From positions 62,001 through 126,000 of the forward strand of contig NZ_KB894080.1 in assembly GCF_000374325.1 (NCBI RefSeq): a stretch of 64,000 nucleotides of DNA, written 5' to 3'. The notes under the pieces are model-generated. The model saw only the letters and a list, made by a program, of their open reading frames with translations, did not search any database and had not been told where the DNA came from. The position numbers and the translations under genes are program-made. Positions 1 to 64,000 of the stretch are shown piece by piece (the stretch's first letter is position 1; every line of letters starts with the position of its first letter). This stretch comes from Allofustis seminis DSM 15817. GTDB lineage: Bacteria; Bacillota; Bacilli; Lactobacillales; Carnobacteriaceae_A.

Positions 1-154
1 GTTTTCGCAAGGTTCGCGAGGATAAAGTAACCGCCATTTTTTATCTCTAGAGGATAAATTGCATACTATTTTTTTGAACATTTAGCGTTGAAAGCACTTT
101 TTTAATCATAATTTTTGATCTAAAGATGAACTTTCCCAAGTTGGGCAATAACTA
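1..154. other. Left-edge non-coding stretch
   Basis: No credible open reading frame is visible before the first gene. The stretch is AT-rich. It contains a small imperfect palindrome around 40-58 (ttatc, tctaga core, ggataa) that could be part of a terminator or operator belonging to a gene left of the window. I cannot assign a role. Confidence 0.4.
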
Positions 155-163
155 TGGTATAAT
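155..163 (+). promoter_or_regulatory. Extended -10 promoter for the YoaK-like gene
   Basis: TGG followed by TATAAT (158-163) forms an extended -10 element. No good -35 hexamer lies 16-18 bases upstream, which is common when TGn is present. The gene's ribosome binding site (ggagg) follows at about 184-190. Confidence 0.5.
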
Positions 164-198
164 AGCTAATATGAAATACGTATGGAGGAGGGAACTGT

Positions 199-864
199 TT
201 GGATCGTCGAGCCAATTTAGAGATTGTTTATACTTATTTATTACATGCATTGGCGGGATTTTTGAATGCCCTAACCATTATGGCATTTGGTAAAATGACT
301 GGTGTAATGACTGGCAATATGAGTAGTATGATCATTTTAGGATTTGCCGGAGAAAAACATGCTGCCTTAGTCCTTCTCTTTTATGTATTTTGCTATTTTT
401 TAGGCAGTATGATTGTTGGATTCCTAAGCCAATTTCATATTTCACACCAAGTGCGCGATTTGGATTTTTTTGGTTTTCATTTATTATTTGCAGCACTTTT
501 TACATTATTCTGGTTTTTAACGGATTCTATCGTGCTAAGTATCTCGGTGGTCGCTGTAAGATTAGGAATGCAAAACGCTTTTCCTCTCCCAAGTCGCCAC
601 AAACGGATCCGTACAACTTCGATGACGGGCCTGTTGACAGAGATTGGAATATTGATGGGGGGCCTGCTGAGAGGGAGCCATCTTGTAAATATTCGTTCGC
701 TAACTTTTAACATTTTATATTTGCTTACTTTTTTCCTTGGAACATCCATTTCAGCACTCATTCATTATAAAACGCATTTTTCCGTCCTTCTTGTAGGAAT
801 TGTGTTGGAGCTGCTCGCTGCTGCATTTTGTTACCGGCTGAGTTCCATTGAACAAGATGAATAA
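199..864 (+). CDS. YoaK/DUF1275-family membrane protein
   Basis: This 221-residue integral membrane protein has about six hydrophobic segments and conserved features of the DUF1275 (YoaK) family. These include an N-terminal GxxxAxTxxxFG-like stretch, the MTGNMSS motif near residues 37-43 and the TTSMTGLLTEIG motif near residues 138-149. The family's function is unknown; it is generally described as a transporter-like membrane protein. The start is TTG at 199, chosen because a ggaggag ribosome binding site lies about 8 bases upstream. The gene stands alone between its own promoter and terminator. The family call is good, the role is not known. Confidence 0.75.
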   Translation: MDRRANLEIVYTYLLHALAGFLNALTIMAFGKMTGVMTGNMSSMIILGFAGEKHAALVLLFYVFCYFLGSMIVGFLSQFHISHQVRDLDFFGFHLLFAALFTLFWFLTDSIVLSISVVAVRLGMQNAFPLPSRHKRIRTTSMTGLLTEIGILMGGLLRGSHLVNIRSLTFNILYLLTFFLGTSISALIHYKTHFSVLLVGIVLELLAAAFCYRLSSIEQDE

Positions 865-867
865 TCG

Positions 868-890
868 TAGCGGGGAAGCCCGCTATTTTT
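868..890 (+). terminator. Rho-independent terminator after the YoaK-like gene
   Basis: A 7-bp stem (tagcggg / cccgcta) with a four-base loop is followed by a T run. It begins four bases after the stop codon. Confidence 0.75.
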
Positions 891-940
891 GTGTCATTTT
901 TTGAATCATTTTGTGCTAGTCAATATAGTGCCAAAATAAA

Positions 941-975
941 AAAAGACTCATCTTTAAAGATGAGTCTTTTTTATT
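941..975 (-). terminator. Terminator after the YtxH gene
   Basis: A perfect 15-bp inverted repeat spans 941-970. It has A-rich and T-rich flanks on both sides, so it can end transcription of the minus-strand YtxH gene and back up the terminator of the plus-strand gene. Confidence 0.8.
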
Positions 976-979
976 TTAT

Positions 980-1456
980 TTATTTTGTTGCTTTTTCGAC
1001 ATCTTTTTTGACATCTTTTGCTTCTTTTTTAACATCTTCAGCAATTTTTCCAGCTTCTTTTTTAGCTGTTTCAGCAGTTTTCATTGCATCTTTTTTGAGT
1101 TCTTCTACTGCTTTTGTTGCTTCATCTAGGCCTTCGTTTACTTTGCCTTTTACTTGTTCTGCAAGTTCATTTGCACTTTTACCCACTTCTTTTGCAGATT
1201 TTTCAAAGGAGTCGCGCAATTCTTTGCTAGAATCCACAAGGGAGACACGAATATCTTCTGCTGCTTCTTTGGTTGCTTTTCCAAGTTCTGTTCCTTTTTC
1301 AGCTGCAAGGGATGCATATTCTTTACCTTGCTCTTTCAATTCATTCATTTTATCCGTAAGTTCTGCGCGTGTTTCTTCACCGCTTTTTGGAGCGAATAAT
1401 ACTCCAAGTACAAATCCTGCAAGTGCGCCTTGTACAAATGCGAACACTTTTTTCAT
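980..1456 (-). CDS. YtxH-domain general stress-like protein
   Basis: This protein of about 158 residues opens with a short hydrophobic helix containing the YtxH hallmark (GxLAGFVLGVLFAPKSGEETR, residues about 11-31). The rest is a long, charged, Lys/Glu/Ala-rich amphipathic helix with repeated AxxVKKEAxxV-like units. YtxH proteins are small membrane-associated stress proteins of unknown mechanism, and the tail resembles LEA-like repeats. The start at 1456 is set by a ggaggcgataaac ribosome binding site; an in-frame TTG at 1471 lies on the Shine-Dalgarno itself and is rejected. A second, shorter YtxH protein is encoded at 37170. Confidence 0.8.
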   Translation of the reverse strand: MKKVFAFVQGALAGFVLGVLFAPKSGEETRAELTDKMNELKEQGKEYASLAAEKGTELGKATKEAAEDIRVSLVDSSKELRDSFEKSAKEVGKSANELAEQVKGKVNEGLDEATKAVEELKKDAMKTAETAKKEAGKIAEDVKKEAKDVKKDVEKATK

Positions 1457-1626
1457 GTTTATCGCCTCCAATTATTTATATATTCATTATAAATAAAATA
1501 AGTGCTAAAGTGTAGGAAAATCTTCTAAAATAGACAATTTCAACGGAAAATTTAAGTTTTTTTAATCTTTATCGCCTATAGTACATGATATCTGTGAAAC
1601 TTTAGGAAATTTTGGAGGAATAGCAA

Positions 1627-2808
1627 ATGAAGATTGGAATTGAGAAAATAAGTTTTTTTACACCCCCTTTTTATATTGAAATGAAACATCTTGCACAAGC
1701 ACGTGATGTTGACCCTGCCAAGTACACCATTGGTATTGGACAAGACCAGATGGCCGTCAGTCCTGTGCATTATGATGCCGTCGCCTTAGCCATCAATGCA
1801 GGGATCAGCCTTGATTTGACCGCGGCAGATAAAGCAGAAATTGATACGATTATTTTGGCAACTGAATCAGGAGTAGATCATTCAAAATCAGGAAGTACCT
1901 GGATTCATAGAGCGCTCGGTATCCAACCGCATGCACGTGCCATTGAAATGAAACAAGCATGCTACAGTGCTACAGCTGCGATTCGTTTGGCAATGGGACA
2001 TATTAGTCTGCATCCTGATAAAAAAGTCTTAGTCATTGCTAGCGACATTGCCAATTATGGCATACATACTCCAGGGGAGCCGACACAAGGTGCTGGTGCG
2101 GTCGCAATGCTTCTATCAAGTGATGCTAAAATTATGGCCTTTGATACCCAGAGTGTTCCTTATACTGTTGAAATTTCTGATTTTTGGCGTCCGCTCTATT
2201 CCGATACACCTTTCGTTGATGGAAAATATTCAAACCAAGCCTATGTTGAAACATTCCAAGGGGCATGGAATGGATACAAAGCACTCACTGGTCGAGTAGC
2301 GACAGATTTTGATGCACTTCTTTTCCATGTACCTTATACGAAAATGGGCAAAAAAACATTACAGTCGCTTGCCGCTACGGGTGATTTGACTGATGAGACA
2401 CTTTCAACATTCACTGCCATTTATGATGAAGCAGTTATCTATAATCGCCGCGTTGGGAATTTATATACAGGAAGTCTTTATCTAAGCTTGATCTCTTTCT
2501 TGGAACAAGCTGAAGCCGCACGTGCAGGTGCACGCATTGGAATGTTCAGTTATGGCTCAGGTGCAGTAGGTGAATTCTTTGCTGGTGAATTAATGCCCAA
2601 CTTTGAAACATATCTGCAAAAAGAACGGCATGAACAATTGCTTGACCACCGATTCTTACTTGATATTCCCACTTATGAAATGGTACTATCCGAGCGTATC
2701 GCAGTCGATGAAGCGGGTAACTGGTTGGCGGATACTTCACTTGGTCGCCCAGGACAAGTCGTGCTCGAAAAAATCAGCGCCCACAAACGCTACTATAAAA
2801 TGATTTAA
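1627..2808 (+). CDS. mvaS: Hydroxymethylglutaryl-CoA synthase
   Basis: The enzyme condenses acetoacetyl-CoA with acetyl-CoA to HMG-CoA, the second step of the mevalonate route to isopentenyl diphosphate. The 393-residue length matches bacterial HMG-CoA synthases. The nucleophile Cys112 sits in KQACYSATAA, and the N-terminal GIEKISFFTPP and the LFHVPYTKMGKK region (His in the active site) are typical. The start at 1627 follows ttggaggaatagcaa. It is followed after 48 bases by the thiolase gene that supplies its substrate, and the reductase for the next step is encoded convergently at 4622-5947. Confidence 0.95.
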   Translation: MKIGIEKISFFTPPFYIEMKHLAQARDVDPAKYTIGIGQDQMAVSPVHYDAVALAINAGISLDLTAADKAEIDTIILATESGVDHSKSGSTWIHRALGIQPHARAIEMKQACYSATAAIRLAMGHISLHPDKKVLVIASDIANYGIHTPGEPTQGAGAVAMLLSSDAKIMAFDTQSVPYTVEISDFWRPLYSDTPFVDGKYSNQAYVETFQGAWNGYKALTGRVATDFDALLFHVPYTKMGKKTLQSLAATGDLTDETLSTFTAIYDEAVIYNRRVGNLYTGSLYLSLISFLEQAEAARAGARIGMFSYGSGAVGEFFAGELMPNFETYLQKERHEQLLDHRFLLDIPTYEMVLSERIAVDEAGNWLADTSLGRPGQVVLEKISAHKRYYKMI

Positions 2809-2856
2809 TTCATTGCCCTCATCTTATAAAAAATATGAAGAAAGAGAGAAAAAGTC

Positions 2857-4101
2857 ATGAGTCAAAACCAAATGCCACCCATCCAAAATCATCCCCGCAT
2901 CTTCATTGTAGGGGCTAAGCGCACGCCTATCGGTTCTTTTTTAGGTCAGCTTGCCCATTGTACGCCAGCACAATTAGGAACAACTGCCGTTAAAGCTGCT
3001 ATTTCTGCAAGCACTCTTCCACAAGAAATGGTCGATGAAGTCATTATCGGCCATGTGCTCAGTGCTGGCGCTGGCCAAGGTGTTGCACGACAAATTGCAT
3101 TGCATGCTGGATGTCGCGAAAACTCTATTGCGAGCAGTGTCAATATGGTCTGCGGTAGTGGTTTGAAAGCTGTAATGAATGGATGGCTGAGCTTACAGAT
3201 GGGAATGAATGATGCAGTCGTTGCTGGAGGAGTTGAAGCAATGAGCCAAGCACCTTTTTTATTGCCTGCAATGCGCAGTGGTAATAAGCTTGGGCACACT
3301 ACTGCTTGTGACAGTATCATTAATGATGGACTGACAGATGCTTTTGAACAAATTCATATGGGCATAACGGCCGAAAAAGTTGCAGCCAAATATCATATCT
3401 CACGCCAAATGCAAGATACTTTTGCGCTAGCAAGTCAGAAAAAAGCCATTCAAGCACAAGATGCTGGATACTTCAATGATGAAATTGTTCCAATCGAAGC
3501 AAAAATTGGACGCAACATTGAATATGTAATGGCAGATGAATATATTAATCGTCAGACATCACAGGAAAAATTAGCCGCTTTACGCCCCGTTTTTCAAAAA
3601 GATGGAACTGTAACAGCAGGAAATGCTTCTGGCATCAATGATGGTGCTAGTGCCACTGTCCTTGTGCATGAGCAGATGCTTGAGCAATTAGCTATCCCTC
3701 CTCTTGTAGAAATTGTAGCCATGTCTCAAGTTGGGGTCGCACCTCAGCTTATGGGAATGGGGCCTGTACCAGCTATCCTCTCCATTTTAGAAAAAACAGG
3801 GCTCACCCTTTCAGACATTGGTACTTTTGAATTGAATGAAGCTTTTGCAGCGCAGAGTGTCGCTGTCATTCAGCAATTAGCACAGAAAGCAGACATGGAA
3901 GAAGCCGATCTTTTAAAAAGAGTCAACCCGTACGGCGGAGCCATTGCACTGGGTCATCCGCTCGGCGCAAGTGGGAACCGCATCTTAGTCACCTTGATTC
4001 ATCGTATGAAACGCGAACATTTAAAATATGGCATCGCCAGTCTATGTGTCGGCGGTGGAATGGGCATCGCAATCTTAGTGCGCAATTGTGAAAATATCTA
4101 A
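2857..4101 (+). CDS. Acetyl-CoA C-acetyltransferase (thiolase)
   Basis: This 414-residue biosynthetic-type thiolase joins two acetyl-CoA to acetoacetyl-CoA, feeding MvaS. The acyl-accepting Cys99 is in NMVCGSGLKA, and the C-terminal catalytic motifs GHPLGASGNR and LCVGGGMG are present. It carries about 12 extra N-terminal residues before the usual IFIVGAKRTPIG start of the fold. The Shine-Dalgarno (agagaga) is weak. In Enterococcus this domain is fused to HMG-CoA reductase as MvaE; here it is free-standing and the reductase is a separate minus-strand gene. Confidence 0.93.
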   Translation: MSQNQMPPIQNHPRIFIVGAKRTPIGSFLGQLAHCTPAQLGTTAVKAAISASTLPQEMVDEVIIGHVLSAGAGQGVARQIALHAGCRENSIASSVNMVCGSGLKAVMNGWLSLQMGMNDAVVAGGVEAMSQAPFLLPAMRSGNKLGHTTACDSIINDGLTDAFEQIHMGITAEKVAAKYHISRQMQDTFALASQKKAIQAQDAGYFNDEIVPIEAKIGRNIEYVMADEYINRQTSQEKLAALRPVFQKDGTVTAGNASGINDGASATVLVHEQMLEQLAIPPLVEIVAMSQVGVAPQLMGMGPVPAILSILEKTGLTLSDIGTFELNEAFAAQSVAVIQQLAQKADMEEADLLKRVNPYGGAIALGHPLGASGNRILVTLIHRMKREHLKYGIASLCVGGGMGIAILVRNCENI

Positions 4102-4140
4102 TGGCTCACACCCTCACTTGCAACATACTTAAAAATAAAT

Positions 4141-4197
4141 AAAATCGGACAATGGTGAATGCCTATCTTTTGATGACATACCACTGTCCGATTTTTT
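4141..4197. terminator. Bidirectional terminator between thiolase and mscL
   Basis: A 14-bp stem (aatcggacaatggt / accactgtccgatt, one G-U pair) encloses a roughly 23-base loop. It is flanked by A-rich sequence on the left and a T run on the right, so it serves both convergent genes. Confidence 0.8.
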
Positions 4198-4210
4198 GTA
4201 AAAAATTATC

Positions 4211-4603
4211 TTATTGAGCTGATGTTTTTTCCTGTTGTAATAAGTCGCGAATTTCGCGTAAGTAATCTTCGCTTGTCGGTGCTGCTGGCTTCTCCTCTGC
4301 TTCTTCATGATGGTGCAAGGTACGCACTTTGTTGACAGCTTTTAAGATAAAGAATAAAACAAGTGAAATTAATAAAAAGTCAACCAATGCTTGCAAGAAG
4401 ATACCATAAGGAATTGCGGTGCCATTTAATGTGATCGCCATATCTGCCACACTTGCATTCCCTGCAATTGCCGCAATCAATGGCATAATAATGCCTTCAA
4501 CTAATCCATTGACAACGGCTGTAAATGCTGTCCCCATTACAACACCAACGGCCAGATCCAATATATTCCCTCGCATAATAAATGCTTTAAATTCTTTAAT
4601 CAT
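4211..4603 (-). CDS. mscL: Large-conductance mechanosensitive channel
   Basis: This protein of about 130 residues forms the pentameric pore that opens under membrane tension to release solutes during hypo-osmotic shock. The signature KEFKAFIMRGNILDLAVGVVMG (N-terminal helix and first transmembrane segment) and a second transmembrane segment (FLQALVDFLLISLVLFFIL) are clear. A charged C-terminal helix follows. Two ATG codons overlap at 4606 and 4603; spacing from aaggag favours 4603. It lies just downstream of mvaA (18 bases) and may be cotranscribed with it. Confidence 0.93.
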   Translation of the reverse strand: MIKEFKAFIMRGNILDLAVGVVMGTAFTAVVNGLVEGIIMPLIAAIAGNASVADMAITLNGTAIPYGIFLQALVDFLLISLVLFFILKAVNKVRTLHHHEEAEEKPAAPTSEDYLREIRDLLQQEKTSAQ

Positions 4604-4621
4604 CATATTCTCCTTTTTATT

Positions 4622-5947
4622 TTACAATGTGTGATGTGGTCTTTGCGCTTGAGATGTTTGACGAACGATATTTAGAATGCGTTTTGCTGCTTCGGTGTCA
4701 AGATGTGCTTCTTTTTTCAACAAGGATACAACAGCTGGCACTTCTTCAGGAGAGGCACCGACACTTAAAGCAAGCGAATTCGCCTGCAAACTCATATGCC
4801 CTTTTTGGATGCCTTCTGTCACAAGTGCTAAAAGCGCACTCAAATTCTGACCTAATCCAAGGGATACAGCTAACTCAGCCAATTGCTTAGCAGTAGGATG
4901 TCCTAATATTTCATAGCAAAGCTGGACAGTTGGATGAGAATTAATGGTTCCGCCAAGCGTGCCTAATGTCAGTGGTAAGGTCAGTTGTCCAACAAGTTGC
5001 CCAGCATCATTAGTCGTCCACACCGAAAGTGCCCGATACTGACCACTGCGACTTGCATAAGCATGAGCTCCAGCTTCGACAGCGCGCGTATCATTTCCAC
5101 TGGCAAGAACAAGTGCTGTTACACCATTCATAATGCCTTTATTATGTGTTACTGCACGATAAGGATCGACTGCTGCAAATTGTCCAGCTTTAACAATTGC
5201 ATCGCGAACCCATTCCCCTGAATATTGACCACGTGCTAAATATTCTGGCGAAATTGTACAAGTTGCGGTAACAAGTGCCTCAGTAGCATAATTGGACAAA
5301 ATACCCATCAATGCTTCAGCTCCAATTAGTTGCTGGACATATATTTTAATGCCTTCCATCATTGTATTCACAATATTAGCGCCCATCGCTTCTAATGTAT
5401 CTACATGTAAGTGCATGACAAGCAGCTCTGGCGTGGCAAAGGTCTTATCAGCTGGCAAAATGCGAACCTTTACTTCTCTTGCACCTCCACCGCGAGAAAC
5501 AATGCTTGGGTGTGATGCATTAGCTAACTGAATAATTTCTTCTGTATGTTGCATCAGCACTTGGGAAGCAGCGGCACTATCTTTCACATCAAAAAATGCT
5601 AACTGCCCCACCACTAAACGCTTAGGAAATGTCGTATGAAATCCGCCACTTTGGCTAATAATTTTGCCTGCATGGCTAGCTGCCGCAATAACAGATGGTT
5701 CCTCAGTGACCATTGGCAGTACATATTCTTGCCCATTAATAACATAATTCAGTGCAACGCCTAATGGTATCTCAAAGTTCGTAAGATAATTTTCGATCAT
5801 ATGATCGGCCACTGACGGCTCAAGATGAATGCTTCGACTCTCAAGATATTCATATGTCTTTTGGGATATAACTTCTGCTTCATATAGTGCATGCAATTTC
5901 TCAGCATGACTTTTTTTATAAAATTGCTGCAAAAATTCTTTTTTCAA
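4622..5947 (-). CDS. mvaA: Hydroxymethylglutaryl-CoA reductase, class II
   Basis: The enzyme reduces HMG-CoA to mevalonate. The 441 residues carry the class II catalytic set: Glu52 in IENYLTNFEIPLG, Lys270 in THNKGIMNG, Asp286 in LASGNDTRAVEAG and a C-terminal His384 in KGHMSLQ. The NIVNTMMEG nucleotide-site region is also present. The start is TTG at 5947, preceded by aggaggggcctt; no ATG is suitably placed. It completes the mevalonate-forming trio with mvaS and the thiolase, but is on the opposite strand and so separately controlled. Confidence 0.94.
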   Translation of the reverse strand: MKKEFLQQFYKKSHAEKLHALYEAEVISQKTYEYLESRSIHLEPSVADHMIENYLTNFEIPLGVALNYVINGQEYVLPMVTEEPSVIAAASHAGKIISQSGGFHTTFPKRLVVGQLAFFDVKDSAAASQVLMQHTEEIIQLANASHPSIVSRGGGAREVKVRILPADKTFATPELLVMHLHVDTLEAMGANIVNTMMEGIKIYVQQLIGAEALMGILSNYATEALVTATCTISPEYLARGQYSGEWVRDAIVKAGQFAAVDPYRAVTHNKGIMNGVTALVLASGNDTRAVEAGAHAYASRSGQYRALSVWTTNDAGQLVGQLTLPLTLGTLGGTINSHPTVQLCYEILGHPTAKQLAELAVSLGLGQNLSALLALVTEGIQKGHMSLQANSLALSVGASPEEVPAVVSLLKKEAHLDTEAAKRILNIVRQTSQAQRPHHTL

Positions 5948-6163
5948 AAGGCCCCTCCTTTTTCATTATTTCCTTTATTATGCTGGAATTTGTGTGATTT
6001 TAAAAGTAACGGGTTTTAAATTTTAAAAAAGTAAGGGCTTTCATGTGAAAAAATAATAACTTTCCAGTATGATAGCAGAGGTTAGATTTCACGAACTAAA
6101 AAGATTTTTGCCTAATAAAAGCGCAAAACTTTTTTAGCCTAGTTGAAATTATTAACCGAGATG

Positions 6164-6192
6164 TTGAGTTTTGCTGTAAAGTTTGTTATTAT
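6164..6192 (+). promoter_or_regulatory. Promoter of the alcohol dehydrogenase gene
   Basis: TTGAGT (6164-6169) and TATTAT (6187-6192) are separated by 17 bases, a good vegetative sigma-factor promoter about 33 bases before the start codon. Confidence 0.65.
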
Positions 6193-6224
6193 TATCACGA
6201 GATTTAAAAAAAGGAGAGGGAAAA

Positions 6225-7247
6225 ATGACCCATAAAATTAAAGCAATTGTGGCAACAGCCGATCACAAAGCGGAAGTTATCGAAAAAGAAATGCGTCCGC
6301 TCGAATATGGTGAAGCACTCCTAGATATGGAATGCTGCGGTGTATGCCACACCGACTTACACGTTAAAAATGCCGACTTCGGTGATGTTACCGGACGTGT
6401 CCTTGGTCATGAAGGAATCGGCATTGTCAAAGAAGTCGGACCTGGTGTTACTTCATTGAAAGTCGGCGACCGCGCAAGTGTCGCATGGTTCTTTGAAGGT
6501 TGTGGCCACTGTGAATATTGTGGTACTGGTCGTGAGACACTTTGCCGCAGTGTTAAAAATGCTGGCTATACAGCAGATGGTGGTATGGCAGAAGAAGTCA
6601 TTGTTACCGCAGACTATGCAGTAAAAGTTCCAGACGGATTAGACCCTGCCGCTGCAAGCTCCATTACATGTGCAGGTGTTACTTGCTACAAAGCGATCAA
6701 AGAAGCACATTTAAATGCTGGACAATGGATTTTAATTTCTGGCATGGGTGGACTTGGAAACTTAGCACTCCAATATGCTAAAAATGTCTTCAACTTAAAA
6801 GTTGTTGCAGTTGATGTTAATGATGGCCAACTTGAATTTGCTAAAGAATATGGTGCCGACATTTGCATTAATCCACTTAAAACAGATGTAGCTGAATTTG
6901 TCCAAAAAGAATTAGGTGGCGTTCATGGTGCTGTCGTAACGGCTGTCGCAAAATCTGCCTTTAACGATGCCGTTGGCGCCGTTCGTGCAGGTGCTCGCGT
7001 TGTTGCAGTTGGACTCCCAAGTGCCGCAATGGATCTATCCATTCCACGCCTTGTACTAGATGGTATCCAAGTTGTTGGTTCTCTCGTTGGAACACGTGAA
7101 GATCTGAAAGAAGCGTTCCAATTCGGTGCTGAAGGAAAAGTTGTACCAAATTGTGAAATGCGCCCAATGGAAGATATTAATGATATTTTTGATGAAATGG
7201 AACGCGGAGAAATTCGTGGTCGCATGGTTATCGATCTTAAAAATTAA
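6225..7247 (+). CDS. adhP: Zinc-dependent alcohol dehydrogenase, AdhP type
   Basis: This 340-residue medium-chain dehydrogenase interconverts primary alcohols and aldehydes with NAD(H). Visible features are the catalytic zinc ligands in [10 protein letters not shown] and LGHEGIG, and the structural zinc cluster [16 protein letters not shown]. The nucleotide-binding [14 protein letters not shown] and a following acidic residue (VVAVDVND) favour NAD. The start at 6225 follows aaaggagagggaaaa; the 14 codons upstream in frame are untranslated leader. It is monocistronic, between its own promoter and a strong terminator. Confidence 0.92.
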
Positions 7248-7268
7248 TCATCTCCTCATAATTTAAAT

Positions 7269-7337
7269 AAAAAAGCTCTGCAACTGAACACTTAGACTCT
7301 CACAAGTGAGTTTGTAAAGTGCCATTGCGAGCTTTTT
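7269..7337. terminator. Bidirectional terminator between adhP and glpK
   Basis: A long stem (aaaaagctc-gcaa / ttgc-gagcttttt, one bulged base) has an extra hairpin at its apex (actctcac / gtgagt). A and T runs on the two sides let it serve both convergent genes. Confidence 0.75.
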
Positions 7338-7369
7338 CTTTTTATATTTGAATGCTAGCTTATATTTTT

Positions 7370-8950
<1,581 letters not shown>

Positions 8951-8995
8951 TCATTTATGTCAATGGATATATTAATAAAGCACACGATTAACAAT

Positions 8996-9026
8996 TAAAA
9001 AACAGACTGTGCTTCCACAATCTGTT
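8996..9026 (-). terminator. Terminator of the glycolipid gene cluster
   Basis: On the minus strand an 11-bp stem (aacagattgtg / cacagtctgtt) with a gaag loop is followed by six T residues. It lies 55 bases after the last gene of the cluster. Confidence 0.8.
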
Positions 9027-9080
9027 ATAATGCCATTTCTTTAAAATAAGAGATGCGCGTTATCCTGCGCATATTGCGCC

Positions 9081-10094
9081 TTATCTTCGTTCTTGAGCAA
9101 TTTTAAGGGCGCGCTGATAGCAGCTGCGCAATTGATGCCCAATTTTTCCGATACTTTTTTCAGAGACTTTTGCATAGCCTGCCTGCGTTAAATCGGGGAG
9201 CTCTTGATTGAGTATGCCAATAATAGTCTGTTCCAAGTCTGCTAGATCCTTGAATTTATATAGATGCTTATTCGCCTCATAATCATCAAACACTGGCAAG
9301 TCGCGCACAATGGTCGGAATACGGCTAGCCAAAGCTTCCAGCAGCACAATGCCTTCTGTCTCTTCATATGTTGGGAAAAGATAAAGATCTGCCACTTGAT
9401 AGGCAACACGAACAATTTCCCGGTCAACATATCCCGCAAAACGCAAATTTTCCAGACGTGTACTTAAAGCTTGACGGGTCTGTTCATCAAGCACTTTTGG
9501 ATCAGTATAGCCAAACCAAATAAATTGCACTTCTGGCAATCGCCGCGCCAACTCGATAAAATCAAATAGCCCTTTACGCTTAATTTGAAGACCGACCGAA
9601 ATAATCAGTGGTCGATTCTCATCGAGGACATAAAAAGCACGAAATTTCTTCATTTCATAATCGGTAGCATGCCAGAAGTTTAGGTCAATCCCGTTAGAAA
9701 TTGACTCAATTGGAGCATGCAAACCATAGGACTGAAGTAAACTTTTTGAATATTCAGTCGGTGTTAAGAGCAAATCTGCCGTTCCATAACATTTCTCCAA
9801 CCATTTGCGAAATAATGGAGCAACCGTATTAGAGTAGCGGAAAGAATCTTTGAAATCTTCAGCCGTTGAATGTGCATGGTAGACAACCGCTTTACCTTGA
9901 CGGCGAGCTTTTTTAGCAAGATAGTAAGAGTTTGGGAATATTGTATTAATATGGACCACATCCCAGTCCTTTGTATCGGTGAGTGTATAAGGGATATGTT
10001 CTTTTTCAAGCGCAGCTTGCTGATGATAGAGTGCACGACCGACACCACTTTGTTTTATTTTTTCTTGAAAATCACTATGTAGGTATACTTTCAT
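9081..10094 (-). CDS. GT4-family glycosyltransferase, probable second-step glycolipid synthase
   Basis: This 337-residue GT-B-fold glycosyltransferase of family 4 has a short N-terminal acceptor domain and the nucleotide-sugar domain signature EETEGIVLLEALASRIPTIV (E-x7-E motif, about residues 240-260). Its place downstream of the diacylglycerol glucosyltransferase-like gene at 10999 matches the LafA-LafB (BgsB-BgsA) pair. Those proteins build the dihexosyl-diacylglycerol anchor of lipoteichoic acid, so the product probably adds the second sugar. It is the last gene of a three-gene run that includes a TVP38-type protein. Family is certain; the exact donor sugar and linkage are inference. Confidence 0.72.
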   Translation of the reverse strand: MKVYLHSDFQEKIKQSGVGRALYHQQAALEKEHIPYTLTDTKDWDVVHINTIFPNSYYLAKKARRQGKAVVYHAHSTAEDFKDSFRYSNTVAPLFRKWLEKCYGTADLLLTPTEYSKSLLQSYGLHAPIESISNGIDLNFWHATDYEMKKFRAFYVLDENRPLIISVGLQIKRKGLFDFIELARRLPEVQFIWFGYTDPKVLDEQTRQALSTRLENLRFAGYVDREIVRVAYQVADLYLFPTYEETEGIVLLEALASRIPTIVRDLPVFDDYEANKHLYKFKDLADLEQTIIGILNQELPDLTQAGYAKVSEKSIGKIGHQLRSCYQRALKIAQERR

Positions 10095-10118
10095 GCCTTT
10101 CCCTCTATTCCATTTGAT

Positions 10119-10916
10119 TTAATGATGAATAAATAATTTTAGCAAGCCGGCGGTTCCATATTGGTAGAGAAACAGCGTTGGAATCTTGCTGAGCGTCAAT
10201 ACGATCATAAATTTCTTAAAGCGAATAGGCGTCAGACCTGCAAAACAGCACAAAAAATCAGCCGGTGTCAGCGGAATAAACATCGCATAAGTAAAAAGCC
10301 GCTCAAAGCCTTGCTCGCTTTCCATCCACGATGCATATTTTTTGTAACTGCGTTCATCCAATACCATCTGCACAAAAGGACGACCATAACGGCGGGCCAG
10401 CATAAAGATAATGACCGAACCTACCATAATTCCCACGAAATTCAAGAAAAAGCCGTACCAAAATCCAAAGACAAGCGTGCCAATTGGAATCGTAACGCCC
10501 GCAGGAATAATTGGAATGACCACTTGCAACAGTTGAATAAAAATGAACACAATAGGAGCACCATAGCCTGCACGATTCAAAAAGGCAGCCATTCGTTCAG
10601 AATCTGTCAGAAAGCCAGTCGCAAATCCTTGATAAATGAACCAGATCGAACCTATCATACCAATAATATTAATTGTCTTAAAAAGACGGGCCTTCCACTG
10701 TTGTTTTTGAGATGTGTCAGGAACTTCCGCTTTTATTTTTTCGCGTTGATAGCGGTGCAAGGTATCAATTGTCTCGCTCGATAACTTTCCCGAATCCATG
10801 TGCGAATTCAGCGGTGATGTTTCGTTAACTTGTTTTTCTGCTGCTTGTGCACTATCTTTTCTTTTAGTTTCTAATGTTTCAAGTCTTTTCGCTTCTTTTT
10901 TATGGAATGTATTCAT
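10119..10916 (-). CDS. TVP38/TMEM64-family membrane protein (SNARE-associated/DedA-like)
   Basis: This 265-residue protein has a charged, Lys/Glu-rich N-terminal cytoplasmic tail of about 85 residues, then five or so membrane segments. The VTT-domain signature is visible: PIIPAGVTIPIGTLVFGFWYG, the re-entrant-loop GS-FMLARRYGR region and FTYAMFIPLTPADFLCCFAGLT. Eukaryotic VTT proteins are lipid scramblases and bacterial DedA proteins recycle lipid carriers, so a role in moving glycolipid or its precursors is plausible but unproven. The start at 10916 follows gggaaggattgct. It is embedded between two glycolipid glycosyltransferases. Confidence 0.78.
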   Translation of the reverse strand: MNTFHKKEAKRLETLETKRKDSAQAAEKQVNETSPLNSHMDSGKLSSETIDTLHRYQREKIKAEVPDTSQKQQWKARLFKTINIIGMIGSIWFIYQGFATGFLTDSERMAAFLNRAGYGAPIVFIFIQLLQVVIPIIPAGVTIPIGTLVFGFWYGFFLNFVGIMVGSVIIFMLARRYGRPFVQMVLDERSYKKYASWMESEQGFERLFTYAMFIPLTPADFLCCFAGLTPIRFKKFMIVLTLSKIPTLFLYQYGTAGLLKLFIHH

Positions 10917-10998
10917 AGCAATCCTTCCCTCTGCTTGGATAAACCAAGAAGACGAATGCGCCAAAGAGTTGAAATAAAGTCTTCCGGTTATTTTTTAT

Positions 10999-12150
10999 TT
11001 AGTCATTATCTATCGCACGTTGATAGACTTCAAGCACTTTCTTAGCAAAAGCTTCAGCAGAATAATGATCAAGTGCTGATTGACGCGCTGCTTGGCCCAT
11101 AGTTGAGCAAGTCATTGGCTGGTGGACAAAACTTTCAAGATATTTTTTGAATTGATCAAAATTTTGATATTGATAGCCATTTTTACCATCTTCTATAACG
11201 CCATCAATAGAATCATCTTGACGACATAATGCAGGTAGACCGCTCGCAAGAGCTTCGATATATGTTAAGCCTTGTGTTTCGCTTGTTGAAGCACTAACAA
11301 AGAGATCTCCCAATTGGTAATAAAGCGAGACTTCTTCGGGACGAACCATTCCAGCAAAGCGTACTTTGTCTGTTAATGCTAGCGTCTCCACCAATTCTTC
11401 AAGCGCTGCCCGATATGGACCATCGCCAACGATTAATAGCTTCAAATGCGCCTCATCCAGTTGCTTCATATAGCGGATAAGCTCATCGATATTTTTCTCT
11501 TTTGCGACACGTGCGAGTGACACCAATACAAAATCATCTGGTTCAATGCCCAATTGTTGACGCACTTGCTGCCTTTTTTCTTGAGGAATTCTTTCAGAGA
11601 ATTGTTTTAAATTCAATCCTGTTGGAATCACTGTAATTGGAATATCAATACCATAACCATGTAGCATTGCACTAACTTTAGGTGTTGGCGCAATAATTTG
11701 TGCCGTTCGTTCCAATAGTTCCCGCGATAGCGTTTCAACAATTTTCTTGCCGAGACGACGACTTGGCGAGAAATAATGCGTATAATCTTCATAAATCGTA
11801 TGATATGTATGCACAATTGGAATATCTAACGCATGCGCCATGGCTTGTGCAATTCGGAACGTACTGAATTCCCCTTGCGTATGAATAATATCGGGATGCC
11901 AGTCCACTAATTTGCGAATATAAGGGGATGTCTTGGCAAAAGATAGACGCGCCCCTGGATATAACTTATTCACACTGAAGGAACGAACAGCGCATACATG
12001 ATGAATCGGATCTTCTGAATCATGTGCCCCTAATGTTAGGACATATACTTCATGACCAGCAGCTTCTAAAGCCTCTTTGAGTGTCAAAGTCGATGTAACG
12101 ACACCATTAATTGCTGGCTTATAAGTTTCCGTTGCAATGAGTACTCTCAT
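10999..12150 (-). CDS. 1,2-diacylglycerol 3-glucosyltransferase-like GT4 enzyme
   Basis: This 383-residue GT4 enzyme has the N-terminal RVLIATETYKPAINGVVTS motif typical of monoglucosyl-diacylglycerol synthases. It also has HTYHTIYEDYTHYFSP and the C-terminal E-x7-E motif in SETQGLTYIEALASGLP. Orthologous proteins (LafA, BgsB, alMGS) transfer glucose from UDP-glucose to diacylglycerol, the first step in the lipoteichoic acid anchor glycolipid. The start at 12150 follows ggagggaagaagagc. It is the first gene of the cluster 12150-9081. Confidence 0.82.
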   Translation of the reverse strand: MRVLIATETYKPAINGVVTSTLTLKEALEAAGHEVYVLTLGAHDSEDPIHHVCAVRSFSVNKLYPGARLSFAKTSPYIRKLVDWHPDIIHTQGEFSTFRIAQAMAHALDIPIVHTYHTIYEDYTHYFSPSRRLGKKIVETLSRELLERTAQIIAPTPKVSAMLHGYGIDIPITVIPTGLNLKQFSERIPQEKRQQVRQQLGIEPDDFVLVSLARVAKEKNIDELIRYMKQLDEAHLKLLIVGDGPYRAALEELVETLALTDKVRFAGMVRPEEVSLYYQLGDLFVSASTSETQGLTYIEALASGLPALCRQDDSIDGVIEDGKNGYQYQNFDQFKKYLESFVHQPMTCSTMGQAARQSALDHYSAEAFAKKVLEVYQRAIDND

Positions 12151-12367
12151 GCTCTTCTTCCCTCCAAACATTTAACATAGGATAGCACAGCTTGCACAAA
12201 ACTTCATCCATCTTAAGTCCTAACAAAAAAATTTCTTCACAATTGTTAAACTATCCCTGCAATTTTCATACTGTACATTCTTTTAATTTTACCTTTTAGA
12301 GCGATGATCATTTCAACTATTATTGAAACAACTATCTACTAAAAAATAACTAACCCCCATTATTCAT

Positions 12368-12892
12368 CTACTGCAAGCTTTCTTTTGGGGAAATATTATG
12401 AATTGAAAATATCTGGTCAAAAGGCAATGCTTGTAGCTTATCCGCTTGTGCTTGGCGGACGTCTAAAAGTTTTTGGTGCAACGCTTTTGGACAATCTTTG
12501 CCAAGTTGCTTGACTTGATGACTTAAATTCATGAATTCTATCGATAATGCGCCTTCTACTAACATTGCTTCTATGCAACAGTAATCGCTAATCAATTGAA
12601 AATAATATTTGCCCCCATTTGGTGCGGCAAGTGCCTTTTTAGTGGCACATTTTTCCTTATCTAAATCGAGAGTCAAATGCTTTTGAAAAATATATTTGAC
12701 TGAATCATTAACACCTTCTGCATTATCTCCGACCCCATTATAAAAGTAGACGGGGCCACTATGAATTGGTGACAACTCACTTAATAGACGATAAGCTAAA
12801 GAGACACCACACACCATCTCCCCATGATGTGCGGACAATAGTTGTTCATAGGTCACCTTTTTTTCTTTTTGATTTTCTATTATTGTAATCAT
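12368..12892 (-). CDS. FmdE-like protein associated with an ABC importer
   Basis: This 174-residue protein is not confidently recognised. Residues 15-40 (YEQLLSAHHGEMVCGVSLAY...) resemble the N-terminal HGH-x-CPG metal-site region of FmdE (formylmethanofuran dehydrogenase subunit E-like) proteins, with His22, His23 and Cys28 as candidate ligands. Further cysteines occur in KCATKK and DYCCIEA. No signal peptide or membrane segment is visible, so it is cytoplasmic. Its ATG shares one base with the stop codon of the substrate-binding protein gene (TAATG), implying translational coupling. It therefore probably acts on, or senses, the imported compound; methanogenesis is not implied. Confidence 0.4.
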   Translation of the reverse strand: MITIIENQKEKKVTYEQLLSAHHGEMVCGVSLAYRLLSELSPIHSGPVYFYNGVGDNAEGVNDSVKYIFQKHLTLDLDKEKCATKKALAAPNGGKYYFQLISDYCCIEAMLVEGALSIEFMNLSHQVKQLGKDCPKALHQKLLDVRQAQADKLQALPFDQIFSIHNISPKESLQ

Positions 12893-13872
12893 TATTTGAC
12901 GAACAACTCCTCTACTTGAATGGCTTCTTTAATCATTCCTGTTGCCAGCATAAAGTCTGCTGTTGCTTGCAACCCTTTGATGTCTTCATCCGAAACATCC
13001 ATGTCAAAATTATATTGTGTGATCATTGCATCATATGCTTTCGCATCAATGCCCAACTCTTTCATCGTCATTTCTTTTGCTTTATCAGCTGAATCGGTCA
13101 TAAATTGACGCATTTTTTCTTGAGCAGCCGTGATAGCTTTAATCACTTGTGGATGTTCATCAATGAATGCTTGACTCGTTGCCACACACATTGTACCTGC
13201 AATTAAACCTTCACCATCTGTTACTAAATGCAGTCCTGCTTCTTTTGCTTTATAACCACTAGCACCTCCTAAAAGTGCTCCATCAATTGAACCCGCTTCC
13301 AACGCTGCTTGCGCTTCTGGGATAGGCATATTCACATAATTGACTTCTTCAATGGTCATCCCTGCTGTTTTTAAATAAGCAATTAACATTTCATGTAAAT
13401 TTGTGCCAGTAGGGCCAGCAATTGTTTTTCCACGTAGATCTTCAGGAGTATTAATTGATTCATCTGTTGTAAATAATGTATAAGCTTGCGGTGCACGTGC
13501 ATATAAGTTAATGATTTTAATGTCGACACCTGCTGCCGCTGCCGCAATGACTGACGTGCCTCCAACACAATGTAATAGCTGTACATCACCTGATGCTAAA
13601 GCCGCTGTCTGATCTGCTCCTGAAGTAATTTCTTCATAATTGATAGCTACTCCAGGAAGTTCTGCTTCAAAGAATGCTTCATTTTTATCGACAATAGATG
13701 GAACATTAAGCGGTGAGGTGACATAAGTGATCGCTAAATGATCAATTCCTAATGCTTTCTCATCTTCAGTTGCTGATTTCTTATCTTTAGCATTGCCACC
13801 ACAAGCAACAAGTCCCACTGCCAACACTACAATCATCAAGGCCATGCCTAGTCGTTTGAATAAATTTTTCAT
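12892..13872 (-). CDS. ABC importer substrate-binding lipoprotein (SsuA/NMT1-like)
   Basis: This 326-residue periplasmic-binding-protein-like lipoprotein has a lipoprotein signal peptide ending in LVAC (lipidated Cys24). The mature protein has the NMT1/SsuA pattern: ITYVTSPLNVPSIVDKNEAFFE near the start, LASGDVQLLHCVGG and PEDLRGKTIAGPTGT. Family members bind alkanesulfonates, taurine, nitrate, pyrimidine thiamine precursors or other small ligands; the sequence alone does not name the ligand. The start at 13872 follows taggaggataaaa. It is third in a permease-ATPase-SBP-FmdE-like operon. Confidence 0.85.
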   Translation of the reverse strand: MKNLFKRLGMALMIVVLAVGLVACGGNAKDKKSATEDEKALGIDHLAITYVTSPLNVPSIVDKNEAFFEAELPGVAINYEEITSGADQTAALASGDVQLLHCVGGTSVIAAAAAGVDIKIINLYARAPQAYTLFTTDESINTPEDLRGKTIAGPTGTNLHEMLIAYLKTAGMTIEEVNYVNMPIPEAQAALEAGSIDGALLGGASGYKAKEAGLHLVTDGEGLIAGTMCVATSQAFIDEHPQVIKAITAAQEKMRQFMTDSADKAKEMTMKELGIDAKAYDAMITQYNFDMDVSDEDIKGLQATADFMLATGMIKEAIQVEELFVK

Positions 13873-13882
13873 TTTTATCCTC

Positions 13883-14647
13883 CTATTTTTTATTTTTTTC
13901 TTTATTTTGTTGATCGATTTGATTGAGGTCTTCAATAATTTCTTTTTTTAGTGCAATCATTGCTTCACTTAGAAGATCGCGCTGGGGACTATTTACGATT
14001 AAGTCATTATATAATTGTCCCTCATTCATAATAAGAATACGATCCGCTAAGCGTAATGCCTCATCAATAGAGTGCGTCACAAATAACATGCCAACTTTTT
14101 CTTCATGATAAAGTGCTAATAAATCATCTTGAATATGCCGCCGCGTAAAATAATCGAGCGCTGCAAATGGTTCATCCATCAGGAGATAATCTGCCCCATA
14201 AAAAAGCGTTCGAATTAAGGCTGTGCGGCTTTTCATACCACCTGAAAGTTGATGAGGATAAGCATGTTTAAATGGTGTCAGTCCGACCATTTCTAACAAA
14301 TGATCGGCTTTAGGATCAGCAACTGAGCCATGTGCCTTTGAGAAGATGACATTTTGATAGATGGTCAACCATTCCATCAGGCGCGGCTCTTGAAAATTCA
14401 GACCGAACTTCATTCCAGGTGCAACTATTTCGCCACTGCTCACCGCTTCTAGACCCATAATCAGCCGCAATAATGTTGTTTTGCCACAACCAGACGGCCC
14501 TAGAATAACTGTAATAGCTTCTGGATCTAGCGTAAGATTGATCGCTTTGACCGCAAAAAAAGTAGCCTCTTTCACCCTCTCAGAGGTCGGCGACTGTCTT
14601 AAGTTATATTTTTTGCTAACATTTTTTAGTACAATCTTAGTCACCAA
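13883..14647 (-). CDS. ABC importer ATPase (SsuB-like)
   Basis: This ATPase of about 254 residues has Walker A GPSGCGKTT, Q-loop NFQEPRLMEW, signature LSGGMKSRTALIR, Walker B YLLMDEPFAALD and the switch His in FVTHSIDEA. The NFQEPRLMEWLT stretch is typical of the nitrate/sulfonate/taurine importer subfamily. The start is TTG at 14647 or GTG at 14644; both overlap the end of the permease gene (stop at 14637) and follow aaggacgagcag. The signature reads LSGGM-KSRTA, with KS in place of the usual xQR, a mild deviation. Confidence 0.87.
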   Translation of the reverse strand: MVTKIVLKNVSKKYNLRQSPTSERVKEATFFAVKAINLTLDPEAITVILGPSGCGKTTLLRLIMGLEAVSSGEIVAPGMKFGLNFQEPRLMEWLTIYQNVIFSKAHGSVADPKADHLLEMVGLTPFKHAYPHQLSGGMKSRTALIRTLFYGADYLLMDEPFAALDYFTRRHIQDDLLALYHEEKVGMLFVTHSIDEALRLADRILIMNEGQLYNDLIVNSPQRDLLSEAMIALKKEIIEDLNQIDQQNKEKNKK

Positions 14648-15389
14648 CTGCTCGTCCTTTCAATATTGTTTTGATGACATACTTAAATGCTGCATCAAAT
14701 AAAAGTCCAAGTATCCCAATACAGATAATGCCCATAATGACAACATCGGTATGAGACATCGACTTTGCAATATTAATCATATAGCCTAGACCACTCGAAG
14801 CTGCCACTAATTCCGCACCAATAATTGCGCGATAACTATATCCCATGCCTATCCGCATACCCACAAGAATATCGGGCAGCGATGCTGGAATAATAATAAA
14901 TTTAAAAATTTCATAAGGCGACATTTTAAAGCTACGTCCGACCTCGATTAGTTGTTTATCAACACCTTTTAACCCTTTTTCAAAATTCATATACATAGCA
15001 AAGAACGTTGCAAGAAAGATAACCATTATCTTTGGCAACTCGCCAATGCCTGCCCAAATAATTAACAAAGGAATCAAACTAAGTGGAGGCACTGCGCGCA
15101 TAAATTGGTTAAATCCATCACACCACTGTGCCCATGCTGGTCGTATAAATAAAAGAATCGCCAGCCCCATCGCACAAATAAAAGCAAGCAGATAACCGAC
15201 AAATACTCGGCTAAGGCTAGCTAATATATGACGTGGGAGCTGGCCACTTTTTGTAGCATCTATAAAACTTTGGCAAACCATTTGTGGTGTGGGCAATAAA
15301 AAGGTGCTATAGCGACCGCTCGCACACACAATTTGCCATAACATTATTATTACTGCTGTTACAACAAGTGTTTTTTGCCATTTCTTCAT
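14637..15389 (-). CDS. ABC importer permease (SsuC-like)
   Basis: This 250-residue permease of the BPD_transp_1 fold has about six transmembrane segments. The EAA-type cytoplasmic coupling loop reads EVGRSFKMSPYEIFKFIIIPASLPDILVGMRIG. It is the first gene of the importer operon; the ribosome binding site ggaaggg lies 10 bases before the ATG. The next gene overlaps its 3' end. I see no T-box or recognisable riboswitch in the short leader, which might otherwise have revealed the substrate. Confidence 0.87.
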   Translation of the reverse strand: MKKWQKTLVVTAVIIMLWQIVCASGRYSTFLLPTPQMVCQSFIDATKSGQLPRHILASLSRVFVGYLLAFICAMGLAILLFIRPAWAQWCDGFNQFMRAVPPLSLIPLLIIWAGIGELPKIMVIFLATFFAMYMNFEKGLKGVDKQLIEVGRSFKMSPYEIFKFIIIPASLPDILVGMRIGMGYSYRAIIGAELVAASSGLGYMINIAKSMSHTDVVIMGIICIGILGLLFDAAFKYVIKTILKGRAVGD

Positions 15390-15470
15390 GCTTGCTGCCC
15401 TTCCTTTTTATCAATCTCTCTTCTTCACCACTACCACATGTGCTTAACGCTTATATATAGGTTCACTTAC

Positions 15471-16013
15471 TCAATTTTCTTTTTTGCGTGCATTGGTTAC
15501 TAAATCCACATAAAAATGGCGCAACTTTACATGGTCATGTGCTTTAATGGGTGACGTGCGCCGGCGATTTCGCAGATGATACTGCACCATTTCATCGCGG
15601 ATCTCTTCTTTGGTCTGCATCACCTCTAGATACAAATCTTGCGCCGACTTCCGCGTTGCACCCCGCTGAAAAATCAACCACTGCTCTGCTAAGTCACTCG
15701 TAGCAACTTCAACACGTGTCGTATATAAATTCTCTTTCCCCACTACACGCTCAATGTAGCTATCTGCTGTCTCACCTTCACGCGTATAGATGACAGTTAA
15801 TACACCTTGCGTATCAGAATGGGCAGCTCCTGGAACAAATTGCGCATCAAAAACAACACGAACATCAATCTGTCGATATTTTGCATATTCCGACAGCATC
15901 TCAAGCAATAAATCGCGCGCATCCGCTAATTTCTCACGATTTTTTAGCTGGATTAATTGCGGCCAAGCGCCGATCATATTATAGCCATCGACATATAATA
16001 TATTTTTTCGCAT
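15471..16013 (-). CDS. rae1: Rae1/YacP-type ribosome-dependent endoribonuclease
   Basis: This 180-residue NYN/PIN-like nuclease begins ILYVDGYNMIGAWPQL. The acidic residues expected for metal binding occur in VDGYN, VVFDAQ and TREGETADSYIE. The B. subtilis orthologue Rae1 enters the ribosomal A site and cleaves certain mRNAs. In many Firmicutes it lies in the cysS-mrnC-rlmB operon; here it sits alone between the importer operon and an acetamidase-family gene. Confidence 0.85.
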   Translation of the reverse strand: MRKNILYVDGYNMIGAWPQLIQLKNREKLADARDLLLEMLSEYAKYRQIDVRVVFDAQFVPGAAHSDTQGVLTVIYTREGETADSYIERVVGKENLYTTRVEVATSDLAEQWLIFQRGATRKSAQDLYLEVMQTKEEIRDEMVQYHLRNRRRTSPIKAHDHVKLRHFYVDLVTNARKKEN

Positions 16014-16085
16014 ATGTTCCTTCGCCTCCCTTTTTTATTTCATCAAGGTTATACATTCTTATTAACTGTTCAATGCATTCACAAT

Positions 16086-16967
16086 CTATGGGCGCTTTAG
16101 AACACTTTTAGGAAGCTCTACACGCATCGTTTTATTTGGATTGACAGCTTGGCTAACTTTCAAATCCCCAGCAAGTGAGAGTAAGATGGTCGCTTCGCTC
16201 AAGTTCATATGGGTACGTTTCATCACAAATTGCGTCATCTGATCAACTGCAACGGTCGCTGCTTCATCCAATGTAGGAGCTGAACCTATTGCAACATATA
16301 GCTCATCTGTCTCAATAAATGGCAATGGTAAGTCACACTGTTTCAAGACTTCAACCGTTACTTGAATCTCTCCTGCTACTTCAAGTCCACTGCCACCAAC
16401 TTCTCCGTCCCCCATCGCGCCATGCATATCACCCATCGAAAGCAAAGCACCATCCACTTCAACAGGTAAGTAAAGTGTTGCACCTTCACGTACTAAAATA
16501 GTGTCCATATTGCCACCATGTGTATCTGGTGTGCCTGTATTGACCCCTTCTTTTCCAGGTGCTGTTCCAATAACTCCGATCATAACCCGCTTAGGTAATG
16601 TGAGTCCTAAAAATTCGATACTGTCTTCATGGACTTGACCAATAATTGTCTGTTCTTTTGTAATCTTTTCGCCAAGCGGTCCCATACCATGTGCAGTCAT
16701 CGCCACCCCTGTATTTGTGATTGTAATTTTATCAATTGTCACTTTCAATGTATCGCCAGAAACGGCTCCCTCCACAAATAAAGGACCTGTCGCTGGATTC
16801 ACTTTAGAAAAATCAATCGTCTTAATCGTATCCGCTTCTGATTTTACCGTATTGGAAAAGCAATCAAGTGTTTCAAAAATGACCGTTTCTTTTGAGGCCA
16901 CTTTGGCAACAGGTGGCTGATTGCGATTCATTTCAAATATAACCGTTTCCTTACTAATTCTCTTCAT
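16086..16967 (-). CDS. Acetamidase/formamidase-family protein
   Basis: This 293-residue member of the FmdA/AmdA family consists of metal-dependent short-chain amide hydrolases. Family motifs are ETLDCFSN, NPATGPLFVEGA, DTHGGNMD and SMGDMHGAMGDGEVGGSGLE, which together hold the metal site. The preferred amide is unknown. An N-terminal oddity is that SKETVIFE occurs twice, at residues 5-12 and 25-32, with similar codons. The gene has its own ggaga ribosome binding site, lies 72 bases upstream of rae1 and might be cotranscribed with it. A link to the importer at 12.9-15.4 kb is possible but not shown. Confidence 0.85.
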   Translation of the reverse strand: MKRISKETVIFEMNRNQPPVAKVASKETVIFETLDCFSNTVKSEADTIKTIDFSKVNPATGPLFVEGAVSGDTLKVTIDKITITNTGVAMTAHGMGPLGEKITKEQTIIGQVHEDSIEFLGLTLPKRVMIGVIGTAPGKEGVNTGTPDTHGGNMDTILVREGATLYLPVEVDGALLSMGDMHGAMGDGEVGGSGLEVAGEIQVTVEVLKQCDLPLPFIETDELYVAIGSAPTLDEAATVAVDQMTQFVMKRTHMNLSEATILLSLAGDLKVSQAVNPNKTMRVELPKSVLKRP

Positions 16968-17061
16968 TTAATCCATCTCCTTTATTTTGGTATATTATTT
17001 TAAATTAATCTCATGAGGATATACTTTCGGCTACCTCTACCTAAAGTGGTAGCACTTGGCT

Positions 17062-18075
17062 TTAGCCAAAATATTGAATGCCCATCGCATCTTTAGCTTC
17101 TGCTAACGTTTGTGCAGCGACTTTTTCAGCTCTTTCACTGCCACGTTTCAAAAGTGCCAAGATATGTTCGCGGTTGCCAGCAAGTTCCTGACGGCGCTGA
17201 CGAATTGGGCGCAAATGATCTTGCAATATTTCATTTAAGTAACGTTTTAAGACGACATCACCCAAGCCACCACGCTCATAGTGTGCTTTTAACTGAGCAA
17301 CTTTTTCTTTGTCTGGATCGAACAAGTCTAAATAAGTAAATACTACATTACCCTCAACTTGGCCTGGATCTTCCACATGGATATGATTAGGGTCAGTATA
17401 CATCTTCATCACTTTGCGCTGAATCTCTTCTTCACTATCTGATAAATAAATACCATTTCCAAGCGATTTACTCATTTTGCCATTGCCATCAATGCCAACA
17501 ATTCGACCTTGTCCTTTTGGCGGAAGAATAATGTCTGGTTCAACAAAAGTTTCTGTCTGATAAATGCGATTAAAATCGCGCGCAATTTCACGCGCTTGTT
17601 CAAGCATCGGTTTCTGGTCGTCCCCTACTGGAACATGTGTCGCTTTAAAAGCTAGAATATCAGCAGCTTGGCTGACAGGATAGACAAAGAAACCTGCAGG
17701 AATACTTGCGCCAAATTTTTTGTCTTTGATTTCACTTTTAACGGTCGGGTTACGTTCCAAACGTGCCATAGTCACCAAGTTCAAGAAATAGACAGTCAAC
17801 TCTGGCAGTTGTGGAATTTGCGACTGCAAGAAAATGGTTGTCCGTTCAGGATCCAATCCAACAGCAAGATAATCAAGTGCCACTTCATAGATGCTTTCTT
17901 GAATTTTCTTTGGATTATCTGCATTATCTGTCAATGCTTGTTGGTCCGCAATCATAATAAATATTTCATTGGTGCTATCTTCTTGAAGCTTGACACGTGT
18001 TTTTAAGGACCCTAGATAATGACCGAGGTGCAATTTTCCAGTTGGTCGGTCGCCCGTTAAAATAATTTTACTCAT
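17062..18075 (-). CDS. trpS: Tryptophanyl-tRNA synthetase
   Basis: This 337-residue class Ic synthetase charges tRNA-Trp. The HIGH-type motif is TGKLHLGHYLGSL and the KMSKS motif is GKMSKSLGN. PVGDDQKPMLEQARE is also typical. The start at 18075 follows ctggagttgaaaag. No T-box leader is visible upstream, so charging-dependent control is not indicated here. Confidence 0.95.
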   Translation of the reverse strand: MSKIILTGDRPTGKLHLGHYLGSLKTRVKLQEDSTNEIFIMIADQQALTDNADNPKKIQESIYEVALDYLAVGLDPERTTIFLQSQIPQLPELTVYFLNLVTMARLERNPTVKSEIKDKKFGASIPAGFFVYPVSQAADILAFKATHVPVGDDQKPMLEQAREIARDFNRIYQTETFVEPDIILPPKGQGRIVGIDGNGKMSKSLGNGIYLSDSEEEIQRKVMKMYTDPNHIHVEDPGQVEGNVVFTYLDLFDPDKEKVAQLKAHYERGGLGDVVLKRYLNEILQDHLRPIRQRRQELAGNREHILALLKRGSERAEKVAAQTLAEAKDAMGIQYFG

Positions 18076-18380
18076 CTTTTCAACTCCAGTACTCAAAAAT
18101 TATCGCACTTATTATACCATATCCGTCGCTTATTTTAGAAAGTGGACCCTTTTATTCCAGTACATCCCAAAAAATGTTGTGTACTTTTTTAAATTTTCTC
18201 TTGAAAGTCATGAATAAATAGAAAAAGGGTTTGGATTAGTCTTTCATCTGAAGTATAATGAATAAGTAAAAGTTATTATAAGATCGTGTAAATTTTTTTA
18301 CGATCGCAAATGAACATACTTATGTTTGTGAAAAGAATTTCATAATGATTGGATTATGAAGTAGAATGGGAGGAATTAGC
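18076..18380. other. Intergenic region between trpS and the Na/Pi cotransporter gene
   Basis: This 305-base gap separates divergent genes. It contains a clear plus-strand promoter (18231-18259) and AT-rich sequence. I see no T-box, riboswitch or small gene in it. Confidence 0.5.
18231..18259 (+). promoter_or_regulatory. Promoter of the Na/Pi cotransporter gene
   Basis: TTGGAT (18231-18236) and a perfect TATAAT (18254-18259) are separated by 17 bases. A leader of about 115 bases follows before the start codon. Confidence 0.7.
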
Positions 18381-20114
18381 TTGGATATGCAAGCGATGCT
18401 CTTTCAATTTGTGGGAGGGCTTGGAATTTTCCTGTTTGGAATTTCTTTGATGGGGGACGGCTTGAAGCTGACGGCTGGCGATAGTTTGCGCGAGTTATTA
18501 CAGCGATTCACTTCGACCCCTTTTAAAGCAGTCTTAACAGGAGTGGTCGTGACCAGCCTGATTCAAAGCAGTTCAGGAACAACTGTTTTAGCGGTCGGTT
18601 TGGTGAGTAGTGGCTTTATGACATTACAGCAAGCCATTGGCGTGGTCATGGGAGCCAATATCGGAACGACCGTTACTTCGTTTATTATTGGGATTAATCT
18701 TGGACAATATGCACTGCCAATTATCGGTGCTGGCAGTATCTTAATGTTCTTCTTCAAAAATCCGCAAATTAAACATATTGGTCAAGTGATCATTGGTTTT
18801 GGGATGCTCTTTTATGGATTGGAACTGATGGGAACAGGGATGGAACCTTTGCAAGAAGTTCAAGCATTCCACGATTTAATGGCACGTCTATCCACGAACC
18901 CAGTCTTAGGGGTCGGAGTTGGAACGGTCCTGACAATGGTTATGCAATCATCAAGTGCAACAATTGGGATCTTACAACAACTTTATGCCCAAGGAAGTAT
19001 CACATTGGGAGGATTGCTACCTGTCTTATTTGGAAATAATATTGGAACAACGATTACCGCTCTTTTGGCAACAGTTGGTGCAAATGTTGCAGCGCGTCAA
19101 ACAGCTGGCGCACATGTCTTTTTCAACGTGATGGGAACAATCTTCTCGATTATTTTGTTGCATCCTTTCACATTGATAATTACTTATGCCACCGATTCAT
19201 TAGGCTTAGCACCTGCTATGCAAATTGCATTTGCACATGGGTTATTCAACATTTTAAATGTTATTATTTTATTCTGGTTCATTCCACAAATTGCACGTTT
19301 GATGGAAAAATTAATGCCCGACAAGCAAGTCGAAGAAGAAGCACCTACTCATCTGGATGTTCAAGTATTGCGTAATGCGGGACCTACATTGGCATTGCAC
19401 CAAGCACATAAAGCGCTAATTCAACTTGCACTTATCGTTCAAGAACAATTCGATCTAGCAGCACTTTATTATCATGAAAAAGATGAAAAATATGTTAAAC
19501 AAATTCATATTTTAGAAAATGAAATTAATCAAAAAGATATTCATTTAACCGATTATTTAGGGCTTATCTCTGAATATGAACTAGGTCAGTCCGATACTGA
19601 AGTTCTATCAGCAATGATTAATACGAGTAAATATTTGGAACGTATCGGGGACCATACCACGCAAATTACAGACAACTTAACAGAAGCCGTCCATATCGAA
19701 AAACATCGTATCGAAGAAGGAAAAGCTAATACTGACGGCCGTAAGATGCAGTGGGGCGACTCAAAATTAGAGCGCATGTTCTTACTAGCACAAGAAAACG
19801 TTGCTGGAATCGTACATCTGATAGATTTAGGCGATCGTTCGGTCGTATCTGATATTTTAGAGCGTGAAGCAGAAATTGATGCATTGCAAGAAAAATTGCG
19901 CACACGCTACATTAATCTTATTCGTAGCGGAAAAAGCTGCCCAACCGATAATATTCTCTTTATCGACATTGTGGCCAGCTTGGAACGTATCGGAGATCAT
20001 ACGCGCAAACTTGTTACCAATCATTTGAATTTCTTATATCATTACAGTCCGCAAGATATTATCGAAGAGTCCGAGCTAAGTGTTACACCTAAAGTAGATC
20101 AGCCAGCCAATTAA
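18381..20114 (+). CDS. Na/Pi cotransporter family protein with PhoU-like tail
   Basis: This 577-residue protein has two Na/Pi-cotransporter repeats carrying the hallmark QSSS motifs (IQSSSGTTVLAVG about residue 60 and MQSSSATIGILQQL about residue 195). About eight membrane segments are followed by a cytoplasmic PhoU-like helical domain with paired ERIGDHT motifs (YLERIGDHTTQI and LERIGDHTRKL). It probably couples sodium to phosphate movement; some relatives act in phosphate efflux. The TTG start at 18381 is chosen because gggagga ends six bases upstream; the ATG at 18366 overlaps that Shine-Dalgarno. Confidence 0.88.
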   Translation: MDMQAMLFQFVGGLGIFLFGISLMGDGLKLTAGDSLRELLQRFTSTPFKAVLTGVVVTSLIQSSSGTTVLAVGLVSSGFMTLQQAIGVVMGANIGTTVTSFIIGINLGQYALPIIGAGSILMFFFKNPQIKHIGQVIIGFGMLFYGLELMGTGMEPLQEVQAFHDLMARLSTNPVLGVGVGTVLTMVMQSSSATIGILQQLYAQGSITLGGLLPVLFGNNIGTTITALLATVGANVAARQTAGAHVFFNVMGTIFSIILLHPFTLIITYATDSLGLAPAMQIAFAHGLFNILNVIILFWFIPQIARLMEKLMPDKQVEEEAPTHLDVQVLRNAGPTLALHQAHKALIQLALIVQEQFDLAALYYHEKDEKYVKQIHILENEINQKDIHLTDYLGLISEYELGQSDTEVLSAMINTSKYLERIGDHTTQITDNLTEAVHIEKHRIEEGKANTDGRKMQWGDSKLERMFLLAQENVAGIVHLIDLGDRSVVSDILEREAEIDALQEKLRTRYINLIRSGKSCPTDNILFIDIVASLERIGDHTRKLVTNHLNFLYHYSPQDIIEESELSVTPKVDQPAN

Positions 20115-20136
20115 TTTACAATTATCATAATAGATG

Positions 20137-20183
20137 AGATTCAGGCGCAGCTTTTTATGCTAAAAGCGGTCTGAATCTTTTTT
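20137..20183 (+). terminator. Terminator after the Na/Pi cotransporter gene
   Basis: An agattcag / ctgaatct stem with additional imperfect pairing inside is followed by a T-rich run. Confidence 0.65.
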
Positions 20184-20295
20184 ATTTCTAAGAGAAAATA
20201 AGGCCCTTTAGAGGAAATGTCAACGTGTTACTACTTGTTTTCAAGCGGTCTATGGTAAAATGAAAGGGTAGAATAACAAAAAGAAGGTGAAGGCT

Positions 20296-20997
20296 ATGTC
20301 TTTCATAGAAGTGAAAAATGTTGCACGCTATTTTGGCGAGGGAGCACGTAAAGTCGTTGCTAACGAGAATATGAATTTCACTATCAAAGAAGGAGATTTT
20401 TGTGTCATTGTAGGACCAAGTGGTGCAGGAAAGACAACCATGCTGAACCTCCTTGGCGGAATGGATCGTCCTAGTGCAGGTCATATTCTAATTGATGGAG
20501 TTGATATTGCTGAATTTGATGACCTTAAACGTACAACCTATCGGCGCAATGATATCGGCTTTATCTTCCAAAATTATAATCTCATTCCGAATTTGACAGC
20601 TAAAGAAAATGTTGAAATGGCCGCTGAATTATCAAATGATTCTTTATCGGCAACTCAAGTGTTGACCGCTGTAGGATTAGCCCATCGTTTGGATAATTTC
20701 CCAGCACAACTCTCAGGCGGCGAACAGCAACGTGTCGCCATTGCACGCGGTCTAGTCAAACGTCCAAAATTGCTACTTTGCGATGAACCGACAGGCGCAC
20801 TTGATTTTAAGACAGGCATTCGCGTTTTGGATATTTTGAAACAAGCTAATATTGACTATCATATGACCGTAGTCGTTATCACACATAATCGCGAAATTGC
20901 AAAAATGGCAGATCGCATCATTGAAATCTCCAATGCAACCGTTCGCAATATTCAGCTACAAGAGCATCCTGTCCCCGTTACTGACCTATCATGGTAA
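20296..20997 (+). CDS. MacB/LolD-type ABC transporter ATPase
   Basis: This 233-residue ATPase has Walker [11 protein letters not shown]-loop [12 protein letters not shown], signature [15 protein letters not shown], Walker [13 protein letters not shown] and the switch His in VVITHN. The [12 protein letters not shown] stretch and the EPTGALD Walker B are typical of the MacB/FtsE subfamily that pairs with FtsX-like permeases. The ATG at 20296 follows agaaggtgaaggct; a GTG at 20287 lies inside that site. The cognate permease gene follows 110 bases downstream. Confidence 0.9.
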
Positions 20998-21113
20998 TCA
21001 GATAAAAATCTATAGCATTGCAGCTAAATAATGTGAGGCATTATATACATCTATTTGCACATACACTATCTATAGATCCGATGACATTTATTGAAAAGAG
21101 GAGGTGAATGCTC

Positions 21114-24100
21114 GTGAAACGAACATTATGGAAAGATACTTTTCGTGAAATTCGCCATTCCATCAGTCGTTTTTTAGCCATTTTATTTATTATTTTAATT
21201 GGTGTTGCTTTTTATGTGGGCATTCGCTCTGCAGGACCCGATATGCTAGCAACTGCCAATAAATATTACCGTGAACAAAATTTAATGGACGGTCAAGTCA
21301 TCTCAACAATTGGTCTAGAAGCAGACGATCTAGAAGCCATTGAAGACATTCTAGATGAAAATGGTGGCGGAAAACTCACACCGCAAATAACACAAGATGT
21401 TATTTTTGAAGAAACAAAACAAACAGTGCGCCTTTATAGCTTGGCTGACGTTTCCTCTGATCATTCAATCAATCGCTATCATATCTCTGCTGGACGCTTA
21501 CCTCAAGCCCCCCATGAGATTGCCCTAGATGATGCACATCATTTTGCGGCGCAATTTGAACTAGGAGACACTATAACAATTGCAGATGATTTTGTTAAAG
21601 CTACTCATGAGAAGATATCCGATGACAAAGAATTTGCATCCGCTGATATGACTCAAGGACTTTTGTTAACGCAACATACTTTTCAAGTGGTCGGCTTCGT
21701 TCGCTCGCCTCTATTTATTGAAGAGCCTACACGTGGCAATTCACTTGTTGGTGGAGGAAAATTAAATGCCTTCGCGGTTATTTTACCAGAAGCGTTCGAT
21801 ACCAAACGTTATACAGATGTTTATTTCACTTTAGATCAACTCATGCATGAAGCAGCCTATAGCACATCTTACAAAGATCGGCGTGATGATTTTATTGAGC
21901 TTTTAGAGCAAAAACTGGAGCGTCGTGCCGCCGATAAACAAGATGAAATAAGTGGCACATTGGAAGAAGAAATTCAAAAAGGCGAGGAAGCCCTACAAGA
22001 AGCACGCACTGAACTAGATGATGCACGCCAGAAATTAATACAAGCTGAAGCAGAGTTAAAAGATGCCCGCGACCAATTAAATGCTGGGCAAATTGAATTG
22101 AATAATAAAAGACAAGCGGGGCGCCAACAACTGGATGATGCATGGGATGAGTGGCAGCGTGGTGCTGACCGCTTAGAAGATGGACGTATAAAACTCCAAG
22201 AAGGAAAAGATGAATGGAATGCCGCTGCACAATTCTTAGAGCAAAAAAGTGATGAACTAACTCAACTGGAAGCAGGCTTAAAAGCAATTGCCGAAGGAGA
22301 AGAAGCACTCGCTGCTGCTCAAGAAGAATTGGCACAAAATGAAAAAAGCTTAAATGAAAAAGAAGCAAAACGTCCGCAACTGACAGCATTTTTAAAACAG
22401 ATGGAGCAACTAGGAGTCGACCAACTCCATGGATTTACCCGTAGTGAAATCTTACAACAATTAAAGCAACTGGATCAGGCGCGCCAACAACTGGAGGATG
22501 CCAAGCAGCAACTTAACCAGCAACAAGCAGAGTTAGCAGCAAAGCGTCAAGCACTTAACGGCTATACCCCAGAGCAACTTGAAGCATTGCGAACACAACT
22601 CCAAGCTAACGAAAAAAATCTTGCACAAAAGCAAAAAGAGCTCGAGGCCAAAGCAAATGAATTCGCCGAACAAGAGCAAAAAATTAGTATAGCAAAACAG
22701 ACATTAATAGAACAATCTGCACTCTTTGACGATCAAATTGCAGCAGCGGAAGCGAATCTAGCAGCCCAAGAAGAAAAATGGGCAGCGGGCAAAGCAACCC
22801 TTGATGAACAAAAAGCAACATTTGAACGTCAATCCATTGCAGCCGAAAATGAAATAGCAGAAAATGAAGCAAAACTTAACGATGCCAAAGCATTGCTTAA
22901 AGATCTTCCAACAGTTCGCTACATCATCAACGATCGCGACGATAATCCAGGCTATACTGAATATGAAGATAATGCCGCGCGTATTAATGCTATTGCAGGT
23001 GTATTGCCTATTTTCTTCTTTTTTATTGCTATTTTGATTTCGCTAACTACAATGACACGTATGGTGGATGAAGAACGAGAATATATTGGAATTATGAAAG
23101 CAATGGGCTATCGCCGCCAAGAAATTGCCCTCAAATTTATTGTTTATGCTTTTTTAGCGACTACTTTAGGCGCTGCTATGGGGCTTTTTATCGGTTATCC
23201 ACTCTTTCCACAGCTCATTTATAATAGTTATCGTTCGCTTTATAATCTGCCAGACATACAACTGGATACTTATCCACTATTTACAGCGACCGCTTTATTT
23301 GCAAGTTATTTAGCAACTGTTTTTGCAACGCTGCTTGCAGTATTACATTCGCTTCGTTTAAGTGCTGCACAATTATTGCGACCTAAAGCGCCAAAAGAAG
23401 GGCAACGTATTTTGCTCGAAAAAATTACACCACTCTGGGAGCGATTAAGTTTCAACTATAAGATAACATTCCGCAATTTGTTCCGCTATAAGACACGTAT
23501 GTTAATGACGATTTTCGGTGTGGCAGGTAGCTGCGGGCTTATTTTAACAGGATTTGGACTGAGTGATTCGGTCATTGATATTCCAAATTTACAATTTGAT
23601 GAACTTAGTCATTATCAAGCAATTGCAGCACTAAAAGAAGCTGATGAGGCAGATCGTGCCACTTTGGAACACTTTTTGCAGTCGGAAGAAGCCATTCAAG
23701 ACACGCTCTCCATTACAACAATGACTGCCAAAACAGAAAAAAAAGGCATGAATACCCAACAAGTAACACTTTATGCAGTCCAAGAACCAGAGCGTCTGCC
23801 CGCTTTTATTCAGTTGCAAGATTCTAAAACAAAAAAACCACTGCCTTTAACTGATGGCACCATCTATATTACAACGAAATTGGCCGAACTCTTAGGCATA
23901 AAAGCAGGCGACACATTGACCATTGAATCGACCGATCGTGGAAGCTTTGAGTTTGAAATTTCAGGCATTGCCGAAAATTATCTTGGGCATTTCTTATATA
24001 TGACTGCTGAAACATATACTGAAATCACAAATCAACCTGCTGAGCCAAATCTGAAACTTATTCAATATGATACAAAACAGTTGAGTGCAACGGAATTTGG

Positions 24101-24587
24101 CGAAAAATTGCTCAAACAACCTGCCATTATGGGCATTTCAAACTTGAATGATGTGAAACGCTCATTCACAGATACAATTGACAGTCTAAATATTATTACT
24201 CATGTACTCGTCATCTCTGCTGCCCTCTTGGCTTTTACTGTCTTATATAATTTGACCAATATTAATGTAGCTGAACGTATTCGTGAATTATCCACCATTA
24301 AAGTACTCGGTTTTTATGATCGCGAAGTTACAGCCTATATTTACCGTGAAAATATTTTTCTTACACTGATGGGTATCGTGGCTGGATATGGGTTCGGGTA
24401 TTTATTGCATGGTTTTCTCATCCGAACGACCGAAGTGGATATGATGCGCTTCAGTCGCCATATTTCTTGGCAAAGCTATGCGATGTCTGCTCTATTAACC
24501 TTTACCTTTGCGACTCTTGTAATGTTTATCGTCCACCGCAAACTCAAACATATTAATATGGTCGATGCACTAAAAGGGGGCGATTAG
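21114..24587 (+). CDS. FtsX-like ABC permease with a long extracytoplasmic coiled coil
   Basis: This 1157-residue permease has an N-terminal membrane anchor (FLAILFIILIGVAFYVG, about residues 20-36) and an extracytoplasmic domain. A roughly 340-residue Gln/Glu/Ala-rich heptad region (about 255-600, with runs such as LEDAKQQLNQQQAELAA) follows. Then come FtsX/MacB membrane blocks: FFFFIAILISLTTMTRMV plus two more helices, a second anchor at TIFGVAGSCGLILTGFG with another extracytoplasmic domain, and three C-terminal helices. GTG at 21114 is preferred, eight bases after aggaggtg; an ATG at 21108 is too close. Type VII (MacB-like) transporters use such domains for mechanotransmission or antibiotic/lipid handling. 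Substrate unknown. Confidence 0.85.
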   Translation: MKRTLWKDTFREIRHSISRFLAILFIILIGVAFYVGIRSAGPDMLATANKYYREQNLMDGQVISTIGLEADDLEAIEDILDENGGGKLTPQITQDVIFEETKQTVRLYSLADVSSDHSINRYHISAGRLPQAPHEIALDDAHHFAAQFELGDTITIADDFVKATHEKISDDKEFASADMTQGLLLTQHTFQVVGFVRSPLFIEEPTRGNSLVGGGKLNAFAVILPEAFDTKRYTDVYFTLDQLMHEAAYSTSYKDRRDDFIELLEQKLERRAADKQDEISGTLEEEIQKGEEALQEARTELDDARQKLIQAEAELKDARDQLNAGQIELNNKRQAGRQQLDDAWDEWQRGADRLEDGRIKLQEGKDEWNAAAQFLEQKSDELTQLEAGLKAIAEGEEALAAAQEELAQNEKSLNEKEAKRPQLTAFLKQMEQLGVDQLHGFTRSEILQQLKQLDQARQQLEDAKQQLNQQQAELAAKRQALNGYTPEQLEALRTQLQANEKNLAQKQKELEAKANEFAEQEQKISIAKQTLIEQSALFDDQIAAAEANLAAQEEKWAAGKATLDEQKATFERQSIAAENEIAENEAKLNDAKALLKDLPTVRYIINDRDDNPGYTEYEDNAARINAIAGVLPIFFFFIAILISLTTMTRMVDEEREYIGIMKAMGYRRQEIALKFIVYAFLATTLGAAMGLFIGYPLFPQLIYNSYRSLYNLPDIQLDTYPLFTATALFASYLATVFATLLAVLHSLRLSAAQLLRPKAPKEGQRILLEKITPLWERLSFNYKITFRNLFRYKTRMLMTIFGVAGSCGLILTGFGLSDSVIDIPNLQFDELSHYQAIAALKEADEADRATLEHFLQSEEAIQDTLSITTMTAKTEKKGMNTQQVTLYAVQEPERLPAFIQLQDSKTKKPLPLTDGTIYITTKLAELLGIKAGDTLTIESTDRGSFEFEISGIAENYLGHFLYMTAETYTEITNQPAEPNLKLIQYDTKQLSATEFGEKLLKQPAIMGISNLNDVKRSFTDTIDSLNIITHVLVISAALLAFTVLYNLTNINVAERIRELSTIKVLGFYDREVTAYIYRENIFLTLMGIVAGYGFGYLLHGFLIRTTEVDMMRFSRHISWQSYAMSALLTFTFATLVMFIVHRKLKHINMVDALKGGD

Positions 24588-24590
24588 CAG

Positions 24591-25910
24591 ATGATAACTG
24601 TCATGGATTATGTAAAAGAAGTTGGGCATCTATCATTTATTGATTGTCCCTATACTGAGATGGATATGATGGTTCTTTTAGATATTTCTTACTTGCCATT
24701 TGAGCTGTGGGTGCCGTCCCTCACTTATGCAAAAGAGATAGCCCCGCCCTCACGAAAATGGCTCACAACGGATAAAAAGCACCCACTTTTTATAAGCGTG
24801 CAAACTATTTATCATGAATTTTGCAAAAAGCCAAAAGATTATTACTTGAAAAATCATCTCGTTGCAACAGAATATCGGCAAGAATTATTAAAAGTCTTAG
24901 CGCATTTACCGCGTTATCAGCATGTGCAATTTGGCTTAATCCAAACAAAAATAGCACCCAAACAAGAGATGGACTATTCCTCACTCGTCTTTATATTACC
25001 TGGTGTGCCTGAACAATTTGTTGCATTTCGCGGATCAAATGCATCTTTCATCTCCTGGATGGAAAATGTAACACTTTTAATGAAACCATCCGTTCCTGCA
25101 CATCGCGTGGCACTTGAATATTTGGCAGACATTTTTAATAATCTGCCTGGACCTTTTGTGATTACAGGACATTCTAAAGGGGGACATTTAGCATTATTTG
25201 CGGCTTTTTTGTCGGACTATAATGATGCACCCAGTGCCTTATTACCCTTGCCCCATAAAGTTTCAACAGATTGCATAAAAAAAGTTATGAATTTTGATGG
25301 ACCTGGACTTGCTCCAGATCTTGCCAAAAAGTTGCATCACCATCCACTATGCCACAAAACACAGCATTATATTCCTGAAGCGGCCATTGTGGGCAGCCGT
25401 TTATGCCCACTTGTGGTACCTGATATTATTTCAAGTTATAATTTTTCAGTCTTTCAACATAATTTGCGCTTTTGGAAAGTTGATGCCACATATTGTCAAC
25501 TAATGCGTGCTAATGATATTAGTCCTTGGAGCCACACATTCAACGACACCTACGAAAAATGGGCACAAGAATTTGAACCAGATGAGATTTTAGCCTTTTA
25601 TCGAGTACTCTTCCAGATGCTAAAATCAATGGGCTATGCTTCTTTCAATGAGATTGATGATGATATTTTTACTTTTTTACGTCATTTCAAATCTCATTTC
25701 GATGCACTCAATGCACAGGATCGTGCCCTAATTGACCGCATTGGCTACCGCTTTTTGGTCATTGCTAAAGATATGCTCATACAAAATAGTACTCTTTTTT
25801 CAACAATTCAAACGACCCAACAGACGACTCATCATGCTCAGACTACTTATGAAACAATGAAAGATACCCTCGAACATCTCTTAAAAGACTGGTTACCCCC
25901 TTGGCACTAG
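24591..25910 (+). CDS. Mbeg1/DUF2974-like alpha/beta hydrolase
   Basis: This 439-residue protein has a lipase-like nucleophile elbow FVITGHSKGGHLA (Ser195). Its N-terminal MDYVKEVGHLSFIDCPYTEMDMMVL pattern is typical of DUF2974 (Mbeg1-like) proteins. A later NFDGPGL segment is also family-typical. No signal peptide is seen, so it is predicted to be cytoplasmic. The substrate is unknown; a lipid or ester is plausible. It starts three bases after the stop of the ABC permease, with its ribosome binding site (gggggcg) inside that gene, so it is cotranscribed with the exporter. Confidence 0.75.
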   Translation: MITVMDYVKEVGHLSFIDCPYTEMDMMVLLDISYLPFELWVPSLTYAKEIAPPSRKWLTTDKKHPLFISVQTIYHEFCKKPKDYYLKNHLVATEYRQELLKVLAHLPRYQHVQFGLIQTKIAPKQEMDYSSLVFILPGVPEQFVAFRGSNASFISWMENVTLLMKPSVPAHRVALEYLADIFNNLPGPFVITGHSKGGHLALFAAFLSDYNDAPSALLPLPHKVSTDCIKKVMNFDGPGLAPDLAKKLHHHPLCHKTQHYIPEAAIVGSRLCPLVVPDIISSYNFSVFQHNLRFWKVDATYCQLMRANDISPWSHTFNDTYEKWAQEFEPDEILAFYRVLFQMLKSMGYASFNEIDDDIFTFLRHFKSHFDALNAQDRALIDRIGYRFLVIAKDMLIQNSTLFSTIQTTQQTTHHAQTTYETMKDTLEHLLKDWLPPWH

Positions 25911-25918
25911 CATTTATT

Positions 25919-25960
25919 AAAGAATAAATGGCTTTTTTATGAGCGATTTATTCTTTTTTT
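25919..25960 (+). terminator. Terminator after the exporter-hydrolase operon
   Basis: An 11-bp stem (aaagaataaat / atttattcttt) with a 16-base loop runs directly into a T tract, nine bases after the hydrolase stop. Confidence 0.75.
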
Positions 25961-25971
25961 GTGCTTATGAG

Positions 25972-26000
25972 TTGTCAAGCATGCCGGAAGTTGCTATGAT
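25972..26000 (+). promoter_or_regulatory. Promoter of the uracil permease gene
   Basis: TTGTCA (25972-25977) and TATGAT (25995-26000) are separated by 17 bases. An 80-base leader follows, with a weak cagg/cctg pairing. I could not identify a PyrR-binding loop or a downstream attenuator hairpin. Confidence 0.65.
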
Positions 26001-26080
26001 ATTTCAGGTGAATTTTTCAACCAACATGAGTGGCTGTGGTAAATGATGCCTGAGCTAATTTTTAGTAAAGGAAGATGACA

Positions 26081-27352
26081 ATGTCAAAACAATCCAACAT
26101 TATTTTAGGAATTGACGAGAAACCCACATGGGCGAAAGGATTACTTCTTAGTTTTCAACATGTATTTGCAATGTTTGGAGCAACAATATTGGTACCTATA
26201 CTATTAGGATTGCCTGTATCTGTTGCTCTTTTTGCGTCTGGTGCTGGCACGCTCATCTATCAATGGGTGACCAATAAAAAAGTTCCTGTATATCTTGGCA
26301 GCAGCTTTGCTTACATTGGTGCTATGCAAATTGCAATGGAGCAGATGGGAGGCGATATTTCGGCTGCTCAAACTGGAATCTTCATGGCAGGGTTAGGCTA
26401 TTTAGTGCTTGCACTGCTTATAAAAAAAGTAGGCAACCAATGGATCACAAGATTGCTACCCCCTATTGTCATTGGGCCTATGATTATGGTCATCGGGTTA
26501 TCCCTTTCTGCTAGCGCCGTCCAAAATGCTGGCTTTATCGTAGGTGGCGATTGGCGCATGATGGTCGCTGCCATTATGACATTTATTATTACTGCCCTTA
26601 TCAATACAAAAGCAAAAGGCTTTTTAAAAATCATTCCTTTTTTAGTTGGAATTGTCGGGGGATATATCATAAGTGCATGCCTTGGATTAGTCGATTTTAC
26701 GCCAATTATCGAGGCCCCATGGCTCTCATTTCCATCACTCATCTTCCCTTTTCCTACACACCTTTTTGATTCTTATACGCTTTATTTCGGACCAGAAGCT
26801 TTTGCGATGATCCCACTTATTCTAGTAACAGGTGCCGAACATATCGGTGATCATACGGTCTTAGGTCAGATTTGTGGCACAAACTTCCTTGAAAATCCTG
26901 GCCTTGAAAAAACATTAGCTGGCGATGGTCTTGCTACTGCTTTCTCTGCTTTAATCGGTGGACCAGCCAATACAACTTATGGCGAAAATACCGGTGTTAT
27001 TGGAATGACTGGGATTGCAAGTGTTTATGTTATTCGAAATGCAGCCTTATTTGCAATCGCTTTAAGTTTTTTAGGTAAATTTACAGCACTTATTTCCAGT
27101 ATTCCAACTGCTGTGCTTGGAGGTATCTCCATTTTGCTTTATGGTGTTATTGCAAGCAATGGTCTGAAAGTGATGATTGAAGATCATACGGATTTTGGAC
27201 AACCGCGTAATTTGATTATTGCCAGTGCTATGCTCGTGATTGGACTGGGTGGTGCAGTATTTGATCTAGGATGGATCACTTTTTCAGGAACAAGCTTGAG
27301 TGCAATCGTTGGTATTTTATTAAATCTAACATTGCCACGCACTGAGGTATAA
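26081..27352 (+). CDS. Uracil/xanthine-type permease, UraA-like (NCS2 family)
   Basis: This 423-residue NCS2 nucleobase transporter has about 12-14 membrane segments. Motifs include QHVFAMFGATILVPILLGLP near the start, YLGSSFAYIGAM, TGAEHIGDHTVLGQI (the conserved Glu/His substrate region) and GGPANTTYGENTGVIGMT. These match proton-coupled uracil permeases (UraA/PyrP). The ATG at 26081 follows aaaggaag by six bases; an in-frame ATG at 26075 is too close. No pyrimidine genes are adjacent. Confidence 0.88.
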   Translation: MSKQSNIILGIDEKPTWAKGLLLSFQHVFAMFGATILVPILLGLPVSVALFASGAGTLIYQWVTNKKVPVYLGSSFAYIGAMQIAMEQMGGDISAAQTGIFMAGLGYLVLALLIKKVGNQWITRLLPPIVIGPMIMVIGLSLSASAVQNAGFIVGGDWRMMVAAIMTFIITALINTKAKGFLKIIPFLVGIVGGYIISACLGLVDFTPIIEAPWLSFPSLIFPFPTHLFDSYTLYFGPEAFAMIPLILVTGAEHIGDHTVLGQICGTNFLENPGLEKTLAGDGLATAFSALIGGPANTTYGENTGVIGMTGIASVYVIRNAALFAIALSFLGKFTALISSIPTAVLGGISILLYGVIASNGLKVMIEDHTDFGQPRNLIIASAMLVIGLGGAVFDLGWITFSGTSLSAIVGILLNLTLPRTEV

Positions 27353-27426
27353 TGGTCCTCTTTCGAGTGTAGAGGCATAATATTCATGGATAGATCGTCT
27401 GCTACTAATGATCTTTATTATCCCAT

Positions 27427-27463
27427 CAAAAAAACGTTCGCGATTTTAAGCGAACGTTTTTCT
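27427..27463. terminator. Bidirectional terminator after uraA-like gene and D-hydroxyacid dehydrogenase
   Basis: An 11-bp stem (aaaacgttcgc / gcgaacgtttt) has an eight-base loop. A-rich and T-rich flanks let it serve the two convergent genes. Confidence 0.85.
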
Positions 27464-27477
27464 TTAATTGTTTATCA

Positions 27478-28431
27478 TTAACCGACAATATTTTGTGGAT
27501 GACCTTCTATGAAAGCCATTGTATTTGCAAATACAATCTGTGCCCGAATGACCATCGCTTCATCTGTTAAATAAGCCACGTGTGGTGTAAGTTGTGCATT
27601 TTTAGCATGGAGCAATGGATAATCTGCTGGAAGAGGAGGCTCCATATCGAATACATCAATGCCTGCTCCAGCAATCTGACCTTCATTTAGTGCATCAGCT
27701 AATGCTTGATTGTCAACAATTGGACCGCGCGCACAATTAATAAGTAGTGCTGTGTCTTTCATTAATGCAATTTTTTCGCGGCTGATCATACCTTTTGTTT
27801 CTTCATTTTGTGGAAGATGGACTGAGATAATATCACTTTTTGCCATAACATCATCTAAAGACATATAAGTTATGCCTAATGCTTTAGCTTCTTCTTTTTC
27901 GCTACGGCTATATGCAATAAGTTCTACACCAAATGCTTTAAATAGACGCGCCGTTTGTAAACCGATATTTCCTGTTCCAATAATGCCAACTGTTTTGCCT
28001 TTGATTTCTTTTCCTTGGAAAGGCCCTGGGAAGTTGTCGGCACGAATTTCTTCATCACCTGCACTAATCTGACGATACAAATCGATCACTAAACCGATCA
28101 CTAACTCGCTCACTGCAGTATTAGAATAGCCTGCAGCATTTGTAATGAGAATCTCTCTTTCAGCAGCTGCTTTCACATCCACATGGTCAACACCTGTAAA
28201 TGCCACATTAATTAATTTCAACTGGGTTGCTTTTTCAAATGCTTCTTTTGGATAAGGATTGTTTGCAATCATGACAATATCTAAGTCTTTTGAACGTTTG
28301 GCTAATTCATTCACATCCGTTGTCTTTTCATTATAGTAGATAAATTCATGACCTGCTTCCTTTAATGGGGCAGCCAATTCCTCAATAAGGGTATCTGGCA
28401 CACGTAAGGGTTCTAATAATCCTATTTTCAT
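27478..28431 (-). CDS. D-2-hydroxyacid dehydrogenase family protein
   Basis: This 317-residue NAD-dependent dehydrogenase reduces a 2-oxoacid to its D-2-hydroxyacid or works in reverse. The Rossmann motif is VGIIGTGNIGLQTARLFKAFG, followed by LIAYSR, where lack of an acidic residue leaves the cofactor choice open. The catalytic Arg lies in INCARGPIVD, the Glu in IDVFDMEPPLP and the His in LTPHVAY. The ATG at 28431 follows aaaggagg. Substrate cannot be assigned; it is not clearly a D-lactate dehydrogenase. Confidence 0.87.
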   Translation of the reverse strand: MKIGLLEPLRVPDTLIEELAAPLKEAGHEFIYYNEKTTDVNELAKRSKDLDIVMIANNPYPKEAFEKATQLKLINVAFTGVDHVDVKAAAEREILITNAAGYSNTAVSELVIGLVIDLYRQISAGDEEIRADNFPGPFQGKEIKGKTVGIIGTGNIGLQTARLFKAFGVELIAYSRSEKEEAKALGITYMSLDDVMAKSDIISVHLPQNEETKGMISREKIALMKDTALLINCARGPIVDNQALADALNEGQIAGAGIDVFDMEPPLPADYPLLHAKNAQLTPHVAYLTDEAMVIRAQIVFANTMAFIEGHPQNIVG

Positions 28432-28598
28432 TCCCAATTTCCTCCTTTATTTGTTCCTCTCCATCATAACAGTAAAAAACAGTTGATTCATTATCTTTTA
28501 TGTATAAAAAAAGTACACAAAATGTTGATTTTATACATGAATTTTGCACTTTTTGGAAAGTGTCATTTTTTGAAGGCATCAGAATATTTATGCACCAC

Positions 28599-29078
28599 TT
28601 ATTTATGATAGGGCTCACCACGCATAATTTTGAATGCACGATAAAGTTGTTCATGCAAAATTAAACGCATCAGCTGATGTGGATAGGTCAATCGTCCGAA
28701 CGCTATCTTATCATTTGCACGCTTTATTACCGCCTCACTTAGTCCCAATGAACCGCCAATTATAAGTGTAATATGACCGCTTCCAAAATCTTGCTGCTGT
28801 TGCAACATTTGGGCAAATTCTTCACTCGTAAGCATCTTGCCATGTAAATCTAAAGCAATGGTATAGCTATGCTCGGGAATTTTTTCAATAATTTTTGCAC
28901 CTTCACGTTCTTTGATCTGTCTTTCTTCTTTTTCACTCGCATTTTGTGGTGTTGGTTCATCTGGAATCTCGACCACTTCAAGCTGACAATAAGGACGGAG
29001 GCGTTTTGTATATTCAGCAATACCTGCACATAAATAGTCCTCTTTTAGCTTTCCCACCACAATACACAATATTTTCAT
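28599..29078 (-). CDS. rlmH: 23S rRNA pseudouridine(1915)-N3-methyltransferase
   Basis: This 159-residue SPOUT methyltransferase modifies helix 69 of 23S rRNA. The MKILCIVVGKLKEDYLCAGI start, LDLHGKMLTSEEFA, the knot region ITLIIGGSLGLSEAV and the C-terminal LTYPHQLMRLILHEQLYRAFKI are all characteristic. Two tandem ATGs (29081, 29078) exist; 29078 gives the usual MKI start. It lies downstream of a DnaA-box-rich gap, separated from htrA. Confidence 0.95.
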   Translation of the reverse strand: MKILCIVVGKLKEDYLCAGIAEYTKRLRPYCQLEVVEIPDEPTPQNASEKEERQIKEREGAKIIEKIPEHSYTIALDLHGKMLTSEEFAQMLQQQQDFGSGHITLIIGGSLGLSEAVIKRANDKIAFGRLTYPHQLMRLILHEQLYRAFKIMRGEPYHK

Positions 29079-29114
29079 CATTTGCCCTTAAATCCTCTCT
29101 TTTTATCCCCAAAG

Positions 29115-29503
29115 TTATCCACATTTCCACAGTTTTGGAAAACTCATTTTTAATAAAGCCGATAATTTCAAGGCTTTTCACGTAAAGGGAACGTATATTT
29201 AAAAAGTTATGCACATCTTATCCACAGATTTCTGTTTCTTTTATTTTATTATAAAGCGCATAACCACACGCTTTATTCATATTACAATTTGATAACAAAT
29301 TATTGCTTAATGATGATGTGGATAATTATTTTTAAGAAAGGGGATAGTTATGCACTTCTCCACCAACTTATCCACAAACACATGTTCAAATCCACATTTT
29401 ACTTCATCAACATTGCATCTTCCACAGCATTTGTGCATAACTTTAGTTATTTTTCTATTTTAATGGAAATGAATGCCATAAAAAAGACTAATCGAGTGGA
29501 TAA
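29115..29503. promoter_or_regulatory. DnaA-box cluster between htrA and rlmH
   Basis: The gene-free stretch 29079-29555 holds four perfect DnaA boxes. TTATCCACA is at 29115-29123, 29218-29226 and 29368-29376, and the inverse TGTGGATAA is at 29317-29325. One-mismatch boxes include TTATGCACA at 29206-29214, TGTGCATAA at 29432-29440 and AGTGGATAA at 29495-29503. This is origin-like box density about 25 kb from dnaA, and no gene is visible inside. Known B. subtilis DnaA-box clusters include one by yydA (rlmH). Confidence 0.8.
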
Positions 29504-29550
29504 GTACTGCTTTTGTTTATCGATTAAAGCAGACTTGCTCGATTAGTCCT
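29480..29550 (-). terminator. Terminator of the walRKHIJ-htrA operon
   Basis: On the minus strand an 11-bp stem (gactaatcgag / ctcgattagtc) closes a loop of about 41 bases containing a second inverted pair (tctgcttt / aaaagcag). A T run follows. A DnaA-box-like sequence (29495-29503) overlaps the stem and loop. Confidence 0.65.
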
Positions 29551-29555
29551 TATTC

Positions 29556-30719
29556 TTATTTATCTAATAATTTTACTGTTTTTGTTTCTTTATCTTGACT
29601 GCGATAATAAGTTACTTCAATGGCATCGCCTACTTTTGATTGGTAGAGGCTACGACGTAAATCGACGCTATTTTCAACAGGTTCGCCGCCCATTTCAACA
29701 ATCACATCGCCCGCTTGTAAGCCTGCCGCTTCAGCTGAACCACCTTTTTTAGTTTGCGTAATTAATACACCTTCACGCACATCATCTGGAAGATTCAATT
29801 CATTATCGCGGAATCTTTTAGAAACCATTTGCAGATCAACAATTGACACGCCAAGTGCTGGACGAACGACCTCACCTTTTTCTTCTAATTGACGAATAAT
29901 CGCAATGGCTTCAGTACTTGGAATAGCAAAACCCATTCCTTCAACTTCACTGACAGAGATCTTCATCGAGTTAATGCCGATAACTTGACCTTCAATATTA
30001 ATGAGTGGGCCCCCAGAGTTGCCAGGGTTAATAGCTGCATCTGTTTGTAAGACTGTCATTTCCCAATCGGGCTCTTTATCGTGGTCAGTATCGACAGGAA
30101 GGGTACGATTTTTTGCCGAAATAATACCACTTGTAACACTCGAGGCAAATTCAGTACCAAGCGGTGAACCAATCGCAATGGCTGGTTCTCCAACTTTCAC
30201 TTTGTCTGAATCGCCAAATTCTAATTTATTTTTGACCCCTTCAGCAGGTATTGAGATAACGGCTAAATCGGTCCATACATCGGCACCTTCGACTTTTCCT
30301 TCGACATGACGCCCATCATCAAATAAAACCTCGACCGAATCGCCACCTTCTATAACATGATGATTCGTAAAAATATATGCACGATCATCAGTAATTTTAT
30401 AAATAGCGCCACTTCCTGTTCCCGCAGGTTGTAGTGATGATTCTTCTTCATCCTCTTCTCCTGCCCCGCCTGTAAGCCAAGAATGACCATAATTACCCAT
30501 TTCTTTCAAATTAATAATTGAAACAACAGCGCCTTCCGTCTTTTGGACAGCTTCAGTAATTGCAGTCGATACATCCATAACTTCTTTACTAATTTCGACA
30601 GGATCTTCTTTTTTAGTTGTTTCAGCATCTTTTGTTTTATTGGCATTATTTGGGGTACAACCAGCAAGCAACAATAGCGTAGCTGCAGCTGTACTTAACA
30701 TCATTTTTTTACTTTTCAT
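29556..30719 (-). CDS. htrA: HtrA/DegP-like serine protease, predicted lipoprotein
   Basis: This 387-residue surface protease handles misfolded exported proteins. The catalytic triad is His121 (TNHHV), Asp151 (WTDLAV) and Ser235 (PGNSGGP), and a C-terminal PDZ domain covers about 285-380. The N terminus MKSKKMMLSTAAATLLLLAGC ends in a canonical LAGC lipobox with Cys21, predicting a lipid anchor instead of the single transmembrane helix usual for Firmicutes HtrA. The start at 30719 follows aaaggatgatttcg. An acidic linker (GEEDEEESS) precedes the protease domain. It follows walJ in the WalRK operon order. Confidence 0.93.
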   Translation of the reverse strand: MKSKKMMLSTAAATLLLLAGCTPNNANKTKDAETTKKEDPVEISKEVMDVSTAITEAVQKTEGAVVSIINLKEMGNYGHSWLTGGAGEEDEEESSLQPAGTGSGAIYKITDDRAYIFTNHHVIEGGDSVEVLFDDGRHVEGKVEGADVWTDLAVISIPAEGVKNKLEFGDSDKVKVGEPAIAIGSPLGTEFASSVTSGIISAKNRTLPVDTDHDKEPDWEMTVLQTDAAINPGNSGGPLINIEGQVIGINSMKISVSEVEGMGFAIPSTEAIAIIRQLEEKGEVVRPALGVSIVDLQMVSKRFRDNELNLPDDVREGVLITQTKKGGSAEAAGLQAGDVIVEMGGEPVENSVDLRRSLYQSKVGDAIEVTYYRSQDKETKTVKLLDK

Positions 30720-30835
30720 CGAAATCATCCTTTCATCTCTCACAATCTATTACGCGTTCTATCATAACTTAAAAAAGTTAAATTCTATTAAAGATTATGA
30801 AATTTTTCGGTCAGACTTTCATTTATTAGCTATGC

Positions 30836-31651
30836 TTAGAGTTTGAATAAGGGCTGTGCCTCGTCTGGATCCGTATCATAAAGGAAAAATTTCTCATTGA
30901 CGCCCGTTTCTTTTTGAAGCAAGATATCTTCAACTGTAGAACGGGCAACACTTTTCATATTATTTTTTTGGCTCAGATGTCCTAGATAAATACGTTTCGT
31001 ACGGTCGCCGATCATTTCCGCCATAGCCAGCGAGCTCTCTTCATTGGATAAATGTCCCTTATCCCCTAAGATGCGCTGCTTGAGATGCCAAGGATAAGGT
31101 CCCATGCGCAACATTTGTACATCATGGTTGCTTTCCATCAAATAAGCATCTGCATTTTTCAATTCATGACGCATCTGATCGCTAACATATCCTGTATCCG
31201 TCAAAATAACAAAGCGTTCATTATCTTTTTGAAAGGCATAAAATTGTGGATCAGCTGCATCATGGGATACACCAAAACTCAAAATATCAATGTCACCAAT
31301 TGTTTTTAATTGCCCACGCTGAAAATGATTTTGATGTTCTTTAGCAATTTTGCCAATCTTAGGTGCCATCGCGTCCCATGTTTTTTCATTAGCATAAATA
31401 TCTAAATCATGTCGCCGACTTAATACACCTACACCTTTAATATGATCTGCATGCTCATGTGTGACTAAGATCGCATCTAAGTCATCGGGAGAACGGTCAA
31501 TTTGGTTAAAAAGTTCATGTATTTTTTTGCCTGGTAAGCCGCAATCAACAAGTAATTTTGTTTTTTCGCTTTCCACATAAATGGCATTCCCCGTACTGCC
31601 ACTTGCAAGAATGCTAATGTGCAGTCCGGTTTGGTTATTTGGTTGAATCAC
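30836..31651 (-). CDS. walJ: WalJ (YycJ/VicX) metallo-beta-lactamase-fold protein
   Basis: This 271-residue MBL-fold hydrolase has SILASGSTGNA near the start, the metal motif VTHEHADHIKG and later LTDTGYVSD and HLSNEESS. VicX/WalJ is genetically tied to WalRK; relatives have nuclease activity and a role in DNA repair and division-replication coordination has been proposed. The start is GTG at 31651 after aaggagactttttt. It is the fifth gene of the wal operon. Confidence 0.92.
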   Translation of the reverse strand: MIQPNNQTGLHISILASGSTGNAIYVESEKTKLLVDCGLPGKKIHELFNQIDRSPDDLDAILVTHEHADHIKGVGVLSRRHDLDIYANEKTWDAMAPKIGKIAKEHQNHFQRGQLKTIGDIDILSFGVSHDAADPQFYAFQKDNERFVILTDTGYVSDQMRHELKNADAYLMESNHDVQMLRMGPYPWHLKQRILGDKGHLSNEESSLAMAEMIGDRTKRIYLGHLSQKNNMKSVARSTVEDILLQKETGVNEKFFLYDTDPDEAQPLFKL

Positions 31652-31699
31652 AAAAAAGTCTCCTTCAATCGTCCATGTCTATTTTTGGTCTTGATACTT

Positions 31700-32554
31700 T
31701 TATTCTTCTGTTTCATTTTCTTCAGCTTTTGTTGCGGTTTCATCACGCAAGATTGTACCACTGACAGCATCGACACGTAGATTATTTTTTTCGCCCGCTT
31801 CATTGGTCAACGTTACAATCCACACTGGGGTATACATACTTAAATCTTCCAAGTGCAGACTGCGGCGATATGCTAACTCGGGCATGGATAATTTGCTTCC
31901 GCTAGGTAATTGATTATTAATAAATAAAATCTCAACTGCACGCAATGCCGAAATAATTGTCAAAGGCTTACCTTGTTTGCTCATTGGCCCAGCATAAGTC
32001 TGCTCATAAGAGAATACTTGCCCCTTATCATTGACATTCATCACAATCTGGCTAGTGCCATCTGCAACTGGAATATTATCAACTTTTTGATAAAAAACAA
32101 ATTGCTTCAAAACCTCATCATAATGGGAATACATATACTCTTCACCAAATAAAAAAAGACTCGTCATCAGCATCTCGCTTAATTTTTTTGTATCTTCTTT
32201 GGTGAAGCCTTTTTCGGGCGTTCCTTGAAGGATGATCGGGTCTGAAAGCAAACTGCGATACAGGCTCCCTTCCTCACTAATATTTCCTGCTTGATTGCGT
32301 AATTCTTCCTGTTTATTTTTCAACAATTCATTGGCATTCGCTTGCATGGAAAATAATTTTTGTTGCTCTGTTTCGGTAGCTAATTTCTTAGGGGCTTCAA
32401 TGCCTGCACTTTCCATCTCTTTTAAAATGTCCACTTGATTGGAGTCTTGCGAAATATGTTGCAAATTTTGCCGATTCACATAACTGACGAATAAGAAGAT
32501 ATTCAGCAATACGAAAGCGATAATAAAAATACGCTCAACTTTCTCAAAATTCAT
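31700..32554 (-). CDS. walI: WalI (YycI) regulator of WalK
   Basis: This 284-residue membrane protein has one N-terminal transmembrane helix (RIFIIAFVLLNIFLFVSYV) and an extracytoplasmic YycI domain. With WalH it contacts the WalK transmembrane helices and tunes kinase output. The start at 32554 overlaps the end of walH by 11 bases and follows gaagtgaggttgcat. The C-terminal part has the YycH/YycI-shared fold (PVWIVTLTNEAGEKNN..., GTILRDE). Confidence 0.88.
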   Translation of the reverse strand: MNFEKVERIFIIAFVLLNIFLFVSYVNRQNLQHISQDSNQVDILKEMESAGIEAPKKLATETEQQKLFSMQANANELLKNKQEELRNQAGNISEEGSLYRSLLSDPIILQGTPEKGFTKEDTKKLSEMLMTSLFLFGEEYMYSHYDEVLKQFVFYQKVDNIPVADGTSQIVMNVNDKGQVFSYEQTYAGPMSKQGKPLTIISALRAVEILFINNQLPSGSKLSMPELAYRRSLHLEDLSMYTPVWIVTLTNEAGEKNNLRVDAVSGTILRDETATKAEENETEE

Positions 32555-33893
32555 ATGCAACCTCACTTCCTGTCTTTTCGGCAATAAAGGACTCCAGCGG
32601 TTGCCATTTGCCATGTGCACATACATACCACTGTGGAATTAGATCAATAACTTTTTGATTTTCATCGCGTTCTTTCCACGTATAGCCAATGGTAAGTTTT
32701 TCGACTTCTTCAGTAACAACAATGCCATGATCTCTTAAATCATCTAATACTGTAAAGCCACTTGGAATCTCTTCTAGTTCCGCAGACTGAATATTAATCG
32801 GTGTCTGAATAAAACGAAGAGGTAACAAAATATGCGACAGCTGGTCGCCTTCGATACTAATTTCTATCATGGATTCATTATTAGAGGCCGTGAATACAGG
32901 ATAATCGCCAATATAACGTAAGAAAGAGATGCGTTCATTTTTTGCATCATACATATGATAAATGATATCATCTTGCCAATTTTCCAAATCATTGACAATC
33001 TCAAAACTTCGAATAAAGCGATCGGTCAAGCTGCTAATTTCCGTTGTTGATTTTTGACTTAAAAATGTCAATATATTTGTTTCTTGGTTGATACTTACTT
33101 CTTTTGTTAGATCAATATAGCGCGTAATATTTTTGGTTGTGCGCGAATCCACCATTGAGGTATCAGGGAAAAAATAATTCATATAAATACTATTCGGTAA
33201 CTTCTCAATAATATAACTTTTATGTGAGATATCTTGCGTATGAACGGGTAAATAGACACTACAGTCTTTAAGTGTTGCCGAAAAAACGGGCACACCTTCC
33301 GCTGCTGATTCTGTCACTAAATTCTCAAATGCAGTCACATCAAATTTCAATGCCTTAAGCGATGCAGCAACTTTTTGCGACTCATTATAGAAATAAAGTA
33401 GCGCGGGATCGGTACGTGAAATAAGCATACGATCAAACGTAAAATCGCTCCAATCTTTGGATACACTTTCAAAGCGCTCTTTAAAAATTCCAAGAGGCAA
33501 CACATCATCATAAACGAGTTCTAACCATGTCCCAGCCTGTATTAATTCAGCATATTGGGTATGCGTAAGTTCCTCTTCCTCTAGAATGCGATCAAAGGTT
33601 GCAGTTGTTAGAAATTGGTCAATTTTTGCTTGACTTTCGCCATCTACAATGGCTTGCCCAATGCCCTGATTTCCTGCATGATGAGCAATATAATAAATAG
33701 GCTGATAAAAATCTGTCAATTGATGCTCCACAATAGAAGGTGCTGCTAATTTAGTGGAAGAGTCGGTATTTTTAGCTTTTTCTTCCACACCCCAAAATGT
33801 ATTACCAGACGTCCATAGCAAAGCAGATAGCACAAAACTTAAACATACTAACACCATTAGAATACTTTTTCTCAGTTTGGCTCGATTATTCAT
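32544..33893 (-). CDS. walH: WalH (YycH) regulator of WalK
   Basis: This 449-residue single-pass membrane protein has a transmembrane helix at about residues 11-30 (SILMVLVCLSFVLSALLWTS) followed by an extracytoplasmic region with the YycH fold. It works with WalI on the WalK sensor. The start at 33893 lies three bases beyond the walK stop, with gaggag inside walK as ribosome binding site, so translation is coupled. Sequence similarity in this family is low, so the call leans on position and architecture. Confidence 0.88.
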   Translation of the reverse strand: MNNRAKLRKSILMVLVCLSFVLSALLWTSGNTFWGVEEKAKNTDSSTKLAAPSIVEHQLTDFYQPIYYIAHHAGNQGIGQAIVDGESQAKIDQFLTTATFDRILEEEELTHTQYAELIQAGTWLELVYDDVLPLGIFKERFESVSKDWSDFTFDRMLISRTDPALLYFYNESQKVAASLKALKFDVTAFENLVTESAAEGVPVFSATLKDCSVYLPVHTQDISHKSYIIEKLPNSIYMNYFFPDTSMVDSRTTKNITRYIDLTKEVSINQETNILTFLSQKSTTEISSLTDRFIRSFEIVNDLENWQDDIIYHMYDAKNERISFLRYIGDYPVFTASNNESMIEISIEGDQLSHILLPLRFIQTPINIQSAELEEIPSGFTVLDDLRDHGIVVTEEVEKLTIGYTWKERDENQKVIDLIPQWYVCAHGKWQPLESFIAEKTGSEVAYEF

Positions 33894-33895
33894 CA

Positions 33896-35755
33896 CTACC
33901 ACTCCTCATCTTCAAAAGGAATGTAAGGCAAATCAATATAAACAGTCGTTCCTTTTTCTTCGATACTTTTAGCCCAAATCTGACCGCCATGTTGCGCAAT
34001 AACTTCCTTACTAATCGCAAGGCCTAGACCTGTTCCACCCATAGCACGACTGCGTGCACGGTCCACACGATAAAAACGGGTAAAAATCTTATCCAAATCT
34101 TCTGCTGGAATTCCCATTCCTTCATCTTGAATAGACATAAGTACATGCTGATTCATCGTTTCCATACGTACTGTGATGGTTCCCCCATCAGGAGAATATT
34201 TAATTGCATTATTAATAATATTGTCAATGACTTGAGTCATGCGGTCCAGATCAATTTCAGCAAATACAATCTCATCAACAATTTCTTCTTTTATTTGATA
34301 ATTTTTGCCTTTATATTCTTCAGAATCTAGCAAGATGCGGAAACGTTGAATAATCTGCGTCAACATCTGATTCATATCAATAATTTCTAGATCCAACTCA
34401 CTGCGTCCAGAATCAATGCGTGACAAATGGAGTAAATCTTGAATCATACGAATCATACGGTCCGTTTCTGACTGAGCCACTTCTAAGAATTTTGGTGCAA
34501 GTTCTTCATCTTTCCAAGCACCATCAATTAATGCTTCAATATAGCTGCGCATAGATGTTAATGGCGTCCGCAATTCATGGGACACGTTAGAAACGAATTC
34601 TTTACGTTCTGCTTCAATCTGCTCCTGTTCAGTCACATCATGCAAAACACAGACAGTCCCATTAATAATTCCTCGATTACTTTGAATGAGTGCAAAAGAT
34701 ATACGCAAGGAGACGGTCCCGCGTGCTGTTTTGCGGCGAATAAGGACATCACGTTTTTGTTTGAATAAATCTTTTAATTCTAGCTGATCATTCAACTCAA
34801 GCACATCTAAAATATCATGATCAAGCAAATCAGCCCGTTCAACATTTAAAAGTTGTGCCGCCATCGCATTGGCAACGACCACTTTTCCTCGGCGGTTGGT
34901 TGCAATGACCCCATCTGTCATGTTAGATAGAACAGAATCTAGACGTCGGCGTTCTGCATCGACACTTTTCTGGGCAGACTCCACCTCATTGGATAAGTCA
35001 TTAATTAACATACCTAACACACTTAAGTCATCATGCCCGTAGACAGTTACTTCACCAGAGTAATTTCCATCCGCAATTTTTTTCGTTTGGAGCTGCATTT
35101 CTTTAATTGGTTCTGTCAAAGCACTTGAAACAAAATTCGCTAAAATGCCCGACAAAATGATAGCGATGAAACTCGAACTCAAAAACATCCATGTAATCTC
35201 ACTTACTTGAGTGTAGACAGTCTCGATATCACTTTCCATCACAATTGCTCCAATAATTTCACCGGGTTGTTTTTTTGTTTCGACAGGTGAAACAATTTTC
35301 CAGCGTCTTGCATTTAATTGTTGATCAATCACTTGTTTTGCCGTCTGTTGACCTTGGATGACAGACTTACGCAAATCTTGATCGTTAGAAATCTTTCCAA
35401 CCGTTGATTCTTGAATATTATCGCTTGTGCCTAGTATCACAAAGTTACGGTCGACGACAAAAACTTCTGTAATACCGCTGCCCGAAAAATCTAATAGCAA
35501 TTGATTAATTTCTTCTTGAGCTGTCAATTCATGGGCTGGTAATTTTTTTTCTTGCGTATGTTCTTCCAAAATGGGGGACAGACTATTTTTCAAAAAATCC
35601 ATCTGCATTTGGCGATCGCTTTGAAATGTCCCAATCAATTTCTTTTCTGTCTGCGTAATGAAATTCGCTCCGATTAATTGCAGCGCAAACATGAACGTCA
35701 AGACGATCACGACTGTTATTTTCATTTTAATAGATCCCATTATGCGCTTAATCAT
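33896..35755 (-). CDS. walK: WalK (YycG/VicK) cell-wall sensor histidine kinase
   Basis: This 619-residue kinase has transmembrane helix 1 (about 10-30), an extracellular Cache-like domain (about 35-185), transmembrane helix 2 (about 188-210) and a HAMP domain. A PAS domain (about 270-370), HisKA with phospho-acceptor His393 in NVSHELRTPL, and HATPase with N, G1 and G2 boxes (DNIINNAIKYS, DEGMGIP, GTGLGLAIS) follow. The long extracellular domain resembles Bacillus/Enterococcus WalK, unlike the short streptococcal VicK. The start at 35755 follows aaggagtagctcg. It phosphorylates WalR. Confidence 0.96.
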   Translation of the reverse strand: MIKRIMGSIKMKITVVIVLTFMFALQLIGANFITQTEKKLIGTFQSDRQMQMDFLKNSLSPILEEHTQEKKLPAHELTAQEEINQLLLDFSGSGITEVFVVDRNFVILGTSDNIQESTVGKISNDQDLRKSVIQGQQTAKQVIDQQLNARRWKIVSPVETKKQPGEIIGAIVMESDIETVYTQVSEITWMFLSSSFIAIILSGILANFVSSALTEPIKEMQLQTKKIADGNYSGEVTVYGHDDLSVLGMLINDLSNEVESAQKSVDAERRRLDSVLSNMTDGVIATNRRGKVVVANAMAAQLLNVERADLLDHDILDVLELNDQLELKDLFKQKRDVLIRRKTARGTVSLRISFALIQSNRGIINGTVCVLHDVTEQEQIEAERKEFVSNVSHELRTPLTSMRSYIEALIDGAWKDEELAPKFLEVAQSETDRMIRMIQDLLHLSRIDSGRSELDLEIIDMNQMLTQIIQRFRILLDSEEYKGKNYQIKEEIVDEIVFAEIDLDRMTQVIDNIINNAIKYSPDGGTITVRMETMNQHVLMSIQDEGMGIPAEDLDKIFTRFYRVDRARSRAMGGTGLGLAISKEVIAQHGGQIWAKSIEEKGTTVYIDLPYIPFEDEEW

Positions 35756-35803
35756 CGAGCTACTCCTTACTTGCAAATTTTATAAATATTTCAATTTTTA
35801 ATG

Positions 35804-36517
35804 TTAATTTTCTGAACTTTCTGGATTTCTTAGATAATAGCCAACTCCGCGGCGTGTAATAATATATGTTGGATGACTTGGATTATCTTCAATCTTCTCA
35901 CGCAGACGGCGAATTGTAACATCGACAGTTCGCACATCTCCTAAATAATCAAAATCCCACACTTTCTCAAGCAATGTCTCGCGTGTAATAACTTCGCCCA
36001 CATGGCACGCTAAAAAGTGCAACAATTCAAATTCGCGATGTGTCAATTCAATCATTTCACCACGCTTTGACACATAGTAGGCACTAGGATGAATAACTAG
36101 GTCACCGATAACTATTTCTTCTGCAGTTGGTTTTTCGCTTGCTTCTTGTATGCGTACACTTTGTCTGCGCAAGTTTGCTTTGACACGCGCCACTAATTCA
36201 CGATTGGAAAATGGCTTCGTAACATAGTCATCTGCTCCCATCTCAAGACCAAGTACTTTATCAATTTCTTGTTCTTTTGCGGTTACCATAATGACTGGCA
36301 CGTCACTTGTTTTACGAATTTCGCGCAACACTTCTAGTCCATCACGTTTAGGTAACATAACATCTAAGATGATCAGGTCCACATCCTCTTGCTGGAACTT
36401 TTCCAACGCTTCATCCCCATCAAAAGCCGTTATGACCTCATAGCTTTCTTTTTCGAGGTTGAATTTTATAATATCAGAGATTGGCTTCTCATCATCGACC
36501 ACTAATATTTTTTTCAT
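35804..36517 (-). CDS. walR: WalR (YycF/VicR) response regulator
   Basis: This 237-residue OmpR-family regulator has a receiver domain with acidic pocket VVDDE, phospho-acceptor Asp52 in LILDVMLP and Lys in VTKPFSN. The winged-helix DNA-binding domain has [18 protein letters not shown] and RGVGYYL. It controls peptidoglycan hydrolase genes and is usually essential. It is the first gene of the operon walR-walK-walH-walI-walJ-htrA and sits behind a good promoter. Confidence 0.97.
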
Positions 36518-36565
36518 TAATTTTCCCCCGCTATCTTTAGACTTATTTTCTTATCTCAATACCTA

Positions 36566-36594
36566 ATTATACCTTAAGACTGTAATGTTCGCAA
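36566..36594 (-). promoter_or_regulatory. Promoter of the wal operon
   Basis: On the minus strand TTGCGA (36594-36589) and TATAAT (36571-36566) are separated by 17 bases. The -10 lies about 50 bases before the walR start codon. Confidence 0.65.
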
Positions 36595-36702
36595 AGATGA
36601 GAAGACTTTGTTCGGAAAATGGATGCTAAAGAGTACGATTATTTTATATTTGAATAGCCATATGGTATTCTAAAAGGAGAAGATTCAAGGAGGAGGGGTA
36701 AG

Positions 36703-37149
36703 ATGTCTAGCATTCAGTGGATCAGTCTTTTATTAGTGGGCGGAAGTATTATGATATTGATCATTTCATGCATCAAATCTAAAAAAATAATTCAACCCGT
36801 CATCACGCAAATTACACAACTTGCCACATCAACTCAACTGGAAATTCATCATTTCACGCAAGAAATACAATTTCAAAATGAAAAATTAAAACAACTCAAA
36901 CAAAAAATAGCGTGTTTACAAAAGACACTTCAATCAGACACCTTGTCGTTGCAACATTTCCAAACAAAACAAAAAGAGTTGCAACATTCACTCGATCAAT
37001 TAAATGAAGTGTTGCCACGTCTTGTGGTAAAAGTTTCCAAATCAATGATCCAGCAAATAAAAGATGAAACACCGCACATTTGGAAAATTTTCACATATGC
37101 CCTCAAAAAAACTTTCCAAAAACAAAAAGCGCGTTTTTCAAATAAATGA
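36703..37149 (+). CDS. Small membrane-anchored coiled-coil protein (DUF948-like)
   Basis: This 148-residue protein has one N-terminal transmembrane helix (WISLLLVGGSIMILIISC) and a long amphipathic coiled coil (about 30-115, Gln/Lys/Leu-rich). The layout matches DUF948-type proteins, which are often paired with YtxH proteins as here. Function unknown. The ribosome binding site aaggaggagggg is strong. The next gene starts 20 bases after the stop. Confidence 0.6.
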   Translation: MSSIQWISLLLVGGSIMILIISCIKSKKIIQPVITQITQLATSTQLEIHHFTQEIQFQNEKLKQLKQKIACLQKTLQSDTLSLQHFQTKQKELQHSLDQLNEVLPRLVVKVSKSMIQQIKDETPHIWKIFTYALKKTFQKQKARFSNK

Positions 37150-37169
37150 CCATGTTAAAGGAGAATACC

Positions 37170-37475
37170 ATGAAAAAATTATCAGTTGGTCAAGCACTCA
37201 CACTCGCTACAGTGGCCGGTTTTGCTGCACTACTCTTTGCACCTAAAAAAGGAGAACAGTTGCGCCAACATTTAAAACAAGGTCTCAATGAATTGGCATG
37301 GGAAGTTGATGCTTTTGCACGTGATTTTGTAAATGATTTTAAGACTTCTTATATAGAAGCTGATGAGCAAGTCCGCCAGCAACAACAACTAGCACTTGAT
37401 CGCCAAAAACGTCTTGAACAAACCATTGCCGAGATTGAAGCCGATTTAAAACGAACACCGCGCCATTTTCAATAA
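37170..37475 (+). CDS. Short YtxH-domain protein
   Basis: This 101-residue protein has an N-terminal hydrophobic helix ending in LLFAPKKGEQLRQHLKQG, the YtxH hallmark, then a charged helical tail. The start at 37170 follows aaaggagaatacc; upstream in-frame codons overlap the preceding gene. With the DUF948-like gene it forms a two-gene stress-type operon, terminated at 37488-37530. It is the second YtxH protein in this window, much shorter than the one at 980-1456. Confidence 0.78.
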   Translation: MKKLSVGQALTLATVAGFAALLFAPKKGEQLRQHLKQGLNELAWEVDAFARDFVNDFKTSYIEADEQVRQQQQLALDRQKRLEQTIAEIEADLKRTPRHFQ

Positions 37476-37487
37476 ATCTACAAATAA

Positions 37488-37530
37488 AAAATGCAGACAT
37501 ATCTTATGAATATGTCTGCATTTTATTTAT
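37488..37530. terminator. Bidirectional terminator between YtxH gene and dnaB
   Basis: A perfect 15-bp stem (aaaatgcagacatat / atatgtctgcatttt) has a seven-base loop. A and T runs on both sides serve the convergent genes. Confidence 0.85.
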
Positions 37531-37543
37531 GCTCTAATAATGC

Positions 37544-38929
37544 TCAATGGCGTTCTGGTGGAATATCATTTTTATCATAGCGTGTAATGGAGCTGAATTT
37601 GTTGAAATGCTTAATAAATAATAATTCCACTGTGCCACGTTCACCTGAACGGTTTTTCTCAATAATGACCTCAATGGCATCGCTTGTTTCACGCTCTGGA
37701 ATATTGCCTCCTTCATCTTCTTCTGGACGATAATAATCTTCACGATATAAAAAGGCTACGATATCCGCATCTTGTTCAATTGCTCCAGATTCACGTAAGT
37801 CGCTTAAGATTGGACGTTTATCCTGACGATGTTCGACTCCACGTGATAGCTGAGAGAGTGCAATAACAGGGACTTGCAATTCTTTTGACAATTTTTTGAG
37901 TTGACGCGATATCTCAGATACTTCTTGTTGACGTGATTCTCGCCCACTTCCTTCGATCAATTGCAAGTAGTCAATGATAATCAGTCCCAATTTTCCTTGT
38001 TCTTTCATCAGACGGCGTGCTTTTGCTCTAATTTCTGACATACGAATGCCAGGGGTATCATCAATAAAGATATTAGCTTTTGAGAGGCTCGCCATAGCAA
38101 TGATTAATTTCTCATATTCTTCTTGCAATAGTTGACCATTGCGCATTCTTCCTGCATCAATCAAGCCTTCTGCACATAGCATTCGATTCACTAGTTGAAT
38201 GGCTCCCATCTCCAAACTGAAGATTGCAACCGTTTCGTCTGTGCGAGTGCCAACATTTTGCGCAATATTTAGTGCAAAAGCTGTTTTCCCAACACCTGGT
38301 CGAGCAGCGACAATAATTAATTCATCCGGATGCAAGCCTGAGGTCATCTGGTCTAATGCTTTATAACCTGTTGAAAGTCCTGTAATGGTAGAGTTGTGCT
38401 GATAAAGTTCATCAATTTGTTGTAATGATTCATGTAAGACCTCTTCAATCTTCACAAAACCATTACGTTTTTTATGCGAAGAAACTTCCATAATCTTACG
38501 TTCTGCATCATCTAGCAATTCTTGAACGTCTGCACTTTCATCATAACTTTGTGAAATAATCTCAGTTGATGCCTGAATTAATCGGCGCAAAATAGCCCGT
38601 TGCTCTACTATTTTTGCATAATGTTCCACATGAGCTGCAGTAGGCGCCATATCGGCAAGTTCAGCTAGATAGCTCGGTCCGCCCACTTGTTCAAGCTGGC
38701 CTCTTTCTTCCAAATAAGACACCAATGTAATCAAATCAATGGCTTCATTTTGCTCATTTAATGTAATCATTGCTTCAAAAATTAAGCGATGTGCCTGACG
38801 ATAAAAATCACCGGGATAGACATATTCTTGCGCTTGCACCAAAGCTTCCGCCGAAAGTAAGACGGAGCCTAAAAGGGCCTGCTCTGCTTGAATATTTTGC
38901 GGTGGTATACGCTCTGCATTAAATTCCAT
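37544..38929 (-). CDS. dnaB: Replicative DNA helicase
   Basis: This 461-residue hexameric helicase of the replication fork (named dnaC in Bacillus) has an N-terminal primase-interacting domain (PPQNIQAEQALLGSVLL). Its RecA-like motor has Walker A ARPGVGKTAFAL, Walker B LIIIDYLQLI, SQLSRGVE and the C-terminal FLYREDYY segment. The start at 38929 follows gggagaataat. No intein is present. It lies downstream of rplI, from which it is separated by a hairpin. Confidence 0.96.
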   Translation of the reverse strand: MEFNAERIPPQNIQAEQALLGSVLLSAEALVQAQEYVYPGDFYRQAHRLIFEAMITLNEQNEAIDLITLVSYLEERGQLEQVGGPSYLAELADMAPTAAHVEHYAKIVEQRAILRRLIQASTEIISQSYDESADVQELLDDAERKIMEVSSHKKRNGFVKIEEVLHESLQQIDELYQHNSTITGLSTGYKALDQMTSGLHPDELIIVAARPGVGKTAFALNIAQNVGTRTDETVAIFSLEMGAIQLVNRMLCAEGLIDAGRMRNGQLLQEEYEKLIIAMASLSKANIFIDDTPGIRMSEIRAKARRLMKEQGKLGLIIIDYLQLIEGSGRESRQQEVSEISRQLKKLSKELQVPVIALSQLSRGVEHRQDKRPILSDLRESGAIEQDADIVAFLYREDYYRPEEDEGGNIPERETSDAIEVIIEKNRSGERGTVELLFIKHFNKFSSITRYDKNDIPPERH

Positions 38930-38982
38930 ATTATTCTCCCTCGCTTTGACTTCATCGTCTATCATACCATAATTACATGACA

Positions 38983-39041
38983 TAAAAGCCCCTCAAAACC
39001 GTCACATTCACTAGCATTTGACGTATTGGCTAAAGGGGCTT
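38983..39041 (-). terminator. Probable terminator between rplI and dnaB
   Basis: On the minus strand an 8-bp GC-rich stem (aagcccct / aggggctt) closes a large loop and is followed by a short T stretch. The large loop makes it weaker than the other terminators here, so partial readthrough into dnaB is likely. Confidence 0.5.
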
Positions 39042-39049
39042 GTCTTTGT

Positions 39050-39502
39050 TTATTTTTCGACACCTAATACACGAACCGTAACTTTTGCTTCCACATCTTT
39101 GTGCAATTTAATGCGTACTGTCTGTGTTCCAACTGCACGCATTGGCATAGCTTGTTCGATTTTACGTTTATCGACTTTAATGCCGCGTTGTTTTTTTATT
39201 TCGTCAGCAATTTTCATTGTAGTGACTGATCCAAATAAGCGACCATCTTCTGCCGCTTTTTCTTTGATTTCAATTGGTTCTTCTTCTAAGCGCTGTTTAT
39301 TTTTTTCGGCCAATTCTTTTGCTTCTTTTTCTGCAATTGCTTGTGCACGCTGTTTTGCTTTTAATTCACCACGTGCTGCATTGGTGGCTTGTTGTGCCAT
39401 TCCTTTTTTGATTAGAAAATTTTGTGCATACCCTGTCGAAACGTCAACAATATCACCTTTTTTGCCTGTTCCTTTAATATCTTGTAATAAAATAACTTCC
39501 AT
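39050..39502 (-). CDS. rplI: 50S ribosomal protein L9
   Basis: This 150-residue protein binds 23S rRNA. The N-terminal domain MEVILLQDIKGTGKKGDIVDVSTGYAQNFLI is diagnostic; a long connecting helix and the C-terminal domain follow. It starts 20 bases after the stop of gdpP, the usual gdpP-rplI arrangement. Confidence 0.97.
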   Translation of the reverse strand: MEVILLQDIKGTGKKGDIVDVSTGYAQNFLIKKGMAQQATNAARGELKAKQRAQAIAEKEAKELAEKNKQRLEEEPIEIKEKAAEDGRLFGSVTTMKIADEIKKQRGIKVDKRKIEQAMPMRAVGTQTVRIKLHKDVEAKVTVRVLGVEK

Positions 39503-39522
39503 AATGGCTCCTTCTTTCTGTC

Positions 39523-41529
39523 TTATTTTTCAGTCAGTATTTGAATGAGCGTTGTTTTTACTTCTGTAATGGATGTATCTTCCAGTTGTGCGCCCGCATT
39601 TGTTAGATGACCGCCGCCGCCCATTTTTTCCATCACACGTTGTACATTCAATTCACCTAGGCTACGCGCACTAATTCCTATTTTATCACCTTTTAATGGG
39701 ACAATCACAAATGCCGCTTCGATACCTTCCATCGTTAAAATCGTATCTGCTGTCTGTGCTGCCATGACTTGTGTATATATTTGATCTAATTTACCACAAG
39801 CGATAACGACTCCTTGAGTCACTTCTTCCATTTTTTCAATAATTTCATTTCGTTTGAAATAATCTTCTGGCGATTCTTTTAGCAATCGTTGGATAAGTGC
39901 TGGATTTGCACCCATTGATTGAAGATAGCTGGCAGCATTATACGTGCGCGATCCTGTTCTTAAGCTAAAACTATTCGTATCCACGATAATTCCGCCAAGC
40001 ATTGCCGTTGCCTCAATTCGATTAATACCGCTCACACCCACAACTGGCACATGTTCAAAAAATTCCGTCACCAATTCGGATGCACTAGAAGCATAAGGCT
40101 CAATATAAGCAAAGATCGGCTCCACTTCAGACTCTTGTCCCAGACGATGATGGTCGATGACAACGAAACGATTATTCTTCTTAAAGAGTTGAGGGGCAAT
40201 CGATAGCGAAATCATATGATGATCGACTAATACGATAAGATCTTTTGCAGTAATTGCTTTTTCTGCTTCTTTTGCTGAAATAAAATATGCTAAAGTTTCA
40301 GGATATTTTTCAATTTCTTTCATCAATTTGCGAATATCAAGTCCAATATGATCATAATCAATGACGACTTTACACTCTTGGCCAATCATCTTGGCAATAC
40401 GAGCCACACCTAGTGCCGAACCGATGGCATCCATATCAGGGTAGCGATGTCCCATAACATAAGTTGTCTCTGATTGTTTCATTTCTTGTTGAAGGGATTC
40501 ACTGATCATACGCGCCCGAACACGTGTTCGTCTTTCCATAGGGTTCGTATTACCACCGTAAAAGGTTGGTTTTCCACCCACTTCACGAATAACTGCTTGA
40601 TCGCCACCACGACTTAACGCTAGATCGACGTTGCGTTGGGCAATCTCATCCAATTCAATAAAATTCGTATTTCCAAAGGCAATTCCAATACTGATCGTCA
40701 ATGGCGCATTGCGCTTCGTTGTATGTTTGCGAATATTTTCGATAACGCTGAATTTTTCTTCTTGAAGTTTTTTTAGTTCACCATATTGGAGCAATAGAAG
40801 GTAACGATCATCTGCCAGTCGCTTATAATAGACTTGATGTTCATGTGCCCAATTTGAAAGATAAGTTGTCACAATATTATCGAATTCTGAAATATCGCGG
40901 TCATCTAGGCCTTTAACAATCTCGTCATAGTTATCAAGATTCAACCAGCCAAATACAGGACGCGACATCTGATAATCTTCTTCAATTTTTAAATATTTTG
41001 AAACTTCCATAAGATAAATGGTTTGAACATCATTATGAATACTGACATCATATTGTTTCCCATTCCACTCTATAATAAAAGACTCAATCGACTCTTCCCC
41101 TTCTGAGTGCATTTGCTTTTGTAGCTGCTCACCAATTGTAGGATGAATTTCTTTCATTTCTTTCCCTAGAACAGAAACTGATAATTGCGACTGTAAATAA
41201 GGATTGATCCACTGAATTTCGCCAAAATTGTTATACATCAAAATTCCAATCGGCATTTGGATAATGGCTTCTTGTTCGCCACGTTTTATGCGATATGATA
41301 GATCTAATATATAATCATTCAATCGTTTTAAATAAGTAGTAATAAAGCGATGGGACGTCACAACAATCGCTAATATTAAGACCACAAGAAATAAGCCTGC
41401 CCATTTATTAGCAAAAATGCCAGTAGCAATTAATACCAATAGTAATACACCAATAATGGCCAGGTAGCTTTTTATCTCATTATCTTCTAACAGTCGCGGT
41501 CTGCCCGCTTGGTTTTCGAATAACTTCAT
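39523..41529 (-). CDS. gdpP: Cyclic-di-AMP phosphodiesterase GdpP
   Basis: This 668-residue membrane protein hydrolyses c-di-AMP to pApA. It has two N-terminal transmembrane helices (about 22-60), a PAS-like domain, a degenerate GGDEF domain (about 175-300) and a DHH/DHHA1 catalytic module. The latter has GHRYPDMDAIGSALG (metal Asp residues), VLVDHH, VVIDHHRLG and GGGGHLTNAGAQL. The length and order match the family. The start at 41529 follows aaagaggagctatt. Two parS-like palindromes lie upstream. Confidence 0.95.
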   Translation of the reverse strand: MKLFENQAGRPRLLEDNEIKSYLAIIGVLLLVLIATGIFANKWAGLFLVVLILAIVVTSHRFITTYLKRLNDYILDLSYRIKRGEQEAIIQMPIGILMYNNFGEIQWINPYLQSQLSVSVLGKEMKEIHPTIGEQLQKQMHSEGEESIESFIIEWNGKQYDVSIHNDVQTIYLMEVSKYLKIEEDYQMSRPVFGWLNLDNYDEIVKGLDDRDISEFDNIVTTYLSNWAHEHQVYYKRLADDRYLLLLQYGELKKLQEEKFSVIENIRKHTTKRNAPLTISIGIAFGNTNFIELDEIAQRNVDLALSRGGDQAVIREVGGKPTFYGGNTNPMERRTRVRARMISESLQQEMKQSETTYVMGHRYPDMDAIGSALGVARIAKMIGQECKVVIDYDHIGLDIRKLMKEIEKYPETLAYFISAKEAEKAITAKDLIVLVDHHMISLSIAPQLFKKNNRFVVIDHHRLGQESEVEPIFAYIEPYASSASELVTEFFEHVPVVGVSGINRIEATAMLGGIIVDTNSFSLRTGSRTYNAASYLQSMGANPALIQRLLKESPEDYFKRNEIIEKMEEVTQGVVIACGKLDQIYTQVMAAQTADTILTMEGIEAAFVIVPLKGDKIGISARSLGELNVQRVMEKMGGGGHLTNAGAQLEDTSITEVKTTLIQILTEK

Positions 41530-41564
41530 AATAGCTCCTCTTTAGATGATGATTTGTCTTTCTT

Positions 41565-41573
41565 ATTTTAACA
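41565..41573 (-). promoter_or_regulatory. Putative extended -10 promoter of gdpP
   Basis: On the minus strand TGT precedes TAAAAT, an extended -10 element 35 bases before the gdpP start codon. No convincing -35 is seen. Confidence 0.4.
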
Positions 41574-41626
41574 TGGATAGCTTACAGTTACTAGGTTCAA
41601 CAAGTGTTTCCATTTTTTATTTACAA

Positions 41627-41642
41627 TATTTCACGTGAAACA
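41627..41642. promoter_or_regulatory. parS-like ParB binding site (one mismatch)
   Basis: TATTTCACGTGAAACA matches the 16-bp parS consensus TGTTNCACGTGAAACA except at position 2. It lies 43 bases from a better site. Confidence 0.7.
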
Positions 41643-41684
41643 ATCTTTTAAAAATAAAAAGGACGATTGTTGTTATTTTTTAAA

Positions 41685-41700
41685 TGTTTCACGTGGAACA
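41685..41700. promoter_or_regulatory. parS ParB binding site
   Basis: TGTTTCACGTGGAACA is the exact reverse complement of TGTTCCACGTGAAACA, the B. subtilis parS consensus, centred on CACGTG. Confidence 0.88.
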
Positions 41701-41876
41701 ATAACGCTTTCATTTAAATTGCATAATTTCAAATGAATTTTATCATATTTTATATTTTTTTGAAGCGTAATCTATCAATAGATATTAATTATTAAAAAGA
41801 TTATTGTGGTCATTACTAAAAGAACCTGCTCTTTATAAAATATATAAATGTAATCATTATATCGCAGTCATTAATA

Positions 41877-41912
41877 AAAAAGCTAAGGAGTGAATATCTC
41901 CTTAGCTTTTAG
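41877..41912 (-). terminator. Terminator of the rpsF-ssb-rpsR operon
   Basis: On the minus strand a 13-bp stem (aaaagctaaggag / ctccttagctttt) has a seven-base loop and ends in a T run, about 30 bases after rpsR. Confidence 0.85.
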
Positions 41913-41942
41913 CTTGTCTTTTATTGTTTTTTAAATGATTGT

Positions 41943-42173
41943 TTAGTCTTCTGCTACAAATGGTAACAGACCCATAATACGAGCACGTTTAATAGCTCGA
42001 GTTAATTTACGTTGGTTTTTTGCACCTGTTCCAGTCACGCGACGTGGTAAGATTTTACCGCGTTCTGAAATGAAACGTCTTAATAGATCAACATCTTTAT
42101 AATCGATGTGTTCAATATGGTTAGCTGCAAAAAAGTCAACTTTACGTCTTCTGCGTCCTCCGCGAAAAGCCAT
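41943..42173 (-). CDS. rpsR: 30S ribosomal protein S18
   Basis: This 76-residue protein binds 16S rRNA together with S6. [34 protein letters not shown] and [19 protein letters not shown] are diagnostic. It is the last gene of the rpsF-ssb-rpsR operon. No zinc-binding cysteines are present, so it is the C-minus type. Confidence 0.97.
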
Positions 42174-42228
42174 GATGTTTCCTCCTTTGATACGAGAATC
42201 TTAAATTCTTATTATTTTTCCATTTTGC

Positions 42229-42780
42229 TTAAAATGGTAAATCATCATCTGAAATATCTGTGATATCGTCATTTTTTTCAAATGGATTATTTGGAAAACT
42301 TGTTGCACCAGAAAAAGGACTGTTATTTACATTGTTCTGTCCATTTTGTGCATGATTAAAGTTGTTGCCGCCGAAATTATTGCCACTTGCTGGATTTGCA
42401 TATTGATTATTGCTATATCCACCACTTTGGCCTGCATCTTGACGTCTTTGGTCAGTGACTGATTTCGGTTCCAATATTTGAAAATTATCAACTACTACAT
42501 CTGTCGTATAAACTGTACGACCTTCGTTATTTTGATAACTACCCGTTTGAATACGACCAGTAATTCCTACAAGAGAGCCTTTTACTGTTAATTTAGAAAT
42601 AGTTTCTGCAAGTCCTCGCCAGGCTACACAGTTAATGAAGTCTGTGCTTCTTTCTCCTTGTGCATTAGTATAGTTACGCTCAACTGCTAAGGAAAAACGT
42701 ACTAAAGATACACCATTTCCTGTCTGTGAGAATTCAGGATCACGTGTTAAGCGTCCAATTAATGTCACATTATTTATCAT
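42229..42780 (-). CDS. ssb: Single-stranded DNA-binding protein
   Basis: This 183-residue protein has an OB-fold (about 1-105, NNVTLIGRLTRDPE... FINCVAWRGLAETI) followed by a Gly/Asn/Gln-rich disordered linker. The acidic tip ending DDDLPF recruits replication and repair proteins. It lies between rpsF and rpsR, the conserved order. A perfect parS palindrome sits in the gap before it. Confidence 0.97.
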   Translation of the reverse strand: MINNVTLIGRLTRDPEFSQTGNGVSLVRFSLAVERNYTNAQGERSTDFINCVAWRGLAETISKLTVKGSLVGITGRIQTGSYQNNEGRTVYTTDVVVDNFQILEPKSVTDQRRQDAGQSGGYSNNQYANPASGNNFGGNNFNHAQNGQNNVNNSPFSGATSFPNNPFEKNDDITDISDDDLPF

Positions 42781-42800
42781 TATTGTGGCTCCTTTCTTAA

Positions 42801-42816
42801 TGTTTCACGTGAAACA
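42801..42816. promoter_or_regulatory. parS ParB binding site, perfect palindrome
   Basis: TGTTTCACGTGAAACA is a perfect 16-bp palindrome identical to the parS consensus. It lies between rpsF and ssb, just upstream of the ssb ribosome binding site. Confidence 0.92.
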
Positions 42817-42826
42817 TTTGATAGAA

Positions 42827-43135
42827 TTAGTTATTTAAATGGTCCAAACGAACAACCATATGACGTAAGATATCATCATTGATTAATGCTAGGCGTTCAA
42901 ATTCGTTGATTGGCTCTGCTTGTGTTGTCGTGAATGTTACTAAATGATAGTCTCCTTCACGATAACCACCGATTTCATAAGCTAATCGACGTTTTGTTGC
43001 CCAGTCAGAAGAATCAACAATTTCAGCTCCGTTATCTTTTAGAATCGTATCAAATTGTTCAACTAAAGCTTTTTTGCCTTCTTCACCAAGATCCGGACGA
43101 ATAATATATAAAATTTCGTATTTTACTGCTTCCAT
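42827..43135 (-). CDS. rpsF: 30S ribosomal protein S6
   Basis: This 102-residue partner of S18 in the 30S platform has [44 protein letters not shown] and a C-terminal [10 protein letters not shown], all family-typical. The start at 43135 follows aaaaggaggtgcagtcgaag. It is the first gene of rpsF-ssb-rpsR with a leader of about 90 bases that contains a perfect hairpin. Confidence 0.96.
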
Positions 43136-43194
43136 CTTCGACTGCACCTCCTTTTGGTCTAGTGGCCCAATCTCATCATGAGTTTGAGCAAGGA

Positions 43195-43216
43195 GAGTAA
43201 TAGATTCATATTACTC
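43195..43216 (-). promoter_or_regulatory. Hairpin in the rpsF leader, possible S6:S18 autoregulatory element
   Basis: A perfect 8-bp stem (gagtaata / tattactc) with a six-base loop lies in the untranslated leader, followed by a gggccactagacc stretch before the ribosome binding site. rpsF leaders in many bacteria bind the S6:S18 complex; whether this one does is inference. Confidence 0.4.
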
Positions 43217-43224
43217 ACTTCATA

Positions 43225-43254
43225 AGAATAGCATAATCCATTGTTTAAAAGCAA
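43225..43254 (-). promoter_or_regulatory. Promoter of rpsF-ssb-rpsR
   Basis: On the minus strand TTGCTT (43254-43249) and TATTCT (43230-43225) are separated by 18 bases. Confidence 0.5.
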
Positions 43255-43291
43255 ATTACTTTATATCTTTTTTAGAGCAAAATAGCATAAC

Positions 43292-43331
43292 AAAAGGCAA
43301 TGTCAGAGATATTACTGACACTGCCTTTTTA
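43292..43331 (-). terminator. Terminator of the C69 peptidase gene
   Basis: A stem of about 15 bp (aaaaggcaatgtcag / ctgacactgcctttt, one mismatch or G-U pair) has an eight-base loop and a T-rich end on the minus strand. A second hairpin (agttgt / acaact) lies nearby at 43333-43349. Confidence 0.75.
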
Positions 43332-43366
43332 CAGTTGTTTATGACAACTAGTTTTTAACGTTTATC

Positions 43367-45634
43367 TTAATTTCTGCGTTTGCGTTCTTCAAATAATGCA
43401 CCAAGTCCTGCAAGAATCATACCAGAAGCAGCAAGTGGGCTTAGCATATCCATTCCTGATTTAGGAAGTTTTTTGCTATCGCCTTTGCTTTGTTCTTTAC
43501 CTTGTTCTGGTTTTGGTTCTGGTTTTGGCTCTGGTTCTGGAGCTGGCTCTGGTTTTGGTTCTGGAGCTGGGGTTGGTTCTTCAACAACTTTTGTACCAAC
43601 TTTAACAATTTGTTTGACTGCTTCAGTTGTTACACCATCATAGACAACTTCTTCTTTATAGTCTTTGTTATTCAATTTGTAATAACGTGTAGCAACGACA
43701 TGCATTCCAGGTTTACCTTCTTGAACGATTTCTGTCTTACCTTTTTCAAGAGTGTCATCTTCAATTGTTTCTACTTCGAAATCAATGACCGTATATTCTG
43801 GAATCGTTTGCGTTGTGATTAATCCTGTTCCAACTACGATAATTTGTGGAACAGAAGGTTCATGTTTAACAGTTTCTAATACTGTTTCTTGGTCGCCATT
43901 TTTGTCAACAACGCGTTCCATAGAACCATCGACACCTTGTTGTTTAATCTTATCGCGTCCAATTGGAGCATCTGGATTAACTTCATATTTGATACCATGT
44001 TTCAAGACGGATTTAATACGTACTTTTTTACCTTCAATTTGTTCTGCGGGGTCAGGAACTTCTTCTGTTTCTTCTGTGATAAATTCTTTTTCTTTGACTT
44101 CATTGAAGACAGGTGGTACTTCGCCATCTTCAAATTTTTTGTAAGGTTTGCCTGCTTCTTTGATTTTAGCTTCCATTTCAGCTTCGACAGCTTTCATTTT
44201 CTTGAACAGTTTTTCAGTTCTTTCTAAAGCGTCTTTTGTTACTTCAAAAGAAGCATGATCTGGTGCTAATTGTGCTTCTAGATAATAAGCATTTTGTTTT
44301 GCTAATTCTTCAGCAGCTTCAGCTTCATATTCTTTCCACATTTCTTGAATTGTGTTACCAAATAGATCTGGGAAGGAGCTTGCCATATTGTCGATGTTAT
44401 CAGCAACCCAATAGAATGAGTTAGGATCATAGTTCACATTCATGACTTGGAATGATTTATGTGTTTCTTTCATATTGCCATAGAATGGAATGTAGGCATT
44501 ATTACGGCTAGCGTCCATTGCTACCCATAAGACACCGCCGAATTCTGCTGGGATATCTTTACGCATTTCATAGATATGTGCTTCCATGACATTTTTATTT
44601 CCAAGTGAATATTTATATTCTTCACCTGGTTTAAGTGAAATTTTTCCTTTTAGATCATCTGGAACGAATTTTTTGTCTAGATTTTCGAAGCGGTCTCTTT
44701 GAAGAGCCATTGCATCTTTTACTGTATATTTTTTGTTTGGATCGGTTGGTGATTGTAGTAATTCATAGAGATCATCTTCATATGTTACTTTACTTGTTGG
44801 ATCTAAGTTTTTAATTCCAGCATAAGTACGTGAACGGTTGCGGTCATCAATTGGTGGTGCATAGGAAGCAGCAACGTGGAATTTGCCATCACGTTCAACA
44901 TAGCTTCCGGCAGTTTTTGCAGTTTTCACTAAGTCTTTTGAAATAATAATGTCTTCCTCTTTAAAGTCATCAATTGCGCCAAGATAGAAAGTGTTAGGGA
45001 ATACTGCAAATTTGTTATCTGGGAATTTAATTGCAGCATATTGGTGACCAGATAAGATTTCCATGTACCATGTTTCATTCTTATCTGCAATCACTACGAT
45101 ATTTCCTTCTTTTGCACCGACTTCATCAATCGTTTTGGCAATGAATTCGATACCTTCGCGAGCAGTTTTAACACGTGGTAAGACTAAGTTTGTCATTACT
45201 GCTTCTGTTAAACCAGTTGAAACATATGGATCAACTAATTTAATTTTATCATTATATTTAGCTGACACGGTCGCAGTAATTGCTACGCCAAATTCGTTAA
45301 AGCCATGTTCACCATAGAATCCGTAAAGTGAGTTACGGTCGCCATCATAAAATGTATAATAGGCATATTCTTCTTTTGCATGTTTGTATGTTTGATTGGC
45401 TTCGCGGTCATGTAGGACTTCTCCATCTTCATATGTCTGAGCAGGAATGATAACAAAGTTCTTATTATGATGCTCTTCCAAATCTTCTGTACGTCCAAAA
45501 ATTGTGTAGCCATCTTTCGTTAGATCTTTTCCAATAATGAAACCTGTACAAGCTTCTACTAAACTGTAAGGAAGTGCAATCAAAAATGCGACTGCTACTA
45601 TCATCAGTTTAAAAACTTTTTTCATCTGTTTCAC
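43367..45634 (-). CDS. Wall-anchored C69-family dipeptidase with G5-like repeats
   Basis: This 755-residue surface protein has a signal peptide (about 1-28) followed by CTGFIIGKDLT. Cys29, the first mature residue, is the N-terminal nucleophile of peptidase family C69 (PepD-like Ntn hydrolases). The peptidase domain covers about 29-480. It is followed by two regions that resemble G5 domains (about 535-605 and 615-690, ending VGTGL and VGTKVV). A Pro-Glu-Lys wall-spanning repeat (EPKPEPAPEPEPKPE) and a sorting signal follow: LPKSG, a hydrophobic helix and an RKRRN tail. The GTG start at 45634 follows ggaggtaaatatt. It is monocistronic with its own promoter and terminator. Confidence 0.85.
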   Translation of the reverse strand: MKQMKKVFKLMIVAVAFLIALPYSLVEACTGFIIGKDLTKDGYTIFGRTEDLEEHHNKNFVIIPAQTYEDGEVLHDREANQTYKHAKEEYAYYTFYDGDRNSLYGFYGEHGFNEFGVAITATVSAKYNDKIKLVDPYVSTGLTEAVMTNLVLPRVKTAREGIEFIAKTIDEVGAKEGNIVVIADKNETWYMEILSGHQYAAIKFPDNKFAVFPNTFYLGAIDDFKEEDIIISKDLVKTAKTAGSYVERDGKFHVAASYAPPIDDRNRSRTYAGIKNLDPTSKVTYEDDLYELLQSPTDPNKKYTVKDAMALQRDRFENLDKKFVPDDLKGKISLKPGEEYKYSLGNKNVMEAHIYEMRKDIPAEFGGVLWVAMDASRNNAYIPFYGNMKETHKSFQVMNVNYDPNSFYWVADNIDNMASSFPDLFGNTIQEMWKEYEAEAAEELAKQNAYYLEAQLAPDHASFEVTKDALERTEKLFKKMKAVEAEMEAKIKEAGKPYKKFEDGEVPPVFNEVKEKEFITEETEEVPDPAEQIEGKKVRIKSVLKHGIKYEVNPDAPIGRDKIKQQGVDGSMERVVDKNGDQETVLETVKHEPSVPQIIVVGTGLITTQTIPEYTVIDFEVETIEDDTLEKGKTEIVQEGKPGMHVVATRYYKLNNKDYKEEVVYDGVTTEAVKQIVKVGTKVVEEPTPAPEPKPEPAPEPEPKPEPKPEQGKEQSKGDSKKLPKSGMDMLSPLAASGMILAGLGALFEERKRRN

Positions 45635-45709
45635 AATATTTACCTCCTATTTTTATACTTACTACAATAAAACCTTTCGACCCTCCTTTTAGAGTTCTAT
45701 TTCGCATTA

Positions 45710-45738
45710 ATAGTAACATTACATAAAACCGTTTTCAA
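45710..45738 (-). promoter_or_regulatory. Promoter of the C69 peptidase gene
   Basis: On the minus strand TTGAAA (45738-45733) and TACTAT (45715-45710) are separated by 17 bases, about 75 bases before the start. Confidence 0.55.
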
Positions 45739-45828
45739 CGATTAATATAGCAGAGATTGAATTTTTTATATACATTTAATATTAAGCCTTTTTTTCTCAT
45801 ACTTTTTTAATTTTTATAATAATATATA

Positions 45829-45863
45829 AAAAATTGCGACACATTATTGTGTCGCAATTTTTG
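45829..45863 (-). terminator. Terminator after gyrA
   Basis: A perfect stem of about 14 bp (aaattgcgacaca / tgtgtcgcaattt) with a short loop runs into a T-rich tract on the minus strand, three bases after the gyrA stop. Confidence 0.85.
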
Positions 45864-45865
45864 AT

Positions 45866-48451
45866 TTATTCATCCATTTGATCTGTAGATGTACCAGATT
45901 CCGCTCGTTTTAAAAGCTCTTCTAAGCCATCTTCTTTATTTATTTCTGATGATGTGTCATTTTCTAGTCGTTCCAGTGGATGACGTTTCGTTAGACTTTC
46001 TGCTTCTAACTGCTTTTCTTCAGCAGTTACAATTGAGAAAGTAGAGACACAATCTTCTTCATTCAAACGCATTAGACGTACTCCTTGTGTATTGCGGCCT
46101 GTTGTTGACACATCGCTGGCACGGAAACGAATTAAGATGCCACTATCTGTAATAACCATAATGTCTTCGTCTCCTTTAATGGTCGCTAGTCCCATCAAAT
46201 GGCCATTACGTTCAGTAATATTTAGTGTGATAACACCGACACCCCCGCGATTGCGTAATTCATAATCTTCAACAGGGGTCAATTTACCATATCCTTTTTC
46301 TGTAATAACAAAAACTTTATGGCCTTCTGGACGAATGTCAGCACCGATGACAAAATCATCTGGACGCAATTTAATGCCGCGAACACCAGCCGTATTTCGA
46401 CCCATACTACGAACTACTTCTTCTTTGAATGAGGCCGCTTGTCCATTATGTGTTCCGATGATAATATTTTGGTGGCCATCTGTCAGTAAGACTTTGACTA
46501 GCTCATCATCGTCATCTAATTTAATGGCAATGATGCCGCTGCTGCGAATATTTTGGAAATGTTCAACACCCGTTCGTTTAACGACACCTAGGCGTGTTAC
46601 AAAAAAGAATTCTTCATGCTGTGCTGGTTTTTCTTCTAAATTGATAATGGTTTGAATTTTTTCTTCATTTTTTATATTTAAGAAATTGATTGCTGGGATA
46701 CCTTTTGCTGTTCGACCATATTCAGGGATTTCATATCCTTTGGCTTTATATACTTTTCCTGCATTCGTGAAAAATAATAATGTATCATGCGTTGAACATG
46801 TAATCATCGTTTCAACAAAATCATCGGCATTGGTTCCCATACCGCGGACACCGCGTCCACCGCGATTTTGAGCACGAAATTCACTAATTGCCATGCGTTT
46901 CATATAGCCATTGTTCGATAAGGTGATGGCGATTTCTTCTTCTTCAATCAAATCTTCATCTTCAATGCTTAAAGCTTCACCCACTAATAATTCTGTCTTA
47001 CGATCATCACCATGTTTGTCAGCAACTTCTTGCAATTCTTCTTCAATAATCTCATCGACACGTTTTGGATTTGCTAAGATATCTGTTAAATCTTGAATGA
47101 GTTGGACAAGTTCTTGATATTCTGCTTCAATTTTTTCTCGTTCTAACCCTGTTAAGCGAATCATACGCATATCTAAAATAGCTTGTGCTTGGCGATCTGA
47201 TAAATTAAAGCCATCCATCAATCTTTCTTTGGCAATGGCACCTGTTTTTGAACTGCGCAAAATTGCAATAATTGCATCAATTGCATCAAGTGCAATGCGC
47301 AATCCTTCCAAAATATGGGCACGATCTTGCGCTTTATTCTTGTCAAAAATCGTACGGCGACGAATCACTTCGCGCTGATGGTCTAAATAACAGGATAAAA
47401 TTTCTTTTAAGCTCAACGTTTTAGGGACACCGCCGACAATGGCTAACATATTAAAGCCAAAACTTGTCTGGAGTGCAGTCATTTTATATAAATTATTTAA
47501 AATAACACTGGCACTACAATCGCGGCGTACATTAATAACAATTCGCATACCTTCGCGATCTGATTCATCAGTCAGTCCAGTAATGCCATCAATTTGTTTA
47601 TCGCGCGCTAAGTCTGCAATGCGTTCAACAAGTCGTGCTTTATTGACCATATAAGGCAATTCATCGACAATAATACGTTCACGCCCGCTCTTATTTGTTT
47701 CAATTCGAACTTTTGCACGAATTTTTATAGAGCCGCGTCCTGTTTCATATGCTTTACGAATACCTGCTTTACCTAAAACAAGTCCTCCTGTTGGAAAATC
47801 AGGGCCTGGCAAGACTTCCATTAATTCCGCAGTCGTTGCTTCTGGATAATTCAATAAAAGTCGACAAGCATTGATTGTTTCGCGCAAATTATGCGTTGGA
47901 ATATTAGTTGCCATACCAACCGCAATCCCACTGGCTCCATTAACGAGCAGATTAGGAAATTTGGCAGGTAAAACGGTCGGTTCTCTTTCGGTGCTGTCAT
48001 AGTTGTCAATATAATCAATCGTATCTTTTTTTATGTCGCGCAACATTTCAAGCGAAATTTTGCTCATTTTTGCTTCAGTATAACGCATTGCTGCGGCAGA
48101 ATCGCCATCGACCGAACCAAAGTTACCATGACCATCAACTAAAGGATAGCGGTAACTAAAGTCTTGCGCCATACGAACCATTGCATCATAAATGGCAGAG
48201 TCGCCATGAGGATGATATTTCCCCATCACATCTCCTACGATACGGGCGGATTTTTTGTAGCCTTTGTCAGGAGTGATCCCTAATTCATGCATCCCATATA
48301 AAATGCGGCGATGAACGGGTTTTAAGCCATCACGTACATCAGGCAATGCACGAGAAACGATAACGCTCATAGCATATTCTAAAAATGAGTTTTTCATTTC
48401 ATGGGCGACGCTTATTTTCTCAACTCCACGTTTTCTTTCAATATCACTCAT
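45866..48451 (-). CDS. gyrA: DNA gyrase subunit A
   Basis: This 861-residue type II topoisomerase subunit introduces negative supercoils with GyrB. The breakage-reunion domain carries catalytic Tyr124 in [12 protein letters not shown]. The quinolone region [19 protein letters not shown] keeps the serine and aspartate associated with drug sensitivity (Ser85, Asp89). The C-terminal beta-pinwheel domain contains the GyrA box [11 protein letters not shown]. An acidic tail ends the protein. It starts 30 bases after gyrB. Confidence 0.98.
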
Positions 48452-48481
48452 TTACATTGTTCCTTTCTGATCGTTTCTTCT

Positions 48482-50407
48482 TTATAAATCAATGTCTTGA
48501 ACGTAGTGGGCATTTTCTTCAATAAAATCACGCCGCGGACTAACATTTTCTCCCATTAACATATTCATCACGCGGTCTGCTTCTTGGGCATCATCGATTG
48601 AAATTTGTGTAAGGCGGCGCGTTTGTGGATTCATTGTCGTCTCCCATAATTGATCGGCATTCATCTCACCTAACCCTTTATAGCGTTGAATGGCGGGTTT
48701 CGTGTTGGCAGGCAAGCTAGCAAGATGTCTTTCTAATTCTTCATCAGAATCCAAATAAATGGAGCTTTTGCCTTGACGCACTTCATAAAGTGGTGGCATT
48801 GCTGCATAGACATAACCTGCTTCAAGTGCTGGTTTCATATAGCGGAATAATAGAGTGAGCAACAATGTACGAATATGTGCTCCATCAACATCCGCATCTG
48901 TCATAATAATTAATTTATGATAGCGTGCTTTACTCACATCAAATTCTTCACCAAAACCTGTCCCCATTGCAGTAAATAGTGCACGAATTTCTTCATTAGC
49001 TAAGATACGGTCAATGGAAGCTTTTTCTACATTTAAGATTTTCCCGCGAATAGGTAATATTGCTTGGAAAAGGCGTGAGCGTCCTTGTTTTGCACTACCT
49101 CCTGCCGAATCCCCTTCGACAATGAAAAGTTCATTTTTTTCAGGATCATTGGATGAACAATCAGCTAATTTTCCAGGCAAGTTGCTAATTTCAAGACCGG
49201 ATTTTTTGCGTGTGACTTCGCGTGCTCTTTTTGCTGCAATTCGGGCTTTAGCCGCTAAGAATGCTTTGTCAATTATTTTCTTACCGACACTTGGATTTTC
49301 CATCAAAAAACGCTCGAAATGTTCAGAAAAAATGCGGTCCACAATCGTTCGCACTTCGGAGTTTCCGAGTTTTGTTTTAGTCTGTCCTTCAAATTGCGGA
49401 TCTGGATGCTTGATACTAATAATTGCAGTCAAGCCTTCTCGAACATCTTCTCCTAAGAAATTTTCATCTTGCTCTTTTAAATAATCATTGCGGCGTGCAT
49501 AGTCATTGATCGCACGTGTTAGTCCTGCTTTAAATCCAGAATCATGCGTGCCCCCTTCATGCGTATGAATATAATTAGCAAAACTGACTAAATTCATATG
49601 ATAACCATCAGTATGTTGCAAGGCAAGCTCGACTTCAATATCATCTTGTTCACCCATTAAATAAATGGGTTCATCATATAAAACAGTTTTATTCTCATTC
49701 AAATAACTTACATAACTTTTAATACCACCACTATATTGAAAGATTTTCGTTATAGGTTCTTCTGGTCTAAAGTCAGTAATTGAGATTTTTAAATTTTTAT
49801 TCAAATAAGCTAATTCTTGGATGCGTGTTGCTAATTTTTGATAGTCAAAATCAATCCCTTCATGAAAAATCGCTTCATCTGGACGGAATAAGACTTCTGT
49901 TCCCGTATGATCCGTCTTGCCAACGACTTCTAAATCTTTTTGAACGACACCCCGTTCATAACGTTGATGATAGATTTTGCCATTGCGATGAATTCTAATC
50001 TCTAAAAAACTGGAAAGTGCATTGACGACTGCTGCACCTACACCATGCAGTCCACCGGACACTTTATAACTATCACCGCTGAATTTACCACCTGCATGCA
50101 ATACTGTAAAAACAGTTTCAACAGCTGGGCGTTTTGTTTTTTGTTGAATATCAACAGGAATTCCGCGTCCATTATCTGTTACGCGTACTATATTATCTGG
50201 ATGAATTTCTACGGTTACTTCATCGGCAAAACCAGCCATTACTTCATCAATCCCATTGTCAACAATCTCCCAAACAAGATGATGAACGCCTTCTAGACTG
50301 GTCGTTCCAATATACATTCCGGGACGTTTGCGAACAGCCTCTAGCCCTTCTAAGACTTCAATATTGCTCGCATCATAATGACTCATCGCTGCTTTATCGT
50401 TTTTCAC
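48482..50407 (-). CDS. gyrB: DNA gyrase subunit B
   Basis: This 641-residue ATPase subunit of gyrase has a GHKL ATPase domain ([36 protein letters not shown]) and a TOPRIM domain ([22 protein letters not shown]). PxxRRLTQ near the C terminus is also typical. The start is GTG at 50407, which follows aaaaggggcagatcc and overlaps the end of recF by 14 bases. A downstream ATG (50386) lacks a ribosome binding site. Confidence 0.97.
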
Positions 50408-51569
50408 GGATCTGCCCCTTTTCTAAATAATTTTCTGATAAGATCTGTCCATTTTCAATTTCAAATAATTTAGGCGACTGTAAAAGCTTTGTGTGCACGC
50501 CCTCAATACTAGTTGTTGTCAAAAAAGTTTGCACTTTCTTTTGAATACTATAGAGCAAATGGGTCTGGCGCTGATCATCTAATTCACTTAATACATCATC
50601 AAGTAATAAGATAGGATATTCCCCTGTTTGTTCTTTCATTAATTCGATTTCAGCCAACTTTACACTCAAACTTGTCGTCCGCTGCTGCCCTTGTGAACCG
50701 AAATTTTGCACATTTTGGCCATTAACAAAAAAAGATAAATCATCACGATGCGGACCAATGGTTGTCGTACCTTGTTCAATTTCTTTTGCTTGAATTTTTC
50801 GATAAGCATTTAAGAATGCTTCATTTAAGGCCATTGTGATTGTGTTTTCTTCTTCATTTTCTAGTAATGCTTCGCTACTTGGTAGGCTGGACTGATAATT
50901 AATTGCTAATGTTTCTTTTTGACGCGAAATATCGGCCAAAATCGGTTGCGCCCATTTTTCTAACTGATGCGTGAATACCAAACGGCGCGCAAGCACTTCT
51001 GCTCCCTCGGCCGCTAATTGTTCCGTTAAAATGTCCAAATATAAAGTATCATGTGCTTTTTTTTGACGTAACTGCTTTAAATATTCATTGCGCAACTTCA
51101 AAATTTGCTGATATTGGCTCACATGATATAAATAAATTTTGTCCATTTGACCTAATTCACGATCAATGAAATTACGCCGAATTGCTGGTGAGCCTTTAAC
51201 TAATTCTAAGTCCTCTGGCGCGAACATAATAACATTCATCGTGCCAATATAGTCGCTTAATTTTTTGCGTTCTAGATGATTGCTTTTCGCTTGCTTGCCA
51301 CGATCAGATAGCATAATCTCAAGTGCTACTTTTTGACCACGCAAAAAAAGATCGCCACTAATATAGGCATTTTTTTTATTGAATAAAATCAATTCATTAT
51401 CTTTATTCGTGCGATGACTGCGCGCAAGTGCTAGAAAATAAATACTTTCCAATAAGTTCGTCTTGCCATGTGCATTATTGCCAATAAAAATATTGACATG
51501 CTTTGAAAATTGAAGGGAGGCGTGGGTATAATTGCGGAAATTTTTAAGGTGTAATTGCTCCAAATACAT
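50394..51569 (-). CDS. recF: DNA replication and repair protein RecF
   Basis: This 391-residue SMC-like ATPase loads RecA at gaps. Walker A is [12 protein letters not shown], the signature is [18 protein letters not shown] and Walker B is [22 protein letters not shown] at the N terminus is typical. It is slightly longer than the usual 365-375 residues because of the C-terminal extension ([16 protein letters not shown]). It lies eight bases downstream of yaaA and overlaps gyrB. Confidence 0.96.
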
Positions 51570-51577
51570 GAAAATTC

Positions 51578-51811
51578 CTAATCCGATACATGATCTTGAA
51601 CAATCACAAATGTGCCAACATTTGATACAACGATCTCATCGCCAGGATATAATTTTTTACCGCGACGACGTTCTTCTTCACCATTTAAAAGTACTGGCAT
51701 CATCTGCAAATAAGCTTTGGCCATGCCACCACTTGAAATAATGTCCGTCATTTTCAAAAATTGCCCCAATGTAATATATTCACGATTAATGGTAAGTTGC
51801 TCTTTTTCCAT
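51578..51811 (-). CDS. yaaA: S4-domain protein YaaA
   Basis: This 77-residue RNA-binding S4-domain protein (YlqF/YaaA/HSP15 type) is conserved between dnaN and recF in Firmicutes. The S4 core is ITLGQFLKMTDIISSGGMAKAYLQ... NGEEERRRGKKLYPGDEIV. The function is not firmly established. The ATG at 51811 gives proper spacing to gaagggg; an ATG at 51817 is too close. Confidence 0.9.
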   Translation of the reverse strand: MEKEQLTINREYITLGQFLKMTDIISSGGMAKAYLQMMPVLLNGEEERRRGKKLYPGDEIVVSNVGTFVIVQDHVSD

Positions 51812-51985
51812 CCCCATACCCCTTCACTTAAAATATATTCCCATTATACTAAAAAAATGAGCAAAACTCAAAGGGCGACTTCGTTAATCGGCTCATATTC
51901 CCCCTAATTTTAATTTTTGGTAATTTATTCAATTTAATTCTTTTTGACAAAAAATCGTTTAAATGGAATTTTTAACGCTCAAAAT

Positions 51986-52061
51986 AAAAAATGCCCTTTA
52001 CCTGAATAAGACTTCCAAACAAATATTGGCAAGTCGATTCAGTGTCTTAGGACATTTTTTT
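51986..52061 (-). terminator. Probable terminator after dnaN
   Basis: On the minus strand aaaatgtcc pairs with gggcatttt (G-U included), with a further actgaat / attcagg pairing inside, then a T run. It may limit readthrough from dnaA-dnaN into yaaA-recF-gyr. Confidence 0.55.
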
Positions 52062-52105
52062 ATGACATCATTAAGAATTAAAATGATGAAAAATAGCTTC
52101 TATAT

Positions 52106-53248
52106 TTAACGTGTACGAATTGGAGTAATCAATTGAACAAAATCTACACGATTAGCAGCTGCAGCTGGCAATACAATAAATGGACGCAAACTTGAAATGA
52201 ATTCAATGGTGACATCATTTCCTACAAAAGTTTGCAAAGCTTGTTTTAAATAATCAGGATTAAATGAAATCTCAATAGGATCACCTGTCATAGAAATATA
52301 AGGAATATCTTCCACAACTGATCCTACTTCAGAGGATTGACCCGTTAAACGAAGGATGCCTTCAGCCACATTTAAGGTCACAATATTATTTTTGCCTGCA
52401 TGACTTAAGAGGCTTGCACGTTCAACAGCTCCACGAAGTGCTGCAATATTTAATGTAATTTGTGTATTAGTTTCTGTTGGAATTAATTGATCAGTCTTTG
52501 GATAATTTCCTTCAAGCAGTCGCGAGTAGAGATAAGTATCTTCTGTCATAAATAAAATTTGATTTTCAACGACAATAACAGACACTTCTTCTAATTCATC
52601 ATCTAAAATTTTGACTAATTCATTTAAACTTGTGCCAGGAATAACAACAGAATATTCCACATGGTCTATTTCAGCAACACTTACTTGACGTTGGCTCAGA
52701 CGATGGCTATCTGTCGAAACAGCTTTTAATTTTCCGCCGCCGATATCGAATTTTACCCCTGTTAAGATTGGGCGCGTTTCATGGGGCGATACAGAATGAA
52801 CGGTTTGCTGAATGACCTGTTTTAATAGTTGAACTGGCAATTTAAATGCTAAATGTTCATCCATATCAGGTAAATAAGGATAATTATCGGCATCAATGCC
52901 ATGAATTTTGAATGAACTTGTGGCCGATTTAATAATTGCTTGAAAGCTATCTTGTGTTGCAAAGGAGAAAGTTTCATCCGGTAATTTATTTACAATATCA
53001 GCAAAAAAGCGCGCCGGTTGCAAAACAAGTGATCCTGTTTCTTCAATGACTAATTGGGCAGCATCGTCCGTAGTCTCTAAAAAAGCTTCAATGGAAATAT
53101 CGGCATTGCTTCCTGTCAATTTAATTCCTTCTTGTGATACTTCAATTTTGACTCCAGTTAAAATAGGAATCGTAGTCTTACTTGAAATAGCAAGTTGAAC
53201 AGTTCTTAATTTGTCTAAAAATACAAGACGATTAACAGAAAATTTCAT
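52106..53248 (-). CDS. dnaN: DNA polymerase III sliding clamp (beta subunit)
   Basis: This 380-residue ring-forming clamp tethers the polymerase to DNA. It begins MKFSVNRLVFLDKLRTVQLA and has three clamp-fold repeats. HLAFKLPVQLLKQVIQQTVHSVS, RPILTGVKFDI and the C-terminal VLPAAAANRVDFVQLITPIRTR are characteristic. Two adjacent ATGs exist at 53251 and 53248; spacing from agaagga favours 53248. It follows dnaA in the usual order, with DnaA boxes between. Confidence 0.97.
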   Translation of the reverse strand: MKFSVNRLVFLDKLRTVQLAISSKTTIPILTGVKIEVSQEGIKLTGSNADISIEAFLETTDDAAQLVIEETGSLVLQPARFFADIVNKLPDETFSFATQDSFQAIIKSATSSFKIHGIDADNYPYLPDMDEHLAFKLPVQLLKQVIQQTVHSVSPHETRPILTGVKFDIGGGKLKAVSTDSHRLSQRQVSVAEIDHVEYSVVIPGTSLNELVKILDDELEEVSVIVVENQILFMTEDTYLYSRLLEGNYPKTDQLIPTETNTQITLNIAALRGAVERASLLSHAGKNNIVTLNVAEGILRLTGQSSEVGSVVEDIPYISMTGDPIEISFNPDYLKQALQTFVGNDVTIEFISSLRPFIVLPAAAANRVDFVQLITPIRTR

Positions 53249-53409
53249 CATATTCCTTCTTTCTAGTCCATATTTTTGAGTGTAACACTTCTTCTGCATT
53301 TGAGATGTGCTATTACTCTTATATTATATAATAATTAATAGTAATAGTAGTAGGGGTTGTGTATATTGTGGAAAACTCCTACAAATAAATGATAGCTTCT
53401 CTTTTTATA

Positions 53410-53458
53410 TGTGGATAAGTGTGGGATAACTTTTAGGATAACTTTGAACTTATCCACA
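53410..53458. promoter_or_regulatory. DnaA boxes between dnaA and dnaN
   Basis: Perfect boxes TGTGGATAA (53410-53418) and TTATCCACA (53450-53458) face each other. Degenerate repeats gtgggataa and taggataac lie between them. This is the second half of a bipartite origin region as in Bacillus. Confidence 0.75.
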
Positions 53459-53477
53459 TGTCTTTTTTTACCATTTT

Positions 53478-54791
53478 TTATAGACGATCTTTAATTTCTT
53501 GAATGGCTTGTTTAATTTGTCGATCAGTTTTTTCTAATTCTGAAATTTTATCATGTGCATGAAGGACAGTTGTATGATCTTTTCCACCAAATGCAGCTCC
53601 AATTTTTGGCAAGGAAAGATCGGTGATCTCTCTTGCAAGATACATGGACACTTGACGAGGGATGACGATCCGCTGTACGCGACTTTTTCCTTTAATCTCG
53701 TCCATGCTCACTTGATAATATTTTGCGGTTGTTTCTTGAATTTTATCAATCGTTACTTTGCGGTCGCTGGAGCGAATTAAGCTTTTGAGTGCATCAGCGG
53801 CAAGGCTGGTCGTAATCTCGCTGCCTTGCATAGTGGCATAAGCTTGTACACGCACAAGGGCTCCTTCCAATTCACGAATATTTGATTGGAATTGTCCTGC
53901 AATATAACTGAGTGTATCATCGGGAATATCGAGCAAGTTAGCGTCTGCTTTCTTGCGCAAGATAGCAATTCGTGTTTCTAAATCTGGCGGTGTAATATCT
54001 ACAGAAAGCCCCCATTCAAAGCGTGACACCAAACGTTCTTCTAATTTTGGAATTTCATTAGGCAACCGGTCGCTCGTTAATACAATTTGTTTTTTGTGAT
54101 CAAAGAGCGTATTGAAGGTATGAAAGAATTCTTCCTGTGTGCCTTCTTTATCTGCAAAAAATTGAATATCATCCACTAATAATAAATCAACATTGCGATA
54201 TTCTTGACGAAATTGTTCGCTCGTACGATTTTGAATGGAATTAATAAAATCATTGGCAAATTTTTCACTTGTAACATATTTAATTTTGGCTTGCGGATTA
54301 ATTTGCAAATGTTGATGCCCAATAGCATGCATTAAATGTGTTTTTCCAAGGCCAACCCCGCCATAGAAAAAAAGCGGATTGTAGACTTCGCCGGGCTCTT
54401 CTGAAACAACAAGTGCGGCAGCATGTGCCATCTGGTTGCCTTTGCCAATCACAAAACGATCAAATGTATAATTTTCCACAAGTTGCGGTTTTTCTGAAGG
54501 GGGCAAAGTCTGAGCAGAAGGTGTGGGAGCAAGTTGTTTTTTTAATTCATCTTCAGTCACTAGTTGTGGTGTAAGTTCTTTTTGAGTAAATTCATATAAA
54601 TATTCCACTACTTTTGTGATTAAATTGCGCTCCCAATAATCTTTTTGAAGTGTGCTTGGCACTTTGATTCGTACATGCTGCTCATTAGCTTCTAATAAAT
54701 CAGCGCTGCCAATCCATGTATCATAGCTCACTTTTGATAAGGTATTTTTAAATTTTTGTGTTAAAAAATTCCAAATCTCTTGTTCATTCAT
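53478..54791 (-). CDS. dnaA: Chromosomal replication initiator DnaA
   Basis: This 437-residue AAA+ initiator has domain I (about 1-80) and a short variable domain II. Domain III has Walker [16 protein letters not shown], Walker [25 protein letters not shown] and sensor LTSDRLP. The domain IV helix-turn-helix signature [16 protein letters not shown] recognises DnaA boxes. It reads away from the adjacent origin, and dnaN follows. Confidence 0.98.
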
Positions 54792-55484
54792 TCCAGTCCC
54801 TCACTTTCTTTCAATACAAAGGAATTTTACCATATCGAATAAAAGTTTTCCACAGAAGGAGCAACATGTGCACAGCACTATCAAAAAGTTGTGAAACAAT
54901 AAATACACATCTTGTTAATTTTGTGGATAACTCTTGTGAAAAAGTAAGATTTTTTATAAAATGTGGGAAAAAGCAGACAATTATAATGCAATAATAGCAA
55001 CACTTTTAGAAAGTTTTGCACATTTTTTATGGATAAGTGGATAAGTTCTCCCACTACTGTGAATAAGTGCTATTTTGTGGAAAAAAGATGTGTATAAATA
55101 AAAAAAAAAAAAGAGTTATCCCTCGATATGTGGATAACTCTTGGATAATGACCGCCATATATGGTAGCTAAAAAAAATCAAAAAAACCTCTCCTTTTTTT
55201 CTGTGAAACAGTCATCAAAATAGTAATCAACCATTTGGATGACAACGATGTTGCCTTATATTTTTAGAATATTTTGAATGCAATCAAAAAAAGATAAACT
55301 AATTTTTTTCATCATGTAGGAGAATGCTTGAAAGCATCTTAAAATATTTCAAGTGAATTTTAGAGCAGGAGTTGACAATGTGTCGCTTTTTTTCTATAAT
55401 ATTGTAGCTTGTCTATGTTGTTTGATAGTAGGTCACACATTTTTTAAATAAAAGAATAGTTTAAGATTACCAGGAGGTGCAGAG
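54792..55484. other. oriC: Chromosomal replication origin (oriC) between dnaA and rpmH
   Basis: This gene-free region of about 690 bases is rich in DnaA boxes. TGTGGATAA is at 54922-54930 and 55129-55137. One-mismatch forms are TATGGATAA (55029-55037), AGTGGATAA (55036-55044), TGTGAATAA (55058-55066), TGTGTATAA (55089-55097) and CTTGGATAA (55140-55148). A 14-base A tract (55099-55112) and other AT-rich stretches are candidate unwinding sites. Genes diverge from here on both sides, as expected at an origin. The right third (55160-55484) holds the rpmH promoter and leader. Confidence 0.9.
55372..55400 (+). promoter_or_regulatory. Consensus promoter of rpmH-rnpA
   Basis: TTGACA (55372-55377), a 17-base spacer and TATAAT (55395-55400) form a perfect sigma-A-type promoter, the strongest in the window. 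Confidence 0.88.
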
Positions 55485-55625
55485 ATGTCTGAAGGATTAA
55501 CTTATAACCCTAAAAAACGTAAAAGAAAAACAGTCCATGGATTCCGTAAACGTATGAGCACGAAAGACGGCCGAAACGTTTTGAAAAATCGTCGTCGTAA
55601 AGGAAGAAAACGTTTAACGCATTAA
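55485..55625 (+). CDS. rpmH: 50S ribosomal protein L34
   Basis: This 46-residue basic protein reads [20 protein letters not shown] through [11 protein letters not shown] and is unmistakably L34. The N terminus is [11 protein letters not shown] rather than the usual MKRTYQPKK, so it is two residues longer. The ribosome binding site caggaggtgcagag is ideal. It is the first gene of the rightward block rpmH-rnpA-yidC-jag. Confidence 0.96.
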
Positions 55626-55712
55626 TGAACTATGAAAGGTGACAGACGCTCATGCGCTGTTACTTTTTTTTTGAAGATTTAAGGACGTCATCATATGACG
55701 GAGGGTGAAAAA

Positions 55713-56096
55713 ATGAAAAAAGAATATCGTGTGAAAAGTGATCGCGATTTTCAGCGCGTCTTCCAAGAGGGGGCATCAGTTGCTAATCGCCAATTCGTAA
55801 TTCATTTTGTTCGCCGAAAAGACTGCGATCATTATCGCGTCGGACTATCGGTTAGTAAACGCTTAGGAAATGCGGTCATGCGCAATCGGATCAAAAGAAG
55901 AATGCGCCACATTATGCGTCATTTGGATCAATGTTATCAGCTAGCACCAATGTATGATATGGTGATTATCGCACGCCAGTCAGTTTCTCATATGACCTTT
56001 GAGCAGATGACTTCTAGTTTGACACATGTCCTAATGTTGGGCGAATTATTCCTACATCCGCCTATAAAAAAAGAGTCTACAAATTCAGAAATTTAA
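55713..56096 (+). CDS. rnpA: Ribonuclease P protein component
   Basis: This 127-residue basic protein pairs with RNase P RNA to mature tRNA 5' ends. KKEYRVKSDRDFQRVFQEGAS, the RNR motif region SVSKRLGNAVMRNRIKRRMRH and the C-terminal DMVIIAR are typical. The ATG at 55713 follows ggagggtgaaaaa. A short acidic/polar tail (KKESTNSEI) extends beyond the fold. Confidence 0.95.
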   Translation: MKKEYRVKSDRDFQRVFQEGASVANRQFVIHFVRRKDCDHYRVGLSVSKRLGNAVMRNRIKRRMRHIMRHLDQCYQLAPMYDMVIIARQSVSHMTFEQMTSSLTHVLMLGELFLHPPIKKESTNSEI

Positions 56097-56137
56097 GTTA
56101 TAATAAGACGGTAGTCTACAATAAAGGAGAGAGAACG

Positions 56138-57001
56138 TTGCAAGAATTTATAAAAAAATATAAAAAACCGCTTCAAATGCTTGCACTTATTTTATTTGTA
56201 TTTGTTCTAGCATCATGTGCAAAAAATCCGCAACCACAAGCGCCTATTACGGCAGATAGCACTGGATTTTGGGATAGAATGATTATTTATAATTTGTCAC
56301 AATTTCTTATTAAACTCTCAGAAATCTGCGGACATGATTATGGTTTAGGAATTATTGCTTTTACATTGATTACACAAACTTTATTAATTCCTTTCACCAT
56401 TTATCAACAAAAAAATGCAGACAAGAGTATGGCATTGCAGCCTAAAATAAAAGAATTACAACACACCTATTCAGCGCAAGATGCAGCTACTAAAGAAAAG
56501 TTACAGTCTGAAATCAAACGCGTTCAAGATGAAGCGGGCGTCAGTATGTCGTCGCAATTTTTGCCATTATTTATTCAAATGCCAATCTTTATTGCGCTCT
56601 ATCAAGCAGTTGTTCGTACACCAGAATTGGCAACAGGAGACTTTTTATGGTTGCAACTAGGACAGCCTGATCCTTATATGATTATTCCAATTATTGCAGC
56701 CTTAAGCTTGCTCTTGAATGCTTATTTGATGCAAATTGGTCGCGAAAATCCAGGCGGCAGCTTTATGATTTATTTCATGCCAGTCCTTATTTTCTTTATT
56801 ACATTCCGCTTATCAAGTTCATTATCTCTTTATTTTGCGACACGTAATATTTATACTGTGGTTACAACTTTAGTTTTTGATAATCCATTCAAAAAAATAG
56901 AAAAACGCCAAGCAAAAGAAGAAGCAGAAAAAGAAGAAGCACGCCGCCGTCGTCAAGCTATTCGCAAAGCGAAAAAGACAGGCCGCAGCGTGAAAAAATA
57001 A
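56138..57001 (+). CDS. yidC: Membrane protein insertase YidC (lipoprotein form)
   Basis: This 287-residue insertase of the YidC/Oxa1 family has a lipoprotein signal ending VLASC (Cys27), as in Gram-positive YidC1/SpoIIIJ. It has five membrane segments with the substrate-groove Arg region after the second helix. The cytoplasmic loop has MALQPKIKELQHTYS, and FLPLFIQMPIFIALYQAV is family-typical. The C terminus is strongly basic (KKTGRSVKK) and probably binds the ribosome. The start is TTG at 56138 after aaaggagagagaacg. Confidence 0.94.
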   Translation: MQEFIKKYKKPLQMLALILFVFVLASCAKNPQPQAPITADSTGFWDRMIIYNLSQFLIKLSEICGHDYGLGIIAFTLITQTLLIPFTIYQQKNADKSMALQPKIKELQHTYSAQDAATKEKLQSEIKRVQDEAGVSMSSQFLPLFIQMPIFIALYQAVVRTPELATGDFLWLQLGQPDPYMIIPIIAALSLLLNAYLMQIGRENPGGSFMIYFMPVLIFFITFRLSSSLSLYFATRNIYTVVTTLVFDNPFKKIEKRQAKEEAEKEEARRRRQAIRKAKKTGRSVKK

Positions 57002-57018
57002 TCATGGAGGTTTCCGAA

Positions 57019-57915
57019 TTGATTGATAAATATGTTGCACAAGCTCCTACACAAGAAGCAGCCATTCAAAAAGGGCTCGAAGCGGTAGGCATTACGAAAG
57101 AAGAAGCAAAAATTACAGTTCAAGATCCAGGAAAAAAAGGTTTTTTAGGAATTGGACAACGTGATGCAATTGTTGTGGTGGAACGTCTCGAGAAGAAAGA
57201 CTTAGTGTCTGATCTTTTGGAACCTATTAAACCACTAGATGTTGCCCCTTCAAAACCTCAAGTAACTGCAAAAAAAGAAAATGAAACAAAAAAAGCAGCT
57301 GAAAATCTAACACCTGCACCAGAAAAAGATAAGGTACAAGCTACAGAACATGCGCAAACAGCTAAAAAAGATGAGGTGCAAAGTGCCAAATCAGCTACAG
57401 ATAATCTACATAATGAAGAATATGAAGAAACAATGATTCCAGCTGAACAAGATCAAGCTGCAATTGAGGCAATTGCTGATTATTTAGAAATGATTGTCCG
57501 CGCAATGAAGATTGATGATGTTGAAGTATTTGTCAGTCGCGTTGACAACTTTGTAACTTATGATATTGAAACGGAAAGCGCGGGGCTTGTCATTGGTCGC
57601 CATGGGAAAGTATTGAATGGTCTACAAATTCTTGCCCAAAATCATATGCACCAACTAGCACATAGCAAACTTTTTGTAAAAGTTGATGCAGAAAAATATC
57701 GTGAACGTCGCAAAAGTACGGTTGAAAGATTAGCTGATCGTACAGCAGAAAAAGTTGTCCAAACAGGTCAACGCGTATCACTCAACCCGATGCCAGCACA
57801 TGAACGTAAACAAATTCATCGCTATTTAAATCATTATACGGGAGTTCAAACGTACTCAGAAGGCAAAGAGCCTTACCGTTATCTCGTCGTTGAGCCATTA
57901 GACGATGAAGAATAA
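57019..57915 (+). CDS. jag: RNA-binding protein KhpB/Jag
   Basis: This protein of about 298 residues has an N-terminal Jag-N domain (EAAIQKGLEAVGITKEEAKITVQ... GKKGFLGIG), a Lys/Ala/Glu-rich disordered linker (about 80-145), a KH domain (about 150-225 with GLVIGRHGKVLNGLQIL) and a C-terminal R3H domain (NPMPAHERKQIHRYL). It partners KhpA in RNA binding and cell elongation control. TTG at 57019 is chosen because ggagg ends eight bases upstream. The ATG at 57004 contains that Shine-Dalgarno and has none of its own. Confidence 0.92.
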   Translation: MIDKYVAQAPTQEAAIQKGLEAVGITKEEAKITVQDPGKKGFLGIGQRDAIVVVERLEKKDLVSDLLEPIKPLDVAPSKPQVTAKKENETKKAAENLTPAPEKDKVQATEHAQTAKKDEVQSAKSATDNLHNEEYEETMIPAEQDQAAIEAIADYLEMIVRAMKIDDVEVFVSRVDNFVTYDIETESAGLVIGRHGKVLNGLQILAQNHMHQLAHSKLFVKVDAEKYRERRKSTVERLADRTAEKVVQTGQRVSLNPMPAHERKQIHRYLNHYTGVQTYSEGKEPYRYLVVEPLDDEE

Positions 57916-57926
57916 TTAACGAAAAG

Positions 57927-57972
57927 GGCAACGCGCTCGTTCAAGACGAATGAATGAAGCGTTGCCTATTTT
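57927..57972 (+). terminator. Probable terminator after jag
   Basis: An 8-bp stem (ggcaacgc / gcgttgcc) with a roughly 24-base loop is followed by a short T-rich stretch (tattttgg). Strength is moderate and some readthrough into the next gene is likely. Confidence 0.5.
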
Positions 57973-57996
57973 GGCTATTTAAGGAGGATATCACCC

Positions 57997-59268
57997 TTGA
58001 AAGACAATATTGCACTGAATGCTTTCTTGATTTTAATTTTTATATTAATGTCTGCTTTTTTCTCAGCAAGCGAAAGTGCTTTTACTTCTATTAATTTAAT
58101 ACGCTTAAAATCTCAAGCAGATAAAGGCGACCAAAAAGCGGTTTTGATATTAAAATTGCGCGAACAGTTTGACTGGTTATTGTCGGGTATTTTAATTGGT
58201 AATAATATCGTCAATATTGGCGCGTCCGCAGTGGCAACGACTTTATTTTTACAATTATCGCCAGAATATGGCGGAGTCATCTCTACTATTGCCATGACTA
58301 TTTTAATTTTAATTTTTAGTGAAATTACGCCGAAAACGATTGCGACTGAACATTCAGAAGGTGTAGCACGAACTTTTGCGCCATTTTTACGATTAATCTT
58401 ACTTATTTTGTCGCCATTTATTTGGGTGCTTTCAAAGTTGACGAATTTAATTGTATCTTTGTTCAAAAAAGAACAAGAAGATATTGTCAGTGATGAAGAA
58501 CTTTTCTCATTAGTTGACCGTGCAGAGCAGACAGGTAATTTGAGCGATTATGAACGGCGTCTTATTCGTTCAGCCATTGCTTTTGACGATATGGAAGTGT
58601 CTGGTGTCTTGACGCCGCGAATGGACATTGAAGGATTCAGTATTCATGATGATTTAGAGAAAATAAAAGAAGTTGTCTATTCAAATAATCATTCTCGCCT
58701 CATTGTCTATGATGAAACAATTGATGATGTATTAGGATTTATTCATGAAAAAACATTCAGCCGTTATATGCTTAATTTGTTGGAAGAAAAGGTCAGCTTG
58801 CAAGATTTGATTATGGAAGTCATTTATGCACCGCCAACAACACGCATTAGTAAGCTGCTTACATTGATGCAAGGGACGCATTTGCATATGGCGGTGATCA
58901 AAGATGAGTATGGGGGAACAGTTGGAATTGTGACAATGGAAGATGTGCTTGAAGCACTTGTGGGCGAGATCTGGGATGAGGGCGATGTACGCCATGATGA
59001 CGTTGTCCAAATCAAAGAAAATATTTATGAAGTTGTAGCGGATATGAATTTGAAGAAATTTATGAAACAATTCGGCATTGTGCCAGATCGTACGTTTGAA
59101 TCGACACGCGTGAGTGGCTTCTTTATTGAACTTCTTGACCGCATTCCTGAAAAAGGCGATCAAATCACTTATGGTCCTGTCAGCTTAACTGTGAATAAAA
59201 TGGTGGAAGATCGTGTTTTAAGTTTTTTGGTATCACCCATTAATAAACATAAGAAAAGAGAAGACTAA
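57997..59268 (+). CDS. CNNM/CorC (HlyC-type) membrane protein with CBS pair
   Basis: This 423-residue protein has a DUF21/CNNM membrane domain (about 1-190; FFSASESAFTSINLIRLKSQA, GNNIVNIGASA, FSEITPKTIA). A CBS pair (about 205-335; MTPRMD-like LTPRMDIEGF and DEYGGTVGIVTMEDVLEALVGEI) and a C-terminal CorC_HlyC domain follow. Family members are magnesium exporters or influence Mg/Co resistance; older hemolysin labels are misleading. The TTG start at 57997 follows aaggaggatatcaccc. It is placed between jag and mnmE together with folC. Confidence 0.88.
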   Translation: MKDNIALNAFLILIFILMSAFFSASESAFTSINLIRLKSQADKGDQKAVLILKLREQFDWLLSGILIGNNIVNIGASAVATTLFLQLSPEYGGVISTIAMTILILIFSEITPKTIATEHSEGVARTFAPFLRLILLILSPFIWVLSKLTNLIVSLFKKEQEDIVSDEELFSLVDRAEQTGNLSDYERRLIRSAIAFDDMEVSGVLTPRMDIEGFSIHDDLEKIKEVVYSNNHSRLIVYDETIDDVLGFIHEKTFSRYMLNLLEEKVSLQDLIMEVIYAPPTTRISKLLTLMQGTHLHMAVIKDEYGGTVGIVTMEDVLEALVGEIWDEGDVRHDDVVQIKENIYEVVADMNLKKFMKQFGIVPDRTFESTRVSGFFIELLDRIPEKGDQITYGPVSLTVNKMVEDRVLSFLVSPINKHKKRED

Positions 59269-60555
59269 ATGAGCAAAAAAAAATGGCTAGAGATGGTACA
59301 AAAAAGTCGCGGGACACATGGCAGAAAAGATCTGTCAATGATGAAGAAGTTAATGGATGCATTGGACCATCCTGAAAGAAAAGCGCGCTATATTCATGTT
59401 GCAGGCACTAATGGCAAAGGGTCAACAAGCGCTTTTTTAACTTCAATTTTGACAGAAGCAGGATATTCTGTCGGCTTATTTACTTCGCCGCACTTAGAAA
59501 GTATTTGCGAACGCATTCGCTTGAATGGTGAGTTGATTGATGAAGCAGAATTTGAGCATTTGATGGAAAAAGTCGGAATGGTTGCTCTTAAAATTGAAGC
59601 AGAAGTTAATCGACGTTACTCGGCATTTGAGCTTATTACAGCGGCTGCCTTTTTATATTTTGCAAAAAAAGCCCCTGATGTCGTGCTACTTGAAGTTGGT
59701 GTTGGCGGACGCTTAGATGGAACAAATGTTATTCCTGCTGAAAATGTCTATGCAACGGTTGTAACATCAATTGGGCTAGATCATATGGGCGTGTTAGGAG
59801 ATACTGAAGAAGCGATTGCCTTTGAAAAGGCAGGAATTTTTAAAGCGGGAGTTCCAGCATTTATTGGGGACTTCAAGCCAAGCATTTATGCTGTCTTTGC
59901 TGAACGTGCCGCAGCACTTAATATTCCGCTTTATAAAGTAGATTCTTCTAAAAAAGTACTTGCGCCAAAAATTACGCCATATTTCACCCAGAAATTTACT
60001 TATGCACAAGTCCCTTATGAAATTCAGCTACTTGGCATCCATCAAACAGAAAATGCTGCACTAGCAATTATTGTGGCGGATTATCTTGCACATCATGGAT
60101 TTCACTTGGAATTATCAACAATTCAAAAAGGACTGCGCCAAGCATTTTGGGCAGGACGCATGGAAAAAATACTTGATCACCCCTTATTCTTTATTGATGG
60201 GGCACACAATGAAATTGCTGTGAGACGATTAGTTGAAACATTAAAAGAACAATTTGAAATAGATCATTTTTCTTTTGTTATTGGTATGATGAAAGATAAA
60301 GCGTACGAAAAAATGATTGATTTAGTTTGGGAGATGGCGGACCGCTTTATTGTTGTTAGTCCAGATGAAGTTCGTGGATTTGATGCAAAAGCAGTAGCGC
60401 AACAATTGGCACATCGTGGAAAAGAAGCTATCTATGCCCAAGATGCACAGGAAGTTCGCCAAATGATTGAACAAGATATTAATAAAGATGCTATTTGGAT
60501 TCAATTTGGCTCACTTTATTTGGTAGGCGCCTTAAAAAAGGCTTTTAAAAAATAA
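59269..60555 (+). CDS. folC: Folylpolyglutamate synthase / dihydrofolate synthase family
   Basis: This 428-residue Mur-ligase-type enzyme adds glutamate to folates. The P-loop is HVAGTNGKGSTSAFL; TSPHLESICERIRLNG, LEVGVGGRLDGTNVI and the C-terminal IDGAHNE are family motifs. The ATG directly follows the stop codon of the CorC-type gene, with the ribosome binding site (agagaag) inside it, so the two are coupled. Whether it also has dihydrofolate synthase activity cannot be told. Confidence 0.93.
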   Translation: MSKKKWLEMVQKSRGTHGRKDLSMMKKLMDALDHPERKARYIHVAGTNGKGSTSAFLTSILTEAGYSVGLFTSPHLESICERIRLNGELIDEAEFEHLMEKVGMVALKIEAEVNRRYSAFELITAAAFLYFAKKAPDVVLLEVGVGGRLDGTNVIPAENVYATVVTSIGLDHMGVLGDTEEAIAFEKAGIFKAGVPAFIGDFKPSIYAVFAERAAALNIPLYKVDSSKKVLAPKITPYFTQKFTYAQVPYEIQLLGIHQTENAALAIIVADYLAHHGFHLELSTIQKGLRQAFWAGRMEKILDHPLFFIDGAHNEIAVRRLVETLKEQFEIDHFSFVIGMMKDKAYEKMIDLVWEMADRFIVVSPDEVRGFDAKAVAQQLAHRGKEAIYAQDAQEVRQMIEQDINKDAIWIQFGSLYLVGALKKAFKK

Positions 60556-60592
60556 GCCTAGACTTTAGGCATTTTAGGGTTGCCTTTTTTGC
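60552..60592 (+). terminator. Terminator after folC
   Basis: Overlapping hairpins are possible: gccta / taggc, or aggc / gcct running straight into six T residues. It begins at the folC stop codon. Confidence 0.55.
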
Positions 60593-60648
60593 CAAACATG
60601 ATAAAATAAGCTTGCATAAAAATAAATAAATCAGAGAAGTGGTGAAAG

Positions 60649-60703
60649 CACTCCTCTACTTTTTGCACCAGTTGTGTGTGAGAGTAGATGTAGTGTTTTT
60701 TTT
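60649..60703 (+). terminator. Terminator-like hairpin in the mnmE leader (candidate attenuator)
   Basis: A stem of cact-cc-tctact against agtaga-tgt-agtg with a 22-base loop is followed by eight T residues, 29 bases before the mnmE start. A TTGCCT-N16-TAAAAT promoter candidate (60580-60607) lies upstream. A small competing hairpin (agtg / cact, about 60638-60652) shares the left arm. Confidence 0.5.
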
Positions 60704-60731
60704 ATGAATTGATGTAGGAAGGAGAGAGACA

Positions 60732-62120
60732 ATGACCAATCAATATGTGGATGATACCATTGCTGCTATTTCGACCCCTCCAGGAGAAGGGGGCATTAGT
60801 ATCGTTCGTCTAAGCGGTGGCGATGCGCTTGCGATTGCGGACAAATTGTATCATATGGGACGAAAATCATTAAAAAATCAGGATTCTCATACCATTCATT
60901 ATGGTTATATTATGGACGGTGATGAGCGTGTCGATGAAGTGATGGTCTCCATTATGAAAGCTCCAAGAACATATACAGTGGAAGATGTTGTAGAAATTAA
61001 TACACATGGAGGAATGGTTGCAACGCAGCGTGTGTTGGAATTGTGCTTGAAAGCGGGGGCACGATTAGCAGAACCTGGTGAATTCACTAAGCGCGCTTTT
61101 TTGAATGGACGGATTGACTTATCGCAAGCAGAAGCGGTAATGGATGTTATTCAAGCTAAAACGGATCGTGCCATGAAAGTTGCAATGAAGCAACTACAAG
61201 GGAATCTAGCAGAACAAATACGAATTTTGCGTCAACAGATCTTAGCGACCTTGGCTCAAGTGGAAGTTAACATTGACTATCCTGAATATGATGACATTGA
61301 AGAGATGACGACAGCACTAATCGAAAAAGAAGCACGAAATGTTCAAGCAAAAATCAATGACATGCTTCAAGGGGCACGCGAAGGAAAAATATTGCGCGAT
61401 GGCTTAAAAGCAGCAATTGTAGGCCGACCTAATGTTGGAAAAAGCAGTCTGCTCAATACATTATTAAAAGAAGAAAAAGCGATCGTTACGAATATTGAAG
61501 GGACAACACGTGATGTGATTGAAGAATTCATTAATATTAAAGGAGTGCCTTTGCATCTTATTGATACAGCAGGTATCCGCGATACAGAAGATATTGTAGA
61601 AAAAATTGGTGTCGAGCGCAGTCGTGAAGTTATTGAAGAAGCAGATCTTATTTTATTGGTAATTGATCAAAGTAGCCCGCTAACAGCTGAAGATATTGCA
61701 CTATTAGAACAAACTGAAAAGATGGAGCGTCTGGTGCTTTTGAATAAGCAGGATCTTGCGCCACAGTTGGATCTTGACACGCTTATGTCATATGTTGAAC
61801 CAGCAGAAGTGATTGAATTGTCCTTAATGAAAAAGTCAGGAGTAGACCGCTTAGAAGAGAAAATTGCTGCTTTATTTTTCAGTGGAAAAACAGCGCTTCA
61901 TGGGGCACAGCTAGTGTCTAACATTCGCCATATTGCATTGCTTGAAAAAGCAAACCAAGCACTTGATGATGTCTTGTTGGGAATAGAGCAAGGCATGCCA
62001 GTAGATCTTGTTCAAATCGATTTTACGAGTGCTTGGGAATTGTTGGGAAATATTACAGGGGAGACGGTTCAAGATGAGTTGCTCGATCAACTCTTTAGTC
62101 GTTTTTGCCTTGGGAAATAG
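60732..62120 (+). CDS. mnmE: tRNA modification GTPase MnmE
   Basis: This 462-residue GTPase works with MnmG to install cmnm5 at wobble U34 of certain tRNAs. It has an N-terminal folate-binding domain ([22 protein letters not shown]) and a helical domain. The inserted G domain has G1 [13 protein letters not shown]3 [10 protein letters not shown] and G4 NKQD. The C-terminal FCLGK carries the conserved cysteine. The ribosome binding site aggaaggagagag is strong. mnmG follows after about 95 bases. Confidence 0.97.
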
Positions 62121-62215
62121 CATATAATACAACTCAAATGACCCCAAAAGGTGCAAATAGTGCATTAAAACAATTCATAAAATATAAATCTAACCTAAAA
62201 GGAAGTAGGAAAGCC

Positions 62216-64000
62216 ATGCAAGACAAAGTAAAAATTTATCCATCAGAACCTTATGACGTGATTGTCGTAGGAGCAGGTCATGCAGGAGTAGAAGCGGCAC
62301 TTGCGGCAGCGCGAATGGGACAAAAAACGATGCTTATGACCATTCATTTAGATAAAGTGGCTTTTATGCCATGTAACCCCGCCATTGGAGGTCCCGCTAA
62401 AGGTATCGTGGTGCGTGAAGTAGATGCCTTAGGTGGCGAAATGGGACGCAATACCGACAAAACCTATGTGCAAATGCGCATGCTCAATACTGCAAAAGGA
62501 CCAGCAGTGCGTGCTTTACGTGCACAATCTGACAAAAATTATTATTCAAGAAATATGAAAAAAGTGCTAGAAGAGACAGAAAATCTGACACTTCGTCAAG
62601 GGCTTGTCAATGAATTAATTGTTGAAGATGGTGTGATTAAAGGAATTATTACAAGTACAGGGGCACGTCATCAAGCAAAAGCAGTCGTCTTAACGACTGG
62701 CACGTCAAGTCGAGGTGAGATTGTAATTGGCGAACTAAAATATTCCAGTGGTCCAGATAATACATTGCCTTCTGTTCGCTTATCAGAGAATTTATTGGAA
62801 TTAGGATTTGAATTGGATCGCTTCCAAACGAGTACACCACCACGCATTCATGACCGTTCAATTCATTATGAAGCTATTGAAGAGCAACCTGGACATAAAG
62901 AGCCGAATCATTTCAGCTTTGAGACACCAGATAAAGCATATCGTCAAGATCAATTATCATGCTGGTTAACTTATACAAATGAGCAGACGCATCAAATTAT
63001 TCAAGATAATTTAGATCGTACTTATACTTATTCTGGAGAATTCGCAGTGGGTCCAAGATATTGTCCAACGATTGAAGACAAGATTGTCCGTTTTCATGAT
63101 AAACCGCGCCATCTACTCTTTTTAGAACCAGAAGGCGATAATTCCCACGAAATCTATGTTCAAGGTATGTCTACCGCAATGCCTGAAGAAGTGCAACTGG
63201 ACATTTTGCGCTCTATTAAAGGACTTGAAGATGTGGAATTGATGCGGACGGGTTATGCGATTGAATATGATATTATTTTGCCGCACCAATTGCGCCCTTC
63301 TCTTGAAACTAAATTAGTGCATGGTTTATTTAGTGCAGGTCAAATTAATGGAACGAGTGGCTATGAAGAAGCAGCAGGACAAGGTATTATTGCAGGAATT
63401 AATGCTGCACGCTACACACAAGGAAAAGAACCATATGTTATGAAACGTAATGAAGGCTACATTGGTGTGATGATTGATGACCTTGTAACGAAAGGAACGG
63501 TTGAACCTTACCGTCTACTTACAAGCCGGGCTGAATATCGTCTGCTTTTACGTCATGACAATGCAGATTTCCGCTTAACAGAAAAAGGTCATGAATTAGG
63601 ACTTGTTTCTGATGAACGTTATGAACGCTTTTTGCTAAAAAAACAACGAATTGAAGCGGAACTTGAGCGACTGACACAGTTACGTTTGCGTCCGAAAGAT
63701 GTCGCTGCTTTGTTGGAAGAAAAAGGAGAAAAACCATTAAAAGATGGTATCTTAGCTTATGATTTCTTACGTAGACCTAATATTCAATATGCTGAAATTG
63801 CACAACTTTTCCCAGCAGAAGTAGCACTTGATCGCCATGAACAAGAACAAATTGATATTCGTATTAAGTATGAAGGCTATATCGAAAAATCTTTGCAAAA
63901 AGTGGAACAGATGAAACGCATGGAAGATAAAACTATTCCATCTTTTATCGATTATCACCAAATCAATAGTCTAAAAGCCGAAGCAGTCGAGCGCCTTGAA
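62216..64000 (+). CDS. mnmG: tRNA modification enzyme MnmG (3' end outside window)
   Basis: 595 codons are open to the window edge, out of about 625-635 usual for the family. This FAD-dependent partner of MnmE has the dinucleotide motif [66 protein letters not shown] and [32 protein letters not shown]. The ATG at 62216 follows aaggaagtaggaaagcc. The gene is truncated only by the end of the window. Confidence 0.97.

Follow-up and report, generated by a model that had tools for sequence, protein, structure and literature searches.

The operon

The stretch of DNA analyzed here (the window) comprises 64,000 nucleotides of the Allofustis seminis DSM 15817 genome and carries on its minus strand (12368-15389) a four-gene operon for an ABC permease, an ATPase, a substrate-binding lipoprotein (SBP), and a protein of 174 residues. 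The first gene (14637..15389, minus strand) encodes a 250-residue permease that is SsuC/TauC/SaoP-like and matches Pfam BPD_transp_1 with 86.7 bits. The second (13883..14647, minus strand), starting at a TTG or else at a GTG at 14644, encodes a 254-residue ATPase (ABC_tran, 90.8 bits). The SBP gene (12892..13872, minus strand) starts at an ATG at 13872 with an AGGAGG site upstream, and its product of 326 residues matches NMT1 with 72.6 bits and has the lipobox LVAC24. The final gene (12368..12892, minus strand) begins within the SBP stop, the overlap reading TAATG. The original prediction had the permease, ATPase, and lipoprotein genes overlapping or abutting, and this is indeed the case: the first two overlap by 11 nt, and a gap of 10 nt separates the ATPase gene from that of the SBP. 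The 174-residue protein has no apparent signal peptide and is therefore probably cytoplasmic. Scans for promoters and terminators gave no more matches than were obtained in shuffled sequences.

Two genes upstream of the operon lies an acetamidase/formamidase gene (PF03069, FmdA_AmdA; window 16086-16967, minus strand). The "Fmd" of this family and that of FmdE, discussed below, are a name in common; the two are otherwise unrelated.

The importer and its ligand pocket

The operon shares with the SsuABC and TauABC sulfonate importers all three component families and the fold of the SBP. The predicted structure of the SBP (pLDDT 83.5) matches SsuA with a Z of 34.4 and TauA with a Z of 31.6, after which there is a step to a Z of 27. 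Its sequence scores 143.5 bits with the SsuA_fam model TIGR01728, just under the cut-off of 163.5; the SBPs of two relatives described below (L015 and L017) lie above it. These matches would fit an ordinary SsuABC/TauABC importer of sulfonates, the gene for the 174-residue protein being an unrelated passenger. However, SsuA and TauA bind the sulfonate through a Gln side chain, two Gly main-chain NH groups, and a Ser or Thr, and TauA needs Glu106. When these positions were mapped in seven SBP sequences through HMMER alignments, rather than in a solved pocket, only the two main-chain Gly donors were found to be kept (G85 and G104). SsuA Gln36/TauA Gln30 corresponds to Val51, a Val in all seven; Ser141/Thr132 has become Asn158 in the window SBP, the family having Asn, Val, or Ile here; and TauA Glu106 is replaced by Tyr131, or by Phe in the relatives. 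Since other residues stand in place of the sulfonate-holding Gln, Ser/Thr, and Glu, the alignments argue for a ligand other than sulfonate. In addition, no sulfonate monooxygenase gene is adjacent to the operon, which has the FmdE-like gene as its fourth member. The earlier description of the importer as "SsuABC-like" thus stands for sequence and fold and fails for the conserved sulfonate-binding side chains, and we regard sulfonate import with a passenger gene as improbable.

Among curated NCBIfam models, those of the SAO (Sec-assisted organometallic) ABC transporter, SaoA/SaoP/SaoX, match the ATPase and permease best or nearly so. However, these scores are about half of the cut-offs (SaoA, 153 bits versus 360; SaoP, 152 versus 295, with SsuC at 149 versus 347 for the same permease), and no selenoprotein gene was recognised in the operon. 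The SAO models point, weakly, to a metal link.

A third possibility is that the importer is ThiXYZ-like and takes up a pyrimidine or a thiamine precursor. The SBP is of the NMT1/THI5 family, and one related operon from Cellulosilyticum (L016) is preceded by thiM-thiE-thiD-like genes, which themselves lie behind a TPP riboswitch. However, this is the only one of seven operons with thi genes beside it, the other Cellulosilyticum operon (L015) being without them, and a search of window bases 1-20000 (L014) gave no TPP riboswitch. The SBP model is also nearer to SsuA (Z 34) than to 3ix1 (Z 27), a pyrimidine-binding protein. This reading is consequently quite improbable. An Rfam search of eleven loci gave only the TPP riboswitch of L016 and a tRNA, so that no riboswitch names the ligand.

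The 174-residue protein as a divergent FmdE relative

The original prediction also held that the last protein is FmdE-like. The Pfam PF02663 match that would have supported this was not obtained, and searches of Pfam, NCBIfam, and PDB sequences with the protein were empty; among four subfamily members scanned with PF02663, the best E-value was 0.13. A whole-genome search with the protein gave three weak relatives in distant Bacillota, and a contig search with a profile built from these three gave eleven loci. Single-protein matches at E 0.01-0.1 (L005-L010) came from genomes that did not reappear among the matches of a profile search. No relatives were present on IMG/VR viral contigs or PLSDB plasmids.

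An alignment of twelve subfamily members (A5) was the basis of an AlphaFold model with a mean pLDDT of 91. In a comparison by Foldseek and VIA-align, its top three PDB matches are the three solved FmdE structures, 2glz (Z 11.5; 136 aligned residues, 3.5 A), 2gvi (Z 10.1), and 3d00 (Z 8.3), and the next match falls to a Z of 4.7. In hhalign, A5 matches 32 canonical FmdE proteins with 96% probability over 144 columns, or 95.6% when the window row is removed, whereas 30 column-shuffled controls reached at most 2.5% and two unrelated families at most 0.3%. Furthermore, searches with the subfamily profile recover genuine FmdE proteins with E-values from 2e-6 to 3e-4. Given the confident model, the matches to FmdE structures, and the profile-profile match, the 174-residue protein, as judged from model and alignment, belongs to the FmdE superfamily as a divergent branch and is not PF02663 proper. 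Its predicted fold is that of FmdE over about 135 residues (Z 8-11.5), and the first His and the Asp of the dimer interface (D63) are kept. In contrast, sequence identity is 11-14%, under Pfam detection, and the C-terminal zinc finger is missing. To our knowledge, FmdE proteins have solved structures and no established function.

The metal ligands of 2glz are His15, His17, Cys19, and Cys55, and a solved member, 3d00, lacks two of these and has no zinc in this domain (PMC2954224). In the alignments, His15 corresponds to H22, which is invariant in the subfamily and is the sole FmdE ligand with a counterpart. Most members have Arg or Lys in place of His17. In the window protein, this position is Gly24, Cys19 becomes Met26, and Cys55 falls at about Gly60; thus, the FHGHxC motif and second Cys of the FmdE site are absent from it. 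The family motif is mostly YHGRxxxGG, with YHGR changed to HHGE in the window protein. The His-His-x4-Cys reported previously is correct as to its letters (H22, H23, and C28), and yet it does not form the FmdE metal site: His17, Cys19, and Cys55 have no counterparts, and Cys28, which is Gly in the relatives and Ala in L021, is private to the window protein. Because the FmdE ligands are mostly gone, direct metal binding by this protein is doubtful.

Recurrent linkage to importers

The neighborhoods of 14 subfamily genes on 13 contigs were surveyed for SBP-FmdE pairs, revealing that linkage to importers recurs in both Bacillota and Deltaproteobacteria. Seven of the 14 come immediately after a gene for an SBP of one family: in the window, in Cellulosilyticum (L015, L016), in a Peptococcaceae member (L017), in a deltaproteobacterium (L018), in a Syntrophomonadaceae member (L019), and in Syntrophomonas (copy 1 of L022). 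The complete order of an Fe-hydrogenase-like gene, permease, ATPase, SBP, and FmdE-like gene is found in L015-L018; L022 has the last four in this order without the head gene. The permeases of these five loci are 43-46% identical to that of the window, and the ATPases 41-48%. In L017, the FmdE-like gene overlaps the SBP gene by 1 nt, as it overlaps a neighboring gene in L020, L021, L024, and L025. The translational coupling of the last gene at the SBP stop that was originally predicted is therefore borne out both by the TAATG overlap and by its recurrence in L017. The gene order and the coupling are beyond chance, because L017 has both the order and the 1-nt overlap, and L015, L016, L018, and L022 share the four-gene order. 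The presence of the FmdE-like gene behind the SBP in five lineages besides that of the window also means that it is not a passenger, as the sulfonate reading would have it.

Other subfamily members are found near importers of other types. In L021 (Firmicutes UBA994), the genes after the FmdE-like gene encode an SBP with distant similarity to SsuA, two permease-like proteins, and an ATPase. Copy 2 of L022 and the L047 gene stand in gene runs with Peripla_BP_2/FecCD-type importers. In Pelosinus (L020, L024, L025), the gene lies about 1.7 kb from a TonB receptor, whose best matches include heme, B12, and siderophore models, and an SbmA-like transporter is downstream. No importer was seen on the short contig of L023.

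Several details of these loci deserve a record. Copy 2 of L022 (L022:3544-8489) is 5 kb from copy 1 and stands behind the genes of a Peripla_BP_2/BtuCD-type importer and of two unannotated proteins of 208-210 residues for which Pfam searches were empty. The FmdE-like gene of L016 (L016:7956-8417) has an in-frame stop after 153 codons, beyond which the homology carries on, indicating either a pseudogene or an assembly error in the MAG. Between the TonB receptor and the Fe-hydrogenase-like gene of a Pelosinus locus (L020:6353-6859) lies a gene for a hydrophobic protein of 168 residues that resembles an ECF S-component and has no Pfam/NCBIfam match. Finally, very long cell-surface proteins contain an FmdE-like domain (L049:4828-9237, 1469 residues; L051:499-5946, 1815 residues), that of L049 having SLH repeats and a CbiX/CbiK-type chelatase domain ahead of it; possibly, these surface proteins scavenge extracellular metal or tetrapyrrole.

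The head gene of the L015-L018 operons encodes a short [FeFe]-hydrogenase-like protein of 206-221 residues. PF02906 matches the L017 and L018 proteins, to which those of L015 and L016 are homologous. In contrast to Fe_hyd_lg_C proteins (PF02906), the head protein has only about 210 residues, and yet it keeps four Cys as in the [4Fe-4S] site of the H-cluster: C61, C110, C192, and C196 (L015 numbering) are invariant in all four sequences, and we take them to correspond to this part of the cluster. Longer forms with ferredoxin motifs stand directly before the FmdE-like gene in L020, L021, L024, and L025.

For FmdE genes as a whole, it has been reported that most PF02663 genes adjoin genes for metal-ion transporters (PMC2954224). 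In a crude motif scan, an ABC ATPase was found within 1.5 kb of only 1 of 32 canonical FmdE genes (L048); consequently, tight coupling to an importer is not general for canonical FmdE at this distance, a result that qualifies the published statement. The exception is an operon (L048:5344-10230) for an ATPase, an NMT1-type SBP, a permease, a TrmO_N-domain protein, a canonical FmdE, and a ModD-like QRPTase. Here, FmdE and an NMT1 importer have come together a second time, independently.

Methanofuran and molybdenum

Such neighbors raise the classical context of FmdE, in which the protein would be an accessory of molybdenum or tungsten uptake. The FmdE fold, the genes for a TupA-like tungstate SBP and molbindin-like proteins near some members (L018, L022, L023), and the canonical FmdE of L048 with its neighboring NMT1 importer and ModD-like enzyme all speak for it. 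However, the importer does not belong to the ModA, WtpA, or TupA type, the TupA gene of L018 lies about 5 kb off on the opposite strand, and molybdopterin oxidoreductase domains are missing from the window genome; we consider such an accessory role very improbable. In single-family searches, upon which these absences rest, the genome also lacked PF02663 (FmdE proper) and the Fe-hydrogenase domain PF02906, in agreement with the earlier statement that methanofuran metabolism is absent. Because all three are missing, roles in methanofuran or molybdenum metabolism are unlikely here. With neither a molybdopterin oxidoreductase domain nor PF02663, linkage to formylmethanofuran dehydrogenase was not found in this genome, and only 13 of 208 FmdE genes have this linkage (PMC2954224).

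Distribution and history

No relative of the 174-residue protein was found among 98 other genomes of the order, and the best SBP match among 79 of its other genomes was at most 29% identical. In contrast, the window SBP is 47-50% identical to that of Cellulosilyticum. Because of this absence from about 100 genomes of the order and the far closer Cellulosilyticum SBP, the operon was probably acquired horizontally; loss from the sampled relatives is the alternative to transfer. Since the GC content of the operon (0.391) is close to that of the window (0.387), there is no sign that the transfer was recent.

The FmdE-like proteins of the window and Cellulosilyticum are only 27-29% identical, whereas in other members the FmdE-like protein and the SBP have diverged to a similar degree (over all pairs, their identities have a correlation of 0.77). 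On these identities, the FmdE-like protein appears to have diverged faster than the SBP in the window lineage, perhaps after loss of the Fe-S partner. Such a pattern could also mean that the gene is a decaying remnant and that the importer works alone, as might the missing partner and the change of YHGR to HHGE. However, the reading frame is intact, the coupled start is kept, and the protein is modeled at a pLDDT of 91; we thus assign decay a low probability.

A model for the operon

Taken together, these results have led to a model in which a horizontally acquired importer of the SsuA/TauA/NMT1 type is paired with a cytoplasmic FmdE-superfamily protein and transports a non-sulfonate ligand, probably linked to a metal or cofactor. 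We favor it tentatively, at somewhat less than an even chance. The lipoprotein would bind a small ligand, anionic or organic but not a sulfonate, and the permease and ATPase would import it; metal complexes, metallophores, and cofactor precursors are the likeliest candidates. Translational coupling would keep synthesis of the FmdE-like protein in line with that of the SBP, and in the cytosol this protein would receive, hold, or release the imported ligand. In the anaerobic relatives, it would act alongside a short Fe-S protein that has an H-cluster-like domain, a partner that the window lineage lacks. Metal- or cofactor-related import and processing was raised in the original prediction, which is borne out in its FmdE-like protein and importer linkage and not in its reading of a metal site, three FmdE ligands having no counterpart.

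The metal link is inferred from neighbors and relatives, namely the TonB and FecCD-type systems, the fusion of an FmdE-like domain with a CbiX-type chelatase, and published FmdE neighborhoods. However, it should be noted that the model is weakened because NMT1-type SBPs bind diverse ligands that are not metals (thiamine precursors, nitrate, bicarbonate, PQQ), because the SAO scores are well under their cut-offs, and because so few canonical FmdE genes (1 of 32) are near an ABC ATPase. A bolder version, possible but on the whole unlikely, is that the operon represents an undescribed system for uptake and processing of a metal complex or organometallic cofactor, in which an NMT1-type importer would deliver to a cytosolic FmdE-fold receptor without the metal site of FmdE, joined in anaerobes by a miniature H-cluster-like Fe-S protein. 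No description of the importer/FmdE-like module was found in the literature.

The pairing of this importer with an FmdE-like protein in unrelated anaerobes suggests an uncharacterised, probably metal-linked uptake rather than ordinary sulfonate import. With a branch that lacks the metal site and is tied to one importer family, in a host whose small genome has no methanofuran or molybdenum enzymes, the operon would provide a simple system for understanding what the FmdE fold does.
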